This document shows, in pieces, positions 1 through 59,515 of a stretch of 59,515 nt of DNA. Positions within the stretch are counted from its first letter, which is position 1. Each line of letters begins with the position of its first letter. The position numbers and the translations under genes are program-made. A model generated the notes under the pieces. It was given only the letters and a program-made list of their open reading frames with translations. It was not told the origin of the DNA and ran no database searches. The DNA comes from a virus, in the IMG/VR virus record IMGVR_UViG_3300022699_000433, positions 1-59,515 of that record; one strand, 5' to 3'.

Positions 1-188
1 TGTGCCTTAGGCCCTGCGCCTCAAGCCATTTTTTTTATTATCCGTGACGCCGATAAAGCCGGCCATGTAGTAGTTCAAGGAATTTATGCACGCTCTGCAT
101 GAGCGTCCCGTATTAAGGGCTGGCTCCTTTGGCTCAAAGGCATGAATTGCCCTGCCCTCTTGGTCTTTCGTGGTATTGATGCCTTGAG

Positions 189-257
189 TTATTCAACATA
201 GTCAATTACGTCCCATAGTTCATTTGCTGCCTCAATAAGGTCAGCCTCGAATTTCAT
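189..257 (-). CDS. Very short reading frame downstream of brxL
   Basis: A 22-residue frame starts at ATG on the minus strand with GAGG seven bases upstream and ends at TAA. Its product is acidic and helical in composition (MKFEADLIEAAN...). It lies 20 bases after the brxL stop, so it could be the start of a gene broken by a stop, since the sequence below it shows no clear continuation. I do not recognise it. The rest of 1-277 shows no supportable gene. Confidence 0.25.
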   Translation of the reverse strand: MKFEADLIEAANELWDVIDYVE

Positions 258-277
258 TTACCTCGGAAAAAGGCAGC

Positions 278-2305
278 TTAATTTATGCCTAACGCCTTCA
301 TTGCAGCCGTCAATGGATCGCCGTAGAATACAGGATCCACTCTTTCCACGATATCGGCTGAGACTTCGAGAAAATTGCGCTTGCTTTCGATAGGTATCAG
401 GGCACGGCGAGCCCCATTATCCATACCAACTTGGAGCGGTTCAGCGAGGGAGCGGACTCCCTTGATATTTCCCTGGATGGTAAGATCACCTAGAATGAGC
501 AGAGCCGGCAAGGAGGAGTGCTTTTTGAGCGCTGAATAGATCGCCACGAGCAAGGCAATACCAGCGTCGCATGATATGTGGTTCCCGAGGAGATCAACAG
601 CCTCCACATAGAAGTCAGTGGTGGCAAAAGTCTGGGCTATTCCCATATCCACTTTGTGTCCTTGAATATACGCAAAGGCTCTCTGGATGGAATCTTTCAT
701 GCTGGCATCAATACCACCTGAAATTTTCAACTTGCCTGTTCCGGGAGAGCAACCTACCTCCAGTCGATAGAGCCCTACCTTTCCTTGATCATCTACGGAG
801 GCGGTGTAAACTGAGCCCGGTGCTAATGGATCTATGGATATAAGATTCCGTCCCCCCTCTTCCGGCACCCCCACAAACCGTTCATCCCTCGTCTCATTGT
901 CAATGTAGGAGAAAGATGTTTGATAATATTCAAACGAGCCCATCTTCTTGAGCTGTTCCTTCACCCGGCGGCGCCCCTCAAGGGCGATATCGACTAGCTC
1001 TGCCATCTCCTCTTTGCGGATGTCCTGATGAGGGTAAATCAGTTTGGCGAGACCGGAGACCGTCTTTCGTACCGCTTTGACATCACGGGCATTAAGGTGC
1101 GAGCCAAGAGAAAAATAGGAGTCAACAATTTCAGAAAAATTATGCCGGCGCAGTTCTCGTAAAGCCTCCGCCAGGTAATCGACGACAAACCCGTAATGTT
1201 CGGTAAAGAACTCCATCTGCATCTTGGGGATTTCCCAGCCGGGAATGTAGAAGTGAATCCGGTCGAGAAATGCCATATCCTCCCTCACCACATCCGGCAG
1301 GGGTGTAAACAGATGAGACGATTTCACCATCACTTCAACAGGCTGGTTGGTATTTCCAAAAAAAGCGACCGATGCCATGCCCGTAAGGGCTTCTTTTCCC
1401 CTTGCAAACGTTCCTGATTCGCAATAGGTTTTAAGGGTGGTAACCACCTCCTTGGGCATTTTCTGAAGATCGGCGACTTCATCAAATCCGACCGCATCCC
1501 AGAGCCCTACCAAACCCATTCTTCCACTGGCCATGTTGTAAAATAGGTTGGCAACGGTTGTTGGACCGGTGAGCAAAATGACATAGGGAGATAGTTCCTG
1601 ATAGGCAAATGATTTCCCGGTACCTCGTGGCCCAAGCTCTATGAAGTTGTAATTCTGCTCACACAGGGGTATCATTCTGGCCAAAAGAAAAAGTTTTGCT
1701 CTTTGGTCAAAACGGCTTGGCTCCAGGCCTATGCTCCTCACCAAGAGATCGATCCATTCATCGTTGGTAAACTCGCTCCGGCAGCGCTTATAGTCCTCAA
1801 AATCGAATGTTCCAAGCTGAATGGGTTGTAGGGTATCTATCCAAAACGGGCTCCGTTTGCCTTTGGCCTCTTCATCGAACTCGTGTCTGATGTCAACCTG
1901 CGCCCATATGCCGCCCATGAGTAGTCTGTCATATTGTCGAATGTAATGCTCCGGGATATGGACGTATTTGTGACTAAAGTTTACGAACTCCGCCCAATAT
2001 TTATCATCATTGGATAGATACCGCACTTTCAGTTTATCAATGAGGGTGTGCTTTCCTTTTTCCCTCACGAAAGATTGGGCCTTGTTAGCTTCATCAGGTC
2101 TTACAAAATTCTCCGTAAGCGTGGAGTTGACCACTCGCAGGCCGGCTTCGATGGCCGATGGATCATCAGTAGCGCAATACTTGCCGAGAAGATACTCAAG
2201 GACGAAAACCGGCACATTGGCCCCGACCTTCACCTTTCGGACGAGGTCCTTTCGCACCACCTTCCCGGCGAAAACCTTTGTTGATTTGCTGTCAAGTTCG
2301 GGCAT
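278..2305 (-). CDS. brxL: BrxL, AAA+/Lon-like BREX protein
   Basis: 675 aa, last gene of the BREX operon. BrxL proteins of type I BREX are AAA+ ATPases with a Lon-protease-like C-terminal domain that assemble on DNA and are needed for phage restriction. Visible here are a BREX-type N-terminal region, Walker A GPRGTGKS at residues 225-232, the AAA+ core to about residue 400, and a Lon-like C-terminal domain at about 490-670. An ungapped comparison with Lon puts Asp580 where Lon has its catalytic Ser and Pro623 where Lon has its Lys, so proteolysis is unlikely; the fold probably serves assembly. It starts 11 bases after the pglZ stop. Length fits the family. Confidence 0.93.
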   Translation of the reverse strand: MPELDSKSTKVFAGKVVRKDLVRKVKVGANVPVFVLEYLLGKYCATDDPSAIEAGLRVVNSTLTENFVRPDEANKAQSFVREKGKHTLIDKLKVRYLSNDDKYWAEFVNFSHKYVHIPEHYIRQYDRLLMGGIWAQVDIRHEFDEEAKGKRSPFWIDTLQPIQLGTFDFEDYKRCRSEFTNDEWIDLLVRSIGLEPSRFDQRAKLFLLARMIPLCEQNYNFIELGPRGTGKSFAYQELSPYVILLTGPTTVANLFYNMASGRMGLVGLWDAVGFDEVADLQKMPKEVVTTLKTYCESGTFARGKEALTGMASVAFFGNTNQPVEVMVKSSHLFTPLPDVVREDMAFLDRIHFYIPGWEIPKMQMEFFTEHYGFVVDYLAEALRELRRHNFSEIVDSYFSLGSHLNARDVKAVRKTVSGLAKLIYPHQDIRKEEMAELVDIALEGRRRVKEQLKKMGSFEYYQTSFSYIDNETRDERFVGVPEEGGRNLISIDPLAPGSVYTASVDDQGKVGLYRLEVGCSPGTGKLKISGGIDASMKDSIQRAFAYIQGHKVDMGIAQTFATTDFYVEAVDLLGNHISCDAGIALLVAIYSALKKHSSLPALLILGDLTIQGNIKGVRSLAEPLQVGMDNGARRALIPIESKRNFLEVSADIVERVDPVFYGDPLTAAMKALGIN

Positions 2306-2316
2306 TGCCCCTCTCC

Positions 2317-4911
2317 TTACAGTGCAATAGATACTTCGATGTTCTCCAGCCGGGCCAATTCAACCCCCGTTGCGGCATCAAGCAAATACACCGTCACCGT
2401 CTTTTGGTTCGGCTCATCAATGATCATAAGCGTGATGGTGTTAGGAGTTGTTTTTCTGGGATCGTTTTCATCTTTACGGAGCGCAACATCTCCTGTCGAT
2501 TCCTCAAAACCGTACGATGCACTCACTGGCCGGGAAATTGATTTGCTTTTTGCGCGCAGCTCAATACGGACCTTGGGCGGATCAAAATCGAACAGCCCTG
2601 TATTCACACCGGCGACCTGTACTGAGAAAAACCGAGTTGAGAGTTTCTGGCTCCCGGGAGTGAGTGTCCATGCGATTCCAAGCGGAAGCCCAGGAGTTTG
2701 TTTTGCCGATGGGCCGATGGCCATGACCGGAACGAGCAGTTCTTGAGGTGATAGACCTCCATGGAAGTACGCACGTGCACCGCCTTTACATTTGAAACAA
2801 CCAAAGGTCCACGGAGTGGCGAGGTCGAATTCGCCTTGCATATCCAGATCCCGCAGATGCATGCGAAGAGCGGCGTCGTCAGCCGTCCCCCCATGCCCCA
2901 CCCAGACACGGCGATGCAGGTCATACGTATCGCCGCCGGGGGCTTCTATCTTCATATCCTCACTCACTTCCTCACCGAAAAGATGTCCATGATCCGCTGC
3001 TAGGATAATCCGTTCTACACCTAAATCATCAAGCACCCGGAGACCTCGCCTCAGGTCGTTCAGCACCCCATCCATTTGCCGCCTGGCCTGCGCGATGTTG
3101 TCTTTTTCGCAGAGTTCGTCAATCTCCTGGGAAGTCACAAGGATCAACTGACCATTTTCGATACCCTCCCGAACCTTTTTCGAGGGTTTGGGCAGGAGAC
3201 TCTCGAGCTTGGTATCGTAAACCTCAACGCCGGCATGTTCCTTCAAAAACATCACTCGGTCATTCCGGTCCTTAATCACTGTCCCCTTGATCTCCAGGGC
3301 CAATTTGCCGGTTGCCCCTGGAACCACCGTCACCCCCTCATGGGCTCCGGGCAGAAGGGCAGCCATACCGATCTCAGTGACGGTAGGGACAGCAGCGATG
3401 GCAACATGCAGCTCGATCTCGAAGCTTTCTGTAAGTAAACGCACTAACTCACGACCCATCTCAAAGCGAAGCGCATCCACCCACACATAGGCAACCTTGC
3501 CGTTACCCAGGGTAGGCTTTACAAACCGTTCGAAAACGTCCCGCTGGCGTATAATATGCTTGTCAAGCGGGGCTTCCTTCACTCGGCTCAGGAAACAGCG
3601 GGCAACCTCAGAGCCTACCTCCATATAGCGCTGCCGAGCGCGTATCACCAGTTTTTCAATACTCTCCTGGTCATAGCCGTACGGTTCGAAGTTGTACCAT
3701 CGACTCTCCATGTGACGGTGGTTGGTATCCAGCAAACACCAAGGCTCCGCGCCCTCAGCATACTCCTTGATTATCCCGGTGACTGATGCCGGAGCCGTTT
3801 TCACCGCGTTCTCGACCCGATCAGCCGTGAGCAGCACCTCGGCAGCCGCAGCTACCAGCGCCCAGCGGGCCTGAAGTTTTGGTTCTGCATCGCACCAGAA
3901 GCGAGATAAGCGGGATTCAGCCAGGGTCAACATATAGCCGTCTGTTTGCTCAAGAAGCCGGTCCTCGGCATGTCGCAAGAGAGCCCTTTCCCCCGCCGGG
4001 AATGTTTCAACATTGGCCGCCGCATTTGGCTCAAACGTCAAGGCTGCAAGGTTGAACTCCTCTTCCACCCGGCGGGCGGCATCCACATAGCTATCCCGCA
4101 GATCACGCCGCAGACGCCACGAACGGGCTACGGCCGCGCACGCAGCAGTAGTGGCAGGTGTTACGGCAACCGGAACGGAGGCCAGTTCCTGTGGAACAAA
4201 GTCGCCAAGACCAGAGATGAAATCAGTCATCAGAACATGCCGGGCCAGGGGCTGCCGAAGCTCCTCCAGTCCTGCCCCCTCAGAGGACTCGAACTCGAAC
4301 TCGCGCCGCAAAAGTTCCGCAAGTTCGCCCTTCGCATCCTTTCTTATAATGCTCTCGTCAAACCGGTCGCTATCAAGAAAAGAAAGGGCAACTTCCTGTG
4401 AGTTGCCGGTACCGAAGATGAGTGCGATCGCTCCCTTGGAGATCTCACCGCCTTTATCAGCCAGGTCATCGAGGTCGGCCAAGCTAAGGTTTCCAGCCTC
4501 GGCCTGCTTTTCCACGTGGTTTGCCGTCTCTTCGCCTAGGATATCTTTCAGGGCGTTGCGGGCCAAAACGGCCAGCCGGGTATTTCGTGCCGGGGGCTGC
4601 TGGCCCGGCTGCATGGTAACACCCGCAGCCTCCAGCTCAATGAGGGCATGATGGGTCTGGTCCTGAGCTACCGGCACATAGACCACCAGACGAGGAGGCT
4701 CTTCGCTGTCCATGAGTTTTCTTTGATCGATCTCCCATCGGAGTTGGATGAAGCTTCCGTCATAGCGAAGAATGGTCGTATCTTGAATATCAAGTGCTTC
4801 CAGAGCTCCGGTATATTCACCATCCGGGTCATACCAAACCACCAGGCCGTGATCGTTTACCTGTTTGGCGATCAGGCCGATGAGATGCTCTGTTACGGTC
4901 CCGATGCTCAT
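2317..4911 (-). CDS. pglZ: PglZ, BREX alkaline-phosphatase-superfamily protein
   Basis: 864 aa. PglZ is a core BREX component whose C-terminal PglZ domain belongs to the alkaline phosphatase superfamily; some members are metal-dependent nucleases. Metal-binding motifs can be seen: VDALRFEM near residues 476-483 and ADHGH near 641-645. The first 450 residues are BREX-specific and helical. The start overlaps the end of the AlbA_2 gene by four bases (ATGA type), implying translational coupling, and brxL follows 11 bases after the stop. The order pglZ then brxL is that of type I BREX. Confidence 0.93.
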   Translation of the reverse strand: MSIGTVTEHLIGLIAKQVNDHGLVVWYDPDGEYTGALEALDIQDTTILRYDGSFIQLRWEIDQRKLMDSEEPPRLVVYVPVAQDQTHHALIELEAAGVTMQPGQQPPARNTRLAVLARNALKDILGEETANHVEKQAEAGNLSLADLDDLADKGGEISKGAIALIFGTGNSQEVALSFLDSDRFDESIIRKDAKGELAELLRREFEFESSEGAGLEELRQPLARHVLMTDFISGLGDFVPQELASVPVAVTPATTAACAAVARSWRLRRDLRDSYVDAARRVEEEFNLAALTFEPNAAANVETFPAGERALLRHAEDRLLEQTDGYMLTLAESRLSRFWCDAEPKLQARWALVAAAAEVLLTADRVENAVKTAPASVTGIIKEYAEGAEPWCLLDTNHRHMESRWYNFEPYGYDQESIEKLVIRARQRYMEVGSEVARCFLSRVKEAPLDKHIIRQRDVFERFVKPTLGNGKVAYVWVDALRFEMGRELVRLLTESFEIELHVAIAAVPTVTEIGMAALLPGAHEGVTVVPGATGKLALEIKGTVIKDRNDRVMFLKEHAGVEVYDTKLESLLPKPSKKVREGIENGQLILVTSQEIDELCEKDNIAQARRQMDGVLNDLRRGLRVLDDLGVERIILAADHGHLFGEEVSEDMKIEAPGGDTYDLHRRVWVGHGGTADDAALRMHLRDLDMQGEFDLATPWTFGCFKCKGGARAYFHGGLSPQELLVPVMAIGPSAKQTPGLPLGIAWTLTPGSQKLSTRFFSVQVAGVNTGLFDFDPPKVRIELRAKSKSISRPVSASYGFEESTGDVALRKDENDPRKTTPNTITLMIIDEPNQKTVTVYLLDAATGVELARLENIEVSIAL

Positions 4912-6311
4912 TTCTTTTCCTCTACCACTTCCCAGTACCCGCCTTTGGCCGGTCCAATGCGCCGCAACCGCTTCTGTTCCTGCAATTTCTGGATATTTCG
5001 CTCGATGGATCGTTCAGTCACTCCAATCATTGAGGCCAAATCGGGGATGGTCAAATATCTGTCCTCTTTGAGCGCCGCCAAGATTCTCCCCGACGTTTTT
5101 CCCGACGTTTTTCCCGACGTTTTCGGTGAACCTGGGACCAGCTTCAGTTCCTCAACAGGCGTTCGGTGTATCTTGGCAGTGAACAGGCAACCATCTCGAT
5201 CGTCGGCAAAATCGATCCGCGGCCAGGCTTCGAGAGCCCGTTTGATGCCTGAACCGAGGCCGTGATAGGGCAGCAGGCCCTTGGCTACATAAGAGACCAA
5301 GATAGGGTTCCGGATATTCGAATTGCCGGCCAGAATCTTTTCCACGGTCAGATTGTTCGGCAGATGCCCGGGGCTGATGATTTCGATGCGGTTGTCGAAA
5401 ATGAACAGGCGAACCGGTGCGCTCACCAGATAGTCGCGGTGCACCAAAGCGTTCACCAATAGTTCCTCAAACACGCTTTCCGGAATCTCGGGCAGACCGG
5501 GGGCATTTACGCCACGGCCGGCCTGCACTTTATAGAGGTTTCGCATGACAAAAGCCAGGGCATCGTCGAAGACCTTCCGGAGCGGTCCGGAGAAATCTTC
5601 AGTGTCGATATAGTCTGTGCCATGAATTTCGTTGCCGGGGTAACGCATGGCCTTGATTACGAACTGGGGTTTGATCCATTCCGGACGTTCGGCGAACAGC
5701 AGTACCCCGGCCAGATTGAGCATGCCATCGTCGGCTGCAAGGTTCATGTTCTGCAACAACCGGGTCAGTTCCTCAGGATCATCAGGGAATTCTCGCTTGT
5801 AAAAGTCTCGTAGAAAGTCTCGAAACCGCAACTTGTCCAAGACTTCTATTCCTGCCTTCGTCGGCAATTCATCCGCATGAAACTGATCGGTGATCTGAAA
5901 GAGGCGCCTGAGCTCCTCCTTGGAGTTCACCCGCCGTTTGTCCGCTCCTGACTTGAGCCAGATGACACCGTTTTTGTCGAAATAGGGCTTGTCTATCCCC
6001 TTGGGAACGGTCAACACGATAACAACCCTCTCCTCGCCAACGGAAACATTCTCGGTCTTAACCGCCAAAGGACTGCGGACCAATTGGCTGGCGGCATTGC
6101 TGATCATCTGATTGATGCGGGCCACATCTTCCGTTGAAAGGCCTGGAATCGAACCGTCGTCCGCCACGCCAATAAGAATAATCCCGCCATCAGCATTGGC
6201 AAAGGCTGCCATCTCCGAGGCCAGAGATTCCCCGTTGTGGATGTCCTCCTTAAATTGGCGGGTACTGTCCTCACCCAAGGCCACCAAGCGCAGCAGGTCA
6301 TCACTATTCAT
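4908..6311 (-). CDS. AlbA_2 / HATPase_c_4 / winged-helix protein inserted in the BREX operon
   Basis: 467 aa. The N-terminus (about residues 10-130) is an AlbA_2 (Schlafen-like) domain with the typical E-STRQFKED and F-ANADGG-IL-GV-DDG blocks. The middle (about 250-370) is a HATPase_c_4-like module with ELLVNALVHRDY and LGSGIKRA. A three-copy KTSG linker at about 395-407 (12-bp DNA repeat) leads to a C-terminal winged helix (ATT-rich recognition not inferable). Such proteins are often called RecG-like or transcriptional regulators, and they recur in defence loci. It overlaps the pglX stop by eight bases and the pglZ start by four, so it is translated as part of the operon. It may regulate the system or act as an accessory effector; the role is not established by the sequence. 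Confidence 0.85.
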   Translation of the reverse strand: MNSDDLLRLVALGEDSTRQFKEDIHNGESLASEMAAFANADGGIILIGVADDGSIPGLSTEDVARINQMISNAASQLVRSPLAVKTENVSVGEERVVIVLTVPKGIDKPYFDKNGVIWLKSGADKRRVNSKEELRRLFQITDQFHADELPTKAGIEVLDKLRFRDFLRDFYKREFPDDPEELTRLLQNMNLAADDGMLNLAGVLLFAERPEWIKPQFVIKAMRYPGNEIHGTDYIDTEDFSGPLRKVFDDALAFVMRNLYKVQAGRGVNAPGLPEIPESVFEELLVNALVHRDYLVSAPVRLFIFDNRIEIISPGHLPNNLTVEKILAGNSNIRNPILVSYVAKGLLPYHGLGSGIKRALEAWPRIDFADDRDGCLFTAKIHRTPVEELKLVPGSPKTSGKTSGKTSGRILAALKEDRYLTIPDLASMIGVTERSIERNIQKLQEQKRLRRIGPAKGGYWEVVEEKK

Positions 6312-9300
6312 CTGCCGGCACCTCAGTATTGTCTATTTCTTCCTGAATAACTCTCCGTTTGGCTTTCACGGGCTCAATCTCGCAAAGGTATTCAAAGCCA
6401 TGGGCAATGGCAATTGAGCGATCTTTCTTGCAGCGTTCCTTTACCCGTTCGGGCCAGAGTTGAAATGCAATATGGGACCAGTCATATGCGCCTTCCTGAA
6501 GCCCTTCCCAGTATTTTTTGGGCTCACTCCAGGGGACCAGTTCCCACAGGGGCGCAATATTCAAAATCACGCCGTCATTGAGATCAAAATCTAGATGAAA
6601 ATCCGCGGCCCTGCGGAGCTTGCCCGCAAAGTCATGCAGCTCGGAGACGAATTGATGCTGGCGGTCCATCTCCTTTTCGATCTGCTTGGCCTCGCGTCCC
6701 GAGCTTCCCGCTGCTTCTTTTCGGCCCCGCAAGGATTTCAGGCGATCCTCCTCCAGACGAATCTTGGGCTCCACGTAATTGAGCAACGCCTTGAAAAGGA
6801 TGTCCTTGTCCAGGCGGTGATAGTAGAGCCACAGACCATAATTGCCCTTGGCAGAGCGCAGATACCAATAGATGGGAGCCTTTCGGCGGCTCTTGGAATA
6901 GCGTTTTACATGATCCATCCAGAATCCGCCGTTTCCCGGCTTTCGGAAATAGTCGCGCAGATCCCGCACGCCGAGGATTTCACAGGCCTCCTGCTCGATG
7001 GCCTCGGCACGGTCTTTCCAGATCACCTCCAGCACCTCTCGGACCCGGCGAACGATGTCATCCTCATGCCCGGGATCGTCCACCAGGATCCCGTCCCAAT
7101 CGATACGTATGGGGTAATCAAATGGCACATCCTCGGGCTTGGCCGGCAGGCCGTCTGGTCCTTGGAGCATGCCCGGGGGGCAGAGGGGGAGTGGGTCGAA
7201 GGGATCTGGAAGTTCTGGTGGCTGTTGTTCACCTGTGGTAAAAAGAATGTTCCAGCGGCCAAACACGTTTCCTACAAAATAGGAAATCACGGCCTTTACA
7301 ATATTGGTGTTGACTCCATTAGGAATCATGTCATCAGGGTTATTACTTGAGAATTTTCCTTCGTTTGTATAAGTATCATTTGTTGCTGTCTCTGTAGCTC
7401 TAAAGTTCCTAGCTAACAATATAAAATTTTCCAATTCACCAGACTCTATACCCGATTCCATCCATAAGAAGTTTTCGGCAGCTTTAAGAATCTCATATAC
7501 TTTTCTTCGAATGTTTTCATTTTTCGATGCTTTTTGAATAGCAATATTTTTTAGAGAATTATCTATTCCTTCAAACAATGCAAAGAATAGGGGAGAAGTC
7601 TCGTCAGATTTTTGTAGAGCTTGAGGAAGAGACGTAACATCCTTGGCAAGGCTTACCAGTTGTTGATCTGGAGCCTCAGCTAGCGAAGGTATTGGCAGAG
7701 AAGCCAATATACCACTTTCATGTTTCCGATCAGCAGTAAGGCAAGATAAGAAACAATTATATGTTTCAGTATTAAGAAAAATCATTAATTTCAAAAGTGA
7801 ATGTTTAGACTTGTCTTTTGTTTCAATGAAACGTGAAGCATGGCCGAAAACATGCCCGGGCGGACACGGTTGAGCACCAATTCCTTTATCTGAAATGTAT
7901 GGGCAAACGATGCCTTTCTTATCATAGGCCGCCTCATTTCTAAAATAACTTCCTTTGAAATTCTTTAGGATAGTACCATTTTGTTTCCAATAAACTAGCA
8001 TTTGTGATGGGTTTTCGAATGGCCTAAATTCACCCCCTTTTAGAAAGCGTTTCCAAGGGGGATCACTGACAAAATTAGGACTTATTTCATGCCAAAGCCT
8101 TAAAAATCTGAAATCATCCCCTGTTGTTAATCCCACCCTTACATTGCCGATAGAAGGATTCCGTTTCCCGATCGACTCTTCGCCAAGGCATTTCCACTGA
8201 AGAAATAGATTCGCTATTTGTTCCGGCACCCAATAGGATATAGCCAAGCCAGGTAATTTATGAAAGAATTCTAATTCCCGTACCCAAACTTTGTCTGCAG
8301 AGCCTGATCCTGCCAAAGCATTAAGTTGAGTTACTAATTCTTTTTCATAGTCCTGGGAGCCTCTTAATCCAAAGGCTATAATAAAGAATTTTTGTTGAAA
8401 ACTTTTGCAGATTATGTTTAAGGCTGCCCTTACGGTAGCTCCATCAAGAACACCGATGCCCATTTCAGCAAGAATTGACAACCGACCATCTCTATCGACA
8501 CCCACAAGATTCTTTCTTAGCTCATAGAATGAAGGTAAATGTAAATAGGTTCTTGACGTAATTGATCCGTTCAACCCATTCTTACGAGTCAAAACGAGAG
8601 ACCGTTCAATAAATGCTGCGTAAAGATCGTTGCCGGTATTCTTATACGCACTTGACAAATAACTATGCGCTTTAGAACTGGGAACGCCAAACGGGGGATT
8701 CATCAGCACTACGTCATAACGTTTGCGGCAGAAATCGATGAAGGAAAAACCTCGGGCAGCGTCTTCGGCGAACAATCGGCGTCTGATCACAAGGCCGTTT
8801 TCCAACCGCTCCGCATACTCCTTCAGCGCATCCAATATCCGGTCTTCCGCTTGGTCCCAAAATTGTTCGTCGGTCACCCCCGATAAATCGAAGCGCAATT
8901 GCTGCTGCTCGGGTTTCGGTTTTACCATTTCGGGGAAGAGCACAGCCTGTTCTATCTTAGGCCCTTCTAACCACTGTTTTCTGGCCTCGGCGATGGCATC
9001 CTTAATCTCCTCCTCGATCTTGAGCAGTGAACCGGCCTCTCCGGAGAGTTTCATCTTCTGGAAAACTATTTCTACGAGTTGACCTAGAACTTGAGGCTGT
9101 AGGGTAGCCATGAACTCCTTTAACAAATCCGCCTCGCCCGGCATAGGTTCGGCGCAAACGATGTTGGAGCGGGTAATCTTTGGGCGCGCACTGTTCTGCA
9201 ACCCCAGCTCCTGGTAAGCACGCTGAGAACGCAGCCACAGGGCCAACGCTGCAATTTGTGTGGCCCGCAAGTCGATGTCAATGCCATGCAAGTTGTGCTT

Positions 9301-10437
9301 GAGGATCAGGCCCGGTACAGCACTCTGGAGATCTTCAATCGCCGGGTATTCTTTCCTCAATGCAGCGCTTAGGTCCGGATCATCGTATGCTTCCTCGTAA
9401 ATGGCCTGGAGCAGGTCAAAGCAGTAGAGCAAAAAGTGGCCGGAGCCGCAGGCAGGATCAAGTACCTTGACTTCACGCGGGTCCTTTTTGGGCCTGTAAG
9501 GGATGTAAACAGGTTGCTTGAGCAATTCCTCCTGCGACAGGTCTTCGCGCGCCTCTTTTGATTCCACGGGAGACTGTTCACCTTCTTTCAGAAATATCTC
9601 TGTGGGCCGTCGCACCAGATACTTGCAACGATCCTTAATGATGGTCTTGCCCTTTCGCATCTCGTACCAGATGCGGCCAAGGGTGTTATCGGTAAGGAAC
9701 TCCACTACATAACGAGGGGTGAAGAACTGGTTGCGAAAGGCAAGTTCATAGGAATTACGCGGGGCCTGGCTTTCCTTGCGGGCCTTTTCGCGCAGCTCTT
9801 TCGGTGTGAAATACTGGTATACCCAACCGATGGTTTCGTCTTGGGACCAGATGTTTTGCAGTTCGTCATCGTTGATCAGGGCCAACACCACGTCCAGGAC
9901 CCGTTGCGGCGGGTAGATTCGATTTGCCGGGTCGTTGGGGTTAAAGAGGACGCCGATCTCCTGGGAGAGGGTTCCGCCCAACCAGTCGAGAAAGTTTCTA
10001 TAGGCCATGTCCTGCCGGCCGCTCTTATGGAGCTTTTCAGCCTCCGGGTGGTCAGCGAGATAAAAGAAAAAACCCTGGGACTTGAGCCCGCGGCTGACAG
10101 CTTCGCGGATGAGTCCTCGCGACTCCATCATCTTGTAGGCACAAAGTCGGTTGAGGTGAGTAAAGGCAATCTCACGGATAAGCTGTTCCAGCGCTTCGGC
10201 TGGTTGGTAGCCGATAGCCCGGATGTGCTCCAGGTGGTCCACGAGGTCCTGACGGTAAGCACGGTCCTCTTCGGTGAGATGCGCCATGCGGGCCTCGTCC
10301 TCGATCTGAACCTCGCCCTTCTTCCGCCCCGTATAAATGCCGAAGCGCCCCTGGAGGGCCTGGGCCGTCGAGTTTTCCAACAGCTTCCTGCACTGGGTCA
10401 CGACGCCGCGCAGCTTGTTTCGTATGGACTGATCCAT
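6304..10437 (-). CDS. pglX: PglX, BREX adenine-specific DNA methyltransferase
   Basis: 1377 aa, slightly longer than typical PglX (about 1200). PglX methylates adenine in a short non-palindromic site on host DNA, so BREX can tell self from phage. The SAM-binding motif DPACGSGHFLLY lies near residues 327-338 and the catalytic amino-methyltransferase motif NPPFG near 579-583. The start ATG is three bases after the brxC stop. Bases about 7260-8660, just C-terminal to the catalytic motif, are clearly AT-richer than the flanking GC-rich parts of the same gene. This is where target recognition would be expected, so a recombinational swap of specificity is likely. Confidence 0.95.
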   Translation of the reverse strand: MDQSIRNKLRGVVTQCRKLLENSTAQALQGRFGIYTGRKKGEVQIEDEARMAHLTEEDRAYRQDLVDHLEHIRAIGYQPAEALEQLIREIAFTHLNRLCAYKMMESRGLIREAVSRGLKSQGFFFYLADHPEAEKLHKSGRQDMAYRNFLDWLGGTLSQEIGVLFNPNDPANRIYPPQRVLDVVLALINDDELQNIWSQDETIGWVYQYFTPKELREKARKESQAPRNSYELAFRNQFFTPRYVVEFLTDNTLGRIWYEMRKGKTIIKDRCKYLVRRPTEIFLKEGEQSPVESKEAREDLSQEELLKQPVYIPYRPKKDPREVKVLDPACGSGHFLLYCFDLLQAIYEEAYDDPDLSAALRKEYPAIEDLQSAVPGLILKHNLHGIDIDLRATQIAALALWLRSQRAYQELGLQNSARPKITRSNIVCAEPMPGEADLLKEFMATLQPQVLGQLVEIVFQKMKLSGEAGSLLKIEEEIKDAIAEARKQWLEGPKIEQAVLFPEMVKPKPEQQQLRFDLSGVTDEQFWDQAEDRILDALKEYAERLENGLVIRRRLFAEDAARGFSFIDFCRKRYDVVLMNPPFGVPSSKAHSYLSSAYKNTGNDLYAAFIERSLVLTRKNGLNGSITSRTYLHLPSFYELRKNLVGVDRDGRLSILAEMGIGVLDGATVRAALNIICKSFQQKFFIIAFGLRGSQDYEKELVTQLNALAGSGSADKVWVRELEFFHKLPGLAISYWVPEQIANLFLQWKCLGEESIGKRNPSIGNVRVGLTTGDDFRFLRLWHEISPNFVSDPPWKRFLKGGEFRPFENPSQMLVYWKQNGTILKNFKGSYFRNEAAYDKKGIVCPYISDKGIGAQPCPPGHVFGHASRFIETKDKSKHSLLKLMIFLNTETYNCFLSCLTADRKHESGILASLPIPSLAEAPDQQLVSLAKDVTSLPQALQKSDETSPLFFALFEGIDNSLKNIAIQKASKNENIRRKVYEILKAAENFLWMESGIESGELENFILLARNFRATETATNDTYTNEGKFSSNNPDDMIPNGVNTNIVKAVISYFVGNVFGRWNILFTTGEQQPPELPDPFDPLPLCPPGMLQGPDGLPAKPEDVPFDYPIRIDWDGILVDDPGHEDDIVRRVREVLEVIWKDRAEAIEQEACEILGVRDLRDYFRKPGNGGFWMDHVKRYSKSRRKAPIYWYLRSAKGNYGLWLYYHRLDKDILFKALLNYVEPKIRLEEDRLKSLRGRKEAAGSSGREAKQIEKEMDRQHQFVSELHDFAGKLRRAADFHLDFDLNDGVILNIAPLWELVPWSEPKKYWEGLQEGAYDWSHIAFQLWPERVKERCKKDRSIAIAHGFEYLCEIEPVKAKRRVIQEEIDNTEVPADE

Positions 10438-10440
10438 GAA

Positions 10441-13400
10441 TCACTCCACCACGATCTTTACGCCCTCGTTGAGCAGCTTGAGCAGGTAGTCTTGCAGACG
10501 AGCCACAGCGCTCCTAATTTGATCCGCTGATTCAAATGATCCGGATAAGTGTTCAGATATACGAACCCGTTCGATCTTGACCTCAGGCGGTGTCGTCAAC
10601 CGCTGGATTTCGGAGACGACCTTGGCAAACAGGCCGCCAAGGGCTGCGATATCCGATTCCATCTGGCTGACACCGGCCCGGCACGCATTGCAGACAAGGC
10701 TCGTTTCCGGGAAACCTGCCTGTGCCGGCACGGCAGACAGGTCCTTCTCCGCACAACCCCGTGAGGTCAGCGCAGAGAGCACCGGTTCCTGCATGGACTC
10801 AGGCACCTGATCCCATTCCGGTCGCCCCTTGATCTTCTCTATCGCATCCTGGTACTGCATAGCTCGCTCGTGATGGGTCTTTTGGTAGAGTTCACGATAC
10901 CGGGTTTCGATTTCCTGCGCTTTCGCTTCGATTTCGCCCATGGAATCGAAGAAGGCCTCGGACTCCAACAACTCGCGAAGCTCTTTGCCCTTTGCAGCGA
11001 TCTCATCTTGGCCGCGCTCTTCAAACACGCGGGACATTTCATCGGCGGCCAGCCGGGCTTTTTTCAGGGTGGCCAGGCCCTTTTCGTTCAGACACTCGGC
11101 GATCTTGCGGAGTCGTTCGCGGCTTTCTTTTAGGGAGGTTGCGCCGCCTGCCAGAAGGTTCACACAATCATCGGCCGAGCCGTTCTGGATGTTCGCCAGG
11201 GCCTCCCCGTATTCCTCCACTATGGGCAGCACCGGCAAATACCGGGCCTTGGCTTCCGCTATGATCGGGATGACTTCTTTGCTCTCCGTGTCGGCATACT
11301 CCTTTGCGGCTGCTCCGATGGCGTTTTTCTCAACATCTACGGTCTTTCCGGTGAGACCCTCATAGCTCTGAACCGCCTGAGTGAGGGTCTTCAGATCCAC
11401 TGGTTTGATCGGGGTAAAGATGGCCGATTTGAACTTCGTATTGTTGATGAAGGGCTCCCGGCTTCGCGGTTCGGTGAAGGAGTCGAATTTCTGACCGCCG
11501 AAGGACACCTCGATGACGCCGGCACGGAACAGCACCGCGAGGACCAGCCGGAGCACGTCGCGTTCCCATCCATAGGGCGTGCCGTTGAATCGGCCCTCAA
11601 GTGCCTTGCCGAGGCACGCTTCACGATTCCCGTATTCATGCTGGCCGATCAGGTAGTCCCGCACTTCCTTGGCGATGTCCGCGTTCTGATTTGGGACATA
11701 GTTCGCTCCCTCTTTGATGACCAGCCCCAGGCCCCGTTCGCCCGCATAAAAGACTTGAGGGAGCGCCTTGAGGTCGGCCGCCTTCAGGAAGACATCGGGT
11801 TCATCACCGCGCAACGCACGTGAACCCATCTCCAGCTTTCGGTAGAGATCGGGAACGATCTGTTCCAGGAACTTCTTGATGATTTCGCCCAGATTTTTGC
11901 CCAGAGATGATGCGTCTTTAGCCACGCCGCGAAACATACCTGTTCCTTGTTCCAGTACCTCGGTGGTTTTGTCCCTGAGCCGGGATTCGAAGTTCAAGAC
12001 GAGGTTTTTTTCATCCTGAAGGCAGGTGGCCTGCTCACTTGAAATCTTGCTCTGCGCTCGAAGCTGATCGTATTTTTCAACCATCTTCCGGGAGGCAAAG
12101 AGTTGAGCCACCAGTTCGTCTATCTCAGGGGAAAGGGAGAAAGTCCAGTAGAGATCGTTTTCGTGGTTCTTCTGCCGACTTTCGTCCCGAATCTCGCTGA
12201 TCCGGTTGGATAGCCCGCTGTCATCCTCGGCCATAGCCACGGACATCTTGATATCGCCTTCATCACCAACGGGCGTACCGTCAACGGTGATTCCGGTTCG
12301 GAAGGTACGATAGTCCTTGTGCCGGTAGGTCCGAAGGGCAGGTTCGCTAAAAATCGAGCGCAGGGCATTTCGGACAATTTCGTTGCGGTCGCGAGGTTTG
12401 GGATCGAAGGTGTTCTTCTCGGTTTCCCAGTTCTTCTCTTGGGCAGTCTGGAGCTTCCAACCGTCCTCGGTGTTGCGGATGAACTGCGCATCGGAGAGTT
12501 TCTTAATAGCTGTCTCGACCTGGGCAACCGGTGCCGGATCCCCGACCTCGTCTATCAGGAAAGCAGCGATGTTCGCCTCGGTTCGAGGCAGGTCCCGCAC
12601 GAATTCGAGGAGACAGATCGCCTTAGCAACTCGAAGCGTCCAGTCCGTATCCTGCTCACCTTCCTGCCTGTGCGTGCCCGCACGCAGACAGGTGAATCGT
12701 TCGCTGATTTCATGGATGTCGGTGCGCCGCTCGTTCGAAAGGTTACCCTCGACCAACTCGTACACGCGATCCAATGTCACTAAGGTGCCAACCGGGCTTG
12801 CGGCGAGATTCGTCCGATTGGATACAAGCATCTCGTACGCCTGTTTGATGATCGTCCTGTTGCTTCCGCCAAAATGCCTTGGAGCTCCAGGCTGCAGGCG
12901 AATTCCCGACATGATGCTGATGCCGATATCAATGTAATGCGGCGGATACGGATAGAACTGGATAAAATCTTCTTCACTGACCGCTGTTCGGCGCGAGGTG
13001 CGCTCCAGCCGCAAGGCGGCATTGAGCGCGCCCTGGTTCTCGATGTAGAGCTTCCGGAGGATGGGCAGCGCATCGCCTTTCTTTGCCAGGACACGACGTG
13101 TGGCCACCTCGCGAATGTCCGACGGCGCGAGGTCGACACGATAGCGGAAACGGTCCTGAAGCTTGGCAAGTTCGACGCGCTTTGAATCGATGGCGGCAAC
13201 CACCTCGTCAAGTTTTTCCTGAGAGGTCACGACAATCCAACAGGGTGCCGGTATCTTTCTTGCCTTCAACAGGTTCCTGCCTACCTTACCAAACTCCTCT
13301 ATGGTGGCCCGCAGATCTTCGATCTTGTCACCGCTTCGGGCGACATGCTGGCCGACTTCATCGATAACGATAACAAGGGCCTCTCCAGGCCGTCTTCGCC

Positions 13401-14142
13401 CAAAGAGTTCGAATGTACGGTGGACAACGGTACTCACGCTGATTGCCGCGTCACGAGTACGCTGGGTTTGCGCCCAGGAGTCTGCGGAGGGATATATCTC
13501 TGGATAGAGGGAGTGCAGGACTGCACTCGCCCTTGATAGCCGTTGTGCGCCCTTGCGGACGAGCTGCCAATCCTGTCCGTGAATCTCCCTGCACGTGGAG
13601 ATGAACTGCTCCAACTTGTTCTCTGCTTCGAGCTCTATCTCCAGTTCAGCTAGGTCGAAATCCTCGGCGTAGCCGAGCTCCCTCAAGACACACGTATAAA
13701 TGAATTCCGCTATGCGTTGCGTAACCCGCCGGGTGTCCTGCTCCTTGCCGATGTCGAAGAGAATGACTTCCGTGGGGTACCGTGCATTGATAAGGTCTAT
13801 CAGATTCGCGACCTGCTCACCTTCGATCTGCTGTTTGAATAACGTTGCAAAGTCCTGTCCTAGAACCTTTCTATTCTCCAGGGCATATCCAAGGTTCTTA
13901 GCAAACGAACTTTTACCGGAGCCAAAGAATCCCGAAATCCAGACGCCCACGCTCTCATGAGGATCTGACGGGGCTTCTGCAATAGCGTTCAGGAGAACAG
14001 CATACTGATCCCGAATGCTGTCCGTAGCAATGTATTCGGTGATTTCCGAATACACTGACTGTTCATCGCTTTGATCGACCTGGATAATCTCTTCAATCGT
14101 CCGGCTCAGATCTCTCGAAAGGAGTTCGCCAATCGTTTTCAT
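10441..14142 (-). CDS. brxC: BrxC, large BREX ATPase
   Basis: 1233 aa from the preferred start. BrxC/PglY proteins are large P-loop ATPases required for BREX. Walker A GFFGSGKS is at residues 71-78 and a Walker B-like VIVIDEVGQ follows at about 260-268; the C-terminal half is rich in predicted coiled coil. An upstream in-frame ATG at 14166 is possible. I prefer 14142 because AAGGAG sits five bases before it and the protein then begins MKTIGELLSRDL, as in related BrxC. The upstream ATG overlaps the brxB stop. Confidence 0.94.
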   Translation of the reverse strand: MKTIGELLSRDLSRTIEEIIQVDQSDEQSVYSEITEYIATDSIRDQYAVLLNAIAEAPSDPHESVGVWISGFFGSGKSSFAKNLGYALENRKVLGQDFATLFKQQIEGEQVANLIDLINARYPTEVILFDIGKEQDTRRVTQRIAEFIYTCVLRELGYAEDFDLAELEIELEAENKLEQFISTCREIHGQDWQLVRKGAQRLSRASAVLHSLYPEIYPSADSWAQTQRTRDAAISVSTVVHRTFELFGRRRPGEALVIVIDEVGQHVARSGDKIEDLRATIEEFGKVGRNLLKARKIPAPCWIVVTSQEKLDEVVAAIDSKRVELAKLQDRFRYRVDLAPSDIREVATRRVLAKKGDALPILRKLYIENQGALNAALRLERTSRRTAVSEEDFIQFYPYPPHYIDIGISIMSGIRLQPGAPRHFGGSNRTIIKQAYEMLVSNRTNLAASPVGTLVTLDRVYELVEGNLSNERRTDIHEISERFTCLRAGTHRQEGEQDTDWTLRVAKAICLLEFVRDLPRTEANIAAFLIDEVGDPAPVAQVETAIKKLSDAQFIRNTEDGWKLQTAQEKNWETEKNTFDPKPRDRNEIVRNALRSIFSEPALRTYRHKDYRTFRTGITVDGTPVGDEGDIKMSVAMAEDDSGLSNRISEIRDESRQKNHENDLYWTFSLSPEIDELVAQLFASRKMVEKYDQLRAQSKISSEQATCLQDEKNLVLNFESRLRDKTTEVLEQGTGMFRGVAKDASSLGKNLGEIIKKFLEQIVPDLYRKLEMGSRALRGDEPDVFLKAADLKALPQVFYAGERGLGLVIKEGANYVPNQNADIAKEVRDYLIGQHEYGNREACLGKALEGRFNGTPYGWERDVLRLVLAVLFRAGVIEVSFGGQKFDSFTEPRSREPFINNTKFKSAIFTPIKPVDLKTLTQAVQSYEGLTGKTVDVEKNAIGAAAKEYADTESKEVIPIIAEAKARYLPVLPIVEEYGEALANIQNGSADDCVNLLAGGATSLKESRERLRKIAECLNEKGLATLKKARLAADEMSRVFEERGQDEIAAKGKELRELLESEAFFDSMGEIEAKAQEIETRYRELYQKTHHERAMQYQDAIEKIKGRPEWDQVPESMQEPVLSALTSRGCAEKDLSAVPAQAGFPETSLVCNACRAGVSQMESDIAALGGLFAKVVSEIQRLTTPPEVKIERVRISEHLSGSFESADQIRSAVARLQDYLLKLLNEGVKIVVE

Positions 14143-14158
14143 GTGCTCTCCTTGGCTA

Positions 14159-14740
14159 CTAGCCATATATTTTTACCCGATAGTTTCCCAATACATCACG
14201 CTCTTTAAGGGCCATAAACCGCAAGCCGGTTGTCCCTTCAATAGTACCTGGATAGAAAAGGATCGTGGTTAGTGATGTCTTGCCCTGCATCTGATCAAGC
14301 AACTTGGAGATGTGATAGATCCCAGGAGCCATTACTGCTGAGCGCAGCAGAAAAACAACTTGCATGGAGGGATTCAAATCTTGAAGGCGCTCCGTCAGGA
14401 GCTCTGCAAGAGGCCGCCAATCTCGGTCCGACAGATACGTGGTGATCTGCTCCTGGGCTGCAAGGAAGCCCCGCTCTTTTTCGAGGGCAACAACCGCCTC
14501 GATGCCTTCCGTATCCTCAATGGCCTTCCAGAGAAGATCCGACATGTGAATGATACCGGTATTTCTGTCCATATCTTCCAGCCGAGTAGCCAGCAACCGT
14601 GCTTCTCGACGAAGCGTCCATTCTTCCTCAGGGTCGTAGCGAAAGATGGCGAAGGGCAGATCGTGATACACGCTGATCCGAGGTGGCTCAGTCTTGAGGT
14701 CATCTTCAAGGATCTGTATTCGATCACCGAGCGATGACAT
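14159..14740 (-). CDS. brxB: BrxB, DUF1788 BREX protein
   Basis: 193 aa, matching the DUF1788 (BrxB) family in length and in blocks such as HDLPFAIFRYDPEEEW near the N-terminus and the hydrophobic VVFLLRSAVMAPGIYHIS stretch near residue 130. It has no recognisable catalytic motif; its molecular role in BREX is not well defined. It overlaps the end of brxA by 17 bases and ends just before the brxC start, so it is coupled to both. Confidence 0.9.
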   Translation of the reverse strand: MSSLGDRIQILEDDLKTEPPRISVYHDLPFAIFRYDPEEEWTLRREARLLATRLEDMDRNTGIIHMSDLLWKAIEDTEGIEAVVALEKERGFLAAQEQITTYLSDRDWRPLAELLTERLQDLNPSMQVVFLLRSAVMAPGIYHISKLLDQMQGKTSLTTILFYPGTIEGTTGLRFMALKERDVLGNYRVKIYG

Positions 14741-15542
14741 CTACGTACTCCTCAAGGGTGGTTGCTAAAAATGTCAGCCGGGTAACGCTCCCTGCCACAT
14801 GGTATTCAAGCAGGCCATGCTGATGGGCCTCCAACAGCAAGCGTTCAACCCATTCTCGATGAAGGAAGAACAACTTCCACTCAGCCAGGTCAAGGAGTTT
14901 CGTTCCTGATGGCTGATGCTGCTTTAAGTAAAACGCAATGTATGCGAATGCTTGAAGGGACAAGTAGGTTGGGGCAATGCGTTTTTTGACTTCTCCTTGA
15001 AGAACCCCAAAATCGCGAAGCGTTGCAAGCAAACCCTGAGTAACTCTACGAATGGTAGAGTCTCCCCAAGCGCCTGAGGTCTTACCGTCTTTGACCCATT
15101 CGGTCAACGTGTGCTCGACCTCAAGGACATCAATATCCATATTCCCCTTCGCCTGCTTAGGCACTAAATACTCTATGACCAAATCCTTGAGGAGCAAATC
15201 TGCGCGGGCGGAGTGAAAATAGAGAATCCGATCGACAGTGTTCCCATCAAATTGCCGTTTCACCAGAGTGGCTAAGGCCCTGGCAACAGCTTCTTCAGCA
15301 AGGTATCTTTGTCGGAAAATGGCAAGTATGTCCTCAGCCCTAGATCGAGAGGTTTTTCCGAGCAGGTTCTGGCTTCGCACGCGCTGGAGATTTTCATTGA
15401 CTGAAAGGCCAGAGTCCCAACAGGACAGAAGAGCCTTCGTGTCTGGCAGGAGTGCCCCAGCCTTTATGATCTTGCTGCTATATGGCTGCGAGACGGAATG
15501 GCCCTCCCCAACGGTATCCCTTTTGTCCTGGACCATAGTCAT
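14724..15542 (-). CDS. brxA: BrxA, DUF1819 BREX protein
   Basis: 272 aa, first gene of the BREX operon, DUF1819/BrxA family. Family members are small helical proteins related to the NusB-like inner-membrane DUF1819 group and have been reported to bind DNA. It starts at ATG 15542 (MTMVQDKRD...); a second ATG two codons later is equally possible. About 60 bases upstream the minus strand has TTGATA and TATAGA hexamers, but with poor spacing, so I do not call a promoter. Its position as the first gene before brxB and brxC is standard for type I BREX. Confidence 0.9.
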   Translation of the reverse strand: MTMVQDKRDTVGEGHSVSQPYSSKIIKAGALLPDTKALLSCWDSGLSVNENLQRVRSQNLLGKTSRSRAEDILAIFRQRYLAEEAVARALATLVKRQFDGNTVDRILYFHSARADLLLKDLVIEYLVPKQAKGNMDIDVLEVEHTLTEWVKDGKTSGAWGDSTIRRVTQGLLATLRDFGVLQGEVKKRIAPTYLSLQAFAYIAFYLKQHQPSGTKLLDLAEWKLFFLHREWVERLLLEAHQHGLLEYHVAGSVTRLTFLATTLEEYVDVIAR

Positions 15543-15700
15543 GTCTACAAGTGGAATTGGAATTGTATATTCTTTGATTTATTCATGGAGTCTTTTCTAT
15601 ACTAGGGCCTATCAAAAATTGTACGAAACATCCACATTTATTCCCACTCAAGGTTCAAATGGCTGATTGTAGTTTCAACGTGATCCTTTTCGGAACCGTT

Positions 15701-15818
15701 TCAGAGCTCACGGACTGCGACTGCTTTATATTCCCCAATGAGACCTTCATAGGCGAAGCTGAAGTAGCGGTTGTCGCCGATAATGATATGGTCAAAGAAG
15801 CTGATGTCCCGTTGCCCT
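15701..15818 (-). pseudogene. C-terminal fragment of a RadC-like protein
   Basis: The minus strand encodes QLGQRDISFFDHIIIGDN, then RYFSFAYEGLIGEYKAVAV and a TGA stop at 15701. This is the last roughly 37 residues of the RadC/JAB-domain family (usual pattern LDHIIIGDGRYFSF-EEGL). The frame is closed just upstream by a stop, and the catalytic HxHPSGD part is missing, so only a remnant survives. RadC-like genes are frequent on genomic islands; this one may mark an older insertion next to the BREX operon. Confidence 0.7.
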
Positions 15819-16562
15819 AGCTGCCATCATGGGGCTTTTGGTAAACCGCTTATCAGCACCACTTGGAGTTCTCGAGCCGGATAAAACTTTAAAGCGATCA
15901 AGTCCGTAATTCAAAGGGAAAATAACTATTAGGTGGAGTTGCATGCAGATAACGTCTTGTCTACAGGCACTGGGAGACATCGGGCAGCCTGGGTGTTTTG
16001 TGTTGGGAAGACATGAAAGGAACTTGTTCTTTTACTAACAGAAGAATTGCGGAAAGGCAACCGGAATATCTAAGGAGTGATACGGAAGGTATATGGGTAA
16101 TCCTAAAAGGGCATAAGGCATACGACGCAAACCAGATTGGAATAGGTAAGGGTACAGGGTCAAGATGAGGCTGTGCGGCTGAAAAATTGGGATGCGGGGA
16201 AATGAGCTACATGATCACCCTGATGATTCCTGAGATCTCCACTCGAAACTTGAAGATATCAGCCATCTTAAAACCTGTGATCTGTCTGCCCTTTTAGCGG
16301 TGATCTTCTGCGCTGTTCCCTTCTCCAAGGATCCCTTTTTTATGTTTAATTCCCTAATCTAAAATAAACTCGGCAGAGAAAACCCACCTTTTCAGATAAA
16401 GCTAGTGGCAATTTTTTGGTAACCCAACAGCCAGGTCATGCCAATTATTTGTCATGTTGGATATCGCGATACCGTAACTATATGAAATGTAGAGTAATCG
16501 AAGATTGAGCTTGTTTGGCATCTGTTTTGCTCTAAAAAGGTTCTGTTACCTCCTTACCCCGA
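15819..16562. other. Non-coding stretch between BREX and the tRNA-Pro site
   Basis: No reading frame of convincing length or composition is seen on either strand here. It contains a dispersed repeat (16229-16291, listed separately) and otherwise looks like decayed DNA. Confidence 0.5.
16229..16291 (+). repeat. Dispersed repeat, copy 1
   Basis: About 63 bases beginning CCTGAGATCTCCACT and ending GTGATCTGTCTGCCC match 31424-31487 at roughly 55 of 64 aligned positions. Read on the minus strand, both copies translate to a similar peptide (copy 1 MADIFKFRVEISG, copy 2 VADIFRFPVEISG). One copy lies outside the prophage and one inside its cargo region. Confidence 0.7.
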
Positions 16563-16593
16563 AAAGGCAGGGCTCAGCACAGGCCCTGCCTTT
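16563..16593. terminator. Strong hairpin, probable bidirectional terminator
   Basis: A perfect 11-bp stem (AAAGGCAGGGC with GCCCTGCCTTT) closes a 9-base loop. The T-run is only three bases, so termination is likely but not certain. It separates the non-coding stretch from the small gene at 16681. Confidence 0.6.
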
Positions 16594-16680
16594 GATTCAG
16601 GGACATCGTTCAACCGAGAGTGCGTTCCGGGCATCCTGGAATCATATGGGTACGTAATCCCGAGCAAAGGAGAACCGGAC

Positions 16681-16923
16681 ATGGTACCTGTTGATAGCGA
16701 GAGCCCCTCGGGATACATGGGAGGGTATTACAGAAATAGCTCTTTCCCGCGAAGCTACCGAAATCTAACTGAGGAGCATGTTGCTGAGGACTTGTTATTC
16801 TTTTTTAGGTCGATCTTTCCTCTCACGCTCACTCGATGCATCAATGTTGCCGTTGTCATCAATCCATCCCCACAATTGATACCCATCTTTGAAGAAAACT
16901 CATTGACATGCAAAAAGGTTTAG
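16681..16923 (+). CDS. Small hypothetical protein
   Basis: 80 aa from ATG, with AAAGGAG nine bases upstream, which is a good ribosome binding site. The N-terminal part is rich in Gly, Ser and Tyr, the middle has a hydrophobic segment (INVAVVINPSPQLIPIF). I recognise no family. The ribosome site is the best argument that it is real. Confidence 0.4.
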   Translation: MVPVDSESPSGYMGGYYRNSSFPRSYRNLTEEHVAEDLLFFFRSIFPLTLTRCINVAVVINPSPQLIPIFEENSLTCKKV

Positions 16924-16939
16924 ACTATGCAGGCGGGTC

Positions 16940-17083
16940 ATGACCAAAGAGAAATTGCTAGAGATTATCACTGACCTCCTGAAGGCAGATCTTGACTTGG
17001 GGTTCCTGCTCAAACTAGAAGAAGATGAACTCGAGAAACTGGTTGCCTGCATCCGCGATAGAGTTGAACAGTTCGGGAAGTGA
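16940..17083 (+). CDS. Small conserved acidic/helical protein
   Basis: 47 aa, MTKEKLLEIITDLLKADLDL at the start and a helical remainder ending VACIRDRVEQFGK. The pattern of a single leucine-rich helix pair with ELEKLVACIRDRVE is one I associate with short hypothetical proteins of former deltaproteobacteria. No ribosome site is obvious. The stop is followed in the same frame by the integrase remnant, which is probably coincidence. Confidence 0.5.
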   Translation: MTKEKLLEIITDLLKADLDLGFLLKLEEDELEKLVACIRDRVEQFGK

Positions 17084-17134
17084 TGCTCTCCCCTCGTTTC
17101 CCTCTACTGCTTCACCTCCGAGAGTCAAATAACT

Positions 17135-17527
17135 GCTGACTATGTCTTTCTGAATAGGTATGGGAGACCAATACGATCAGGGCCATTAAACAAGCGTATT
17201 TGGAGTAAAGTCCTTAAAAAAAGAGGAATAAAATACAGGGCAGTGATGCAGACAAGACATACATTCGCAACCCTGATGCTGGATGGATTTGAAAGTCCTG
17301 GTTGGGTAGCTAAAATGATGGGTCATACATCACTTAAAATGATTTACGATCATTATTATTCATACATAAAGAACTATCAGTCGGAGGATGGGCAGAAATT
17401 TATAGAAAGGGTTTACAGTCCCATCATGAAAGAAAATAAAAAAACTACCTCATTTCTACCTCAGCAACAAAAAGAGGGAATTAGGCTTCAACCTAACTGC
17501 CTTGAATTATTGGGTAAAACAGAGTAG
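17135..17527 (+). pseudogene. C-terminal remnant of an older tyrosine recombinase
   Basis: The frame reads ADYVFLNRYGRPIRSGPLN, then RHTFATLMLDG, GHTSLKMIYDHYYSY and a TAG at 17525. RHTFA, GHTS and the Tyr of DHYYSY are the second Arg, the His and the catalytic Tyr boxes of tyrosine recombinases. The core-binding domain and the first catalytic Arg box are absent, and no start codon suits a full enzyme. It ends five bases before the tRNA-Pro fragment, as integrases of tRNA-targeting elements often do, so it points to an earlier integration at the same site. Confidence 0.8.
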
Positions 17528-17531
17528 CAAG

Positions 17532-17580
17532 TGGTCGGGACGACTGGATTTGAACCAGCGACCCCAGCGTCCCGAACGCT
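17532..17580 (-). tRNA. Displaced 3' part of tRNA-Pro(CGG), prophage attachment site
   Basis: The minus strand carries the anticodon loop TTCGGGA with its CGCT/AGCG stem, the variable region, the T arm (GGTTCAAATCC) and the acceptor 3' strand ending in CCA. The anticodon CGG reads Pro. The D arm and 5' acceptor strand are missing; upstream sequence on that strand is unrelated. The CCA-proximal side faces the chromosome and the other side faces the phage integrase. This is the arrangement expected for the host fragment left at one end of a prophage integrated into the tRNA gene; the intact tRNA should be at the other end, outside the window. Confidence 0.8.
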
Positions 17581-17649
17581 CAATTCATAAAGAAAGCCTC
17601 ATCCAGTGGGTGTTTAAGAGGGTGTTCTCCTGACTAACAAATTGTTTGT

Positions 17650-18705
17650 TCATTTGTGCTTTTTACTCTTGTTTTTAGGAATGGTAATGGCCGGCAGCAT
17701 CTCTACCGTGGAGCGAAGCAGGGTCATGTCGCTGTGCTGGTAGATGCGGGCGGTGGTATCGGGCCGGGAGTGGCCGAGGATGTCGGCTGTCGGCCGTGTG
17801 CCCCCTCCCATTGAAAGGATCGCAGTGGCAAAAGCGTGACGGAAGGCGTAGGGAGTAAGCTTGCGCCTGATGCCGGCTTTTTCTTTGGCTGTTCTAAAGC
17901 TTTTGATGATCCGGTTCACGGGCCTGCCGCGAAAGGTAATGATGGGACCTTGAGAATCAGCTGCTTGTCGACGCCATTTCTTGAGTTGTGCCGTTAACAC
18001 CGGGTGCAGCGGTGCCCTCCTGAAAACAGGTCCTCCCTTCCGGCTTGAGCGAATGAGGATGGTTCGCTCCTTAAAATCTACATCAGCCCAGGTAAGCTTC
18101 AAAAGTTCCGTGGCACCGGGCCGGATCCCTGTGTAATAGCTGATAACCAAAGCCTTGACCAGGTGCGGCGGGCAGTATTGCAATAACCGATTGATTTCAT
18201 CGAGGGTGGGAGGGTTAATGATCTCATCGTCCCTGGTCGGCTTTTTGTAGCCGGCGATAGGGTTGTGCATGATGTGCCGTCGGGATACCGCCCAGTTGAT
18301 GATAGCCTGGATGTCGGAGAGCTCCCGGTGCACGGTGGTGCGTTTTACACCCTGCTGCAGGCGCCTGGCCACATATTGATCCATGCGGCGCATCGTAAGC
18401 GCAAGTATATTGGCAGTGCCCAGCTCGGGGAGGATAACGCTTTTCAGTTTATAGTAAAGCGCATTGCTGCTGCTGGTGGCAAGCAGGCCTTGTTTAGCCT
18501 CCAGGTATTGGTTGGCAAGATCTTCGAAGGTGGGGGCGTATTCGCCGGGCGTGCGTTTTTGATAGGGCCTGAGATCGAGTTCGTCGTTTCGTTCGCGCGC
18601 CTTCCGCTCGCCCTCCAGGCCCCGTCCGAAATATTCCCATCTGACTTTGCCGTCTTCCCGGTGCACCACCGCCCAGCGGCCGTCTTTGCGAAGATGTACA
18701 GACAT
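17650..18705 (-). CDS. int: Phage tyrosine integrase
   Basis: 351 aa, full length for a phage integrase. It has an N-terminal arm-binding-like region, a core-binding SAM-like domain (about 55-155) and a catalytic domain with Arg195 (TGIRPGATE), Lys near 223, Arg289 in YAFRHAFAT, His312 in LGH and Tyr322 in IYQHS. The usual first His of box II is Tyr286, a tolerated variant. It lies 70 bases from the tRNA-Pro fragment and points toward it, so it is the enzyme expected to integrate the phage there. Confidence 0.93.
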   Translation of the reverse strand: MSVHLRKDGRWAVVHREDGKVRWEYFGRGLEGERKARERNDELDLRPYQKRTPGEYAPTFEDLANQYLEAKQGLLATSSSNALYYKLKSVILPELGTANILALTMRRMDQYVARRLQQGVKRTTVHRELSDIQAIINWAVSRRHIMHNPIAGYKKPTRDDEIINPPTLDEINRLLQYCPPHLVKALVISYYTGIRPGATELLKLTWADVDFKERTILIRSSRKGGPVFRRAPLHPVLTAQLKKWRRQAADSQGPIITFRGRPVNRIIKSFRTAKEKAGIRRKLTPYAFRHAFATAILSMGGGTRPTADILGHSRPDTTARIYQHSDMTLLRSTVEMLPAITIPKNKSKKHK

Positions 18706-18727
18706 AGTATTTTTTATTTAATGATGG

Positions 18728-19261
18728 TCAACATCCCCCGCTTTTGAGTTTTTTTTCCTGTTCATATTTGATTCGTTCATAGAAGCCGTGGATCTTCTCG
18801 ATGATCTGCTGGAACCGATTTAGCTCATGATCCCGGATATAGAGCATTTCCTTGACCAGCCGCAAGGCGTATTCGGGATCATAGAGGATTGTCCTGAACT
18901 CTTGAATGGCCCTTTCCTGTGCAAGAGTATAGTCAGGTAAAGGCCGGTCGTCGATCGTCGATTCTGGGGCATCCTCGCTGCCGTGAGAAGGTGATTTCGC
19001 AATACCGAATATTTCCTGTTCATGCTTTCCGAAGAAAACCCACTCGATTGCCATCCAGCCGAGATCTTCTCTCTGAAGCATAGCTTTAAGCAGCCGATCA
19101 TTCAAAGGAACCTTCCCTTGTTTCATGTCACTCAAGCTTGATTGGGCTATTTGCGCCTGTTCTGCCAGTGCATTCTGTCGTATTTTTTTGTGATCGAGAA
19201 TTCGATTCAATCGTTCTGCTTGAGCCATCTGATTCAGGTATTTTGAATTATTATTCGTCAT
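18728..19261 (-). CDS. XRE-family phage repressor
   Basis: 177 aa from ATG 19261; a TTG 21 bases upstream is less likely. Residues about 15-60 form a Cro/CI-type helix-turn-helix (NALAEQAQIAQSSLSDMKQG). The rest is charged and helical, with no LexA-like Ser/Lys protease dyad that I can see. It is transcribed divergently from the Cro-like gene at 19370 across a short promoter/operator region, the usual lysogeny switch, and the integrase lies downstream on the same strand. Confidence 0.8.
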   Translation of the reverse strand: MTNNNSKYLNQMAQAERLNRILDHKKIRQNALAEQAQIAQSSLSDMKQGKVPLNDRLLKAMLQREDLGWMAIEWVFFGKHEQEIFGIAKSPSHGSEDAPESTIDDRPLPDYTLAQERAIQEFRTILYDPEYALRLVKEMLYIRDHELNRFQQIIEKIHGFYERIKYEQEKKLKSGGC

Positions 19262-19275
19262 AGCGAACTTTTTCC

Positions 19276-19303
19276 TTGACAAGGATTCGGTATTACGTAT
19301 CCT
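19276..19303 (+). promoter_or_regulatory. Rightward early promoter with overlapping operators
   Basis: TTGACA at 19276 and TATCCT at 19298 are separated by 16 bases, giving a good sigma-70 match toward the Cro-like gene. Short palindromes lie within it (TCCTTGACAAGGA and TCCTAGGA), which may be repressor half-sites. It overlaps the repressor's own 5' end. Confidence 0.6.
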
Positions 19304-19369
19304 AGGACCTACCTAACCGCCACGTGCTAGCAACCCATCGCAAAATGCTACGAAAGGAGGGTATTAGCC

Positions 19370-19678
19370 ATGGCAATACCTCTTAATAACCTTTCTATGT
19401 ATCATAAGACACAGGAAAAACCAAGCAAAAACGCCCGGGCTCTTCAGACCTTGAAAGACCTGGGATACTCGCTCACAAACATCCGCCTTTGTTTCTCGAA
19501 GCTCACCGGCATTAGTCAACCCGCCATCGCAGAGGAGCTCAAGATCTCCCGGCAAAACGTGACGCTGCACTTAGGCGGGTACCGGAGCAATCGTCTGATC
19601 CAAGCGAAGATCGCCGAGCTCTACGAGGTGCCGGTGGAGGAGTTTTTCCATGTCCCTCAGGAAGATCACGCCGACTGA
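19370..19678 (+). CDS. Cro-like DNA-binding protein
   Basis: 102 aa with a perfectly spaced AAAGGAGG ribosome site. Residues about 44-75 form a helix-turn-helix (GISQPAIAEELKISRQNVTLH). As the first gene rightward of the switch it probably controls the lytic/lysogenic decision or early transcription. Its stop overlaps the start of the next gene by 29 bases. Confidence 0.7.
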   Translation: MAIPLNNLSMYHKTQEKPSKNARALQTLKDLGYSLTNIRLCFSKLTGISQPAIAEELKISRQNVTLHLGGYRSNRLIQAKIAELYEVPVEEFFHVPQEDHAD

Positions 19679-19898
19679 TCTGGCGATCCACAGCATTGAT
19701 GAGATGATCAAAGAGCTCAAGCTCAGACGGGCGGAGCTGGTTGCAACCCTGCCGAAGGGCAGGAACACGGCCGCCGAGGGGAAAGTTTATAACCCCCGGA
19801 CGGGCAAAAAAGAGCCCTACGGCCATACCGCCAAAACGAAAGGAGGCCGCCGTGAACACGGCTCAGCGGAGCAAACGGGCACGGCAGATTATGCGTGA
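19650..19898 (+). CDS. Small early phage protein
   Basis: 82 aa, N-terminal helical segment (AIHSIDEMIKELKLRRAELVATL) followed by a basic, glycine-rich tail (NPRTGKKEPYGHTAKTKGG). No family recognised. It overlaps both neighbours, as usual in dense phage early operons. Confidence 0.5.
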   Translation: MSLRKITPTDLAIHSIDEMIKELKLRRAELVATLPKGRNTAAEGKVYNPRTGKKEPYGHTAKTKGGRREHGSAEQTGTADYA

Positions 19899-20067
19899 AG
19901 CCCGGTTTGCAGGTTTGTTCCGGAACTTTCAACATCCCTCCCACGTCCCTACGGGCGATCAAAAATTCATCCGCCGGATAGCGGAGCGGCGGCCCTTTAT
20001 TATGTACCGGATCCCCGGCGCACGGAATCCGTTGCCGGGGATTTTCTCTATGGAGCAAGGGCGATGA
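19852..20067 (+). CDS. Small basic early phage protein
   Basis: 71 aa from GTG 19852, which is preceded by AAAGGAGG with six bases between; this ribosome site decides the start over a longer frame. The product is basic (MNTAQRSKRARQIMREARF...). It overlaps the previous gene and its stop overlaps the next ATG by four bases. Function unknown. Confidence 0.5.
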   Translation: MNTAQRSKRARQIMREARFAGLFRNFQHPSHVPTGDQKFIRRIAERRPFIMYRIPGARNPLPGIFSMEQGR

Positions 20068-20153
20068 GCAAAGAAGCCCGGATGCTGACGAACGTGAGCA
20101 TCATCACGGGGATCTTCGGGTTGGTTTGTTTCTTGATCACGATCTTTCTATGA
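20064..20153 (+). CDS. Tiny membrane protein
   Basis: 29 aa with one transmembrane helix (VSIITGIFGLVCFLITIFL) after a short charged N-terminus. The ATGA overlap with the previous gene and a GCAAGGGC ribosome-like site support it. Function unknown. Confidence 0.45.
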   Translation: MSKEARMLTNVSIITGIFGLVCFLITIFL

Positions 20154-20165
20154 AAGGCGGGCGTT

Positions 20166-20354
20166 ATGAACATGAACGATTATATTTTCGACTGCGAAGA
20201 AGCGCTGCGGCTGGCTCTCGGTAATAGGCGCCGCGCCCGAGGGCGAAGAAAGCAGGGCGCGACGCCGGGCACGAGGCGCAGGCCCCGCCCGCAGGCTTCA
20301 AGCAATAGGGCAGCCGGAGAAGACAAAGACGAGGCAGATCATGAACGCACTTGA
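20166..20354 (+). CDS. Small Arg-rich early phage protein
   Basis: 62 aa. The N-terminus is acidic and aromatic (MNMNDYIFDCEEALRLAL); the rest is Arg/Gly rich and low in complexity. Its end overlaps the DUF3310 gene by 14 bases. No function can be proposed. Confidence 0.4.
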   Translation: MNMNDYIFDCEEALRLALGNRRRARGRRKQGATPGTRRRPRPQASSNRAAGEDKDEADHERT

Positions 20355-20598
20355 CCGACAAGTCGGCGGCAGCCATTACAAGCAGTACAAAATTCAACCC
20401 TATGAGTTTTTTATCGTTAATAAAATCCCCCACCATAAGGCAGCCATAATCCGCCGGATCCTCCGCTATGATCATCCGACCGGCGGCGGAGTAAAGGACC
20501 TTAACAAGATCATGCATGAAGTAGAAATGATTAAGGAACTGGAAGGATGGGAAGAAAACCCTAAAGAGCAAAAAGACAGTAAACCAGGTTCAGAATAA
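20341..20598 (+). CDS. DUF3310 family phage protein
   Basis: 85 aa. The motif VGGSHYK near residues 8-14, followed by IQPYEFFIVNK and a conserved charged C-terminal half, is the DUF3310 (SaV-like) pattern common in phage early regions. The usual GN-IKYI segment is replaced by HHKAAIIRRILRYD. Some members are annotated as nucleotide kinases on weak grounds; I make no activity claim. Confidence 0.7.
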   Translation: MNALDRQVGGSHYKQYKIQPYEFFIVNKIPHHKAAIIRRILRYDHPTGGGVKDLNKIMHEVEMIKELEGWEENPKEQKDSKPGSE

Positions 20599-20617
20599 AA
20601 CGTGAAAGGCCCGAGCC

Positions 20618-20950
20618 ATGATCACCATACGAATCGAACGACACGACAGGGACAACATTGCCAAGTTATGGCACTTGATTGACGAAGGCTGGTCGGTGCT
20701 TTCGGTGACCTGCAATTACAAACGCAAGATCTACACCATAAGGCTGACGGAAGACCCGTGGCCTGCGGCAATGCTAACCTGTCCGGTATGTAAACAGCGG
20801 CGGAGGCCGTGCGATTTTACCTTCGAAGAAACCCAGGGTGAATTTGCGTGCACCTATTGCCGGCCGCGGGTGTATCACGGCCGGCACGTAACGAAAGGAG
20901 TCAGCTGTGGCTATTACGAAAATCAACGATCAGTGGGCCACCAAGGATGA
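20618..20950 (+). CDS. Zinc-ribbon early phage protein
   Basis: 110 aa. CPVCKQ at about residues 55-60 and CTYCRP at about 83-88 form a likely four-cysteine zinc ribbon with about 24 residues between the pairs. The N-terminal half looks beta-rich. It overlaps the next gene by 44 bases. Role unknown, perhaps nucleic-acid or protein binding. Confidence 0.5.
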   Translation: MITIRIERHDRDNIAKLWHLIDEGWSVLSVTCNYKRKIYTIRLTEDPWPAAMLTCPVCKQRRRPCDFTFEETQGEFACTYCRPRVYHGRHVTKGVSCGYYENQRSVGHQG

Positions 20951-21218
20951 ATTTGAGAGTGAGGAATTTGAGGGGGCTATGATCAAGGAGCAAGTGCGTG
21001 TGTACCTTGATTCAAAAACGTTTGGGCAGCTCCTAGAGCTGGGCGAACAGCACGGCATCTTTGCTGATCAGAAGGCACAGGCGTTTCTCTACGAAAAGCT
21101 CGGCAAGAAACGCAAGAGTTGGAAGAGCTGCAAGAAATCGGAGCTCAAACGGGTGTTTCTGGAATCCGGCGTGGATCTGGCCGGCAAGGTGCCCGCTGAG
21201 ATTTTACGGATTGAATGA
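20907..21218 (+). CDS. Hypothetical early phage protein
   Basis: 103 aa starting at GTG 20907, with AAAGGAG six bases before it. It is mostly charged and helical (FEGAMIKEQVRVYLDSKTF...), with a lysine-rich stretch KKRKSWKSCKK. No family recognised. Confidence 0.5.
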   Translation: MAITKINDQWATKDEFESEEFEGAMIKEQVRVYLDSKTFGQLLELGEQHGIFADQKAQAFLYEKLGKKRKSWKSCKKSELKRVFLESGVDLAGKVPAEILRIE

Positions 21219-21233
21219 AGGCCGGAGGTATAG

Positions 21234-21371
21234 ATGGGCGAGAGCATAGAAACCATCAGCGCCATAATTCTGTTTCTAGGGCTGTTCGTTCGATACCCCA
21301 GGATTGCCATAGCCGTGGCATACCTGATCGGCATGAGTAACGGATTATATGTAGCATATCATTTGGCGTGA
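21234..21371 (+). CDS. Small membrane protein
   Basis: 45 aa with two hydrophobic segments (ISAIILFLGLFV and IAIAVAYLIGM) separated by RYPR. GGAGG seven bases before ATG supports translation. It may be a phage membrane-associated accessory or an early holin-like peptide; nothing decides this. Confidence 0.45.
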   Translation: MGESIETISAIILFLGLFVRYPRIAIAVAYLIGMSNGLYVAYHLA

Positions 21372-21390
21372 AAGACGGCAGGCTGAGCCG

Positions 21391-21642
21391 GTGAAAGAGA
21401 TCGTGTTCAAGGACGGCCACAAGATTACCACCCCTTGGCTGCGGAGCGAAGAAGCCGCGGCTTACTGCGGTCTGGCGAAGAGCTCGTTTTACCGAAAAGC
21501 GACCGGTGTCCCTTTCGGCGGCAGCGGCAGCCAGCGTATGTACCACGTGGACGTGCTCGACGACTGGATGGCCGGCAAACTGGAAGTGCCCTTTGAGCCG
21601 GAAGGAAAAAGCGGCGTCGAGGTGGTGACCGACGAGGCATGA
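21391..21642 (+). CDS. Excisionase-like helix-turn-helix protein
   Basis: 83 aa from GTG. TTPWLRSEEAAAYCGLAKSS is the winged helix-turn-helix of the HTH_17/AlpA/excisionase type, followed by the wing (RMYHVDVLDDWM). Such proteins act as recombination directionality factors or regulators; excision of this prophage is a natural guess but not proved. Confidence 0.6.
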   Translation: MKEIVFKDGHKITTPWLRSEEAAAYCGLAKSSFYRKATGVPFGGSGSQRMYHVDVLDDWMAGKLEVPFEPEGKSGVEVVTDEA

Positions 21643-21668
21643 AGGCCAGCAGGGGATCCTGAGAAAGC

Positions 21669-21842
21669 ATGTATAGACACGAGGAGATTGAGATCATTAT
21701 GGAATTTATCATGATGCGGATCAATGCGCACTGGCACTGGCTGGGGCCGCTCTTGCTCGGCTGCCTGGTCGTGATGCTGGCATGGGTGATTATGGACATC
21801 GTAAGAGGCGAATACAGCGAGAAAAGAGATCGCTATGTTTGA
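21669..21842 (+). CDS. Small single-pass membrane protein
   Basis: 57 aa, one strong transmembrane helix (LGPLLLGCLVVMLAWVIMDI) flanked by charged ends. The stop overlaps the next start by eight bases. Function unknown. Confidence 0.45.
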   Translation: MYRHEEIEIIMEFIMMRINAHWHWLGPLLLGCLVVMLAWVIMDIVRGEYSEKRDRYV

Positions 21843-21978
21843 GATCGTAATCAAGAAAAAGGCGGAGATCATAGAAAAAGAAGGCTACGAGTGGCAAGTG
21901 ATCGGCGAGACCGTCATGAACCATGAAGAGATCGAGCAGCTTTCGAGCAGAACATACGGCAGAGAGTTAAATAGCTAG
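21835..21978 (+). CDS. Small hypothetical early protein
   Basis: 47 aa, Lys/Glu-rich (MFEIVIKKKAEIIEKEG then YEWQVIGETVMNHEEI). It overlaps the previous gene and has GAGAAAAGAG upstream. No function recognised. Confidence 0.4.
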   Translation: MFEIVIKKKAEIIEKEGYEWQVIGETVMNHEEIEQLSSRTYGRELNS

Positions 21979-22025
21979 GATTTGAAAAAAAACTCTACGG
22001 GTACACGCCTGTAATAAATAAGGCC

Positions 22026-22112
22026 GTGGTGAAAGAGATCGAAATCTTGCGTCAGAGGGTCGAGGATCTGGACCTGGTGGCCGTGATCAGGGCGATCAAC
22101 AAGATCGATTAA
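22026..22112 (+). CDS. Possible tiny helical peptide
   Basis: 28 aa from GTG (MVKEIEILRQRVEDLDLV...), stopping just before the ribosome site of the next gene. The frame is open about 45 bases further upstream without a good start, so it could be the end of a decayed gene. Weak. Confidence 0.25.
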   Translation: MVKEIEILRQRVEDLDLVAVIRAINKID

Positions 22113-22126
22113 AGGAGGTGACGATA

Positions 22127-22705
22127 ATGAATGCAGAGCTTACGTCGACCGATGGTCTGCGACTGATTGCAAAGGAACGGATTAGGCAGATTGAAGAGGA
22201 AGGCTGGATTGCGGCGCATGATGATCTTTATAACCCAGACGGTGAACTCTTGGCCGCCGCGGTTTGTTATGCAACGCCCATGAAGGTTTTTAAAAAAGAA
22301 AAATTACATGGCGGGCTTCAATTTGTGGATCCCTGGCCATGGAGTATGGACCTCGATAAGCGGATGGTCTATGGGGTGAACCGCCGAGACTACGCAGGCG
22401 TGATCCCCGATCCGGAGACCTATACACAGCTAGAGAAGATTGATTTGCTGGCAAAAGCAGGGGCTCTTATCGCGGCCGAGATCGACCGGGAAATGCGAAC
22501 GCTGCTTGACGGCCCTGCCTCGAACCAAGTGAAGCGATTTATGGCCCATCATCTGATCGAGGTTTTGGGCGGGAGAGATGAGGACAACGTATGGGAGATC
22601 TACTGCGAGTGGTGTGCAAAAGAAAATACCCCGATAGTGGGCCGAAACCAGTTTACGATACAGTTCAAGGCACTTATTGCTCGGATAGAGAATGAAGAGC
22701 GTTGA
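22127..22705 (+). CDS. Conserved phage protein of unknown function
   Basis: 192 aa from ATG 22127, eight bases after AAAGGAGGTG; a GTG within that ribosome site gives three more residues but is unlikely. The N-terminus has the widespread phage pattern RIRQIEEEGW, HDDLYNPDGELLAAAVCYA, with a later WPW and a KAGALIAAEIDR helix, known from many phages without assigned activity. The C-terminal third is less typical. It overlaps the next small gene by 14 bases. Confidence 0.65.
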   Translation: MNAELTSTDGLRLIAKERIRQIEEEGWIAAHDDLYNPDGELLAAAVCYATPMKVFKKEKLHGGLQFVDPWPWSMDLDKRMVYGVNRRDYAGVIPDPETYTQLEKIDLLAKAGALIAAEIDREMRTLLDGPASNQVKRFMAHHLIEVLGGRDEDNVWEIYCEWCAKENTPIVGRNQFTIQFKALIARIENEER

Positions 22706-22859
22706 TGAGATTGTCAGTGAAATCGCCGAGCGGTCGCTTGCAGTGAATGGACCGAATGAGGTTTCAAATCTCTATACGGTCATGATGGAGATACATCGCG
22801 CGGTCGGCGATCTCATGGCGCAGATTCTAGAGCAAAAGAGGAACGCGAAAGGAGCATAA
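22692..22859 (+). CDS. Small helical protein
   Basis: 55 aa, amphipathic helices (VDEIVSEIAERSLAVN then YTVMMEIHRAVGDLMAQIL). It overlaps the previous gene and abuts the exonuclease gene. Function unknown. Confidence 0.45.
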   Translation: MKSVDEIVSEIAERSLAVNGPNEVSNLYTVMMEIHRAVGDLMAQILEQKRNAKGA

Positions 22860-23618
22860 ATGAACCTGGAACGATATGTCGTCTATGACGTAGAAGTGCT
22901 TAGGGATCCCGCAACGGTTGATGGCGCTTGGGATAATCCCGAAGCCCTGGGCTTTGCCTCTGCGGTGGTCTATTCGTATGAAACAAATCGCTACCATTTC
23001 TTTTTGCACCTGAAGCAACGGAAAGATCTGCTGCGGTTTTTAACAGGCAAAATTGCCGTCAGTTTTAACGGGATCAAGTTCGACTCTCGGGTGCTGCTCG
23101 GCAACAACCGCGAGCTGGATGCAGACGGTTGCACCCGCACAGACGGCCGCACCGGCAAGGATATTCTGTGGTGGGATAACTACGATATCCTGCTTGAGTA
23201 CATCAAAGCCACGTTTGGTTTTGAAACCGTGGCCGAGGCCGAGGAAAAGCTCGGCGACAAAGCTATCCATGATGGTACGTTCAGCCTGGACGGGCTGGGT
23301 GAAGGCACTCTGGGTATGCGAAAATCCGGCCACGGCGCCGCAGCTCCGTATCTGTATGATGCGGGCCGGTGGTTGGAGCTGCTTGCCTACAACCTCCAGG
23401 ATGTGAGGATTACCAAACACCTCTTCGATTTTGTCCTCGCTCATGGTTTTGTGTTCGACCGGCTCGGTCGGGCCGTGAAGCTCGAGACAATCCCTCAATC
23501 ATCACATGCCGTATTCGCAGAACAGCGGTGTGTTTGCCCAATTTGCGGTCAACCGCACCCATATCGCAGCAGTGGCGGGTCTGGCTGTGGTACCGGCACG
23601 GATCAACCTTTGGTTTGA
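22860..23618 (+). CDS. RNase H-fold DEDD-type 3'-5' exonuclease
   Basis: 252 aa. YDVEV (Asp10, Glu12), SFNGIKFD (Asn70 to Asp75) and YNLQDV with Asp near 181 match the three Exo motifs of DEDDy exonucleases, as in proofreading domains, so it likely degrades or proofreads DNA during phage replication. GAAAGGAG upstream supports the start. The last 45 residues (with CPICGQPH) are unusual for the family, and a second frame overlaps this end, so a local frameshift is possible. Confidence 0.7.
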   Translation: MNLERYVVYDVEVLRDPATVDGAWDNPEALGFASAVVYSYETNRYHFFLHLKQRKDLLRFLTGKIAVSFNGIKFDSRVLLGNNRELDADGCTRTDGRTGKDILWWDNYDILLEYIKATFGFETVAEAEEKLGDKAIHDGTFSLDGLGEGTLGMRKSGHGAAAPYLYDAGRWLELLAYNLQDVRITKHLFDFVLAHGFVFDRLGRAVKLETIPQSSHAVFAEQRCVCPICGQPHPYRSSGGSGCGTGTDQPLV

Positions 23619-23835
23619 TCCGAGCTGCGTAATGCCGGGAGAGGTGCAGTTTTATGTGGATTTTTATGAGGCGAGGGACGGCGGCTATCCCTATCTGCAT
23701 AATTCCAGGCGCGTGGCTATCCTAGATGCGACAAAACTCACGCCCGAGGAGATAGAGAAAATAATCCTCATTAATACCAAACACTTTAATCGGCGATGGA
23801 CCTACCGAAAAACCTATCAACCAACAATTGGATAG
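23506..23835 (+). CDS. Hypothetical protein overlapping the exonuclease end
   Basis: 109 aa from ATG 23506, or 64 aa from GTG 23644. The part after 23644 looks most like real protein (FYVDFYEARDGGYPYLHNSR, then LTPEEIEKIILINTKHF). The first 40 residues lie in a second frame of the exonuclease gene and may not be translated. Unknown family. Confidence 0.45.
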   Translation: MPYSQNSGVFAQFAVNRTHIAAVAGLAVVPARINLWFDPSCVMPGEVQFYVDFYEARDGGYPYLHNSRRVAILDATKLTPEEIEKIILINTKHFNRRWTYRKTYQPTIG

Positions 23836-23843
23836 GGTTTGTG

Positions 23844-23897
23844 ATGAAACGCATACGGGACTTCCGGAACTTTAAAAAGCAACAAAATGAGCAGTAA
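23844..23897 (+). CDS. Possible leader peptide before primase
   Basis: 17 aa, very basic (MKRIRDFRNFKKQQNEQ). Its TAATG stop/start overlap with the primase gene is typical of translational coupling, which is the only support. Confidence 0.3.
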   Translation: MKRIRDFRNFKKQQNEQ

Positions 23898-24619
23898 TGC
23901 CGAAACGAGTGTATGATCTATTCTTCGAACCGGGCGAGGTGGTGGAGATCCGCGCGTTCGGCCTCGCCGGCAAAAACAGGGCCTGGCAGGACTATGCCCG
24001 GAAAAACGCCGCCGTTTCAGGCTACTTTAATAATGCCGAGGACTTCGCCCGCAGCGCCCAGGCCCTGGAGGTCGCCAAGGCGACCGGGGTGTATTTCACC
24101 CTCAACCCCTGTGATCCTTCCCTGCTTGCCCGGGCCAATAACCGCCTCGTGGCACAGCCGAAAGCCACCACCAGCGACCAAAATATCAAGTGTCTGCGGT
24201 GGCTGCCCATTGACCTGGATCCCAAGCGGCCATCGGAGATCAGCGCCACCGACCAGGAGATAAAAGAAGCCGAGACCCTCGCCCGCGACATTACCCACTG
24301 GCTGGAGGGAGACCTGGGTTTTTCCAGGGGTATTAGGGGCTTTTCGGGCAATGGGTACCACATCGTGTACCGTCTGCCGGATCTGCCCAACGACGATGAG
24401 CACAAAGGGCTGATCAAAAAGGCACTCCAGGCGATTGAGGAGAAATTCCGGAACACCAACGTCCTGGTCGACCTCACCGTGTTCAACCCGGCCCGGATCT
24501 GGAAACTTTACGGGACCACCGGCAGGAAGGGCGATTCAACCCCCGATCGGCCGCATCGCAAAAGCTACCTCTTTTCTGAGCAGGCGGCCACGTTGTCGGA
24601 GGTGGAGGTGACCGTGTGA
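23897..24619 (+). CDS. Archaeo-eukaryotic-type (AEP) primase
   Basis: 240 aa. PIDLDPKRP places the metal-binding DLD at residues 106-108, SGNGYHI the His at 155, and VDLTVFNPARIWKLYGT the third acidic residue (Asp192) and nucleotide-binding Arg/Lys. This is the catalytic core of the prim-pol/AEP superfamily found in phages and plasmids. It should make primers for phage DNA replication and is coupled by a four-base overlap to the helicase, the usual partner. Confidence 0.85.
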   Translation: MPKRVYDLFFEPGEVVEIRAFGLAGKNRAWQDYARKNAAVSGYFNNAEDFARSAQALEVAKATGVYFTLNPCDPSLLARANNRLVAQPKATTSDQNIKCLRWLPIDLDPKRPSEISATDQEIKEAETLARDITHWLEGDLGFSRGIRGFSGNGYHIVYRLPDLPNDDEHKGLIKKALQAIEEKFRNTNVLVDLTVFNPARIWKLYGTTGRKGDSTPDRPHRKSYLFSEQAATLSEVEVTV

Positions 24620-26451
24620 ACCTGGAACAGCTGAAGCAGCTGGCCGCCATGGCTCCCGTGGAGGAGTCCCCCTATCCCCCCGCCCCCGCGCAAGGACCGA
24701 AGACCGCTTCCAGACGAGGCGAGGTCCGGCCTATGGAGAACACCCTCGGCACCCTTGAGCTGGGGGCGTACCTCACCCACTACGGCATCGACTACAAGAC
24801 CAAGCAGCAGGGTGCGCTGACCCTCTATCTACTCAAAGAGTGCGTCTTCGATCCCAACCACAGCCCCTACGAGGCCTCTATCTGCTATTCCCCTACCCCG
24901 CCGTTTCTGACCTACCAGTGTTTTCATCAAAGCTGCCGGGGCAAGACCTGGAAAGAAGCCCGGCGGGCGATCTCGGGCGCTGATTCGCTGGCCCCTTTCT
25001 GCGCCAACTACGATCCCCAGTGGAAGCAAAAGAAATCGGAGCTCGGTACCCGGTTGATGGTCGACCTGGATATCGGCCCGGTGGACCCTTTAGAGACAAG
25101 GAGTGATATCATGGTGCACGGACAACCCCTGCCCCCTCCGCGGGAAATAGACCCCCTGGAGTTCTTTGATCTGCGGGGCAAACGACCCCAGTTCGTCGAG
25201 AACTGGATGGCGAAGTACCTGGCCGCCCAGCTCGGACCGATCTGCTACACCGAGGGCGTGTATTGGCGCTATGAGGGAGGCGTGTGGAAGGAGTTTCCCC
25301 AGGAGGTGATCAGGCAGACGGCCCAGCAGGCCATGAAAGACAGAGTCAAGTCCACCTACATCGACAACAGCATGAAGATCCTGGCCGCCCTGGTGAAGCG
25401 CACCGAGGCCCAGTGGACGACCGACGACCGGTATGTCAACTGCAGAAACGGCATGGTGGACCTCAAGGAGGCCGCGCTCCTGCCGCATGACCCGGCCTAC
25501 CGGAGCAGGACCCAGATTCCCTGCAACTTCGACATGAACGCCACCTATGACCGGTGGCTGCGGTTCCTGGAGGAAGTGTTTCCCGAGGATGACCAGAAAA
25601 AGCCCGGCGAGCTCGGCAAGGCGGATCTGCTCCAGCAGTTCTTCGGCTATTGCCTGCTCGGTGACTGCCGGTACCAGAAGGCCTTGTTCTTATACGGGGT
25701 GGGTGCCAACGGCAAGAGTACGGCCATCAATGCCCTCATCTCCGTTTTGGGGATCGAGAACACCTCCACGCTCACCATCGAGGACATGTCGGAGCGGTTC
25801 ACCACCCATTTCCTCCAGGGGAAGCTCCTCAACTTCGCCACCGAGACCAACACCCGAAACCCCATGGACACCGAGAAGTTCAAGGCTGCGGTGCGGGGCG
25901 ATCCCCTGAAGGCCGAGCGGAAGTACGGCTCTCCCTACAACTTCTCACCCACGGCCAAGTGGGTGGTGGCCATGAACGAGGCCCCGGTCATCCCGGATAA
26001 GACCCCGGGGTTCACCCGGAGCATCATCGTGCTCGAGTTCAAGCACCGATTCGTGGGCGGCGAGATCGACTACGGCCTCGGCGAGAAGCTGGGCGCAGAG
26101 CGGGACGGGATCTTCATGTGGACCCTGTTCGGCCTGGAGCGGCTGCTCAAGCGAAACGGCTTTGCTATTCCCTCCAAGGTCGAAGAGGAAGGCCGGGAGT
26201 TTATGCGGGCGCTGAACCCCTTGCTGCTCTTTGTTGATGAGGAATGCACTATGGGACCCCAGGAGGAAGTAGGAAGCACCGAGTTCTACAATCGGTATAA
26301 GGAGTGGTGCAGCGACGGGCACAACCGGCCGCTCAGCAGGAACAAGTTCGCCGACCAGATCCTCATGCACTGGCCGGAAGTGACCAAGGGATGGATTGGA
26401 GAGACGACGCAAAGGAAACGTGGCTTCAAGGGGATAGGGTTAAAAGTCTAA
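24616..26451 (+). CDS. D5/P4-type SF3 replicative helicase
   Basis: 611 aa from GTG. The N-terminus (about 35-120) holds Cys/His residues (ECVFDPNH, CYSP, CFHQSC) suggesting a zinc-binding primase-associated domain. The D5_N region follows, then SF3 Walker A GVGANGKST near residues 361-369, motif B around LLNFATETN, and motif C in WVVAMNEAP. A poxvirus D5-like C-terminal domain ends the protein. With the AEP primase it forms a primase-helicase pair; a likely origin lies 220 bases downstream. Confidence 0.88.
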   Translation: MNLEQLKQLAAMAPVEESPYPPAPAQGPKTASRRGEVRPMENTLGTLELGAYLTHYGIDYKTKQQGALTLYLLKECVFDPNHSPYEASICYSPTPPFLTYQCFHQSCRGKTWKEARRAISGADSLAPFCANYDPQWKQKKSELGTRLMVDLDIGPVDPLETRSDIMVHGQPLPPPREIDPLEFFDLRGKRPQFVENWMAKYLAAQLGPICYTEGVYWRYEGGVWKEFPQEVIRQTAQQAMKDRVKSTYIDNSMKILAALVKRTEAQWTTDDRYVNCRNGMVDLKEAALLPHDPAYRSRTQIPCNFDMNATYDRWLRFLEEVFPEDDQKKPGELGKADLLQQFFGYCLLGDCRYQKALFLYGVGANGKSTAINALISVLGIENTSTLTIEDMSERFTTHFLQGKLLNFATETNTRNPMDTEKFKAAVRGDPLKAERKYGSPYNFSPTAKWVVAMNEAPVIPDKTPGFTRSIIVLEFKHRFVGGEIDYGLGEKLGAERDGIFMWTLFGLERLLKRNGFAIPSKVEEEGREFMRALNPLLLFVDEECTMGPQEEVGSTEFYNRYKEWCSDGHNRPLSRNKFADQILMHWPEVTKGWIGETTQRKRGFKGIGLKV

Positions 26452-26674
26452 TGATTCAGTGAGGAATAAAGGACAGTATCGTCTGCTTCTGGGCTTCCCT
26501 CTCTCTTGCATTTTTCTAATGACCGATTTGAGGGTGTGAGAATGAAAAAGGTGCACGTTTTTGAACTATCTTCTTGCATGGATTTGCCTAATGAGAACGG
26601 AACTATAGGAATTCCTGAAAACCCGCGCCCCTTCTGCGTTTTGTAATTTTGACCAACCAAAAAGTGAATAAAGC

Positions 26675-26820
26675 GGTGCACGTTCTGCACGTTCTGCACG
26701 GTTTTTTTCTATTTTATTTTTTCTGTGTACTTCATTTGATCGCGCATAGGTATAAAAATACAAAGTAAAAAAATAGATTAAGATAGGTAAAAAGCGTGCA
26801 GAACGTGCAGAACGTGCACC
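26675..26820. repeat. Perfect 26-bp inverted repeat of 9-bp iterons: putative replication origin
   Basis: The left arm (26675-26700) begins GGTGCACGTTCTGCACG and the right arm (26795-26820) is its exact reverse complement. Each arm contains a 9-base unit (GTGCAGAAC or its complement) repeated head to tail. The 94 bases between are strongly AT-rich with A and T runs. A further single copy, GGTGCACGTTTTTGAAC, is at 26550. Iterons flanking an AT-rich segment next to a primase-helicase pair are what a phage/plasmid origin would look like; protein binding is inferred. Confidence 0.75.
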
Positions 26821-26913
26821 TTCAGGTTCGAGTTGAGATCCAACAATGACTTAAATGATGGCTGCCGTGTATATTTCTGGGGTGCGATTGCAGACCGGAG
26901 GAGATCAATTCAG

Positions 26914-27039
26914 ATGAGAAGGCGACAGCTGGGCGGTATCTCTCATAAAATGAGAGGGGGAGGGGAAGCCATAAGGGCAAAGCGGCTCGCCGCCGCAATG
27001 GCTCAACATCATTTCATGGTTGCCGCGGATATGAATTGA
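26914..27039 (+). CDS. Possible small basic protein near the origin
   Basis: 41 aa, basic N-terminus (MRRRQLGGISHKMRGGG). GGAGGAGA lies about ten bases upstream. A 7-bp hairpin (26940-26956, CTCTCAT with ATGAGAG) falls inside it. It may be chance. Bases 26821-26913 hold no other gene. Confidence 0.3.
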   Translation: MRRRQLGGISHKMRGGGEAIRAKRLAAAMAQHHFMVAADMN

Positions 27040-27122
27040 ACCGGGCTCACGATATGAATTTGAAGCGCCGAGCTCGGGCTCCTCCCCTTCCAGGTTCACT
27101 TAGAGGAAAAAGCAGGCATGAG

Positions 27123-27177
27123 ACCTGGTCCAGGAGTATGAAGAGGATCGCCCACAAGAGGGATTCTTGGACCAGGT
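27123..27177. repeat. 10-bp inverted repeat
   Basis: ACCTGGTCCA at 27123-27132 is repeated in inverse orientation at 27168-27177 with 35 bases between. It could form a stem-loop or be a protein-binding site before the recombinase gene. Confidence 0.4.
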
Positions 27178-27247
27178 GAAAAAGAGGCGAAAATGGGCGT
27201 TTTTTCATCCGATGCAATGAATAAAAACGATCGTTTTTCTTACTCCC

Positions 27248-27328
27248 TGACTGTCAAAGAATATCCTTTACATCATTATATGAATGATGGTAATATCAGC
27301 CCGAAATGGAGGTTTTCTTTGACAGTCA
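27248..27328. promoter_or_regulatory. Nested inverted repeats upstream of the recombinase, candidate recombination site
   Basis: TGACTGTCAAAGAA at 27248-27261 is inverted perfectly at 27315-27328. Between them is a second dyad, CATCATT (27271) and AATGATG (27283). Serine resolvases act at sites made of inverted subsites next to their own gene, so this 81-base stretch ending 19 bases before the ATG is a candidate res-like site or autoregulatory operator. Confidence 0.55.
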
Positions 27329-27347
27329 CTGGAAAGGGAGACAAAAC

Positions 27348-27947
27348 ATGGCAAAAGTCACAGCATACATCCGGGTGAGCAGCGACAAGCAAGACGTCGA
27401 GAATCAGCGTCTTGAGATCCTCAAGCTGGCCAACGAACAAGACCTCGGTTCAGTCACCTTCATCGAGGAGACCATCTCCGGGAGAAAGTCCTGGCATGAG
27501 CGTAGGCTTGCCCAGGTGATCGAAGAGCTCAAAGAAGGCGATGCGCTCATCGTGGCCGAGCTCTCCAGGCTCGGGAGATCCATGTTGGAGATCATGGAAA
27601 TCCTCAGTATGGCCACCCAGCGGTATATCAAGGTCTACGCCTCCAAGGGCAACTGGCAGCTCGACGGATCGATGCAGTCCAAGATCATCGCCATGGTCCT
27701 GGCCATGGCAGCCGAAATAGAGCGGGATTTGATATCGCAGCGCACCAAAGCGGCCCTGGCCACCAAGAAGGCAGCCGGCGTCAAGCTGGGAAGACCTTCC
27801 GGGCCTGGCAAGTCCAAGCTTGATCCCCGGAAAGATGAGATCCTGGAGCTCCTGGAACTCGGGGTAACAAAAAAGAGAGTAGCCCAAAAGATGGAAACCA
27901 ACGTCGGTAATTTAAATCATTGGCTGAAGAAGCGGGCCTTGGGGTGA
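27348..27947 (+). CDS. Serine recombinase (resolvase/invertase family)
   Basis: 199 aa from ATG 27348, preceded by GGGAGA; an upstream ATG at 27306 lies inside the inverted repeat. YIRVSSDKQDVENQR carries the nucleophilic Ser near residue 10, ELSRLGRS the conserved Arg region, and AAEIERDLISQRTKAALATK the E helix; a short helix-turn-helix ends the protein. It may resolve multimers of the phage genome or invert or excise DNA. It lies between the putative origin and the cargo region, which fits a plasmid-like replicon stage. Confidence 0.88.
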   Translation: MAKVTAYIRVSSDKQDVENQRLEILKLANEQDLGSVTFIEETISGRKSWHERRLAQVIEELKEGDALIVAELSRLGRSMLEIMEILSMATQRYIKVYASKGNWQLDGSMQSKIIAMVLAMAAEIERDLISQRTKAALATKKAAGVKLGRPSGPGKSKLDPRKDEILELLELGVTKKRVAQKMETNVGNLNHWLKKRALG

Positions 27948-28638
27948 GCGCCACGCTGAACTGGCTGCTGGGAGTTGAGTTTGAGGCAAGACAAGAAGAG
28001 GATTTTAGAAACGTCGAAAATCGGAAATCCGGGGATCGGAGTCCCGTCCCCCGTCATCACCTTGGCTGCTGTGGAAATTTGCCAACTTTTTACTCTCACC
28101 TATATCCTTGATCGAAATTAAGGGGAAGAGGGGAAGTTGATAATATGTGTTATCACGATAAGCAATTGAGCTTTATGATCCATTCTCCATGAAACGAAGA
28201 AAACAATCTGCGAATGGGCATGGTTTTAGAAACCAAAAAAAGATATTAATCCCCACCTCGCTGCCCATTAGGCTTTTATAGCTGAATGATATCCAAAGAT
28301 ATCTAGTCTGTTCTCAAATCTGGATCGTGGCAAGAGATCCGCAATCCTACTGTATCCAACTAGACCACAATATCTTGAAGTTAAGGCTATTTTTCTAGTA
28401 TAGTGGAAATGATCATTTTTAACTGGCACCCAGACATCAGCAGAATTGTTGAATTTGTCGGAATTCAAGGATAATGCAAGTATTGTTGACCGCAATGGAG
28501 GCTTCGAAGGTTCAGGTTTATTTGGGTATATGTCTTAAATTTGACAAAACTAAAGGTTAGGAAATCAAGTCGAAAAAATGAGGATCGTGGTTGTATTCAT
28601 CTCGATTATAAAAACCATCCGAGTGGAGAACCGAAAAG
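27948..28638. other. Non-coding stretch at the left edge of the cargo region
   Basis: No convincing gene. The notable content is the first copy of a 50-base direct repeat (28285-28334). Base composition becomes AT-rich from about 28.1 kb. Confidence 0.5.
28285..28334 (+). repeat. 50-bp direct repeat, left copy
   Basis: It begins AATGATATCCAAAGAT and ends TCTGGATCGTGGCAAG, matching 31590-31639 at 46 of 50 positions in the same orientation. The pair encloses the three plus-strand cargo genes. Confidence 0.8.
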
Positions 28639-29361
28639 ATGGCAAACAAGGAAAAAGGTAAAGTCAAAAAATCACGGAAAATCTTTATCTCAACGGCACA
28701 CATCATCCTCCCGCACATAATCGGGAAGCTCGACTACATGGAGCGTTTCAAATACTTCACTATCTCCGCAATCGAGAGTGAGAAGAAGGACATCCAGGAA
28801 AGCTTTGCCAAAGCTACTGATGGGAAGAACGAGGAGGAGATTGAAAGGTATATGGACTGGGCAGGCGAGGACTACTACCTGGTCAAGGATATATTCTCCA
28901 AAATCAGTCTGAACTCCTTTGTCATTATACTTTATTCTTATATAGAGGATGGACTCAACACCTTTAGCGATGTCCTATATTCTGACCAGAGACAGAAGTG
29001 CAAAGTGCACGGTGGCAACCCTATCCAGATCAGGTATATTGATATGAAAGGGAAAGGTATCGACCGAGCCAAGGTCTACCTTGAAAAGGTATTCGGAGTT
29101 GACCTCCAGGCCGGAATGCAATCTTGGCAGGAGATAAAGGCCTTGCAGAAAATTCGGAACGTCATTGTCCATGAAGATGGTTGGGCAAGCGACGACATGC
29201 CAAATGATTCATGCATAAAGGATTGCATGAAGAAGGGGCAGATAGAGATTGAGCGAAGAAGTGACGGAAGACTTGGTAAAGTCATCGTAAAGTCAGGGTA
29301 TCTCGACCGTATTCTTGAGCAGACAAAATTATTTTTCAGTAATATAAAATGGCAAGACTGA
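28639..29361 (+). CDS. Protein with HEPN-like RNase motif
   Basis: 240 aa. KIRNVIVHEDGW near residue 173 gives R-N-V-I-V-H, the Rx4H signature of HEPN ribonucleases that are common in abortive defence systems. The rest is helical with charged segments and no membrane helix. GGAGAACC upstream is a usable ribosome site. The next gene starts 40 bases after the stop, so the two may act together. No confident family name. Confidence 0.5.
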   Translation: MANKEKGKVKKSRKIFISTAHIILPHIIGKLDYMERFKYFTISAIESEKKDIQESFAKATDGKNEEEIERYMDWAGEDYYLVKDIFSKISLNSFVIILYSYIEDGLNTFSDVLYSDQRQKCKVHGGNPIQIRYIDMKGKGIDRAKVYLEKVFGVDLQAGMQSWQEIKALQKIRNVIVHEDGWASDDMPNDSCIKDCMKKGQIEIERRSDGRLGKVIVKSGYLDRILEQTKLFFSNIKWQD

Positions 29362-29401
29362 TGAGATGCAAAAAACATATAGGTAACATTAGGAAAATAA
29401 C

Positions 29402-30220
29402 ATGCCAAAAGTAGTTCCTAGCCAAGTTGTTGAAGTAATAGATCAAGTCTTTCCTAATGCAAAGGATCAAAAAGATACTAAGCAGAATCGTTTTTCTATT
29501 GGTAGAACATACCAAAATGAATTGGCGGCAATAGTTGAGCTTGTCGATCAGATTCCAGCAGAGTTGATAAAGCTTGACCCAAAAGATTACACAGCCCTCC
29601 AATTGGCTGTTACTGCAATAGAAAATACATTACCTACATGGAAACGACGCGAATATGGATTGGATTGTATACATGGTCATGGAAACCTCAACCCCGTTAC
29701 AATAATCAGAAATGCTCTTTCCGAATGCCCAGATGAAGGGGTATCAAAATCGGTATCTGATTTAACCTTTATATCCGTTCAAGAGTTGAGAGAAAGCCTG
29801 CGAATCGACATTAGCTCAGCAAATCAGGCATTTCAAAATGGTGAATGGAAAGCCGCTACTGTACTTGCTGGAGCAACAATCGAAGCTATTTTGCTATATG
29901 TACTGCATACGGTGCAGGATTCCGATCCGTCCAAAATATCATCATCTATAACCACACTTGTTTCAAATGATATTCTTGGGAGTTCTCCCGGGAATGATCT
30001 TGATAAATGGTCACTCCATCCATTAACAGAAGTTGCCGCCGACCTCAGCTTGATTAGAGAGGAAACTGCAATTCAAATAAGGATAGCACGTGACTTTAGA
30101 AATCTTATTCATCCTGGGGTTTCTGTGCGAAAAAACATAGTTTGCAATAGAGGAACAGCACTTTCAGCATTAGCAGCACTTGAGCATACTATAAATGATC
30201 TAAGTGCAAATTCACCGTAA
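29402..30220 (+). CDS. Helical protein with C-terminal HEPN-like motif
   Basis: 272 aa. The N-terminal half resembles helical proteins of unknown function. Near residue 230 ARDFRNLIHPG contains R-x6-H with the usual HP, as in HEPN-like or DUF domains that follow RN-IHP patterns. An attC-like palindrome starts 17 bases after its stop, which marks it as a cassette-type gene. A role in defence is a guess from motif and setting. Confidence 0.45.
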   Translation: MPKVVPSQVVEVIDQVFPNAKDQKDTKQNRFSIGRTYQNELAAIVELVDQIPAELIKLDPKDYTALQLAVTAIENTLPTWKRREYGLDCIHGHGNLNPVTIIRNALSECPDEGVSKSVSDLTFISVQELRESLRIDISSANQAFQNGEWKAATVLAGATIEAILLYVLHTVQDSDPSKISSSITTLVSNDILGSSPGNDLDKWSLHPLTEVAADLSLIREETAIQIRIARDFRNLIHPGVSVRKNIVCNRGTALSALAALEHTINDLSANSP

Positions 30221-30236
30221 ACTGGATTGAAGCAAT

Positions 30237-30309
30237 GTTTAACATCAGCTTTGAGAAGGATGCTCATTCCACCTCGCTTCATTCGCATCTCTCAAGCTTG
30301 TCGTTATGC
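30237..30309 (+). other. attC-like site c
   Basis: 73 bases bounded by GTTTAAC (fits RYYYAAC) and GTTATGC, an imperfect palindrome. The inner arms AGCTTTGAGAAGGATGC and GCATCTCTCAAGCT pair with extrahelical bases, a hallmark of folded attC sites. It begins 17 bases after the gene at 29402 and precedes the FRG gene, the normal cassette layout on the plus strand. Confidence 0.65.
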
Positions 30310-30378
30310 GGATGTTTCTTTTTCTGTGATCTTTGACCGGAAATCATCTTAATATATTTTAATAGAGGGTTCTATATA

Positions 30379-31137
30379 ATGAAAAATAATTTAATAAAAT
30401 CAATTGAGGTATTCATAGAGCAAATTGTAGAATGCCGAGATAAATGGACAACCAAAGGAAGGCCGTGGTTCAGAGGCCAAAGAATAGATAGGCCATTACT
30501 TCCCCGATTATTCAGAGAACATTATGATGAGAATGAACTTGTTCAGATATTTAGGATGAAAGCTCCTATGCTATATGAAACACCAAATAAAAGCGAATGG
30601 GATAAATGGCTGTGCCTTATGCAGCATTCAGGTGCCCCCACAAGATTACTTGATTGGACAGAAGGAGCGTTGATTGCCTTATATTTTGCAATATATAAAT
30701 TTAACAAAAAAAACAGTAAACCTGTTGTATGGATGATGGACCCATTAATCCTTAATCAAATATCAATTGGTCAATTGATATACCCGCTTTCATTTTCTGG
30801 GCCGGGAATAAAAAATTTTCATTATGCATTTGAGAAAAGTTTAGACGCCTACGAAAAACCGGTAGCTCTTTATCCTGTAGAAGTCCATATAAGAATGAGT
30901 GTCCAAAAGAGTTGTTTCACTATACATGGAATTGACAACCGTAGTATAGAAGAGATTTTCTCTAATACTCATTTATTAAAGGAGAATTATTTAGTTAAAT
31001 TTAACATAGATATTAATTCTTGCGAAGAAATGTTGTCTATATTGAAGACCCTAGGCATTTCCCATTCCACTCTTTTCCCCGACATTGACGGTCTTGGATT
31101 TGAATTATCACAATATAAAATGATTGAAGCCAATTGA
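30379..31137 (+). CDS. FRG-domain protein
   Basis: 252 aa. WFRGQRIDRPLLPRLFRE near residues 27-44 and LMQHSGAPTRLLDWTEG near 80-96, followed by ALYFAIY, are the conserved blocks of the FRG domain. This small family is frequent on mobile elements and in candidate defence loci, with no settled activity. The protein consists mainly of the domain. It is AT-rich and follows attC-like site c by 70 bases; I found no attC after its own stop. Confidence 0.8.
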   Translation: MKNNLIKSIEVFIEQIVECRDKWTTKGRPWFRGQRIDRPLLPRLFREHYDENELVQIFRMKAPMLYETPNKSEWDKWLCLMQHSGAPTRLLDWTEGALIALYFAIYKFNKKNSKPVVWMMDPLILNQISIGQLIYPLSFSGPGIKNFHYAFEKSLDAYEKPVALYPVEVHIRMSVQKSCFTIHGIDNRSIEEIFSNTHLLKENYLVKFNIDINSCEEMLSILKTLGISHSTLFPDIDGLGFELSQYKMIEAN

Positions 31138-31423
31138 GATGAAAAAATTACGATTTCTGCTATATTAGTAGCCACAGATATTTAGGTATTATCATTCAGC
31201 TCATAAGAAAATCAATTTCTGCAAATTAAAGAATACGATAAAGATTAATGAAATATATCGATATTCAAGTGTGATTATCCTATTCTTGAGTTACAACCAG
31301 CTTTTACGTATCAATCATATCAGAAGTAATCATTAGCGACACCGCAACATATTGTATAGCCCGGATCACGGCCAAAAGCTGCGATCACTGCTATATAGGG
31401 CAGTTTTCTTTTCAGCCTTGAAA

Positions 31424-31487
31424 CCTGAGATTTCCACTGGAAACCTGAAAATATCAGCCACCCCAAACCCCTGTGATCTGTCTGCCC
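31424..31487 (+). repeat. Dispersed repeat, copy 2
   Basis: About 64 bases matching 16229-16291 at roughly 55 positions. Being inside the prophage cargo while copy 1 lies on the other side of the attachment site suggests a genome-wide repeat of this host, captured with the cargo. Confidence 0.7.
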
Positions 31488-31589
31488 CATCCGGATTGTG
31501 TCTCTCATTGCCGGTAGTCTGCGATTTTGGGCAAGAATCAATAACACTGAATTTATGAGCGAGCTCCTCGCTGGCGAATACGTTAACTA

Positions 31590-31639
31590 AATGATATTCA
31601 AAGATCTCTGGTCTGTTCTCAAGTCTGGATCGTGGCAAG
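31590..31639 (+). repeat. 50-bp direct repeat, right copy
   Basis: 46 of 50 positions identical to 28285-28334, same orientation. The two copies are 3.3 kb apart. Confidence 0.8.
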
Positions 31640-31826
31640 GTGTCTTAAACTAAAACTTATCAATTTTCACTACTCAAAATCTTTCATCTAGATTGTATGT
31701 GCCTTTTCTATGGTGGGATTTTACTAATATGTTGTTGTCTTTCTCTCTTCTATTTCTCCTCTACTCCACCACTACGCCCGCCTCGCCCTCTCTCGCTTTG
31801 CTCGCTCGGCCCGTATTGAGATTTGT

Positions 31827-32516
31827 TTAAGGTGAATGATCTGTTGCAGAAATTCTTATCTTTTCCTTTGCTTTTTCAAAATCGTCTGTGCATCCACCAT
31901 TCCATTCAATATAAAAATATTGAGAATTAGATTTAGCGTTTTCCGCAAATACTTTTATTTCGAAACAATATTTTCCGGGACCAAATGCAGATCTTTGGCC
32001 AGTAGTGGGAGATTCATCCGAAAGAATGAATTTATCAGGATGCGTAGTCCTGAACATGCCAAGAGCAAATTGATAGGGCTTTCTAGGTATTAAATTTCTT
32101 TCACCTCCACCTCCAAAAGCCCACAGGAGATTTTTTGGAAGCCAATTTATGTCTTTTACCCACTTCCCCGCCTTATTATCCCATACAGATAGTATTACTG
32201 GTTGGCAGCTGTTAGCCAGTGTTTTGCCGTTATTAATGAGGGGTATAGTAATCGGATAACTAAATCCAGCTTGTTCGTTTTTTCTATTGAGTAATGGTGC
32301 TTGCCGAAAATATGGAGGCTCTTGTTCAAATGGCATGAATTCCAAGATAGGACGGTTAAACCGGATAAGTATCCCTTGTTGAAAAACAGCCCAAACAACC
32401 GCAGAGACAGTACCTATAGCCGCCATTGCTATCCAAAATAAACGACCGAAACATATTGCACCAACCACAATTATAGCAAGAATTAGTATAACTGATCCGA
32501 TTATGATTGCAGTCAA
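31827..32516 (-). CDS. Membrane-anchored hypothetical protein
   Basis: 229 aa starting at TTG 32516, with TTGGAG eight bases upstream. Two adjacent N-terminal transmembrane helices (MTAIIIGSVILILAIIVVGA and LFWIAMAAIGTVSAVVWAV) lead to a soluble beta-rich domain of about 170 residues with Trp, Gly and Tyr. That layout suggests a membrane anchor with a sensor-like domain on one side. No family recognised. It converges on the FRG gene. Confidence 0.55.
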   Translation of the reverse strand: MTAIIIGSVILILAIIVVGAICFGRLFWIAMAAIGTVSAVVWAVFQQGILIRFNRPILEFMPFEQEPPYFRQAPLLNRKNEQAGFSYPITIPLINNGKTLANSCQPVILSVWDNKAGKWVKDINWLPKNLLWAFGGGGERNLIPRKPYQFALGMFRTTHPDKFILSDESPTTGQRSAFGPGKYCFEIKVFAENAKSNSQYFYIEWNGGCTDDFEKAKEKIRISATDHSP

Positions 32517-32700
32517 TCGTTTGCTCCAACACTCTTTATAGATTCTCTACCCCCCGGCCGGTCACAAGACTCGGGACGCTATGTCCCTCTCGAAATGCTC
32601 CAATGCAAAAGTCATTCGTACCTGGTTGAATCCGATCCTACGAAGCAACATGATATAAAACGGCGAGCGAGTAATTCCTTTTTACGGGATTGATCTAATC

Positions 32701-33642
32701 CTATTTTTCTTTTCTGTGGATCTTATCGTGACAAACCGTGCAAAGGGTTATTAAGTTATCTTTGATGTTCTCACCGCCTTTCACGTGGTGCTTGACATGA
32801 TGCAATTCCAAATGCCGAGGATCCGAGGGATTCCATTCTTTATGCATCCAGCCGCATTCACGGCACTTATATCCATCGCGACGCAGGACCTCTCTTCTGA
32901 CATCATCGGGAATATGTCGATCATGTTCCGGACTCCGCCGATCAGCCTGCAGGACATAAATCCCGATGCCTAAATCAGGCCGACCGGTTGATTTTGTCAC
33001 CACCGGCCAACCAAATTCCGTGCGAAGCTCACGCACACGCCGCGCCCATTCCGTTTTATCCCCGGCGACGTAGCGCAGTTCTTCCCCGGTGACTCCAACC
33101 CCCACATTCGCCCGGAGAAAGCTCAGGATTTTGTCACGCACGGAACCGGGTTGCTTGCGGATCGTGTTCGCGATATTCCACCGTAAAGCCGCTTCACGGT
33201 CCTGTTCGGCGGTGAGCAGCACGTACTGACTGGGTTTCATGGTCTTGAATTCGGACGGCACTTCCGCATCCTCGGCTTCGCCCATCTCAGTAATTGTGAC
33301 GCCGCTCGCGATCGCCCAGCCGAATTGAACTCTGAGCTCGCGTACCCGCCTCGCATATTCCTGAATACCGGCAACGACAAGTAATTCGTCCCCGTCAATA
33401 ATGGTCCGGGGATACTTGCGGAAGTAGTAAAGAATTCGCTCCCTTGCCGATGCAGCATATTCGACCGGGATCAATGACTTGCCCAGGTCGCGCAATCCGT
33501 GAAAGATCGGAACCAAAGCAAGTACTTTTACCCGAAGTTCTCCCGATCGAAGTTCCGCTTCGAAATTTCTGATCAGCTCTTCGACTCTACTCCGAACGGC
33601 TTCGGTTTCTATCTGTTTCCGCTTGCTTCCCCTGCTTGTCAT
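32701..33642 (-). CDS. HNH endonuclease with duplicated N-terminal module, probable restriction enzyme
   Basis: 313 aa. Two repeats of about 48 residues (about 65-112 and 165-214) share the pattern VAG---E-ARRVRELR--FGW, so the N-terminal part is an internal duplication that may form a DNA-recognition pair. The C-terminus is an HNH nuclease with CRECGW at 260-265, HLELHHVKHH at 278-287 and CTVCHDKIH at 301-309. It overlaps vsr by 56 bases and follows the C5 methyltransferase, which makes it the best candidate for the restriction partner. Confidence 0.8.
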   Translation of the reverse strand: MTSRGSKRKQIETEAVRSRVEELIRNFEAELRSGELRVKVLALVPIFHGLRDLGKSLIPVEYAASARERILYYFRKYPRTIIDGDELLVVAGIQEYARRVRELRVQFGWAIASGVTITEMGEAEDAEVPSEFKTMKPSQYVLLTAEQDREAALRWNIANTIRKQPGSVRDKILSFLRANVGVGVTGEELRYVAGDKTEWARRVRELRTEFGWPVVTKSTGRPDLGIGIYVLQADRRSPEHDRHIPDDVRREVLRRDGYKCRECGWMHKEWNPSDPRHLELHHVKHHVKGGENIKDNLITLCTVCHDKIHRKEK

Positions 33643-34045
33643 CTAAGAATCTTTCCAGCTTCCGCAACAGTTTTGCAGGCCTCCGGGTTTCGCATTCCCA
33701 GACTACCAGCACTTTCCATCCCATGCGCCGCAATGTCCGTTGGAATCGCTTATCGCGGTTCATGGTTTGATCAAGTTTCTTGTTCCAAAAGTCCGTATTC
33801 GTTTTCGGGCGCTTTGATCGCGAGCAACCCTTGTGCCCGTGCCAAAAGCAGCCGTGCACGAAAATCACCTTGCCGTGCCGCGGCAAAACAATATCCGGAT
33901 TGCCCGGAAGATCGCGTCGATGAATCCGAAACCGAAATCCCATGCGATGAACGAACGATCGAACCACGATCTCCGGCTTTGTATCGCGCCCCTTGACCCG
34001 ACTCATGATCCAGCTGCGCTTCTCCTTTGAGAAAACATCGGTCAT
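33587..34045 (-). CDS. vsr: Very-short-patch mismatch endonuclease Vsr
   Basis: 152 aa. RSWIMSRVKGRDTKPE at the start, then FRIHRRDLPGNPDIVLPRH with the catalytic Asp, FVHGCFWHGHKGC and a conserved C-terminal W-VLVVWECE match Vsr. It repairs T:G mismatches arising by deamination of 5-methylcytosine made by the adjacent methyltransferase. One base separates it from the dcm-like stop, so the genes form an operon. Confidence 0.93.
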   Translation of the reverse strand: MTDVFSKEKRSWIMSRVKGRDTKPEIVVRSFVHRMGFRFRIHRRDLPGNPDIVLPRHGKVIFVHGCFWHGHKGCSRSKRPKTNTDFWNKKLDQTMNRDKRFQRTLRRMGWKVLVVWECETRRPAKLLRKLERFLDDKQGKQAETDRNRSRSE

Positions 34046-34046
34046 T

Positions 34047-35285
34047 TCACCGGTCGTTCATCGTTAGAAGCAGGTACACAACATCGGCAACGCGGGCGGC
34101 GAGCAAAGGGGGGACTGCATTACCGATCTGTTTTGCAATCTCGATTTTTGTGCCGGCAAAAGAAAAATCATCGGGGAACGTTTGGAACCGCGCGGCTTCT
34201 CTGTGTGTAATCGGTCGATGTTGTTGCGGATGAAGATATCGGCCCTTTTCGGGCTTGAAGAATTCCGTCCGGATCGTAAACGCCGGTTTATCCCACCACA
34301 GCCTTCCAAATAGATCCGTACCCCCGGTTTTTTTCCGTATCCAGCAGTCCGGCGTAAGATCGGGGGCGATTCGCTGTAAGTCAAACCGATTCATCCCTTC
34401 GGCCGGTACGGCTCTGTATCTTTTCCGGCTCAATTCGGTCGGGTTGCGGCCGAAATGTAGATCCAACGGAGGCTCGGCACTTGTGATTTCAGTTCCTTCG
34501 GGAAGAGGCAAGTCACCTATAGCATCTCTAACGGTTTTCCATTTTTCACAATTCGGCATGTGATTATTGTCGTGATTAAAAAAAGAGCTCGGTTGAACGC
34601 TGTTTCCGTTTGGATTGTAATGAGTTTTCCTGGGAGGAAACAATATTGCAGGATCAGCAAATTTGCATCCTATGATAAAGGCGCGAATGCGTGTTTGAGG
34701 GACACCGTAATCGGCGGAAAGGAGCTTGGCCTGCCAAACCTTGAAACCTAGAGATTTCGCCATTCCGACAATCTCGTCGTGCTCAAAGGTACCTAATAGA
34801 TAAGGAACATTTTCCATAACAAACACGGAAGCCCCGGCCCGATCAACTATCTCAAAAAAAGGTCTCCATAATTCTTTTCTTGGATCGTTCTCTCGATTTT
34901 TGTTCAAAAGACTGAAGCCTTGACAGGGAGGCCCTCCAATCACCACATCGGCTTCCGGAATTTCAAGCTCACTATCATCTAAAAACTCGATTATATCGCC
35001 AAAGACACAGTGCCCACCAAAATTTTTGTTATAAGTATCGACACAAAATTTATTATTATCGTTGGCCCAAATCGGCTTGAAGAGGTGACCGAAACGCTCC
35101 GAAAATCCCAATGACATCCCGCCTGCGCCAGAAAAAAGGTCGATAAGGTGAAAGTTTGTCTCCTTTTTTAAGAGATCACCGGCACAGCGAGCTTCGTAGA
35201 TTTCCTCATCCTTTCTCAGGATATGATTTCTATCAATGTTTATCGCATTATCGGTTAAGGGCATCCCGACCCGTATTTCATTCAA
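34047..35285 (-). CDS. C5-cytosine DNA methyltransferase
   Basis: 412 aa with start TTG 35285 (alternative ATG 35264). Motif I DLFSGAGGMSLGF near residue 48, motif IV GGPPCQGFS with the catalytic Cys, motif VI ENVPYL, motif VIII QTRIRAFIIG and motif X QIGNAVPP are all present in order. A target-recognition region of about 110 residues lies between VIII and X. It protects DNA against a cognate restriction enzyme, most likely the HNH protein downstream. The recognition site cannot be read from the sequence. Confidence 0.93.
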   Translation of the reverse strand: MNEIRVGMPLTDNAINIDRNHILRKDEEIYEARCAGDLLKKETNFHLIDLFSGAGGMSLGFSERFGHLFKPIWANDNNKFCVDTYNKNFGGHCVFGDIIEFLDDSELEIPEADVVIGGPPCQGFSLLNKNRENDPRKELWRPFFEIVDRAGASVFVMENVPYLLGTFEHDEIVGMAKSLGFKVWQAKLLSADYGVPQTRIRAFIIGCKFADPAILFPPRKTHYNPNGNSVQPSSFFNHDNNHMPNCEKWKTVRDAIGDLPLPEGTEITSAEPPLDLHFGRNPTELSRKRYRAVPAEGMNRFDLQRIAPDLTPDCWIRKKTGGTDLFGRLWWDKPAFTIRTEFFKPEKGRYLHPQQHRPITHREAARFQTFPDDFSFAGTKIEIAKQIGNAVPPLLAARVADVVYLLLTMNDR

Positions 35286-35594
35286 GAGATATTAAATTAG
35301 TCAAAACGTCCTGCTTCACCGTTTACAATATCTAGTTTATGCTATTAAGGATTACACCAATATATTGTATAAGGTCAATATTAAAATCGATTGAATCTAT
35401 ATACTATAGATAGACCATCCGTCCTCTATTAGTTAGGCGCTCAGTCGAGTCATTACGTCTCACCCGATAGAGGATTCTCAAAATATTTGCTGAGAGCCTC
35501 AACAGCGATTTCCTCCGTTGCCTCGCCCGCTTTGCCGCTTCACGGTGGAGGAATGCGACCAGGATCTCTGGCGAGGGATTGCGCGCTCAGTGCG
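35286..35594. other. Gap between GIY-YIG gene and methyltransferase
   Basis: No complete gene. A closed minus-strand frame ending at 35453 encodes a plausible protein tail (EEIAVEALSKYFENP), so a broken gene is possible. GTTAGGC at 35432-35438 has the form of a cassette core site, but no pairing arm is visible, so I do not call an attC here. Confidence 0.4.
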
Positions 35595-36479
35595 CTATTC
35601 CTCGTCGCTGTCCATGTCATTGTTGGCCGTCTCCTTTTGTTCCAGTTCTTTTAGGCTAACTCCTTTCTCGTTCTTCCATGCGATGAGTCCGTTTGCGTGG
35701 CCGCCATGGATGACCGAGGCGGCGGCGCTGGGACTTGAGAATTCATAGTCTTTTGCGAAAACAAGCCTATCTGTTTCTTTGGTGAGAGTGCCTTCGGAGA
35801 GGAGTTGAGAACGGACAGTCGAAGGATATGGATACTTCTTGACGGAAGGCCGTTCTTCAAGAACAGCCTCTGATCCCTTTAGAACAAGAAAGCCGTTCTC
35901 TGTTGGCCGACCACTTGCCTTTACCATCTTGATGGTGCAGGTCAATAGTTCAGAGGGTGTAACCGGCAGGGAGAGCTTGACGACGGGCTTGAGAAAATCC
36001 TGTCCAAGGACTGGTAGTAGTTGCTCAACCTTTGCCAAGAACACATTCATGTCTGCCGCATCGGACTCAGGAAGGTGGGATCCGCTTGCGTTCGTGTTTT
36101 CCAACTCAAACCGGTCTGCCGCCTTCGTCATCTCGATAAGTTTACCTTCAAGGTATTTGATGTGGGCCTTGGTGAGGTTTTCGTCCTTGCTGACGAAGAA
36201 AATGACGGTCTTCCAAAAATCCCGATCGAAATGCCCCTTCAGCCTTGATCCGACGATTTCGGCCTCACCGACGTAGACCCTCGGCTTCCCCGTTTCGGCG
36301 TTTATTCCGGTCAGAAAGTAGATCCCCGGCTTCTTCGCTTCCTCTCGTTGCAGGACCAGCTCTAGCTGTGACCGTGGGCCTGCCACAGCTTTACCTGTCC
36401 AATTCGATATTTCCGCTGTTCTAATGGAGGCCGGATCACCTTCCGCCAAAAATATCTTTACCGTTGCTGTCTCTTTCAT
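35595..36479 (-). CDS. GIY-YIG nuclease-family protein with DUF4357
   Basis: 294 aa from ATG 36479, preceded by AAGGAGAGAT; a longer start runs into attC-like site b and is rejected. KPGIYFLTG near residue 50, then KPRVYVGEAE and RLKGH, form the GIY-YIG fold with the usual Arg region. The C-terminus (FSSPSAAASVIHGGHANGLIAW and following) is DUF4357. This architecture is widespread on mobile elements; nuclease targets are unknown. The start is 11 bases after the attC-like core, as in a typical integron cassette. Confidence 0.85.
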   Translation of the reverse strand: MKETATVKIFLAEGDPASIRTAEISNWTGKAVAGPRSQLELVLQREEAKKPGIYFLTGINAETGKPRVYVGEAEIVGSRLKGHFDRDFWKTVIFFVSKDENLTKAHIKYLEGKLIEMTKAADRFELENTNASGSHLPESDAADMNVFLAKVEQLLPVLGQDFLKPVVKLSLPVTPSELLTCTIKMVKASGRPTENGFLVLKGSEAVLEERPSVKKYPYPSTVRSQLLSEGTLTKETDRLVFAKDYEFSSPSAAASVIHGGHANGLIAWKNEKGVSLKELEQKETANNDMDSDEE

Positions 36480-36489
36480 ATCTCTCCTT

Positions 36490-36613
36490 GGCCAACGCTC
36501 TGCTTCACAGGGCACAAAAGGTATGCGGACTGTAGGCGCAGTGCGTTTAATGATGAAGCTATTTTTGCCAAAGCCGCCCGCCTTTTGTTCTCCTGTGCAA
36601 GCGGTTGTTATGT
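36490..36613 (-). other. attC-like site b (long, VCR-sized)
   Basis: 124 bases on the minus strand from ACATAAC to GTTGGCC. The 5' arm CCGCTTGCACAGGAGAACAA and the complement of the 3' arm (CTGCTTCACAGGGCACAAAA) pair along about 25 positions with unpaired extra bases. The length is like the repeats of the Vibrio superintegron. It starts four bases after the 268-aa gene's stop and ends next to the GIY-YIG ribosome site. Confidence 0.8.
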
Positions 36614-36617
36614 AATT

Positions 36618-37424
36618 TTATTTGAGTATTCTAACAATCTCGCCCAATAGAACATCTATATCATTTGAAAAATTAACCTGTGTCGTATTTGGAAGAGATT
36701 CTTTTCTCCTAATTTGTGTATGCAAATGTTGGTCTGCAATTTTTCTTGATGAATTTTCAAGATGCTGCATAGATTCTTTGAAAGATCTCGAGCCGCCATA
36801 ATTATTAGCTACTTCCAGAAATGTTTTATATGAAAAAATGGGCGGAACATGATCAAGCAAAACCCTTGTCAGTGTGATAATAGAAATATTACACTGGTTT
36901 TTGTAACACGTATTTAATTCTTCCAGAATTTTGATCAGCCGCGATAGATCAAAATACGTAGCTGCAATTTCTTTCAACTCCTCTAAGCGTGATCTATCCA
37001 CGTATTGCCGGTCTTGTGATGTGTCATTTGATGACTCACCATTTTGTTTGATTTTCAATCGTAGTTCTTTCTGAAGAATTGAGACCAAATTATTGGTCCT
37101 ATCCATATCTGGAGTATCGCAGGTAATAAACAAATCGCCATGATATCTTGATTCTATATAGATTACAGAAGAACCATCGCTTTTAGGGTAATAGCTGAAC
37201 AAAAGGCAGGAAACGGCATTATGATTTATTTCTGAAATGGCGTCCAAGTCATTCCAACCTAAATTTTTTGTTTCACTAATTCCATTAGCATGATTAAGAT
37301 GTGCAGTTAAGGAACACTTCTTTTCATCAATACCCAGAAAAATTGGCAGTTGCTTGAAGGCGTTTTTTATTTGACCCGGTTTAAAGGTAATTGGATGGTA
37401 AAATCTTGAAAGACTTGCACTCAA
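36618..37424 (-). CDS. Cassette-encoded protein of unknown function
   Basis: 268 aa from TTG 37424 with AGGAG eight bases before it. No catalytic motif is evident. The C-terminal 100 residues (TRVLLDHVPPIFSYKTF..., SMQHLENSSRKIADQHLH, LLGEIVRIL) resemble a domain I have seen in hypothetical proteins of many bacteria, helical and often next to defence genes, but I cannot name it. The gene is bounded on both sides by attC-like sites a and b, so it is a complete single-gene cassette. Confidence 0.65.
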   Translation of the reverse strand: MSASLSRFYHPITFKPGQIKNAFKQLPIFLGIDEKKCSLTAHLNHANGISETKNLGWNDLDAISEINHNAVSCLLFSYYPKSDGSSVIYIESRYHGDLFITCDTPDMDRTNNLVSILQKELRLKIKQNGESSNDTSQDRQYVDRSRLEELKEIAATYFDLSRLIKILEELNTCYKNQCNISIITLTRVLLDHVPPIFSYKTFLEVANNYGGSRSFKESMQHLENSSRKIADQHLHTQIRRKESLPNTTQVNFSNDIDVLLGEIVRILK

Positions 37425-37452
37425 ATCATTTCTCCTAAATACTGAGTATTAG

Positions 37453-37520
37453 ACATAACGCCGAATTAACCGGCAGCCGGGCGCTCTTTTCCGGCTGTCC
37501 GGTTGAATGAGATGTTATAT
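37453..37520 (-). other. attC-like site a (short)
   Basis: 68 bases on the minus strand from ATATAAC to GTTATGT. Inner arms AACCGGACAGCCGG and CCGGCTGCCGGTT pair with one extrahelical A, and the flanks (CATTCAACCGG and CCGGTTAATTC) closely resemble the aadA-cassette attC (CATTCAAGCC and GGCTTAATTCAAGCGTTAG). It follows the 66-aa gene and precedes the unknown 268-aa gene. Confidence 0.85.
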
Positions 37521-37560
37521 GGCATTTATTTATCTCTCAAAATCTGTGTTTAAATTCTCA

Positions 37561-37761
37561 CTATTGAATATATTCTTGATAATATTGACAGTTTCTGCAA
37601 TAAGCCCGAGCCTTTTCAACCTCCGGTAAGGTGACTGTATCAAGATCCTCACCTGACTTTTTTTCGTGCCAAAGAAAGGCTCTATTAACAATATCCTGTT
37701 TTGGGCATCGCTTCTGCATAAAGGGCAAACAAGTTAGCCATCGGTCTTCATTTTCTTGCAT
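37561..37761 (-). CDS. Small cysteine-containing hypothetical protein
   Basis: 66 aa from ATG 37761, chosen because AAGGAG precedes it by six bases; a longer frame would overlap the HNH gene. Cysteines occur as CLPF, CPKQ and CRNCQYY, giving a possible metal site. It is the last gene before attC-like site a. Confidence 0.55.
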   Translation of the reverse strand: MQENEDRWLTCLPFMQKRCPKQDIVNRAFLWHEKKSGEDLDTVTLPEVEKARAYCRNCQYYQEYIQ

Positions 37762-37792
37762 TTTGGACTCCTTCCATAAACTGTCCCCATGA

Positions 37793-38632
37793 TTATATCT
37801 TATCCGCTTTCTCCCTGTTACAATGCTCACACAATATTTGAATATTCCTTTCGGTATTGCTTCCCCCTTTTGAAAGTGGGATTATATGATCAAATTCCAA
37901 ATTTTCTTTACTGCCGCATTTGACACATTGCCCACCATCCCTTCTCCAAACAAACATCCTGACGCTTTCGGATATTGGCTCTCTGGATATTCCTGTTTCA
38001 GACGCTAATCGTTCAATTATTTCTAGTTCCTTTTGGAATTTCTCAAGCTTTTTCTGCTCTCTTACGTAATACTTTTTTATTATTAACTTCTGGTCTTCTT
38101 CGCTATGAATATCAGCGGTATTAAAATAGTAAAGATTATCTTTGTATATATAGAACGTAAATACACTAAATGTTTCTGCTATTTCTCGCTTCTTATCATC
38201 TATTTTATTTCGCGCGACTTCCACCCTCTCTTCAAATTTAGCCAAAGCTTCTCCATATTTATCTTGGGCTCTTTCATTTTTGTCATCGTCTCTCATGCTC
38301 GCGAGCAGTTTTCTTTCCTGAAGGTTATCATATGCTCTATTCCAAGACGAAGACGTGGGAGAGGGAAGATTTTCAGGCACATAAGTATGATGAAAGGCGG
38401 GCCGACTGGGGGGCACATTTGGAATTTTGATGTTGCTACAGTCGATATCCGATAAAATTCCAGTGATAGGTTGTGGTTCATGCATTTGGTTATTACAAAC
38501 TTCGTGTAAAGGCTTCGCTGAGGAAAACAAGATTGAGCATGGGCGTCCACATATTTTTATTGTGATCTGATCAAACTTTTTTTTCTTATCTCCCGGTTTA
38601 ATAAATCCCCTGCTTAAAATTTTCAACGCCAT
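37793..38632 (-). CDS. HNH endonuclease-domain protein
   Basis: 279 aa with TAGGAGG upstream. A long charged coiled-coil-like middle (about 95-200, rich in Lys/Glu) leads to a C-terminal HNH domain with CVKCGSKENLEFDHIIPLSK near 240-260 and ILCEHCNREK at the end. It probably cuts or nicks DNA. It could be a defence nuclease or a mobile nuclease; no partner gene settles this. The 66-aa gene follows 31 bases later. Confidence 0.8.
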   Translation of the reverse strand: MALKILSRGFIKPGDKKKKFDQITIKICGRPCSILFSSAKPLHEVCNNQMHEPQPITGILSDIDCSNIKIPNVPPSRPAFHHTYVPENLPSPTSSSWNRAYDNLQERKLLASMRDDDKNERAQDKYGEALAKFEERVEVARNKIDDKKREIAETFSVFTFYIYKDNLYYFNTADIHSEEDQKLIIKKYYVREQKKLEKFQKELEIIERLASETGISREPISESVRMFVWRRDGGQCVKCGSKENLEFDHIIPLSKGGSNTERNIQILCEHCNREKADKI

Positions 38633-38704
38633 ATGAAGCCTCCTAAATCATGGGCGTTTTTAAGCAGACAAAAAGTAGGCATAAATTTTCCTATAAATCT
38701 TTTA

Positions 38705-39196
38705 TTAAATAGCATTGTCATGTTCTATTATTACTGCTTTTGCCTTTAAAAAGCCTTTTTCATGGCTTGATCCTCTTAATTCGGTGAGAGGACCCTGCTT
38801 GTTCGGTGGGGACTCTGGAATCTGGACATATTGTTCTATTCCACTTGCATCAACCATTTGCCAGAACGATTCATCTGGACGGGTTGTCCGTTCCTCATAA
38901 TTGGCATGATGAAGGAGGCAACTGCTTGCCGCCATATTAGAAACGGCAATCAGTGCGAAAGGCATTTGGTCAATACTCTTGTCTTTTATATCTATGCGTT
39001 GAAGATTTATGCAGATTACCACTCCTGCATCGCATGTTGAAGCAACGACAACAGCTTCGCAACATTTTCCCCTGAGCCCTTCAGGAATGATTGAGGGGAT
39101 GCAATCTTGATTTAATACACGATATTCTCCTGGATCACAAATCCTGCTAACCTCCTCAACTTCCTCCTTTTCCACATGAAAGAACTGACACTTCAT
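38705..39196 (-). CDS. Hypothetical protein at right edge of cargo
   Basis: 163 aa from ATG 39196, with AGGGGG eight bases upstream. It has a hydrophobic central strand region (CEAVVVASTCDAGVVICINL and FALIAVSNMAASSCL) that looks like an alpha/beta soluble core more than a membrane helix. Unrecognised. It is read away from the late operon; a 15-bp inverted repeat lies just upstream. Confidence 0.55.
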   Translation of the reverse strand: MKCQFFHVEKEEVEEVSRICDPGEYRVLNQDCIPSIIPEGLRGKCCEAVVVASTCDAGVVICINLQRIDIKDKSIDQMPFALIAVSNMAASSCLLHHANYEERTTRPDESFWQMVDASGIEQYVQIPESPPNKQGPLTELRGSSHEKGFLKAKAVIIEHDNAI

Positions 39197-39224
39197 TTTT
39201 GTCCCCCTAAACATATATCATTGT

Positions 39225-39285
39225 GGATAGATGGAAAATTTTCTATATATTACCCTTATACAACAGAATATTTTCCACCTATTCC
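39225..39285. promoter_or_regulatory. Inverted repeat upstream of the 38705 gene, candidate operator
   Basis: GGATAGATGGAAAAT at 39225-39239 and ATTTTCCACCTATTCC at 39270-39285 form a dyad with one indel and one mismatch, spaced by 30 AT-rich bases. It sits in the divergent region between the cargo and late operon. Confidence 0.45.
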
Positions 39286-39619
39286 TATATTTTGGATTAA
39301 GATGCTGAAAATAACGCACTGATTTTTCACATTTTCTCAATATAATTTTACGGAAAATAAGGCAAAATTCAGATCAGTTCTGCACCTCAAGCTTATGGAT
39401 CAGGTGCGGCAGGTACTTCGCTAGCTTCATTGCGAGCAGCATAGCCCAGGTAACATGTTTCTTCATATTGACCTACGCTGTATCGGGGTAGTTTATATAT
39501 ACTCCCTACAGTTTTGAAACCGGGTTTGTCAAGGTTTTTGATGAGCAAGGGGGATACGGCAACCATAGACCGAGAATATGGAAAAAATCATTGTCAAGTA
39601 TTTTTTATGAAAAAGTTTT

Positions 39620-39654
39620 GTCTCACCGTGTCTCAATCCGTCTCGGTGCGTCTC
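39620..39654 (+). promoter_or_regulatory. Four GTCTC repeats at exact 10-bp spacing
   Basis: GTCTC begins at 39620, 39630, 39640 and 39650. A 10-base period puts all copies on one face of the helix, as expected for cooperative binding of an activator or repressor. They end about 50 bases before the late -10 element. Confidence 0.6.
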
Positions 39655-39679
39655 AATGAGAGCCCTCCTTTTTGATCGG

Positions 39680-39709
39680 CAATTCAATTCAAAAAACCCG
39701 TGCTATAGT
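39680..39709 (+). promoter_or_regulatory. Probable late promoter
   Basis: TGCTATAGT at 39701-39709 is an extended -10 element. The -35 region (AATTCA near 39681) is poor, which fits dependence on an activator binding the GTCTC array. The terminase gene starts 80 bases downstream. Confidence 0.5.
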
Positions 39710-39788
39710 TTTATTCAAAAGAATACTGCAGCTCGATCTATTCATTCATAGCAAGCCGTCAGATGATTAGTTTGCATCGTTTATAACC

Positions 39789-40445
39789 ATGGCCGCTAAA
39801 ACCACCAAGATAGAGAAGCACAACCTGGGGCCGCGCGTCCTGCGGATGCTGTTGAAAGAGGGCAAGACCAGCGCCCAGATCGCCGAAACGCTCACCAGGG
39901 AAGGCATCAAGATTTCACAGCCCACGGTGTCGCGGTTTATTAAGGCGCAGCGGGAGAACGCCCGCGACGAGGTGCAGGATATCCTGCACGACCACGTCCA
40001 GAGGGAGCTGCCCAAGGACCTCACGGCGCTGGAGGAAATGGAGCGGATCTGTTTGGCCTGGGCGCAAGAGGAGCCCGATACCACGGCGGAACGGGTATCG
40101 CTCTGGCAAAAGGTGATGGAGCAGATCCCCGTATGGAGAGAGAAGATCATCACCTATTCGGATTTGGAAACCAAGGACAAGGCGCAGGTGATCCGCGGCT
40201 TCATCGAGCAGGTCACCCGCTGGCTCCTCGAAGATATCAACATACAGAAACAGCGCATCAACGCCATGCGCATGGCAACGAGCATCATCGATACCAAACT
40301 GAAATACTCCGGCGTTCTCCGGGAAGACGAAGGAAGCAATATTATCATCGCCGGGCAGGACGACCGGCAAGCGGATACCGGCGAGAGCGACGGCGACGGG
40401 TACAAAACCTTGCACGTGGTAGGAAAAGAGACCCATGGCGAATGA
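39789..40445 (+). CDS. terS: Terminase small subunit
   Basis: 218 aa. The N-terminus has a helix-turn-helix (TSAQIAETLTREGIKISQPTV) that would bind the packaging site; the middle is helical (oligomerisation), the end acidic and flexible. Identity is inferred from size, domain order and its position directly before the large subunit, which it overlaps by 11 bases. Confidence 0.75.
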   Translation: MAAKTTKIEKHNLGPRVLRMLLKEGKTSAQIAETLTREGIKISQPTVSRFIKAQRENARDEVQDILHDHVQRELPKDLTALEEMERICLAWAQEEPDTTAERVSLWQKVMEQIPVWREKIITYSDLETKDKAQVIRGFIEQVTRWLLEDINIQKQRINAMRMATSIIDTKLKYSGVLREDEGSNIIIAGQDDRQADTGESDGDGYKTLHVVGKETHGE

Positions 40446-41883
40446 TCTCGTATTCAAGCTGAGCCCTACGCAGCTCAAGTTCGTGATGACCGACGCCCAG
40501 GTGGCCCACATCGTCGGCCCCATGGGTGAAGGCAAGACCTACGCGGGCGTGGCCGGTCTGATCGTGCACGCCCGGCGCTGCCGCACGAACATCCGCACGG
40601 CCCTTATCCGGGATACCCACCAAAACATCAAGACCTCCACCATCCCCGACATCAGGGAATACCTCGGCCCCTGGGTGGAGTTCAAAGACAACGAAAAGAA
40701 GATGATCATCAAGAGCAGCCCCCGGGTCGAATGCGATATGTTCGGCATCGACGACGAGGCCTCCATCTCGAAGCTCCAGGGTCCGCAGTACGCGGCTATA
40801 TGGCTGGAGGAGCCGGCCCCTATCTACGAGAAGGCCAACGCGGGGCTGCCCAGAGAAGTATACAACATGGCGCTGGCCCGGGCCTCGCGCCAGCGCGGCA
40901 CCACCATGCGGGTGCAGATCAGCCAGAACCCGGCCGACGAAGAGCATTGGACCAGCAGGCTTACCGACGAACCGGCCGAGATGACCATCTACCTTCCGGA
41001 GCTCGAGGAGTACGTCACCATCCGCAAGGATACCTTCTGGATCCCCCGGGGGGAGAATAGGTACCTGAGCCCGCTTACCCGCGCGGCCACCTTTATGGCC
41101 TTCAAGGACGACCCCGCCAAGCTCCAGCGCTACGTCAAGGGCGAGACCGCAACCGTATACCGCGGCAAGAAGGTCACCCCGTCCTACTCCCCGGCCATCC
41201 ACCGCAGCCCTCTGGTACTCCCCCTGCTGCCCGGGCGCGAAGCGATTATGATGTGGGATTCCTGGCTCAATCCGTGCTGCGTGATCGGGCAGTATAACAG
41301 CTTCAACCAGCTGGTGATCCACGACGCGCTCCTGGGGGACCGGATCGGGGTGAAAGAGCTCGCCGAAGGGGAGCTGGATATCCTGCTCGCAAGCCCCAAG
41401 TACAAGGGCAAGATCAAGACGTGGCGCCTCATCGGCGACCGGACGATGCTTAATCCGGATCAATCCAGCTCGCGGTCCTCGGCCGCGAACTATCTCCGGG
41501 ATCGCTTCAAGGCGCATTTCGAGCCAGGCCCCGCCCATTGGCGGGCCATCAAAGAGCCACTCAACCATTCCTTCACGCGGCTTCTCACCGAAGGAAGGCC
41601 CGCGGTGATCCTGTCGCAATCCGCGACGATCCTCCATCGTGCGCTCAACGGCGGGTGGCACTATAAGACCGACAACTCCGGCAACATCATCGGCGACAAG
41701 CCGGTGAAAGACGAGCATTCCCATCCCGGCGACGCCTACGCAAACGGCATCTCGATCCTTATGCCCTACAACCCGCGCAAGGAGCTCAAGAAGGCCAAAA
41801 ACGAACAGCGCACAGGCCTGGTCAGGGGGTACCGTACCACGTACCGCCGGCCGAGGCACGAGGAAGGCGTCATGGGGATATAA
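40435..41883 (+). CDS. terL: Terminase large subunit
   Basis: 482 aa. Walker A GPMGEGKT at residues 28-35 and Walker B YAAIWLEEP near 118-126 form the packaging ATPase. The C-terminal nuclease half shows MWDSW near 268, GDRTMLNPD near 334 and HPGDAYANG near 430, acidic residues expected of the RNase H-fold nuclease. It cuts concatemers and pumps DNA through the portal encoded downstream. Confidence 0.9.
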   Translation: MANDLVFKLSPTQLKFVMTDAQVAHIVGPMGEGKTYAGVAGLIVHARRCRTNIRTALIRDTHQNIKTSTIPDIREYLGPWVEFKDNEKKMIIKSSPRVECDMFGIDDEASISKLQGPQYAAIWLEEPAPIYEKANAGLPREVYNMALARASRQRGTTMRVQISQNPADEEHWTSRLTDEPAEMTIYLPELEEYVTIRKDTFWIPRGENRYLSPLTRAATFMAFKDDPAKLQRYVKGETATVYRGKKVTPSYSPAIHRSPLVLPLLPGREAIMMWDSWLNPCCVIGQYNSFNQLVIHDALLGDRIGVKELAEGELDILLASPKYKGKIKTWRLIGDRTMLNPDQSSSRSSAANYLRDRFKAHFEPGPAHWRAIKEPLNHSFTRLLTEGRPAVILSQSATILHRALNGGWHYKTDNSGNIIGDKPVKDEHSHPGDAYANGISILMPYNPRKELKKAKNEQRTGLVRGYRTTYRRPRHEEGVMGI

Positions 41884-41896
41884 CAGGAGTGGGTAT

Positions 41897-42073
41897 ATGC
41901 CGAAAGCGGAGGTCAGAAAGCGGGGCGGCAGTAAACGCACCGTTACCGTTAAACCGTCGCCCGGTACGTATATGCACTGCGAGGTCGTTCCCAGGAAAGG
42001 TCCCCGGGGCGGGCATACCGTGTGCGGGCCGCTGAAGCACGTGAAGAAGAAGCCGAAAAAGGCCCTGGGATAA
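41897..42073 (+). CDS. Small basic protein
   Basis: 58 aa, strongly basic (MPKAEVRKRGGSKRTVTVK, ending HVKKKPKKALG) with two cysteines. ACAGGAG precedes it. Between terminase and portal; role unknown, perhaps DNA binding. Confidence 0.5.
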   Translation: MPKAEVRKRGGSKRTVTVKPSPGTYMHCEVVPRKGPRGGHTVCGPLKHVKKKPKKALG

Positions 42074-42091
42074 CAGGAGGCGCCCTACGAA

Positions 42092-42343
42092 ATGGCCAGA
42101 TTCGATAAGTTCTGGGAGATGAAGGAAGGCGGACCCTATGAAGAGGGCCAGCAGGTGTTTAAGTGCACCAAGTGCGGAGCCGTGAGCTATCATCCGGAAG
42201 GATGGAACGGGGAGCCGGACTGCACGGAATGTTCAGCGAAATGTCAAGACGAGATGGGGGATTGGAATCCGGGGGAAAAGAGCACCGAGTACCGCAGGAA
42301 TTTCGACCGGGTTTTCCCTCATGCCCCGGGAGCGAATCTATGA
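42092..42343 (+). CDS. Small zinc-finger protein
   Basis: 83 aa with CTKCGA near residues 25-30 and CTECSAKC near 44-51, a likely zinc ribbon. AGGAGG precedes the ATG. Unknown role inside the packaging module. Confidence 0.6.
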   Translation: MARFDKFWEMKEGGPYEEGQQVFKCTKCGAVSYHPEGWNGEPDCTECSAKCQDEMGDWNPGEKSTEYRRNFDRVFPHAPGANL

Positions 42344-42378
42344 TCAAAACCACCGCCTTTGACGGGGAGGGGTACTAG

Positions 42379-44334
42379 ATGGCGTTCGATCTGGGAGAGG
42401 ATCCCCAGGAATACCTGCTGCGGCGCAAGCGGCAGATCGACCGGCTCCAGGATCACTACGGCATCCTCGACGAGCAGGAGCTCAGGGAGCGCGAAGAAGC
42501 CGCCACCGCCTATGCGGGCGAGAACGAGCACCACTTCGTGGAATACTGCCATGACTGCATCAGCCAATCGGTCGAAGCCAGCAAGCCGATTCGCCGCGTG
42601 CAGCGAGACTGCTGGAACGTGTACAACGAAAACGAGCCGGTGACCTACCGGGACAAGGAGGATTGGCAGGCCCACACCGTGGTGCCCAAGCCGTTTGAAA
42701 CGGTGCAGTACGGATCTTCCGCCGTGAAAAAGGCCTTTTCTCCTAATTTTCTGACCATCCAGAACAGCAGAAATAAGCAGAGCGAGGCATTTTGGCAGAA
42801 GACCATGGACTATCAGCTCAACAAGAGCCACGCGAATTTTATCCTCGCCTTCACCGACGCCACCACCATGGCCCTGGCCGTGGGCGTGAGCATGGAGATG
42901 AAGCCGCGCTTCGTGCCCGGATTCGGGCTTCAGTACGCGCTCATCGAGCCGTGGAAGATCCACCGCGATCCCGACGCCCTGTCCCGGGATCCGCAATCCG
43001 GCATGTATTGGATACACCAGGAGTGGCTGGATTATTTCACGCTGAAGCAGGCCGAGAAAAACGGCAGGTATTTCGACGTGGCCCGGGTCAAGGAAACCAA
43101 ACACCAGGATCCCTCAAACCCTTTTATGACCAAAGAGGCGATTGCCGCGCGGAAGGATATGCTCTGGCAGCGCTCGAAATTCAGGACCATGTCGCTTACC
43201 TCGGAGTTTTGGGGCATCGTACTCGATCCCCGGGGCGAGGTCCTGCTTCCCAAGGCGACCTTCACCGTGGCCGGCGGGCGGGTAATCGAAAAACCCCGCC
43301 CGGTTCCCTACAAGCAGCTGCGCTGGCCGGGGATCTCGTTCTCGCCCGTGCCCCATCTCCTCCGTCACGGCGGCCGAGGGCTGCTCGAGGGCATTATCAC
43401 GATTTGGGAGGCCATGAACAACATTATGTGCCTGCACCAGGATTTTCTCCAGTGGCTGGTTAATCCCCCCAAGGAGATCAACGTGGACGCGTTGGTGGAT
43501 TCCAACGATTCGGCGCAGTGGCCGGGCAAGGAGAACCTGGTTAAAGACACCGTTTCCGGGCAGCAGGCGATCCGGACCGAGCAGCGCCGCTCCCGCACGA
43601 ACGACGTACTGGCCAATCTCCAATACTACGACCAACTGTTCCAGCGAGGATCGTTCGTCACCGACCCCGTGCAGGGTCTGCCCGGGTACCGCAAGGAGAT
43701 CACCTACCGCGAGGCGGCCCAGAACCTGGACCAGGCCCTGAGCGTGTACAGTCTTTTAGGGGAAAACCTGGAGGACGGCGCCATTTCCTCCATCAGCGCG
43801 GGAGCGGAAGTTATCGAATACAGCGCCGGGTATCACGACTATCTCGAGCTGTTTGACGAGGATACCCTTACCGAGATGGGTATTGTCCCGGACCCGGAAA
43901 ACGAGCGCGGCGTGAGCGGGATCCCGGCCTTTGACGGCACGTTCCACGTGAGCGGCATCCAAGCCCTGATGAAGGACATGGAAGCCTTGGCCAATATCAA
44001 AGACGTCATTATCCCGCTCTCTGAGCGGCCGCGGTACGCAGCCTATATCAAGCCCTATAACGTGCTCAAATCCATTGAGATCAGAACCAACCTCACCGAT
44101 GAGGATATCATCGCGAGCGAGGATGAAGTCACGGTGATCGACACGCAGCTGGAGCTGAAACAGGCCGAGGAGCAGGAGGCAATCGACCGGATGAAGGAGC
44201 TCCAGGAGGCCCTGGGGATCGCCGAACTGGCTCAGAAACTCGACGAGATCGCCACTATGAGCAGCAAGGAGAAAGCGGCGGCCATCAAGGGTATGGTCGC
44301 TAAAAAGCCAACGGAACAAACGGAGGCGGCATAA
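42379..44334 (+). CDS. Portal protein
   Basis: 651 aa with GGGGAGG upstream. Its size, its place after the terminase and before scaffold and capsid, and the long helical C-terminus with an acidic, Gln-rich end fit portals of short-tailed phages. Motifs are not diagnostic by eye. The portal forms the ring through which DNA enters and to which the adaptor proteins (49765, 50753) attach. The stop overlaps the next start (TAATG). Confidence 0.75.
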   Translation: MAFDLGEDPQEYLLRRKRQIDRLQDHYGILDEQELREREEAATAYAGENEHHFVEYCHDCISQSVEASKPIRRVQRDCWNVYNENEPVTYRDKEDWQAHTVVPKPFETVQYGSSAVKKAFSPNFLTIQNSRNKQSEAFWQKTMDYQLNKSHANFILAFTDATTMALAVGVSMEMKPRFVPGFGLQYALIEPWKIHRDPDALSRDPQSGMYWIHQEWLDYFTLKQAEKNGRYFDVARVKETKHQDPSNPFMTKEAIAARKDMLWQRSKFRTMSLTSEFWGIVLDPRGEVLLPKATFTVAGGRVIEKPRPVPYKQLRWPGISFSPVPHLLRHGGRGLLEGIITIWEAMNNIMCLHQDFLQWLVNPPKEINVDALVDSNDSAQWPGKENLVKDTVSGQQAIRTEQRRSRTNDVLANLQYYDQLFQRGSFVTDPVQGLPGYRKEITYREAAQNLDQALSVYSLLGENLEDGAISSISAGAEVIEYSAGYHDYLELFDEDTLTEMGIVPDPENERGVSGIPAFDGTFHVSGIQALMKDMEALANIKDVIIPLSERPRYAAYIKPYNVLKSIEIRTNLTDEDIIASEDEVTVIDTQLELKQAEEQEAIDRMKELQEALGIAELAQKLDEIATMSSKEKAAAIKGMVAKKPTEQTEAA

Positions 44335-44663
44335 TGCCGGGCGGTTTACAATCGGGAGCCGACATTGATCCCTTGACCAGGATCCCCGTCGAAAGAGAGA
44401 CCGCGGCGAAGACCGTGGAACGCGAACAGCAGGAAGAAAAAACACTGCGCGAGCAGGCCGAATTTTTGAACATCGTCTCTTCGGCCGAAGGTTCGCGGCT
44501 GATCGACATCATCGCCAAGAGACTCGAAAATCGGATCGATGAACTCATCAACAATGATCCGGAGGCCACGGCCTACGCGCACCTACTGAAAGAGGTGGGC
44601 AGAAAAGAAACCCTGGCCCGGCGGGCCGTGGATAAGCTCTATAACCGCCACCGTGAGCGTTGA
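44334..44663 (+). CDS. Small helical head-module protein
   Basis: 109 aa, almost entirely charged helix (TVEREQQEEKTLREQAEFLN and IDIIAKRLENRIDELI). Overlaps both neighbours. It may aid head assembly; no family recognised. Confidence 0.5.
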   Translation: MPGGLQSGADIDPLTRIPVERETAAKTVEREQQEEKTLREQAEFLNIVSSAEGSRLIDIIAKRLENRIDELINNDPEATAYAHLLKEVGRKETLARRAVDKLYNRHRER

Positions 44664-44884
44664 TGAAACGAGTCCATAAAAACCGACGGCACGGCAAAGC
44701 ACGATATTGTGTGATATGCGGCGGCCGCTTATCCATGTATAACACGACGGATCGCTGCTTTTGCCATGATCCGCTGGTCAAGCCCGATCAAAACCCGTTG
44801 TCGTGGGAGCACCTGATAAACCCCACCAGGGCCACGGGCATAGAGACAACCAGGATGCACTATGACGGCGATGAATCTCAGTAA
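44663..44884 (+). CDS. Small Cys-containing protein
   Basis: 73 aa from ATG 44663, which overlaps the previous TGA by one base. CVICGG near residue 16 and CFCH near 32 could bind zinc. Unknown function. Confidence 0.5.
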   Translation: MKRVHKNRRHGKARYCVICGGRLSMYNTTDRCFCHDPLVKPDQNPLSWEHLINPTRATGIETTRMHYDGDESQ

Positions 44885-44938
44885 AAAGGATGGAACATGC
44901 GGTAACGCCAATCAGCGAAAAAGTGAATAACGGGTAAT

Positions 44939-44964
44939 TGAAGCAGGCGGCAGACCCGCCCGCT
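44939..44964 (+). other. Hairpin in the head operon
   Basis: GAAGC-GGCGG and CCGCC-GCTTC form a stem with a short CAGAC loop. It lies just before the larger hairpin and may help separate transcripts. Confidence 0.45.
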
Positions 44965-44973
44965 TCATCCAAC

Positions 44974-45033
44974 CAAAAAGAAACAAGGGTTCTCACTGGC
45001 GCGCCAGAACCGAGTGAGAGCCCTTTTCTTTTT
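44974..45033 (+). terminator. Long hairpin with T-run, probable internal terminator
   Basis: AAGGGTTCTCACT pairs with AGTGAGAGCCCTT around GGCGCGCC, with flanking A-rich and T-rich arms (CTTTTCTTTTT). It stands between the portal block and the scaffold/capsid block and may set the relative levels of the two. Confidence 0.65.
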
Positions 45034-45069
45034 GGCAAACCGATAATCGCACACGTGAAGGAGGACGGA

Positions 45070-46089
45070 ATGACAACCGGCAACGAGCAGGACCACCTGG
45101 ACCTGGACAAGGTGATGCAGGAGGGACTGGAGAAATTTGAAGGAGAACTCGCCGAGGCCGCCTCAGACGACTCCGACCAGCCCGGATCGCAACCGGCCAG
45201 CCCTGCGGACCAAAAACCACCTGAACACCCCGAAACCCCCGAGGAGAAGCCCGCGGATACCGAGGAGAGCCCTCCGGAACATCCCGAGGAAGGCCCCGCA
45301 GAGACCGAGGAGACCCCTCCGGAACACACCGAAGAAAAGCCTTCCAAACCCCGGTTCAAATCACACCAGGAAGCCGAGGAAGGCTACCGCAATCTCCAGT
45401 CTAAGACGACCAAAGCCGAGCAGGAGAACGCGCGGCTGAAAAAAGAGCTCGACGAGCTCAAAGGCGCGAAGGAGCGGGAACAAGAGGCGGAACGGCTCGC
45501 GCAGGAGTTCGAGACGTTCGCCGCCGACAAGTACCGGGAGGCCCTCGAGGCGATCGACGAACTCGATCCCGATGACGACGGGTACAACGTCAATGTCTCC
45601 AAGATCTGGGCCAAGCGGGACGGGGATATCAGGCGCTTTGAACGTGAACACGGCACAACGGGCGTGCAACCGGCGCAGCCGGGCACGGAGGAGCAGCCCG
45701 CCGCGGAGATCAAAACCGATGACGATGCCAGGACCTATGTGGCCGAACAGGCACAGGAAGCGGGCATCGATCCGGAGGATCCCGGCTGGCAGTTTCTCTG
45801 CACGCAGGCGCCGTCGGAGTTGGACGGCAGGAAATTGAGCTTCGAAGAGCAGGTCCAATGGGCTCTCGATGAAAAAAAGAACTACGACGAGTACCGCACT
45901 TCCAGGCAGAAACAGACGGAGCAGGAGCGGCAAGCGGCAGCGAAAAAGCGGAGCGAGGAGCACCAGGAGAAAGAACTCTCGCTCGGCAGAGGCGCGAGCA
46001 GCTCCAGAAAAAAAGGAGCTGAAGAGGAAAGCAAACCGGTAAGCCTCAATGACGCCCTTGATGCCGTGATGGAAGAGCGGCGCTTGTAA
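45070..46089 (+). CDS. Scaffolding protein
   Basis: 339 aa from ATG 45070, after GAAGGAGG; a longer frame crosses the terminator and is rejected. Very acidic, with Pro/Glu repeats (PEHPEE, EETPPEHTEE) in residues 45-100, coiled coil at about 105-160 and a Gln/Glu-rich tail. Composition and position directly before the major capsid gene identify it as a scaffold by analogy. Confidence 0.7.
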   Translation: MTTGNEQDHLDLDKVMQEGLEKFEGELAEAASDDSDQPGSQPASPADQKPPEHPETPEEKPADTEESPPEHPEEGPAETEETPPEHTEEKPSKPRFKSHQEAEEGYRNLQSKTTKAEQENARLKKELDELKGAKEREQEAERLAQEFETFAADKYREALEAIDELDPDDDGYNVNVSKIWAKRDGDIRRFEREHGTTGVQPAQPGTEEQPAAEIKTDDDARTYVAEQAQEAGIDPEDPGWQFLCTQAPSELDGRKLSFEEQVQWALDEKKNYDEYRTSRQKQTEQERQAAAKKRSEEHQEKELSLGRGASSSRKKGAEEESKPVSLNDALDAVMEERRL

Positions 46090-46121
46090 GTCCGTACAGC
46101 GGATAAAGGAGGTTATAGGCT

Positions 46122-47087
46122 ATGGGAGCAACATTCAGTTGGGCGTTAGACGCCGCGAGCGGTGTCTATAAGAACCATGCACTGTCCGGGGAACTCCTGA
46201 AAGTAGCCGCACGGAAGTTCAAGTTCGTGCAGTTTTCCAAGAAAGAGGATTCCTACGGCAAGGGCAAGGGTGAATCCATCACCCTGATTTACTACAAACC
46301 ATTGGCGCAACCCGCCTCGGCCCAGCTCGAGGAGAACACCAGGATCGCCATCGACCAGCTCACCATGGGTAAGCAGTCCATTACCATTAAAGAGTGGGGG
46401 CGCGGCGTGGAGTACACCGAGCTCGCCAGGCAGCTGTCCAAGTTCGATCTGAAGGAACCCGCGCAGAAGGCCCTCGTCGACCAGATGGACGAGGCCATGG
46501 ACAACGCCTGTGCGGCGGAGTTCACCGGGACCGACGCCAAGATCATCTTTATTCCCACGTCGCTGACCGGCGGCACGTGGGACACCGACGGGACCCCGAG
46601 CACCACGGCGCTCGTGAACGTGACCAAGCACCATATAGCCACCATCCGCGACTATATGATCAAGGATCTCCACGTTCCCTTTTTCACCGGGGATCACTTT
46701 GTGGGGCTCATGTCCACCAAAGGGCTCAGGGGTCTGCGGGACGACAAGGTCATCGAGGCCTGGAACCTCTACCTCCGGAAGGGAGACCTTATTTACAAAG
46801 GCGAGATCGGCCAGGTGGAAAGCGTCCGGTGCGTGGAGGTGACCAATGAGAACGCCCTGAGCAATTCCAAGGGCTCGGGCAACGTACTCGGTGAAGGCGT
46901 GATCTTCGGAGAGGACGCGGTGGCGCGCATCGAGATTGAATTTCCGCATCTCCGCGCGCAACCAAACTATACCGCCGATTTCGGCCGTCGGCACGCCGTT
47001 GCATGGTACGGGACCGTGGCGTTCGGGGTGAAGTTTCCCACCGCCACCGACCGGGAGGCCAAAATCGTGCGGATCACCTCCGGATAA
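46122..47087 (+). CDS. Major capsid protein, N4-gp56 family
   Basis: 321 aa with AAAGGAGG upstream. The segment TRIAIDQLTMGKQSITIKEW, followed by GRGVEYTELARQLSKFD and a helix with DQMDEAMDNA, is characteristic of the N4-gp56 family of HK97-fold capsid proteins. It should form the icosahedral shell with the scaffold encoded just before. Length is normal for the smaller members. Confidence 0.8.
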   Translation: MGATFSWALDAASGVYKNHALSGELLKVAARKFKFVQFSKKEDSYGKGKGESITLIYYKPLAQPASAQLEENTRIAIDQLTMGKQSITIKEWGRGVEYTELARQLSKFDLKEPAQKALVDQMDEAMDNACAAEFTGTDAKIIFIPTSLTGGTWDTDGTPSTTALVNVTKHHIATIRDYMIKDLHVPFFTGDHFVGLMSTKGLRGLRDDKVIEAWNLYLRKGDLIYKGEIGQVESVRCVEVTNENALSNSKGSGNVLGEGVIFGEDAVARIEIEFPHLRAQPNYTADFGRRHAVAWYGTVAFGVKFPTATDREAKIVRITSG

Positions 47088-47097
47088 AGATAAACCG

Positions 47098-47122
47098 GGT
47101 CCGCGGCTTGTGCCCGCGGACC
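47098..47122 (+). other. Hairpin after the capsid gene
   Basis: GGTCCGCGG and CCGCGGACC form a 9-bp perfect stem with a 7-base loop and no T-run. It may attenuate transcription or stabilise the capsid mRNA. Confidence 0.5.
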
Positions 47123-47159
47123 TGCAACCACGTAACCACTAAGCGAGGAGGATTGTACG

Positions 47160-47621
47160 ATGCTACGATCAGCTGAACAAATAAAACTGGATCCGCAGTA
47201 TATCGTCGATTACGACGACGCCGCCGGGATTGATTGCGATCAGACCCCGGCGGACGTGGCGGTATTCGTCATCCCCTTTAAGTGCGAATTCGTCATGGCA
47301 TGCTGTGAGGTCACCGAAGCATGCGCCGGCGACACCACCACCCCAGCGGCCAAGTTCGACAAACGGCCCACCGGAGGAAACGACACCGGCAGAGGCGATG
47401 GGGATTTCGGGGAATTCAACCTTGAAACCACCGCCCAAGGCAAGGTGATGTACGACAAAGTAGCCCAGGGCCAAGAACTGGAACCGGGCGAGGAGATCGT
47501 GGTCGAGCTGACCACACAAGCCAGCGGTACCGGCGCAGCCGGGCATATACGGCCGTATATCCTCGTCAAATATATGCCCGAAACCCTTGCCAACCTCAGC
47601 AATATGGTTGAAACCACGTAA
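47160..47621 (+). CDS. Putative head decoration or structural protein
   Basis: 153 aa, GGAGG upstream. Beta-rich, with ELTTQASGTGAAGHIRPYIL near the end. It follows the capsid gene, where decoration or cement proteins are common. No clear family. Confidence 0.5.
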   Translation: MLRSAEQIKLDPQYIVDYDDAAGIDCDQTPADVAVFVIPFKCEFVMACCEVTEACAGDTTTPAAKFDKRPTGGNDTGRGDGDFGEFNLETTAQGKVMYDKVAQGQELEPGEEIVVELTTQASGTGAAGHIRPYILVKYMPETLANLSNMVETT

Positions 47622-47703
47622 TTCCGCGTGGCGGTGATTGCCGGGGATCCGGGCCGACCGGATCCCCTCAACCCATAATTTTACCGGAGAAGGAGCACAG
47701 GCT

Positions 47704-48174
47704 ATGACAGAACTAGCAAGCTCGGATGTAAGCGTGGACGTAGCGCCGGATAAACGCGACTTCGCGCACGGGGCAATCCAAAAGAACATGACCATAGCTG
47801 ACGTCACTTTCGGGGACGGGTCGCTGACCTATCCCGCGGGCGGCGTGCCCCTGCCTGCCATGGGACGCTTCGGATTCCAGCGGGAAGTACAGATCGCCTT
47901 GATCGAGGAGGCACCGGACAACGGCTTCCGGTATAAGTACGACCGTGCGAACAACAAAATCAAGATCTTCACCCAGGGCGTCACCACAGGCCCAACCGCG
48001 GCGGCAACCAACGAAAACGGCGCATTGGTGAAAGATTCGGCCGATGCCGAAGGAAGCGTCCGGCTGCCCAATACCGTAGCCGGCACCACCTATGATCTGG
48101 GCGGGATGATCGAGCTTCCCTCAAGTGTAGCGCCGGCGGAAGTTACGCTGCGGATGCTCATGGTAGGGGTATAG
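47704..48174 (+). CDS. Putative structural protein
   Basis: 156 aa from ATG 47704, after GAGAAGGAG; a longer frame lacks a start. Beta-rich, with FGFQREVQIALIEEAPDNG and YKYDRANNKIKIF in the middle, a layout seen in small head proteins of podoviruses. Function by position only. Confidence 0.5.
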   Translation: MTELASSDVSVDVAPDKRDFAHGAIQKNMTIADVTFGDGSLTYPAGGVPLPAMGRFGFQREVQIALIEEAPDNGFRYKYDRANNKIKIFTQGVTTGPTAAATNENGALVKDSADAEGSVRLPNTVAGTTYDLGGMIELPSSVAPAEVTLRMLMVGV

Positions 48175-48185
48175 AAAATAAAGAC

Positions 48186-48247
48186 GGGGAGAACCGGCGA
48201 ACCGGAGAATCGATGCGTAAAACATCTCCGTTTCACCGTTTCCCCGA
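48186..48247 (+). other. Imperfect hairpin
   Basis: GGGGAGAACCGG and CCGTTTCCCC-type arms pair over about 20 positions with mismatches around a loop. It lies between two structural genes and may be a weak terminator. Confidence 0.4.
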
Positions 48248-48283
48248 TGCGCCGGATCATTCTTTTTCACAAAGGAGCGGACA

Positions 48284-48883
48284 ATGACACAGGATCTATT
48301 CATCAAAGACACCGACCCGAAGACGGGCAAATCGTCGATGAAGAAGGTTACCATTATCAGGTCGTGGCAGGACGCGAGCGGCAAACAGCTCTACCTCCAC
48401 ATGAACGGGACCTATGGCTATAAGGACGGCTCACCGGTAAAAACCGCGCATGAGCTCGACGAGCTTATCCACGATAAGCACCAGGCGGCCGCGGCCAAGG
48501 CATGGTGGGAGCGCACGGGTAAAGCGCTCGCCGAGCAATTTTACGTCGAGAAAGACAAACAGGACGAGGAGCGCCAGCGCAGGCTTACCCCGGTACAGGG
48601 CGATCTCAGCGAACTTGACACGGCGGTCTACACCCGCCGGCCCGTCAACGACCGCCGGAAGAACGCCTGGTCCGGCCCCGGAACCTGGGTAACTTGGTTT
48701 ACCGCGAGACCCGAGTGGTGGGGTCTTGCCACCACCATTGAGATCCAGGGCTATCGCTACAAGCTGGTGGAGCCGGAGAGCGAGATCAGCGTGAGCGGGG
48801 ATGAAGAGCCGCCGGAAGAGCCGTCGGAAATGACACCGGCAGAAGACGAGCAGGAAGAAGGCGCAACGGCTACGTCCTTTTAA
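48284..48883 (+). CDS. Hypothetical structural-module protein
   Basis: 199 aa with AAAGGAG upstream. The middle has Trp/Arg-rich segments; the last 40 residues are a low-complexity acidic tail (GDEEPPEEPSEMTPAEDEQE). It may be a head-associated or assembly protein. Confidence 0.5.
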   Translation: MTQDLFIKDTDPKTGKSSMKKVTIIRSWQDASGKQLYLHMNGTYGYKDGSPVKTAHELDELIHDKHQAAAAKAWWERTGKALAEQFYVEKDKQDEERQRRLTPVQGDLSELDTAVYTRRPVNDRRKNAWSGPGTWVTWFTARPEWWGLATTIEIQGYRYKLVEPESEISVSGDEEPPEEPSEMTPAEDEQEEGATATSF

Positions 48884-48896
48884 TGAGGCGTGAGCA

Positions 48897-49421
48897 ATGT
48901 CGTCGCGATGGGATACCTATTTCGATACCACGAAATGGCAGGCGGGCCGGAACGCCACCTGGGACGATTTGGAAAACAGATGGGACTTCTATCTGCCCGC
49001 AAACGAGACCGGCTCTATCGAGGTTAAAGACGGGGCAACGTGGCAGGTGATCTACCGTCCCGTTACGTGTTTCCCCACGATCCTCGGTTCCCTTAGCACG
49101 CATCGGTGGCTCGAGGACGCCGCCGGCGCCGTCCTCGGCGAATCGTCCGATCCGGATACGATTCAGTTTGCGCTCGGCTTCGGCGAGTACGACATAGCGA
49201 AATTGAAAATCACCAATCCGTTCGGGTTTGCCACCCATTACTATCTCATCGATCTCCAGTTCGAATGGGCTGTGACCGACATGGACATTCGAGTCTGTCC
49301 CCGCTGCCGCCGCTATTACATAGCAGACGAACGGATGTTCGAAGACACCGACCGCTGTCCGCACTGCGGGGCTATGGTTGAGCCGAGGGAATATTTCGGC
49401 GACGACGATATCCCGGTGTGA
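48897..49421 (+). CDS. Hypothetical protein with C-terminal zinc ribbon
   Basis: 174 aa. The first 125 residues are beta-rich and Trp/Tyr-rich. The end has CPRCRRYYIADERMF and CPHCGA, a classical zinc ribbon with about 20 residues between the pairs. A zinc ribbon is uncommon in a late-module protein of this kind. No family recognised. Confidence 0.55.
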   Translation: MSSRWDTYFDTTKWQAGRNATWDDLENRWDFYLPANETGSIEVKDGATWQVIYRPVTCFPTILGSLSTHRWLEDAAGAVLGESSDPDTIQFALGFGEYDIAKLKITNPFGFATHYYLIDLQFEWAVTDMDIRVCPRCRRYYIADERMFEDTDRCPHCGAMVEPREYFGDDDIPV

Positions 49422-49455
49422 GGTTCAAGGGTTCACCGGTTTAAGAGAAAAAAAC

Positions 49456-49755
49456 ATGGGAGCAAAAACAATGGCACTAGACAGCTATGAAAAGCGCGAA
49501 CAGCAGCGGACCTCGGCTAATTTCTTTTTCGGCGAGAAAGCCAAGGTTCAACCCAAAGGCATTGTCGATCTAAGCCTGAAGGACGACGTGACCATGATCG
49601 TGAAAGGAAAGGTCAAAACGGTAAGCATGCCCAATGCGGACGATTTCGAGCGCGGCAGCCGTATCGAGCTGGCCGTGACTTCGTGCGAGATCGTGGGTCC
49701 CGAGAAAAGGGTTACCCTGGAGGATGCCATTCAGGCGGCCAAGAAGACCGTATAG
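49456..49755 (+). CDS. Small hypothetical late protein
   Basis: 99 aa from ATG 49456, with AAGAGA upstream; a longer frame begins inside the previous gene. Beta-rich middle (VDLSLKDDVTMIVKGKVKTV) and a helical end (TLEDAIQAAKKTV). Unknown. Confidence 0.5.
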   Translation: MGAKTMALDSYEKREQQRTSANFFFGEKAKVQPKGIVDLSLKDDVTMIVKGKVKTVSMPNADDFERGSRIELAVTSCEIVGPEKRVTLEDAIQAAKKTV

Positions 49756-49764
49756 GAGGCGGCA

Positions 49765-50691
49765 ATGGACGGCAAAAAACTAACCCGGGAGATGCTCGAC
49801 TGGCTCGATCAGCCTCTGGCGAGCGACCTCGAGGCAAACCAGCGAAGGATTTACGAGATGCTCGACCTGGCGGCCGGTATCTTTTGCCGGGAGACCTTTT
49901 GCCTGCATACTTCGGTGCAGATTACCACCGTTGCCGATAAGCAGAACTACGATCTACCGCCCGATTTTATCGAGCTTTACATGAAGAGCAGCAGAGGCCG
50001 CTATTTCATCAAATACTTTGACGGCTCGAACTATTCCTACCCGATCAGGACCAGCTACGAGAAGATCTTCCATACGTATGCGACCAACCCGAAGGCAATA
50101 CCGGGGCGATTTGCCGTTATCGACAAAGAAGAAACAGAAGATTTAATCCAGGGTACGGTAGATGAGTCGGAAGACCCCATGTACGGGGAAGTGGATCTAT
50201 TTGATGAAGATAAATCGTTCACCACCACGGATCGGGTCTATCCGCGGGATATCGTTCACAACGAGAAGGACGGTTCCACCGGATATGTCCTATCAATAGT
50301 CAATGAGCATTGGTTGAAAGTGGCCCTGTTTCTGGGAAAAGACAATCGTTTCGTCTTCGGCGAAATAATACCAACCTACACGATCCAGCCCGCGGCGGAG
50401 AAGCAAATCGTGCTCGATCAGCCCTCCTCTACAACCGGACATATCATGACCGTACCCTATATCTGTATGCCTGCGCCGGTATATTCGGACTACGGTTTCT
50501 GGCGCTTTCCTCCCCGGGTATGCAAGGCGATCGCCGCAGGAGCGGCCACCATCTACAAGCTGACCAAAGGCGGAAAAACGGCCACGGATGCAAAACAAAT
50601 CGGCGGGATCTTCGAGGCCGAGATCAAGCGGTACCGCTATGAGCTGGCTAAGGCAAATCATCAGGACTGGCATTATCGCAAGAGTTATTGA
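49765..50691 (+). CDS. Head-tail adaptor-type protein 1
   Basis: 308 aa, GGAGG upstream. The N-terminal helical segment (LTREMLDWLDQPLASDLEAN), then DKQNYDLPPDFIELY, and the closing helical segment (RVCKAIAAGAATIYKLTKGG) are like the helical-bundle adaptors that bind the portal in podoviruses. The large beta-rich insert in the middle is unusual. A related layout is seen in the next gene. Confidence 0.55.
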   Translation: MDGKKLTREMLDWLDQPLASDLEANQRRIYEMLDLAAGIFCRETFCLHTSVQITTVADKQNYDLPPDFIELYMKSSRGRYFIKYFDGSNYSYPIRTSYEKIFHTYATNPKAIPGRFAVIDKEETEDLIQGTVDESEDPMYGEVDLFDEDKSFTTTDRVYPRDIVHNEKDGSTGYVLSIVNEHWLKVALFLGKDNRFVFGEIIPTYTIQPAAEKQIVLDQPSSTTGHIMTVPYICMPAPVYSDYGFWRFPPRVCKAIAAGAATIYKLTKGGKTATDAKQIGGIFEAEIKRYRYELAKANHQDWHYRKSY

Positions 50692-50752
50692 ACACGGTCG
50701 TACCGGAGTTGCTCGTTTCATTGGTTTTATTGGTTTGCAAGGAGGATGATTC

Positions 50753-51361
50753 ATGGCACTCACCAAGGCAAATATCCACGCCGAGATCAGGAGCCTGCTC
50801 AACGAGGCGACCGCAGGGTTTTTCACCAATGAGGAAATCGACAGCTGGATCGACCAAGCCGCCATCGATATTTCATCCAAGACGCTTTGCTATGAGCAGT
50901 CCTCACCCATTACGTTAATGAAATATCAGATCGATTATGCCTATCCCATGAACTGCATCAAGGTGGTCGCCTGCCTCTACGACAATAAGGGGCTCGTCAG
51001 AATAGATCCGGAAAAACTCGGTAACCTCACCGGCAAACAGGGAGGCCCGCCGGGGTTTTTCTGCGACTGGGCCAAGAAGATCTATATCGAGCCGGTCCCT
51101 AATGAAGCCTACAACGGACAGTCGGTGACCGTGCTCTTTGCCGCGCAGACCAACGATATTACCAACATCGACGAGCAGTTCAAGGTGCACGCAATCCTGT
51201 TCGGGCTGTGGCGGGGCAAGCTCAAGGATCGAAAATACGGCGAGGCCTCCCAGGTGCTGAACAGCTATCTGAACTTCCTGCTCTTCAACCGGCAGGATCT
51301 CCTGGTGCGGGAGGTAACCGCACGGTCCGACCGGAAGATACCGGACAGCAAAAAGAGTTAA
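50753..51361 (+). CDS. Head-tail adaptor-type protein 2
   Basis: 202 aa. It opens with IHAEIRSLLNEATAGFFTNE and then EIDSWIDQAAIDIS, has YQIDYAYPMNCIKVV in the middle and ends with a helical stretch; this is the pattern of gp4/gp6-like adaptor and connector proteins of podoviruses. It is the likely link between portal and tail. AAGGAGG precedes it. Confidence 0.65.
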   Translation: MALTKANIHAEIRSLLNEATAGFFTNEEIDSWIDQAAIDISSKTLCYEQSSPITLMKYQIDYAYPMNCIKVVACLYDNKGLVRIDPEKLGNLTGKQGGPPGFFCDWAKKIYIEPVPNEAYNGQSVTVLFAAQTNDITNIDEQFKVHAILFGLWRGKLKDRKYGEASQVLNSYLNFLLFNRQDLLVREVTARSDRKIPDSKKS

Positions 51362-51367
51362 AAAACC

Positions 51368-54300
51368 ATGGACGAAATAGTCGTACCGAACAAAGAGTTT
51401 CCCGAGTTCCCGCTTCCCATGCAAGGAGAGAGCGAGCCCGCGATCCCACGCAAACAGCTGCTTTTTACCGGCGAATGGGATCCCAGCGAGGATCCGCTCA
51501 AGCTGGGCGAGCAGAACTACGCGGTGCTTGAAAACCTGCGCTACCGGGACGTGGGTCTCGAAGGCGTATCCGGCTACACGAAGATTAACACCACCGCCCT
51601 TGCCACCTACCTGAAGGGACGGTCCGGGATCCAGCTCCAAAGCCCCTATGCCAACAAAAGCCATGTACTGATCCAGGCCGAAAACGCCGGGGAGACGGCC
51701 TCCCAGGTCCTGGAGAACCGGACCGCCGTTCCCGATCAGGGCGATTTTGAGAGCGCCCCGCTCCACACCGACGCATCAGGCGCCGGCCAGGGTCGGTTCG
51801 CGGCATGGCCGGAGGGCCACGTAGCCTACTGCAACGGCAAAGAGTCCTGCATCTATGCCGGTGATGAGATTCGCTGCGCGGGATTCTTCTCGATTTATAC
51901 ACCGAAGATAGTCCGCACCGATATCAGCTTTCACGACAACGGCGGGAGCGCGGACACCGTAGTCACGGAATCGAGCAATTTCAACAGCGCCGGATTCAAG
52001 GTGGGCCACGTTGTCACGATCACGGGCAGCACCAGCAATAATGTCAGCGCCCGGATCACCGCGGTTTCAACCGACGGGAAGACCATCACGTTCGAACCGG
52101 GCGTGCTCACCGATGAGGCCGCCGGCGACACCGTGAGTATTACCGTGAATTTCGCACAATATCACACCGAAACTACCGACTACACCCAACGAGTGACGGA
52201 CGCCGCCAACGCAATAGCCAGCTGTGCGGCGGTAAGCGGCACCACCGGTTATCTATGGGTGATGCTCAGCCCGCGGCCGTTGAGCGCCGTGCGATACAAG
52301 ATCAGGACGGCAAACACCGAGACCTCCGAGACGACCTGCCGGGTATGGGACGGCGAAAAACTCGCAGCCGTGATCAACCCCTCGGATGGGACGGTTTCGG
52401 CCGGCAAATCCATGGCCCAAGACGGCAGCTTCTCGTTCCATTCCACGGTGGGCTCCGCACAGCCGCTGCATTTCGAAGGGCTCTATCTGTATGCGTATAT
52501 ATTCGAGCTCAGCGCGGGAGCCGCCGAAATCCACCACGTGACCCTTACCGCGCCGTATCAGGAGATAATAGACATTTGGGACGGGATCAAACGGCACCCC
52601 GTTATGATGCAGGTGTCCCGGGGATTGACGGCCGAGACTACGGGCACCTCTTCAAACGGCACCATTACCACCGTGTATCCGACCGGATATGACCACAATA
52701 CGATTGCAGAAATCAGCGACGCCGACGATTACGAGGCCTTGCACGCTGGAACCGAGATCACGGCTAATTCAGTTTCAAGAACGGTAACTCAAAAAATCTT
52801 CACCCGGGCAATCAGTGTCACTCCGTATGAAGTATATTTTCGGGAGCCCTTTGGGTGGGAACATCCTACCGATGAGATTTATAGTTTCGGGTTGCGCCAA
52901 TCAGGATTCCAGGTCGGCGATATGGTAACCGTCAACAATTCCGACTATAACGACGGCACCTATGAGATCATTGGTATAACGGGCGGCGGCACAACGCTGC
53001 AAGTCAGCGGGGCACTGACCAACGAATACAAGGAAATCGGCGTTGGATTAAGCCGACCTGCAACGCGATACGTGGAGCTTGATCAATCGGTCGATTGGTA
53101 CAACGGCGGCAGCGGATACGCCTTTACGTATAAAAACCCGGTCGATGAGACCGGTACCGCGGATTACAAAGACTTTACCCTCGAAGTCAACGAACCGTCG
53201 TACGCCGATTTTCCGATCGGCGCGTTGATCGACGGCCTGGACTCCGCCAACCACATCCTTCTGGCGTTTGAAGAGCGCGTCTCCGCACTCCAGATCAACA
53301 TGATTGCCGACAAGGTGAATATTAATCCCGCCAATATCCGGGTCGGCTACTACAACGGCAGTCAATACGTCAGCCAGAAGATCATCTTCGACAGCTCTCA
53401 AGGCAAGCCCGGCAGCAGCGGCGCCGGCAAGAGCCTGAATAGAAGCGGCATGATTGCGATGGTGCCGCTCCACGAAAAGGATGAATTCAAACAGACGGTC
53501 TTCGGCGTTAACGCCTATTTCTATCAAATTACGTTCACCGCGACCCTCAGCGGCACCGAAGGCGGCGACGCCGAGGTGATCATCGATACCATCTATGGGA
53601 TCCCCGCGCAAAAGTCGGTCAAAGGCTATAAGTTTCCGGCCCTGTTCGGCGACGTTCCGCTTCTGTGCGGCCGCCTGGGCGGCAAGGAAGGCAACCGGGT
53701 CGATTACGGGGCGTCGGGCACCACCTGCGTGTTTAACGGCGATGATTCCAGCAACGGCACCCGCGGACCGCTGTATATCGGCGATAGCGAAGAGCTCACC
53801 GCGTTTTGCGAGGTATACAGCCGCTACGGACTCCAGATGACCAACATAGGGATTTTTACCAAGAATCGTCAAGTCCACCTTCTGGTAGGCAACACTACAG
53901 ACGAATGGCAGGTCCATTCCCTGTCCGGAACCGTGGGCTGTCCCGCCCCGCTTACCATGGACAGCTTCGATGTCGGCCGTACCCTCGCCGGTGATCCGCA
54001 GCGGCAGGTCGCCATGTGGCTCAGCTACAACGGCCCGGTGCTGTTTGAAAACGGCGTGCTCGATACCCGCGTAGGCTACAAGATACGCTGCTATTTCGAC
54101 AAGGACGATCCCCGCTGCATCAACTACGCGGCCATTGATAAAAGCCAGGGAAGGTTCGACCCGGACACCGGCACCTACCATTTGTTGATCCCGTCCGGAA
54201 CTGGACAAACCACCTTAAACGTGTGGCTTGCCTACGACCTGGTCCGCAACCGCTGGTATCGATTAGTTCCGGCGGGAACGGACCCCTATCCACAGGCGCT

Positions 54301-54733
54301 CATCAGGGTGGTGGATGCCAACGGCGCCCAGTACCTCTACGGATGCAGAGACAACGGCCACATGATGCGCCTTGAAAACGGCACCACATGGGACGGCGAG
54401 GGCATTGCTCAAAAGGTCGTCTTCGCCGACCAGGTACCAACCGGGGATGTATTCGACATTACGCTTCTCAGGAAGCTCAAGCTCTTCGCCGTGGCCGTTT
54501 CGGAAGACGTGAGCGTGGTGATCAAGCACTACAAAAACGGTTCGAGCTCGGGGACCAGCCTGGTGGGTGTTCCCCTGAAAGGTTCGACCCGGTTTATCAA
54601 ACACACCCAGAGCATCAATCTCGAGGGATGGTCGCATCAATTGGAATTTTCAGTCACCACCGTGAATACCGAAAAAGGCTTCCAGCCCTTAGGGCTGAGC
54701 TACCAATACGAGGTGATCAGGGCAGATGAGTAA
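51368..54733 (+). CDS. Very large tail/structural protein
   Basis: 1121 aa. It begins NKEFPEFPLPMQGESEPAIP, then repeated beta-rich domains with Gly, Thr, Ser and Asp (for example TVVTESSNFNSAGFKVGHVV and a similar SGFQVGDMVTVNNSDYNDGT near 520). It ends with a beta domain. Members of this size and position in short-tailed phages form the tail hub, plug or tube. The two similar segments suggest internal duplication. Host-binding function cannot be shown. Confidence 0.65.
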   Translation: MDEIVVPNKEFPEFPLPMQGESEPAIPRKQLLFTGEWDPSEDPLKLGEQNYAVLENLRYRDVGLEGVSGYTKINTTALATYLKGRSGIQLQSPYANKSHVLIQAENAGETASQVLENRTAVPDQGDFESAPLHTDASGAGQGRFAAWPEGHVAYCNGKESCIYAGDEIRCAGFFSIYTPKIVRTDISFHDNGGSADTVVTESSNFNSAGFKVGHVVTITGSTSNNVSARITAVSTDGKTITFEPGVLTDEAAGDTVSITVNFAQYHTETTDYTQRVTDAANAIASCAAVSGTTGYLWVMLSPRPLSAVRYKIRTANTETSETTCRVWDGEKLAAVINPSDGTVSAGKSMAQDGSFSFHSTVGSAQPLHFEGLYLYAYIFELSAGAAEIHHVTLTAPYQEIIDIWDGIKRHPVMMQVSRGLTAETTGTSSNGTITTVYPTGYDHNTIAEISDADDYEALHAGTEITANSVSRTVTQKIFTRAISVTPYEVYFREPFGWEHPTDEIYSFGLRQSGFQVGDMVTVNNSDYNDGTYEIIGITGGGTTLQVSGALTNEYKEIGVGLSRPATRYVELDQSVDWYNGGSGYAFTYKNPVDETGTADYKDFTLEVNEPSYADFPIGALIDGLDSANHILLAFEERVSALQINMIADKVNINPANIRVGYYNGSQYVSQKIIFDSSQGKPGSSGAGKSLNRSGMIAMVPLHEKDEFKQTVFGVNAYFYQITFTATLSGTEGGDAEVIIDTIYGIPAQKSVKGYKFPALFGDVPLLCGRLGGKEGNRVDYGASGTTCVFNGDDSSNGTRGPLYIGDSEELTAFCEVYSRYGLQMTNIGIFTKNRQVHLLVGNTTDEWQVHSLSGTVGCPAPLTMDSFDVGRTLAGDPQRQVAMWLSYNGPVLFENGVLDTRVGYKIRCYFDKDDPRCINYAAIDKSQGRFDPDTGTYHLLIPSGTGQTTLNVWLAYDLVRNRWYRLVPAGTDPYPQALIRVVDANGAQYLYGCRDNGHMMRLENGTTWDGEGIAQKVVFADQVPTGDVFDITLLRKLKLFAVAVSEDVSVVIKHYKNGSSSGTSLVGVPLKGSTRFIKHTQSINLEGWSHQLEFSVTTVNTEKGFQPLGLSYQYEVIRADE

Positions 54734-54860
54734 TAAAAGAAACGAGGGGGCTTCGGCTCGGGTAAGGCGGGATGGTAGGCGGGAAACGACATGAACCGGT
54801 AAAAGGGAGACTTGATAATCATGAGTATCACAATCAGCAATGAGAAAGGGGGTGGAAGTC

Positions 54861-54992
54861 ATGCCGCGAGGAGATAAGACAGGCCCGCCGGCAGGTTCGG
54901 GCGGACCGCACAGCGGCCAAGGCGGTGGCAAGGGAAGAGCTCCCGGCAAAGGGAGAGGCCGAAAAACCGGCGGCGGCAAGGGCGGGTGTTAA
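54861..54992 (+). CDS. Short Gly-rich MPRGD protein
   Basis: 43 aa, MPRGDKTGPPAGSGGPHSGQ at the start and KTGGGKGGC at the end, strongly like the DUF5320-type small Gly/Pro/Arg-rich proteins (MPRGDGTGP...) common in bacteria and archaea. Their role is unknown. A GAAAGGGGG ribosome site precedes it; a shorter overlapping frame (54821-54877) is also open. Confidence 0.5.
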   Translation: MPRGDKTGPPAGSGGPHSGQGGGKGRAPGKGRGRKTGGGKGGC

Positions 54993-55059
54993 CACACGTT
55001 AACAACCAGTCAACAACAATGAACAACATGGTGCTCAATCGCGCCCACAGGGGGATACC

Positions 55060-55578
55060 ATGGCTTCCCAGGCATTAGCCGATTACTACCTTGAAAAGTC
55101 ATATCGGAAGGCCGCTTCCACGCCGGCTTCGGTGCAGGCGTTGCCCGATGTGGGTGAGGTCACGCTCAGAGGCGTCATGGCAAAATCCGCAGCCGAACAA
55201 GAATCCCGGTCGGCCGCCGAGGATCTGGAGCTCGCCCGATCGCGGCTCGATGAGCGCGCGCGCCAGGCGCAGAATCGGCTCAGTCTGGAGCAGGATGAAC
55301 TGAGTGGCGCCCGGAAGGGCAACGTGTGGGCTACGGGGATCTCCCTGGCAAATCTGGCGCTGACCGGTTTAGGCGGCTACGCGCAGCTCAAGGAGGCCGA
55401 GAAGCACGAAAACCTCTACGAACGTATCCTTTCGCAGAAAAAAGATCTGTTAGATCTCAAACGGCGACAGCATGAGGATTTTTTGAACCTCGTCGAACCC
55501 TTTCTTACCACCGTGAAGGGATCCCGAAGGAGCTGGCACGAATCGCTGAAACCATCAAGCACGATACAGAGCACGTAG
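55060..55578 (+). CDS. Putative internal virion protein
   Basis: 172 aa. Charged coiled-coil (about residues 50-85, AEDLELARSRLDERARQAQN), then a short hydrophobic segment (ISLANLALTGLGGYAQL), then another helical region. Start ATG follows a GGGGG stretch. Helical proteins with one hydrophobic segment in this position fit the ejection proteins of short-tailed phages. Confidence 0.5.
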   Translation: MASQALADYYLEKSYRKAASTPASVQALPDVGEVTLRGVMAKSAAEQESRSAAEDLELARSRLDERARQAQNRLSLEQDELSGARKGNVWATGISLANLALTGLGGYAQLKEAEKHENLYERILSQKKDLLDLKRRQHEDFLNLVEPFLTTVKGSRRSWHESLKPSSTIQST

Positions 55579-55587
55579 GAGGCGCCC

Positions 55588-56676
55588 ATGGTCAACCTGG
55601 CACAGCTCTACAATCCGCAATATGAATCGGTGACGGGCAGAAAGCGGAAGATCCCCGCCACGGAATTCATACTCGCGCAGCTGCCCGCCATGCGCAAACG
55701 CTATGAGGACAAAGCGCGCTATGAATTAGAGGAAGAGAGCCTTGAACAGGAGCGGGGTATCCACGATGAGCAGATGGCCCTGGCCCGCAAACAAGCGCGT
55801 GAATCCAAAAAACAGGCCAGCGCAGCCACCGGTATCAACCTGGCGTCCTTAGGTCTCCAGACCGGGTACCTCGGCCATAAAATGGGATGGTGGGGCGAGA
55901 AGGGAACAACCAGCGGCGCAAATCTGGCCACCGTATCAGGCAAATCCGGCGGCGCCGCTGCGGCGCCCGCGGCGGAATCCGTTACCACAGCGCCGGTGGG
56001 CTCGAACGCATGGAACACGCCTGCTGCGGCCGGCGGCGCCGGGGCTGAATCGGCAAGCGCGGCATCGACTGCACCATCCGGTGCGGGAGGCACAAGCCTC
56101 GCCTCGCCCGCTCTCAAAACAGCGGGCGTTGCAGGGATGGAATACGGCGGAAGAAAATATGTGAATCCATGGGCCAGGGAGCAAGCAGGTAAGACCGGCG
56201 GGGTTCTGGAACTTACCGCACGGCGCGCCGGGCAGGGTGCGATTCTCGGCGGTGGATGGGGAGCGGTAGTCGGAGGCACGGTGGGCTTAGTAGAAGGCGT
56301 TCTCACCGAAGGAGAAGGCGCCTGTATGATTGTAACCGCGTGCACGGGCCGCGAATCCTATGAGGTGAATGTGGCTCGGGAGTACCGTGACCGGTTTGTG
56401 GGGGCGGCAACCCTGCGCGGCTACTACATGATCGCCGAGACGATCGTGCCCCTGATGAACCGCTGGAAATTGCTTCGGCGTCTGGTAAAGCGGACTCTGG
56501 TGGATCCGCTTATCGACCATGCATCGTGGGCATTATCCGCCGATGACCACGGCGTCGTCTCTGAACGGCCCCCAAACCGGTATACCGAAAAAGTGACCCA
56601 CGTTTTTTTGAAGGTCTGTCATTTCCTCGGCTCTTCGCGGAGCCGCTTTGTACGATCGAACGGCGAAACAGTATAG
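55588..56676 (+). CDS. Internal virion protein with CFI-box-like motif
   Basis: 362 aa, GGAGG upstream. A charged helical N-terminal part (25-85), then an Ala/Gly/Ser-rich low-complexity middle (90-190), a glycine-zipper-like hydrophobic stretch (GAILGGGWGAVVGGTVGLVE), and from about residue 250 CMIVTACTGRESYEV, followed by a YRDRFV and YYMIAE pattern. This matches the CFIATAAYGS ('CFI-box') domain of unknown function, here placed in a late phage gene. Possibly part of the ejected protein set. Confidence 0.6.
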   Translation: MVNLAQLYNPQYESVTGRKRKIPATEFILAQLPAMRKRYEDKARYELEEESLEQERGIHDEQMALARKQARESKKQASAATGINLASLGLQTGYLGHKMGWWGEKGTTSGANLATVSGKSGGAAAAPAAESVTTAPVGSNAWNTPAAAGGAGAESASAASTAPSGAGGTSLASPALKTAGVAGMEYGGRKYVNPWAREQAGKTGGVLELTARRAGQGAILGGGWGAVVGGTVGLVEGVLTEGEGACMIVTACTGRESYEVNVAREYRDRFVGAATLRGYYMIAETIVPLMNRWKLLRRLVKRTLVDPLIDHASWALSADDHGVVSERPPNRYTEKVTHVFLKVCHFLGSSRSRFVRSNGETV

Positions 56677-56688
56677 GAGGGACGAGCT

Positions 56689-57942
56689 ATGAATCCATAC
56701 GGCGCGGTACCGCGGGCGCTCGAAGGTACACGGCAAACCCTGCGGGAGATCATGACCGATTTTGTCTCCCAAAAGCTCCAGGAATCCAAACTCCAGCTGG
56801 CATTGGGCGAGATGGACCTGGAACGGAAAGCGCTCGAGCTCGAAGGCGAGAAAGAACGGGCGCGGACCGCCGTCGATCTATCGAAACTCGCCATGGAGCA
56901 AGGCTACCGGAAAGAGCGCCTCGGCCTTGATAAGAAGCGCCTTGCTGAAACAACCCGGCACGCTAAGGCCGCCGAAACAGCCGCCGAGCAGCGCCTCGGT
57001 GAGCAAGCCCGCCATGCCAAGGCCATGGAGAGCACCGCACAGCAGCGCGCCGATATTCTCCAAAGCCAAGAGGATTGGCTCAACGAAGCCAAGACGCCCG
57101 ACGTGTGGGCCGGGGAACTGGGCCTTTCACCCACCCAACAAGAGATCTTTCGTTCCTATTTTCCCGAAGGCACCTCGCTCAGCCGGCGGGATGTCCAGGA
57201 ACAGGTCAAAGACCTGAAGGAAAACCCCGTAATGCACTTCAAGTTTCGGTTGCTCGGCAACATCGACCGCCTCGAGGAGATGGGCTCCCGGCTCGCTGAC
57301 CCGGACTTGACCGCCGAGGACAAGAAAGCCCTGGAAGCGAATTACGACACCCTGTACGGCAAAACGCAGCGGCTGAAAACATTGGTTGATTATATCGATC
57401 AAGGCAAGACCAAGCTTACCCCCGAGCAGTACCGCGATCTGCGGGACGATGCCATGCTTGCCTGGGATACGCTCGATGAGGGCTCCAGGGAACGGCTCGG
57501 AGGCGACTATAAGAAATTCGAAAAGGCATACGTGGATGACTATACGGATATCCTCAAGAAAGGCAATCTGAATCTCAAAGAGCTCAAGCGCAAAAAAACC
57601 GCGGCCAAGCCGGGGACCGAAGATGTCGTCTCGGCAGTCAAGCTGGAGAAAAAGGAAACAAAACAGCTGATGGACGGCATCAACGAAATCGAGCGTGTAA
57701 AAGGCGCCGGCGCGGCAGACCGCGCCTTTGCGGCCATAAAGCGTTTTCTGGCCCAGGGTGAAAAGGAGCAGGCAAAAGACTTCATCGATATTGTGCTCGG
57801 ACGTGCAGCGCGGCAGGGGGCGAAAAAAGAAAAAACAGAGAGAAAAGAAACATCGGCATCAAAGGAAACACCCCGCCGCGAGCCGTCCCTGCAAGGCGGC
57901 AGTGGAGCGGTCAGCAACCTTAATCAGCTCATGATCCAATAG
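56689..57942 (+). CDS. Coiled-coil internal virion protein
   Basis: 417 aa. Residues 20-120 are an uninterrupted charged coiled coil with Leu/Ala/Lys/Glu repeats (AKAAETAAEQRLGEQARHAK), the rest helical, ending with a Lys/Glu-rich tail. GGAGG precedes ATG. Likely part of the ejectosome or core complex. No family recognised. Confidence 0.55.
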   Translation: MNPYGAVPRALEGTRQTLREIMTDFVSQKLQESKLQLALGEMDLERKALELEGEKERARTAVDLSKLAMEQGYRKERLGLDKKRLAETTRHAKAAETAAEQRLGEQARHAKAMESTAQQRADILQSQEDWLNEAKTPDVWAGELGLSPTQQEIFRSYFPEGTSLSRRDVQEQVKDLKENPVMHFKFRLLGNIDRLEEMGSRLADPDLTAEDKKALEANYDTLYGKTQRLKTLVDYIDQGKTKLTPEQYRDLRDDAMLAWDTLDEGSRERLGGDYKKFEKAYVDDYTDILKKGNLNLKELKRKKTAAKPGTEDVVSAVKLEKKETKQLMDGINEIERVKGAGAADRAFAAIKRFLAQGEKEQAKDFIDIVLGRAARQGAKKEKTERKETSASKETPRREPSLQGGSGAVSNLNQLMIQ

Positions 57943-57951
57943 GACAGCGAT

Positions 57952-59515
57952 ATGCCTCTGTTCAACACACTGGAGGAATTCGAAACAAGTCTCGGTGAAG
58001 GGATCCGGGAACTCCAAACAAAAGAAACACGGTTCCGGTCTACCGAGGAGTTTGAAAAGGCGTTGTACGGCGAGCATCCGCCTGCGGGTCTGCGCAATGC
58101 AGAAGAAAAGGCCGCCCTCGAACAGCGCGGCGTTCTCGGTGAAACTGTATCGGCACTGGGGGCAGGCCTCGTGGGTACCGCCGAGGCCGTCAGCGGCACC
58201 GCGGAGATGTTGCACGTCCCGGGAGCGGAAACCGCCCGCGAGTTTTGGCAAGAGTTGGGCGAACATGAAGCCTTACGAAGGCCGGAATATCTGGCAGAGG
58301 GTACGGTACTTGAGCACCCCGCACGCCTGATTGACTGGCGATGGTGGACCAGGAGCTTGGCGGAAAACGCACCGAACATGGCGGCTATGATGCTCCCCGG
58401 TTTAATGGTTATGAAAGGCGCCAAGCTGCTCGGATGGGGCACCCGGGCGATCAAAACCGCCGGTTTGGCAGGGGCTTGGTCCGGCGCCGCCACGGTGGAG
58501 GCGGGCTATGCCTACAGCCAGGCAAAGCGCGAGATGATGGAGCAGGGCTACAGTGAAGAGGACGCCGAGCGGACGGCATCAGCCGAGGGACTGGTAACCG
58601 GGGTGGTGAACGCCACGCTCGAGGTGCTGCCTTTTAAAGCGCTGTTCTTAAATAAAGTGGGTGCCCCCCGGATCTTAAAACGGATTATCCGCCAGGGATG
58701 GATCGAAGGATCCACGGAAACCGCACAGGAGGCGGTGAATATCTTTGTGGAGAAATTGGGCCACAAGCCGGATCAGGAGCTCTCGGACAATATCGGCAGG
58801 CTCATCGAATCCGGCCTGATCGGCGCGGCCCTGGGCGGCGGCGCCGCCCTCACCCTGGGTAAATACGCCGCCGAGGAAGAAGAGGAAGAAGCCAAGCCCC
58901 GAACAGAGATACGAGACGCATCCGGCATGCCCCACGCCGGCGACACGGTCATGGACATTGCCCAGGACGAATCACGCACCGAGGCGGTCGCCGAACGAAA
59001 CGAAGCCGACGAACAGGAGGCGATCAGAAAAAACGCCCGGGATCTCCTGAACAACATCATGGCCGAGGACGAAGCCGATCGGAGCCTGGAGGAGGCCCGG
59101 GCCGCTGAAGCAGAGACCCCGGACGTCGCAGCAGCCGAGCAGCCCGCACCGGGTCCGGAAGAAACGCCCTATACAGCCGAGTTCGCCCATTGGTGGGAAC
59201 CGGCTCCCGGCATGGAGCCGAAAGCCTTTTATAGCGTTACCGGCGGGAAATACGGCGAGAAGGCGAGCCACGTTTCGGCCCAAACGTTGAAAAAGCTCGG
59301 CGTCGAGATCCCCGAAACACCGCCTTCGCCGGAGACAGTTGCACCTGCGGAAAAAGAGCATGAAGCTTCGTTTGACGACATGGTGGACGAGGCCCGGCGC
59401 TGGAAGGGCGCGGCACGCAAGGCGGAGCGGGCTTACTCGGAAGCGGACAAAAAAGCCCGGCTGCGGCACTCGCGGATGACCACCAAGGGCGACCTCGACG
59501 CCTATTTGATGAAAC
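57952..59515 (+). CDS. Large virion protein, truncated by the window edge
   Basis: The frame starts at ATG 57952, nine bases after the previous stop, and is open for 521 codons to the end of the window, so the real protein is larger. The N-terminus (LEEFETSLGEGIRELQ) is helical, with hydrophobic stretches near 145-180 (NMAAMMLPGLMVMKGAKLLG) and 285-300 (GLIGAALGGGAALTLG) that could insert in membranes. Acidic, Ala/Glu-rich linkers follow. This fits giant internal or polyvalent virion proteins, but no domain is identified. Confidence 0.6.
   Translation, partial: MPLFNTLEEFETSLGEGIRELQTKETRFRSTEEFEKALYGEHPPAGLRNAEEKAALEQRGVLGETVSALGAGLVGTAEAVSGTAEMLHVPGAETAREFWQELGEHEALRRPEYLAEGTVLEHPARLIDWRWWTRSLAENAPNMAAMMLPGLMVMKGAKLLGWGTRAIKTAGLAGAWSGAATVEAGYAYSQAKREMMEQGYSEEDAERTASAEGLVTGVVNATLEVLPFKALFLNKVGAPRILKRIIRQGWIEGSTETAQEAVNIFVEKLGHKPDQELSDNIGRLIESGLIGAALGGGAALTLGKYAAEEEEEEAKPRTEIRDASGMPHAGDTVMDIAQDESRTEAVAERNEADEQEAIRKNARDLLNNIMAEDEADRSLEEARAAEAETPDVAAAEQPAPGPEETPYTAEFAHWWEPAPGMEPKAFYSVTGGKYGEKASHVSAQTLKKLGVEIPETPPSPETVAPAEKEHEASFDDMVDEARRWKGAARKAERAYSEADKKARLRHSRMTTKGDLDAYLMK

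Follow-up and report, generated by a model that had tools for sequence, protein, structure and literature searches.

Immediately 3′ of a primase gene and a helicase gene, the viral DNA analysed here carries a perfect 26-bp inverted repeat. Is this repeat the origin of replication of the element, as a sequence-only reading of the window (the whole stretch of 59,515 nucleotides) had proposed, or does it serve the neighbouring genes in some other way?

The repeat and its setting

Inspection of the sequence and a repeat search both confirmed that the two arms, at 26675-26700 and 26795-26820, are exact reverse complements, and that they are built from tandem 9-bp iterons. Each arm contains two exact copies of GTGCAGAAC and a third, partial unit (GTGCAC). 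In the left arm the iterons lie on the minus strand (26682-26690 and 26691-26699), with the partial unit at the outer end; in the right arm they lie on the plus strand (26796-26804 and 26805-26813), with the partial unit at 26814-26819. The intervening core (26701-26794; 94 bp) is A+T-rich, as had been described, with 78% A+T between the innermost iterons. It is T-rich on the left, A-rich on the right and roughly symmetric, and is the putative melting site. The dyad can be extended to arms of 58 nt (26675-26732 and 26763-26820) with 83% complementarity, and a lone outlying iteron-like copy, GGTGCACGTTT, was found by the repeat search at 26550-26560.

No other inverted repeat of 18 nt or longer within 400 bp is present in the window, and the longest perfect inverted repeat, which is 26 bp here, reached 11-14 bp in 30 dinucleotide shuffles. 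The decamer GTGCAGAACG occurs eight times with no more than one mismatch in the 59.5-kb window, against 2.9 occurrences expected, and all four of its exact copies are within the two arms. The left arm begins 224 bp past the helicase stop codon (26451) and the recombinase gene starts at 27306, so the position given in the earlier reading was also correct. As the ORFs overlapping the repeat region match no Pfam family, the region is probably non-coding. No Rfam family or tRNA was found in the window, and GC skew did not switch at the repeat, although in a mosaic temperate phage this measure carries no information.

The upstream gene (23897-24619, plus strand) encodes an AEP-type primase with the motifs DLD, SGNGYH and NPARIWKLYGT and a weak match to PriS. 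It overlaps by 4 bp the separate gene for a 611-residue D5/SF3 (P4-family) helicase (24616-26451, plus strand), in which D5_N, DUF5906 and a C-terminal Pox_D5 domain were recognized and which matches the P4-family primase C-terminal model TIGR01613 above its cut-off. Among solved structures, a profile of 23 homologues matched the SaPI5 primase-helicase most strongly (E=1.7e-48), and the C-terminus of the profile weakly matched an RFX winged helix. The best PDB match of the AlphaFold model (mean pLDDT 84) was also the SaPI5 primase-helicase (E=1.8e-23), and the terminal strand-helix-helix-strand-strand element of that model is read here as a winged helix. This predicted C-terminal domain (Pox_D5, RFX-like) comprises residues 534-599, encoded at 26215-26412 on the plus strand.

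From left to right, the window contains a BREX system, a tyrosine integrase gene (17650-18705), a gene for an HTH protein, the primase and helicase genes and the repeat; these are followed by a serine recombinase gene, a restriction/modification-like block, and genes for a terminase and a major head protein. With an integrase and phage structural genes, the element therefore looks like an integrating temperate phage, and the simplest view is that the window holds a temperate phage or provirus together with host DNA beside it. That the element is itself a PICI was ruled out by its matches to a terminase large subunit and a major head protein, as it is not a satellite. No DNA-level match to the region from 18.5 to 40 kb was found in the phage collection.

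Two further gene blocks were observed in the window. The BREX system (278-15542; brxL, pglZ, pglX, brxC, brxB and brxA) adjoins the phage integrase and has an extra Schlafen/AlbA-like gene (4908-6311) inside it. The interval between the recombinase and the terminase (30379-38632) is likely a phage-borne defence or cargo block: it holds an FRG-domain gene, a cytosine-5 methylase gene, a PDC-S14 candidate defence gene and two HNH genes, one of which resembles a type II restriction enzyme.

Recurrence of the layout after D5 helicases

Exact-peptide searches with the window helicase returned no relatives from viral or genome contigs, and an exact search of the IMG/VR viral contigs with the 23-bp iteron array gave only two matches. 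One of these (L004) lies in a prophage, just past a D5 helicase gene, where it belongs to that prophage's own inverted arrays of the same iteron. The other (L003) falls inside an ORF and was judged to be a chance match. An alignment of AEP primases used as the query yielded 74 loci from viral contigs and 80 from genome contigs, with the best in Desulfobacterota and many in Methanomicrobiales, and the AcaML1 helicase yielded a further set of 80 viral loci.

A detector of exact 7-mer arrays picked up only one of 73 AcaML1-like loci. The iterons of these loci are degenerate, and a mismatch-tolerant inverted-repeat score was therefore used instead, with the layout defined as a score of 14 or more in the 500 bp that follow the helicase stop codon (thresholds that were set after examples had been seen). 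By this measure the layout was found in 63 of the 73 AcaML1-like loci, in 10 of 23 window-like loci encoding an AEP primase and a D5 helicase, in 6 of 15 other such loci and in 5 of 10 other D5 loci. It was found once in 744 shuffles and once in 124 in-gene stretches of the same length. The loci are related, so these counts are not independent trials, and distinct arms were used to determine the period: the autocorrelation of 40 distinct arms has a single peak, at 9 bp, where it reaches 0.49, and the null did not exceed 0.33.

Recurrence of the layout after D5 helicases does not depend on the next gene, and the layout is also present in archaeal elements and plasmids. In five Methanomicrobiales loci (L186, L187, L189, L195 and L196) it follows a D5 helicase and encloses cores of ~60-70 bp that share TTTCCGG. 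Six loci with close relatives of the window helicase (L100, L101, L103, L173, L174 and L175; 36-49% identity by tblastn) lacked an array of this kind over the few kb inspected, and the position or form of the array is therefore not universal. In one of the six, L101, the gene directly after the helicase looks ParB-like by eye.

Iterons, the helicase C-terminus and the function of the repeat

Covariation between iterons and helicase was measured in the AcaML1-like relatives, whose helicases are distant from that of the window (~29% identity). The arms agree at 96% within a locus and at 78% between loci. Among the 25 helicase columns most strongly associated with iteron class, 22 fall within the last 90 residues, a stretch with 58 of the 368 variable columns in the alignment. 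On a tree from which the last 130 helicase residues were left out, eight branches carry a change at iteron position 6, and a winged-helix residue, the 42nd from the C-terminus, changes on all eight as well. This residue is K where iteron position 6 is G, and mostly R where it is C; the two correspond in 64 of 69 loci. Eight columns share at least five branches, all of them in the last 46 helicase residues. In the window helicase, the covarying K/R aligns with N576, in a predicted helix at residues 575-585. Synonymous sites over the final 60 codons and in the next gene also co-change with the iterons to some extent, so part of the covariation can come from the exchange of a short linked block. 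Whether by covariation or by block exchange, the recognition domain and the iterons travel together.

The adjacent primase and helicase, the recurrent layout, the 9-bp period, the matched arms and the covariation in relatives all support the proposed origin. We put the probability at about 0.9 that the repeat serves a temperate phage as its replication origin, at which the helicase winged helix would bind the iterons, opposed rings would melt the core and the AEP enzyme would prime. By analogy with the PICIs (PMC6092414) and Cch2 (PMC7581432), the D5/SF3 helicase of the window phage would be expected to use its C-terminal winged-helix domain to grip the 9-bp iterons and to assemble as two hexameric rings on the inverted arrays. 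Because the two arrays point opposite ways, these rings would face each other across the A+T-rich core and could melt it; priming by the AEP primase, whose gene lies just upstream, would follow, and host or other phage polymerases would extend, probably bidirectionally. The earlier suggestion of plasmid-like replication can thus be kept loosely for initiation, in which the phage is probably similar to PICIs and pRN plasmids, but not for episomal maintenance, of which there was no sign in an element with an integrase and structural genes.

The arms are perfectly complementary and might matter by pairing, as a stem-loop or cruciform, rather than through their iterons. An origin of this structural kind has been proposed for pRN1 and BIP-1, and pRN1 mutations that alter the stem-loop abolish replication (PMC4234260). 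Pairing alone, however, does not require the 9-bp tandem period seen in the 40 distinct arms and in the pRN family, nor the extra iteron copies found beyond the paired arms in the window and in four relatives (L004, L112, L176 and L177), nor the covariation of iterons with winged-helix residues. A loop of 94 nt also makes a plain hairpin unattractive. A purely structural origin is therefore unlikely, although the iteron-based and structural accounts can both be partly true.

The gene that follows the repeat (27306-27947, plus strand) encodes a serine recombinase closest to the Mpi DNA-invertase family, at a score below the cut-off of that model. A recombinase gene also follows the helicase in three related loci (L176, L177 and L106) and is dispensable for the origin layout. 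The dimer resolution that had been suggested for it found no support, given its likeness to Mpi invertases, a promoter-like site of its own and the occurrence of the layout where no recombinase was found; nothing was found that ties the recombinase to origin function. A perfect 14-bp inverted repeat, TGACTGTCAAAGAA, with 53 bp between its copies (27248-27328), flanks the promoter-like site and may be either an operator or part of an invertible promoter; the recombinase promoter region is similar in L176 and L177 but lacks this repeat.

Inverted repeats are often bound by dimeric repressors, and an initiator may regulate its own gene, which would favour the 26-bp repeat being an operator or another regulatory site for its neighbours. 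Against this, no promoter-like site was found overlapping the arms, that of the recombinase (27267-27296, in a region similar in L176 and L177) is ~450 bp beyond the repeat, and the layout follows D5 helicases regardless of the next gene; we regard a regulatory site as very improbable. That the adjacent serine recombinase uses the repeat as a res or inversion site is scarcely credible: the gene pairing in the three related loci would suit such a site, but the layout is present in AcaML1-like phages, pRN plasmids and Sfi21, where a recombinase search gave no match in those loci that it covered, and serine recombinase sites do not usually consist of long inverted arrays of tandem 9-bp units.

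Comparison with known origins

As an origin, the window repeat most likely belongs to the type represented by PICI origins, the P4 crr and pRN1. Two origins that are published or annotated in their records, those of pRN1 and Sfi21, were used as controls, and both have the layout.

The pRN1 origin was defined by deletion and relocation as a 100-nt stem-loop, in which no iterons were said to be identifiable (PMC4234260). The pRN1 arms TTATGTCCATAGTGTCCAACT nevertheless contain TGTCCA twice, 9 bp apart and inverted between the arms. The same period is present in the arms of pRN2, pHEN7 and pDL10 and in one arm of pSSVx, and the 9-bp value of the family was not reached in 2000 shuffles. The window resembles the pRN1, BIP-1 and BPP-1 type in that a long inverted repeat lies just downstream of an AEP primase and an SF3 helicase with a winged helix. 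It differs from pRN1 in its dimensions (26-bp arms and 94 bp between them, against 21-nt arms and a 58-nt loop) and in its separate primase and helicase genes, which are fused in pRN1, and it differs from pRN1/BIP-1-type origins as described, i.e., as stem-loops without iterons (PMC4234260).

The PICI origins have two sets of iterons around an A+T-rich region 3′ of rep and are functional in a plasmid (PMC6092414). The window likewise has opposite iteron sets flanking an A+T-rich region immediately 3′ of the initiator gene (224 bp after the helicase stop), and its P4/D5-type helicase, with a predicted C-terminal winged helix (TIGR01613, Pox_D5 and the SaPI5 match), is homologous to the SaPI5 primase-helicase. 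The iteron sequence differs from that of PICIs and SaPIs, as does the division of primase and helicase between two genes. The Streptococcus PICI Javan598 fits the layout; in the PICI Javan418 no array was found with either detector. Cch2 of SCCmec, a related helicase, binds iterons downstream of its gene, at a putative origin, through its C-terminal domain (PMC7581432). That site is unlike the window in that AAGTG direct repeats are required for binding and the flanking inverted repeats are dispensable for it (PMC7581432).

The record of the P4 crr annotates repeats with 9-bp spacing and opposite orientations 3′ of alpha, which is also a D5/P4-family helicase. P4 is distinguished by a duplicated 120-bp crr, a separate ori and the Toprim-type primase of alpha (PMC4234260). 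The annotated origin of Sfi21, a phage of Streptococcus thermophilus, lies at the 3′ end of a D5-type gene and consists of inverted tandem repeats around an A+T-rich core; it differs in its 8-bp period and in belonging to a Gram-positive dairy phage.

It seems fairly probable to us that PICI origins, the P4 crr, the pRN/BIP-1 ‘stem-loop’, the dairy-phage origins and the window repeat form one class, in which inverted arrays of 8-9-bp iterons, bound by a helicase winged helix, enclose a melting core, and in which, in bacteria and archaea alike, recognition helix and iterons form a short specificity unit that changes together and can be exchanged. If so, two published statements would be overturned: that pRN1 has no iterons, and that the PICI layout occurs in no other bacterial replicon (PMC6092414). 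The latter is contradicted by the loci surveyed here, with the older literature on dairy phages and P4 covered in part and a prior description possible. Such a class would provide a simple rule by which to locate the origins of the many phages, satellites and plasmids with D5/SF3 helicases, namely mirrored 9-bp repeats just past the helicase gene. The covariation would be a starting point for a readable code between winged helix and origin, which could help to explain how related replicons coexist without cross-talk. A class of this kind would also join the iteron model of PICIs and P4 to the stem-loop model of pRN1 and BIP-1, each of which could then be tested against the other.
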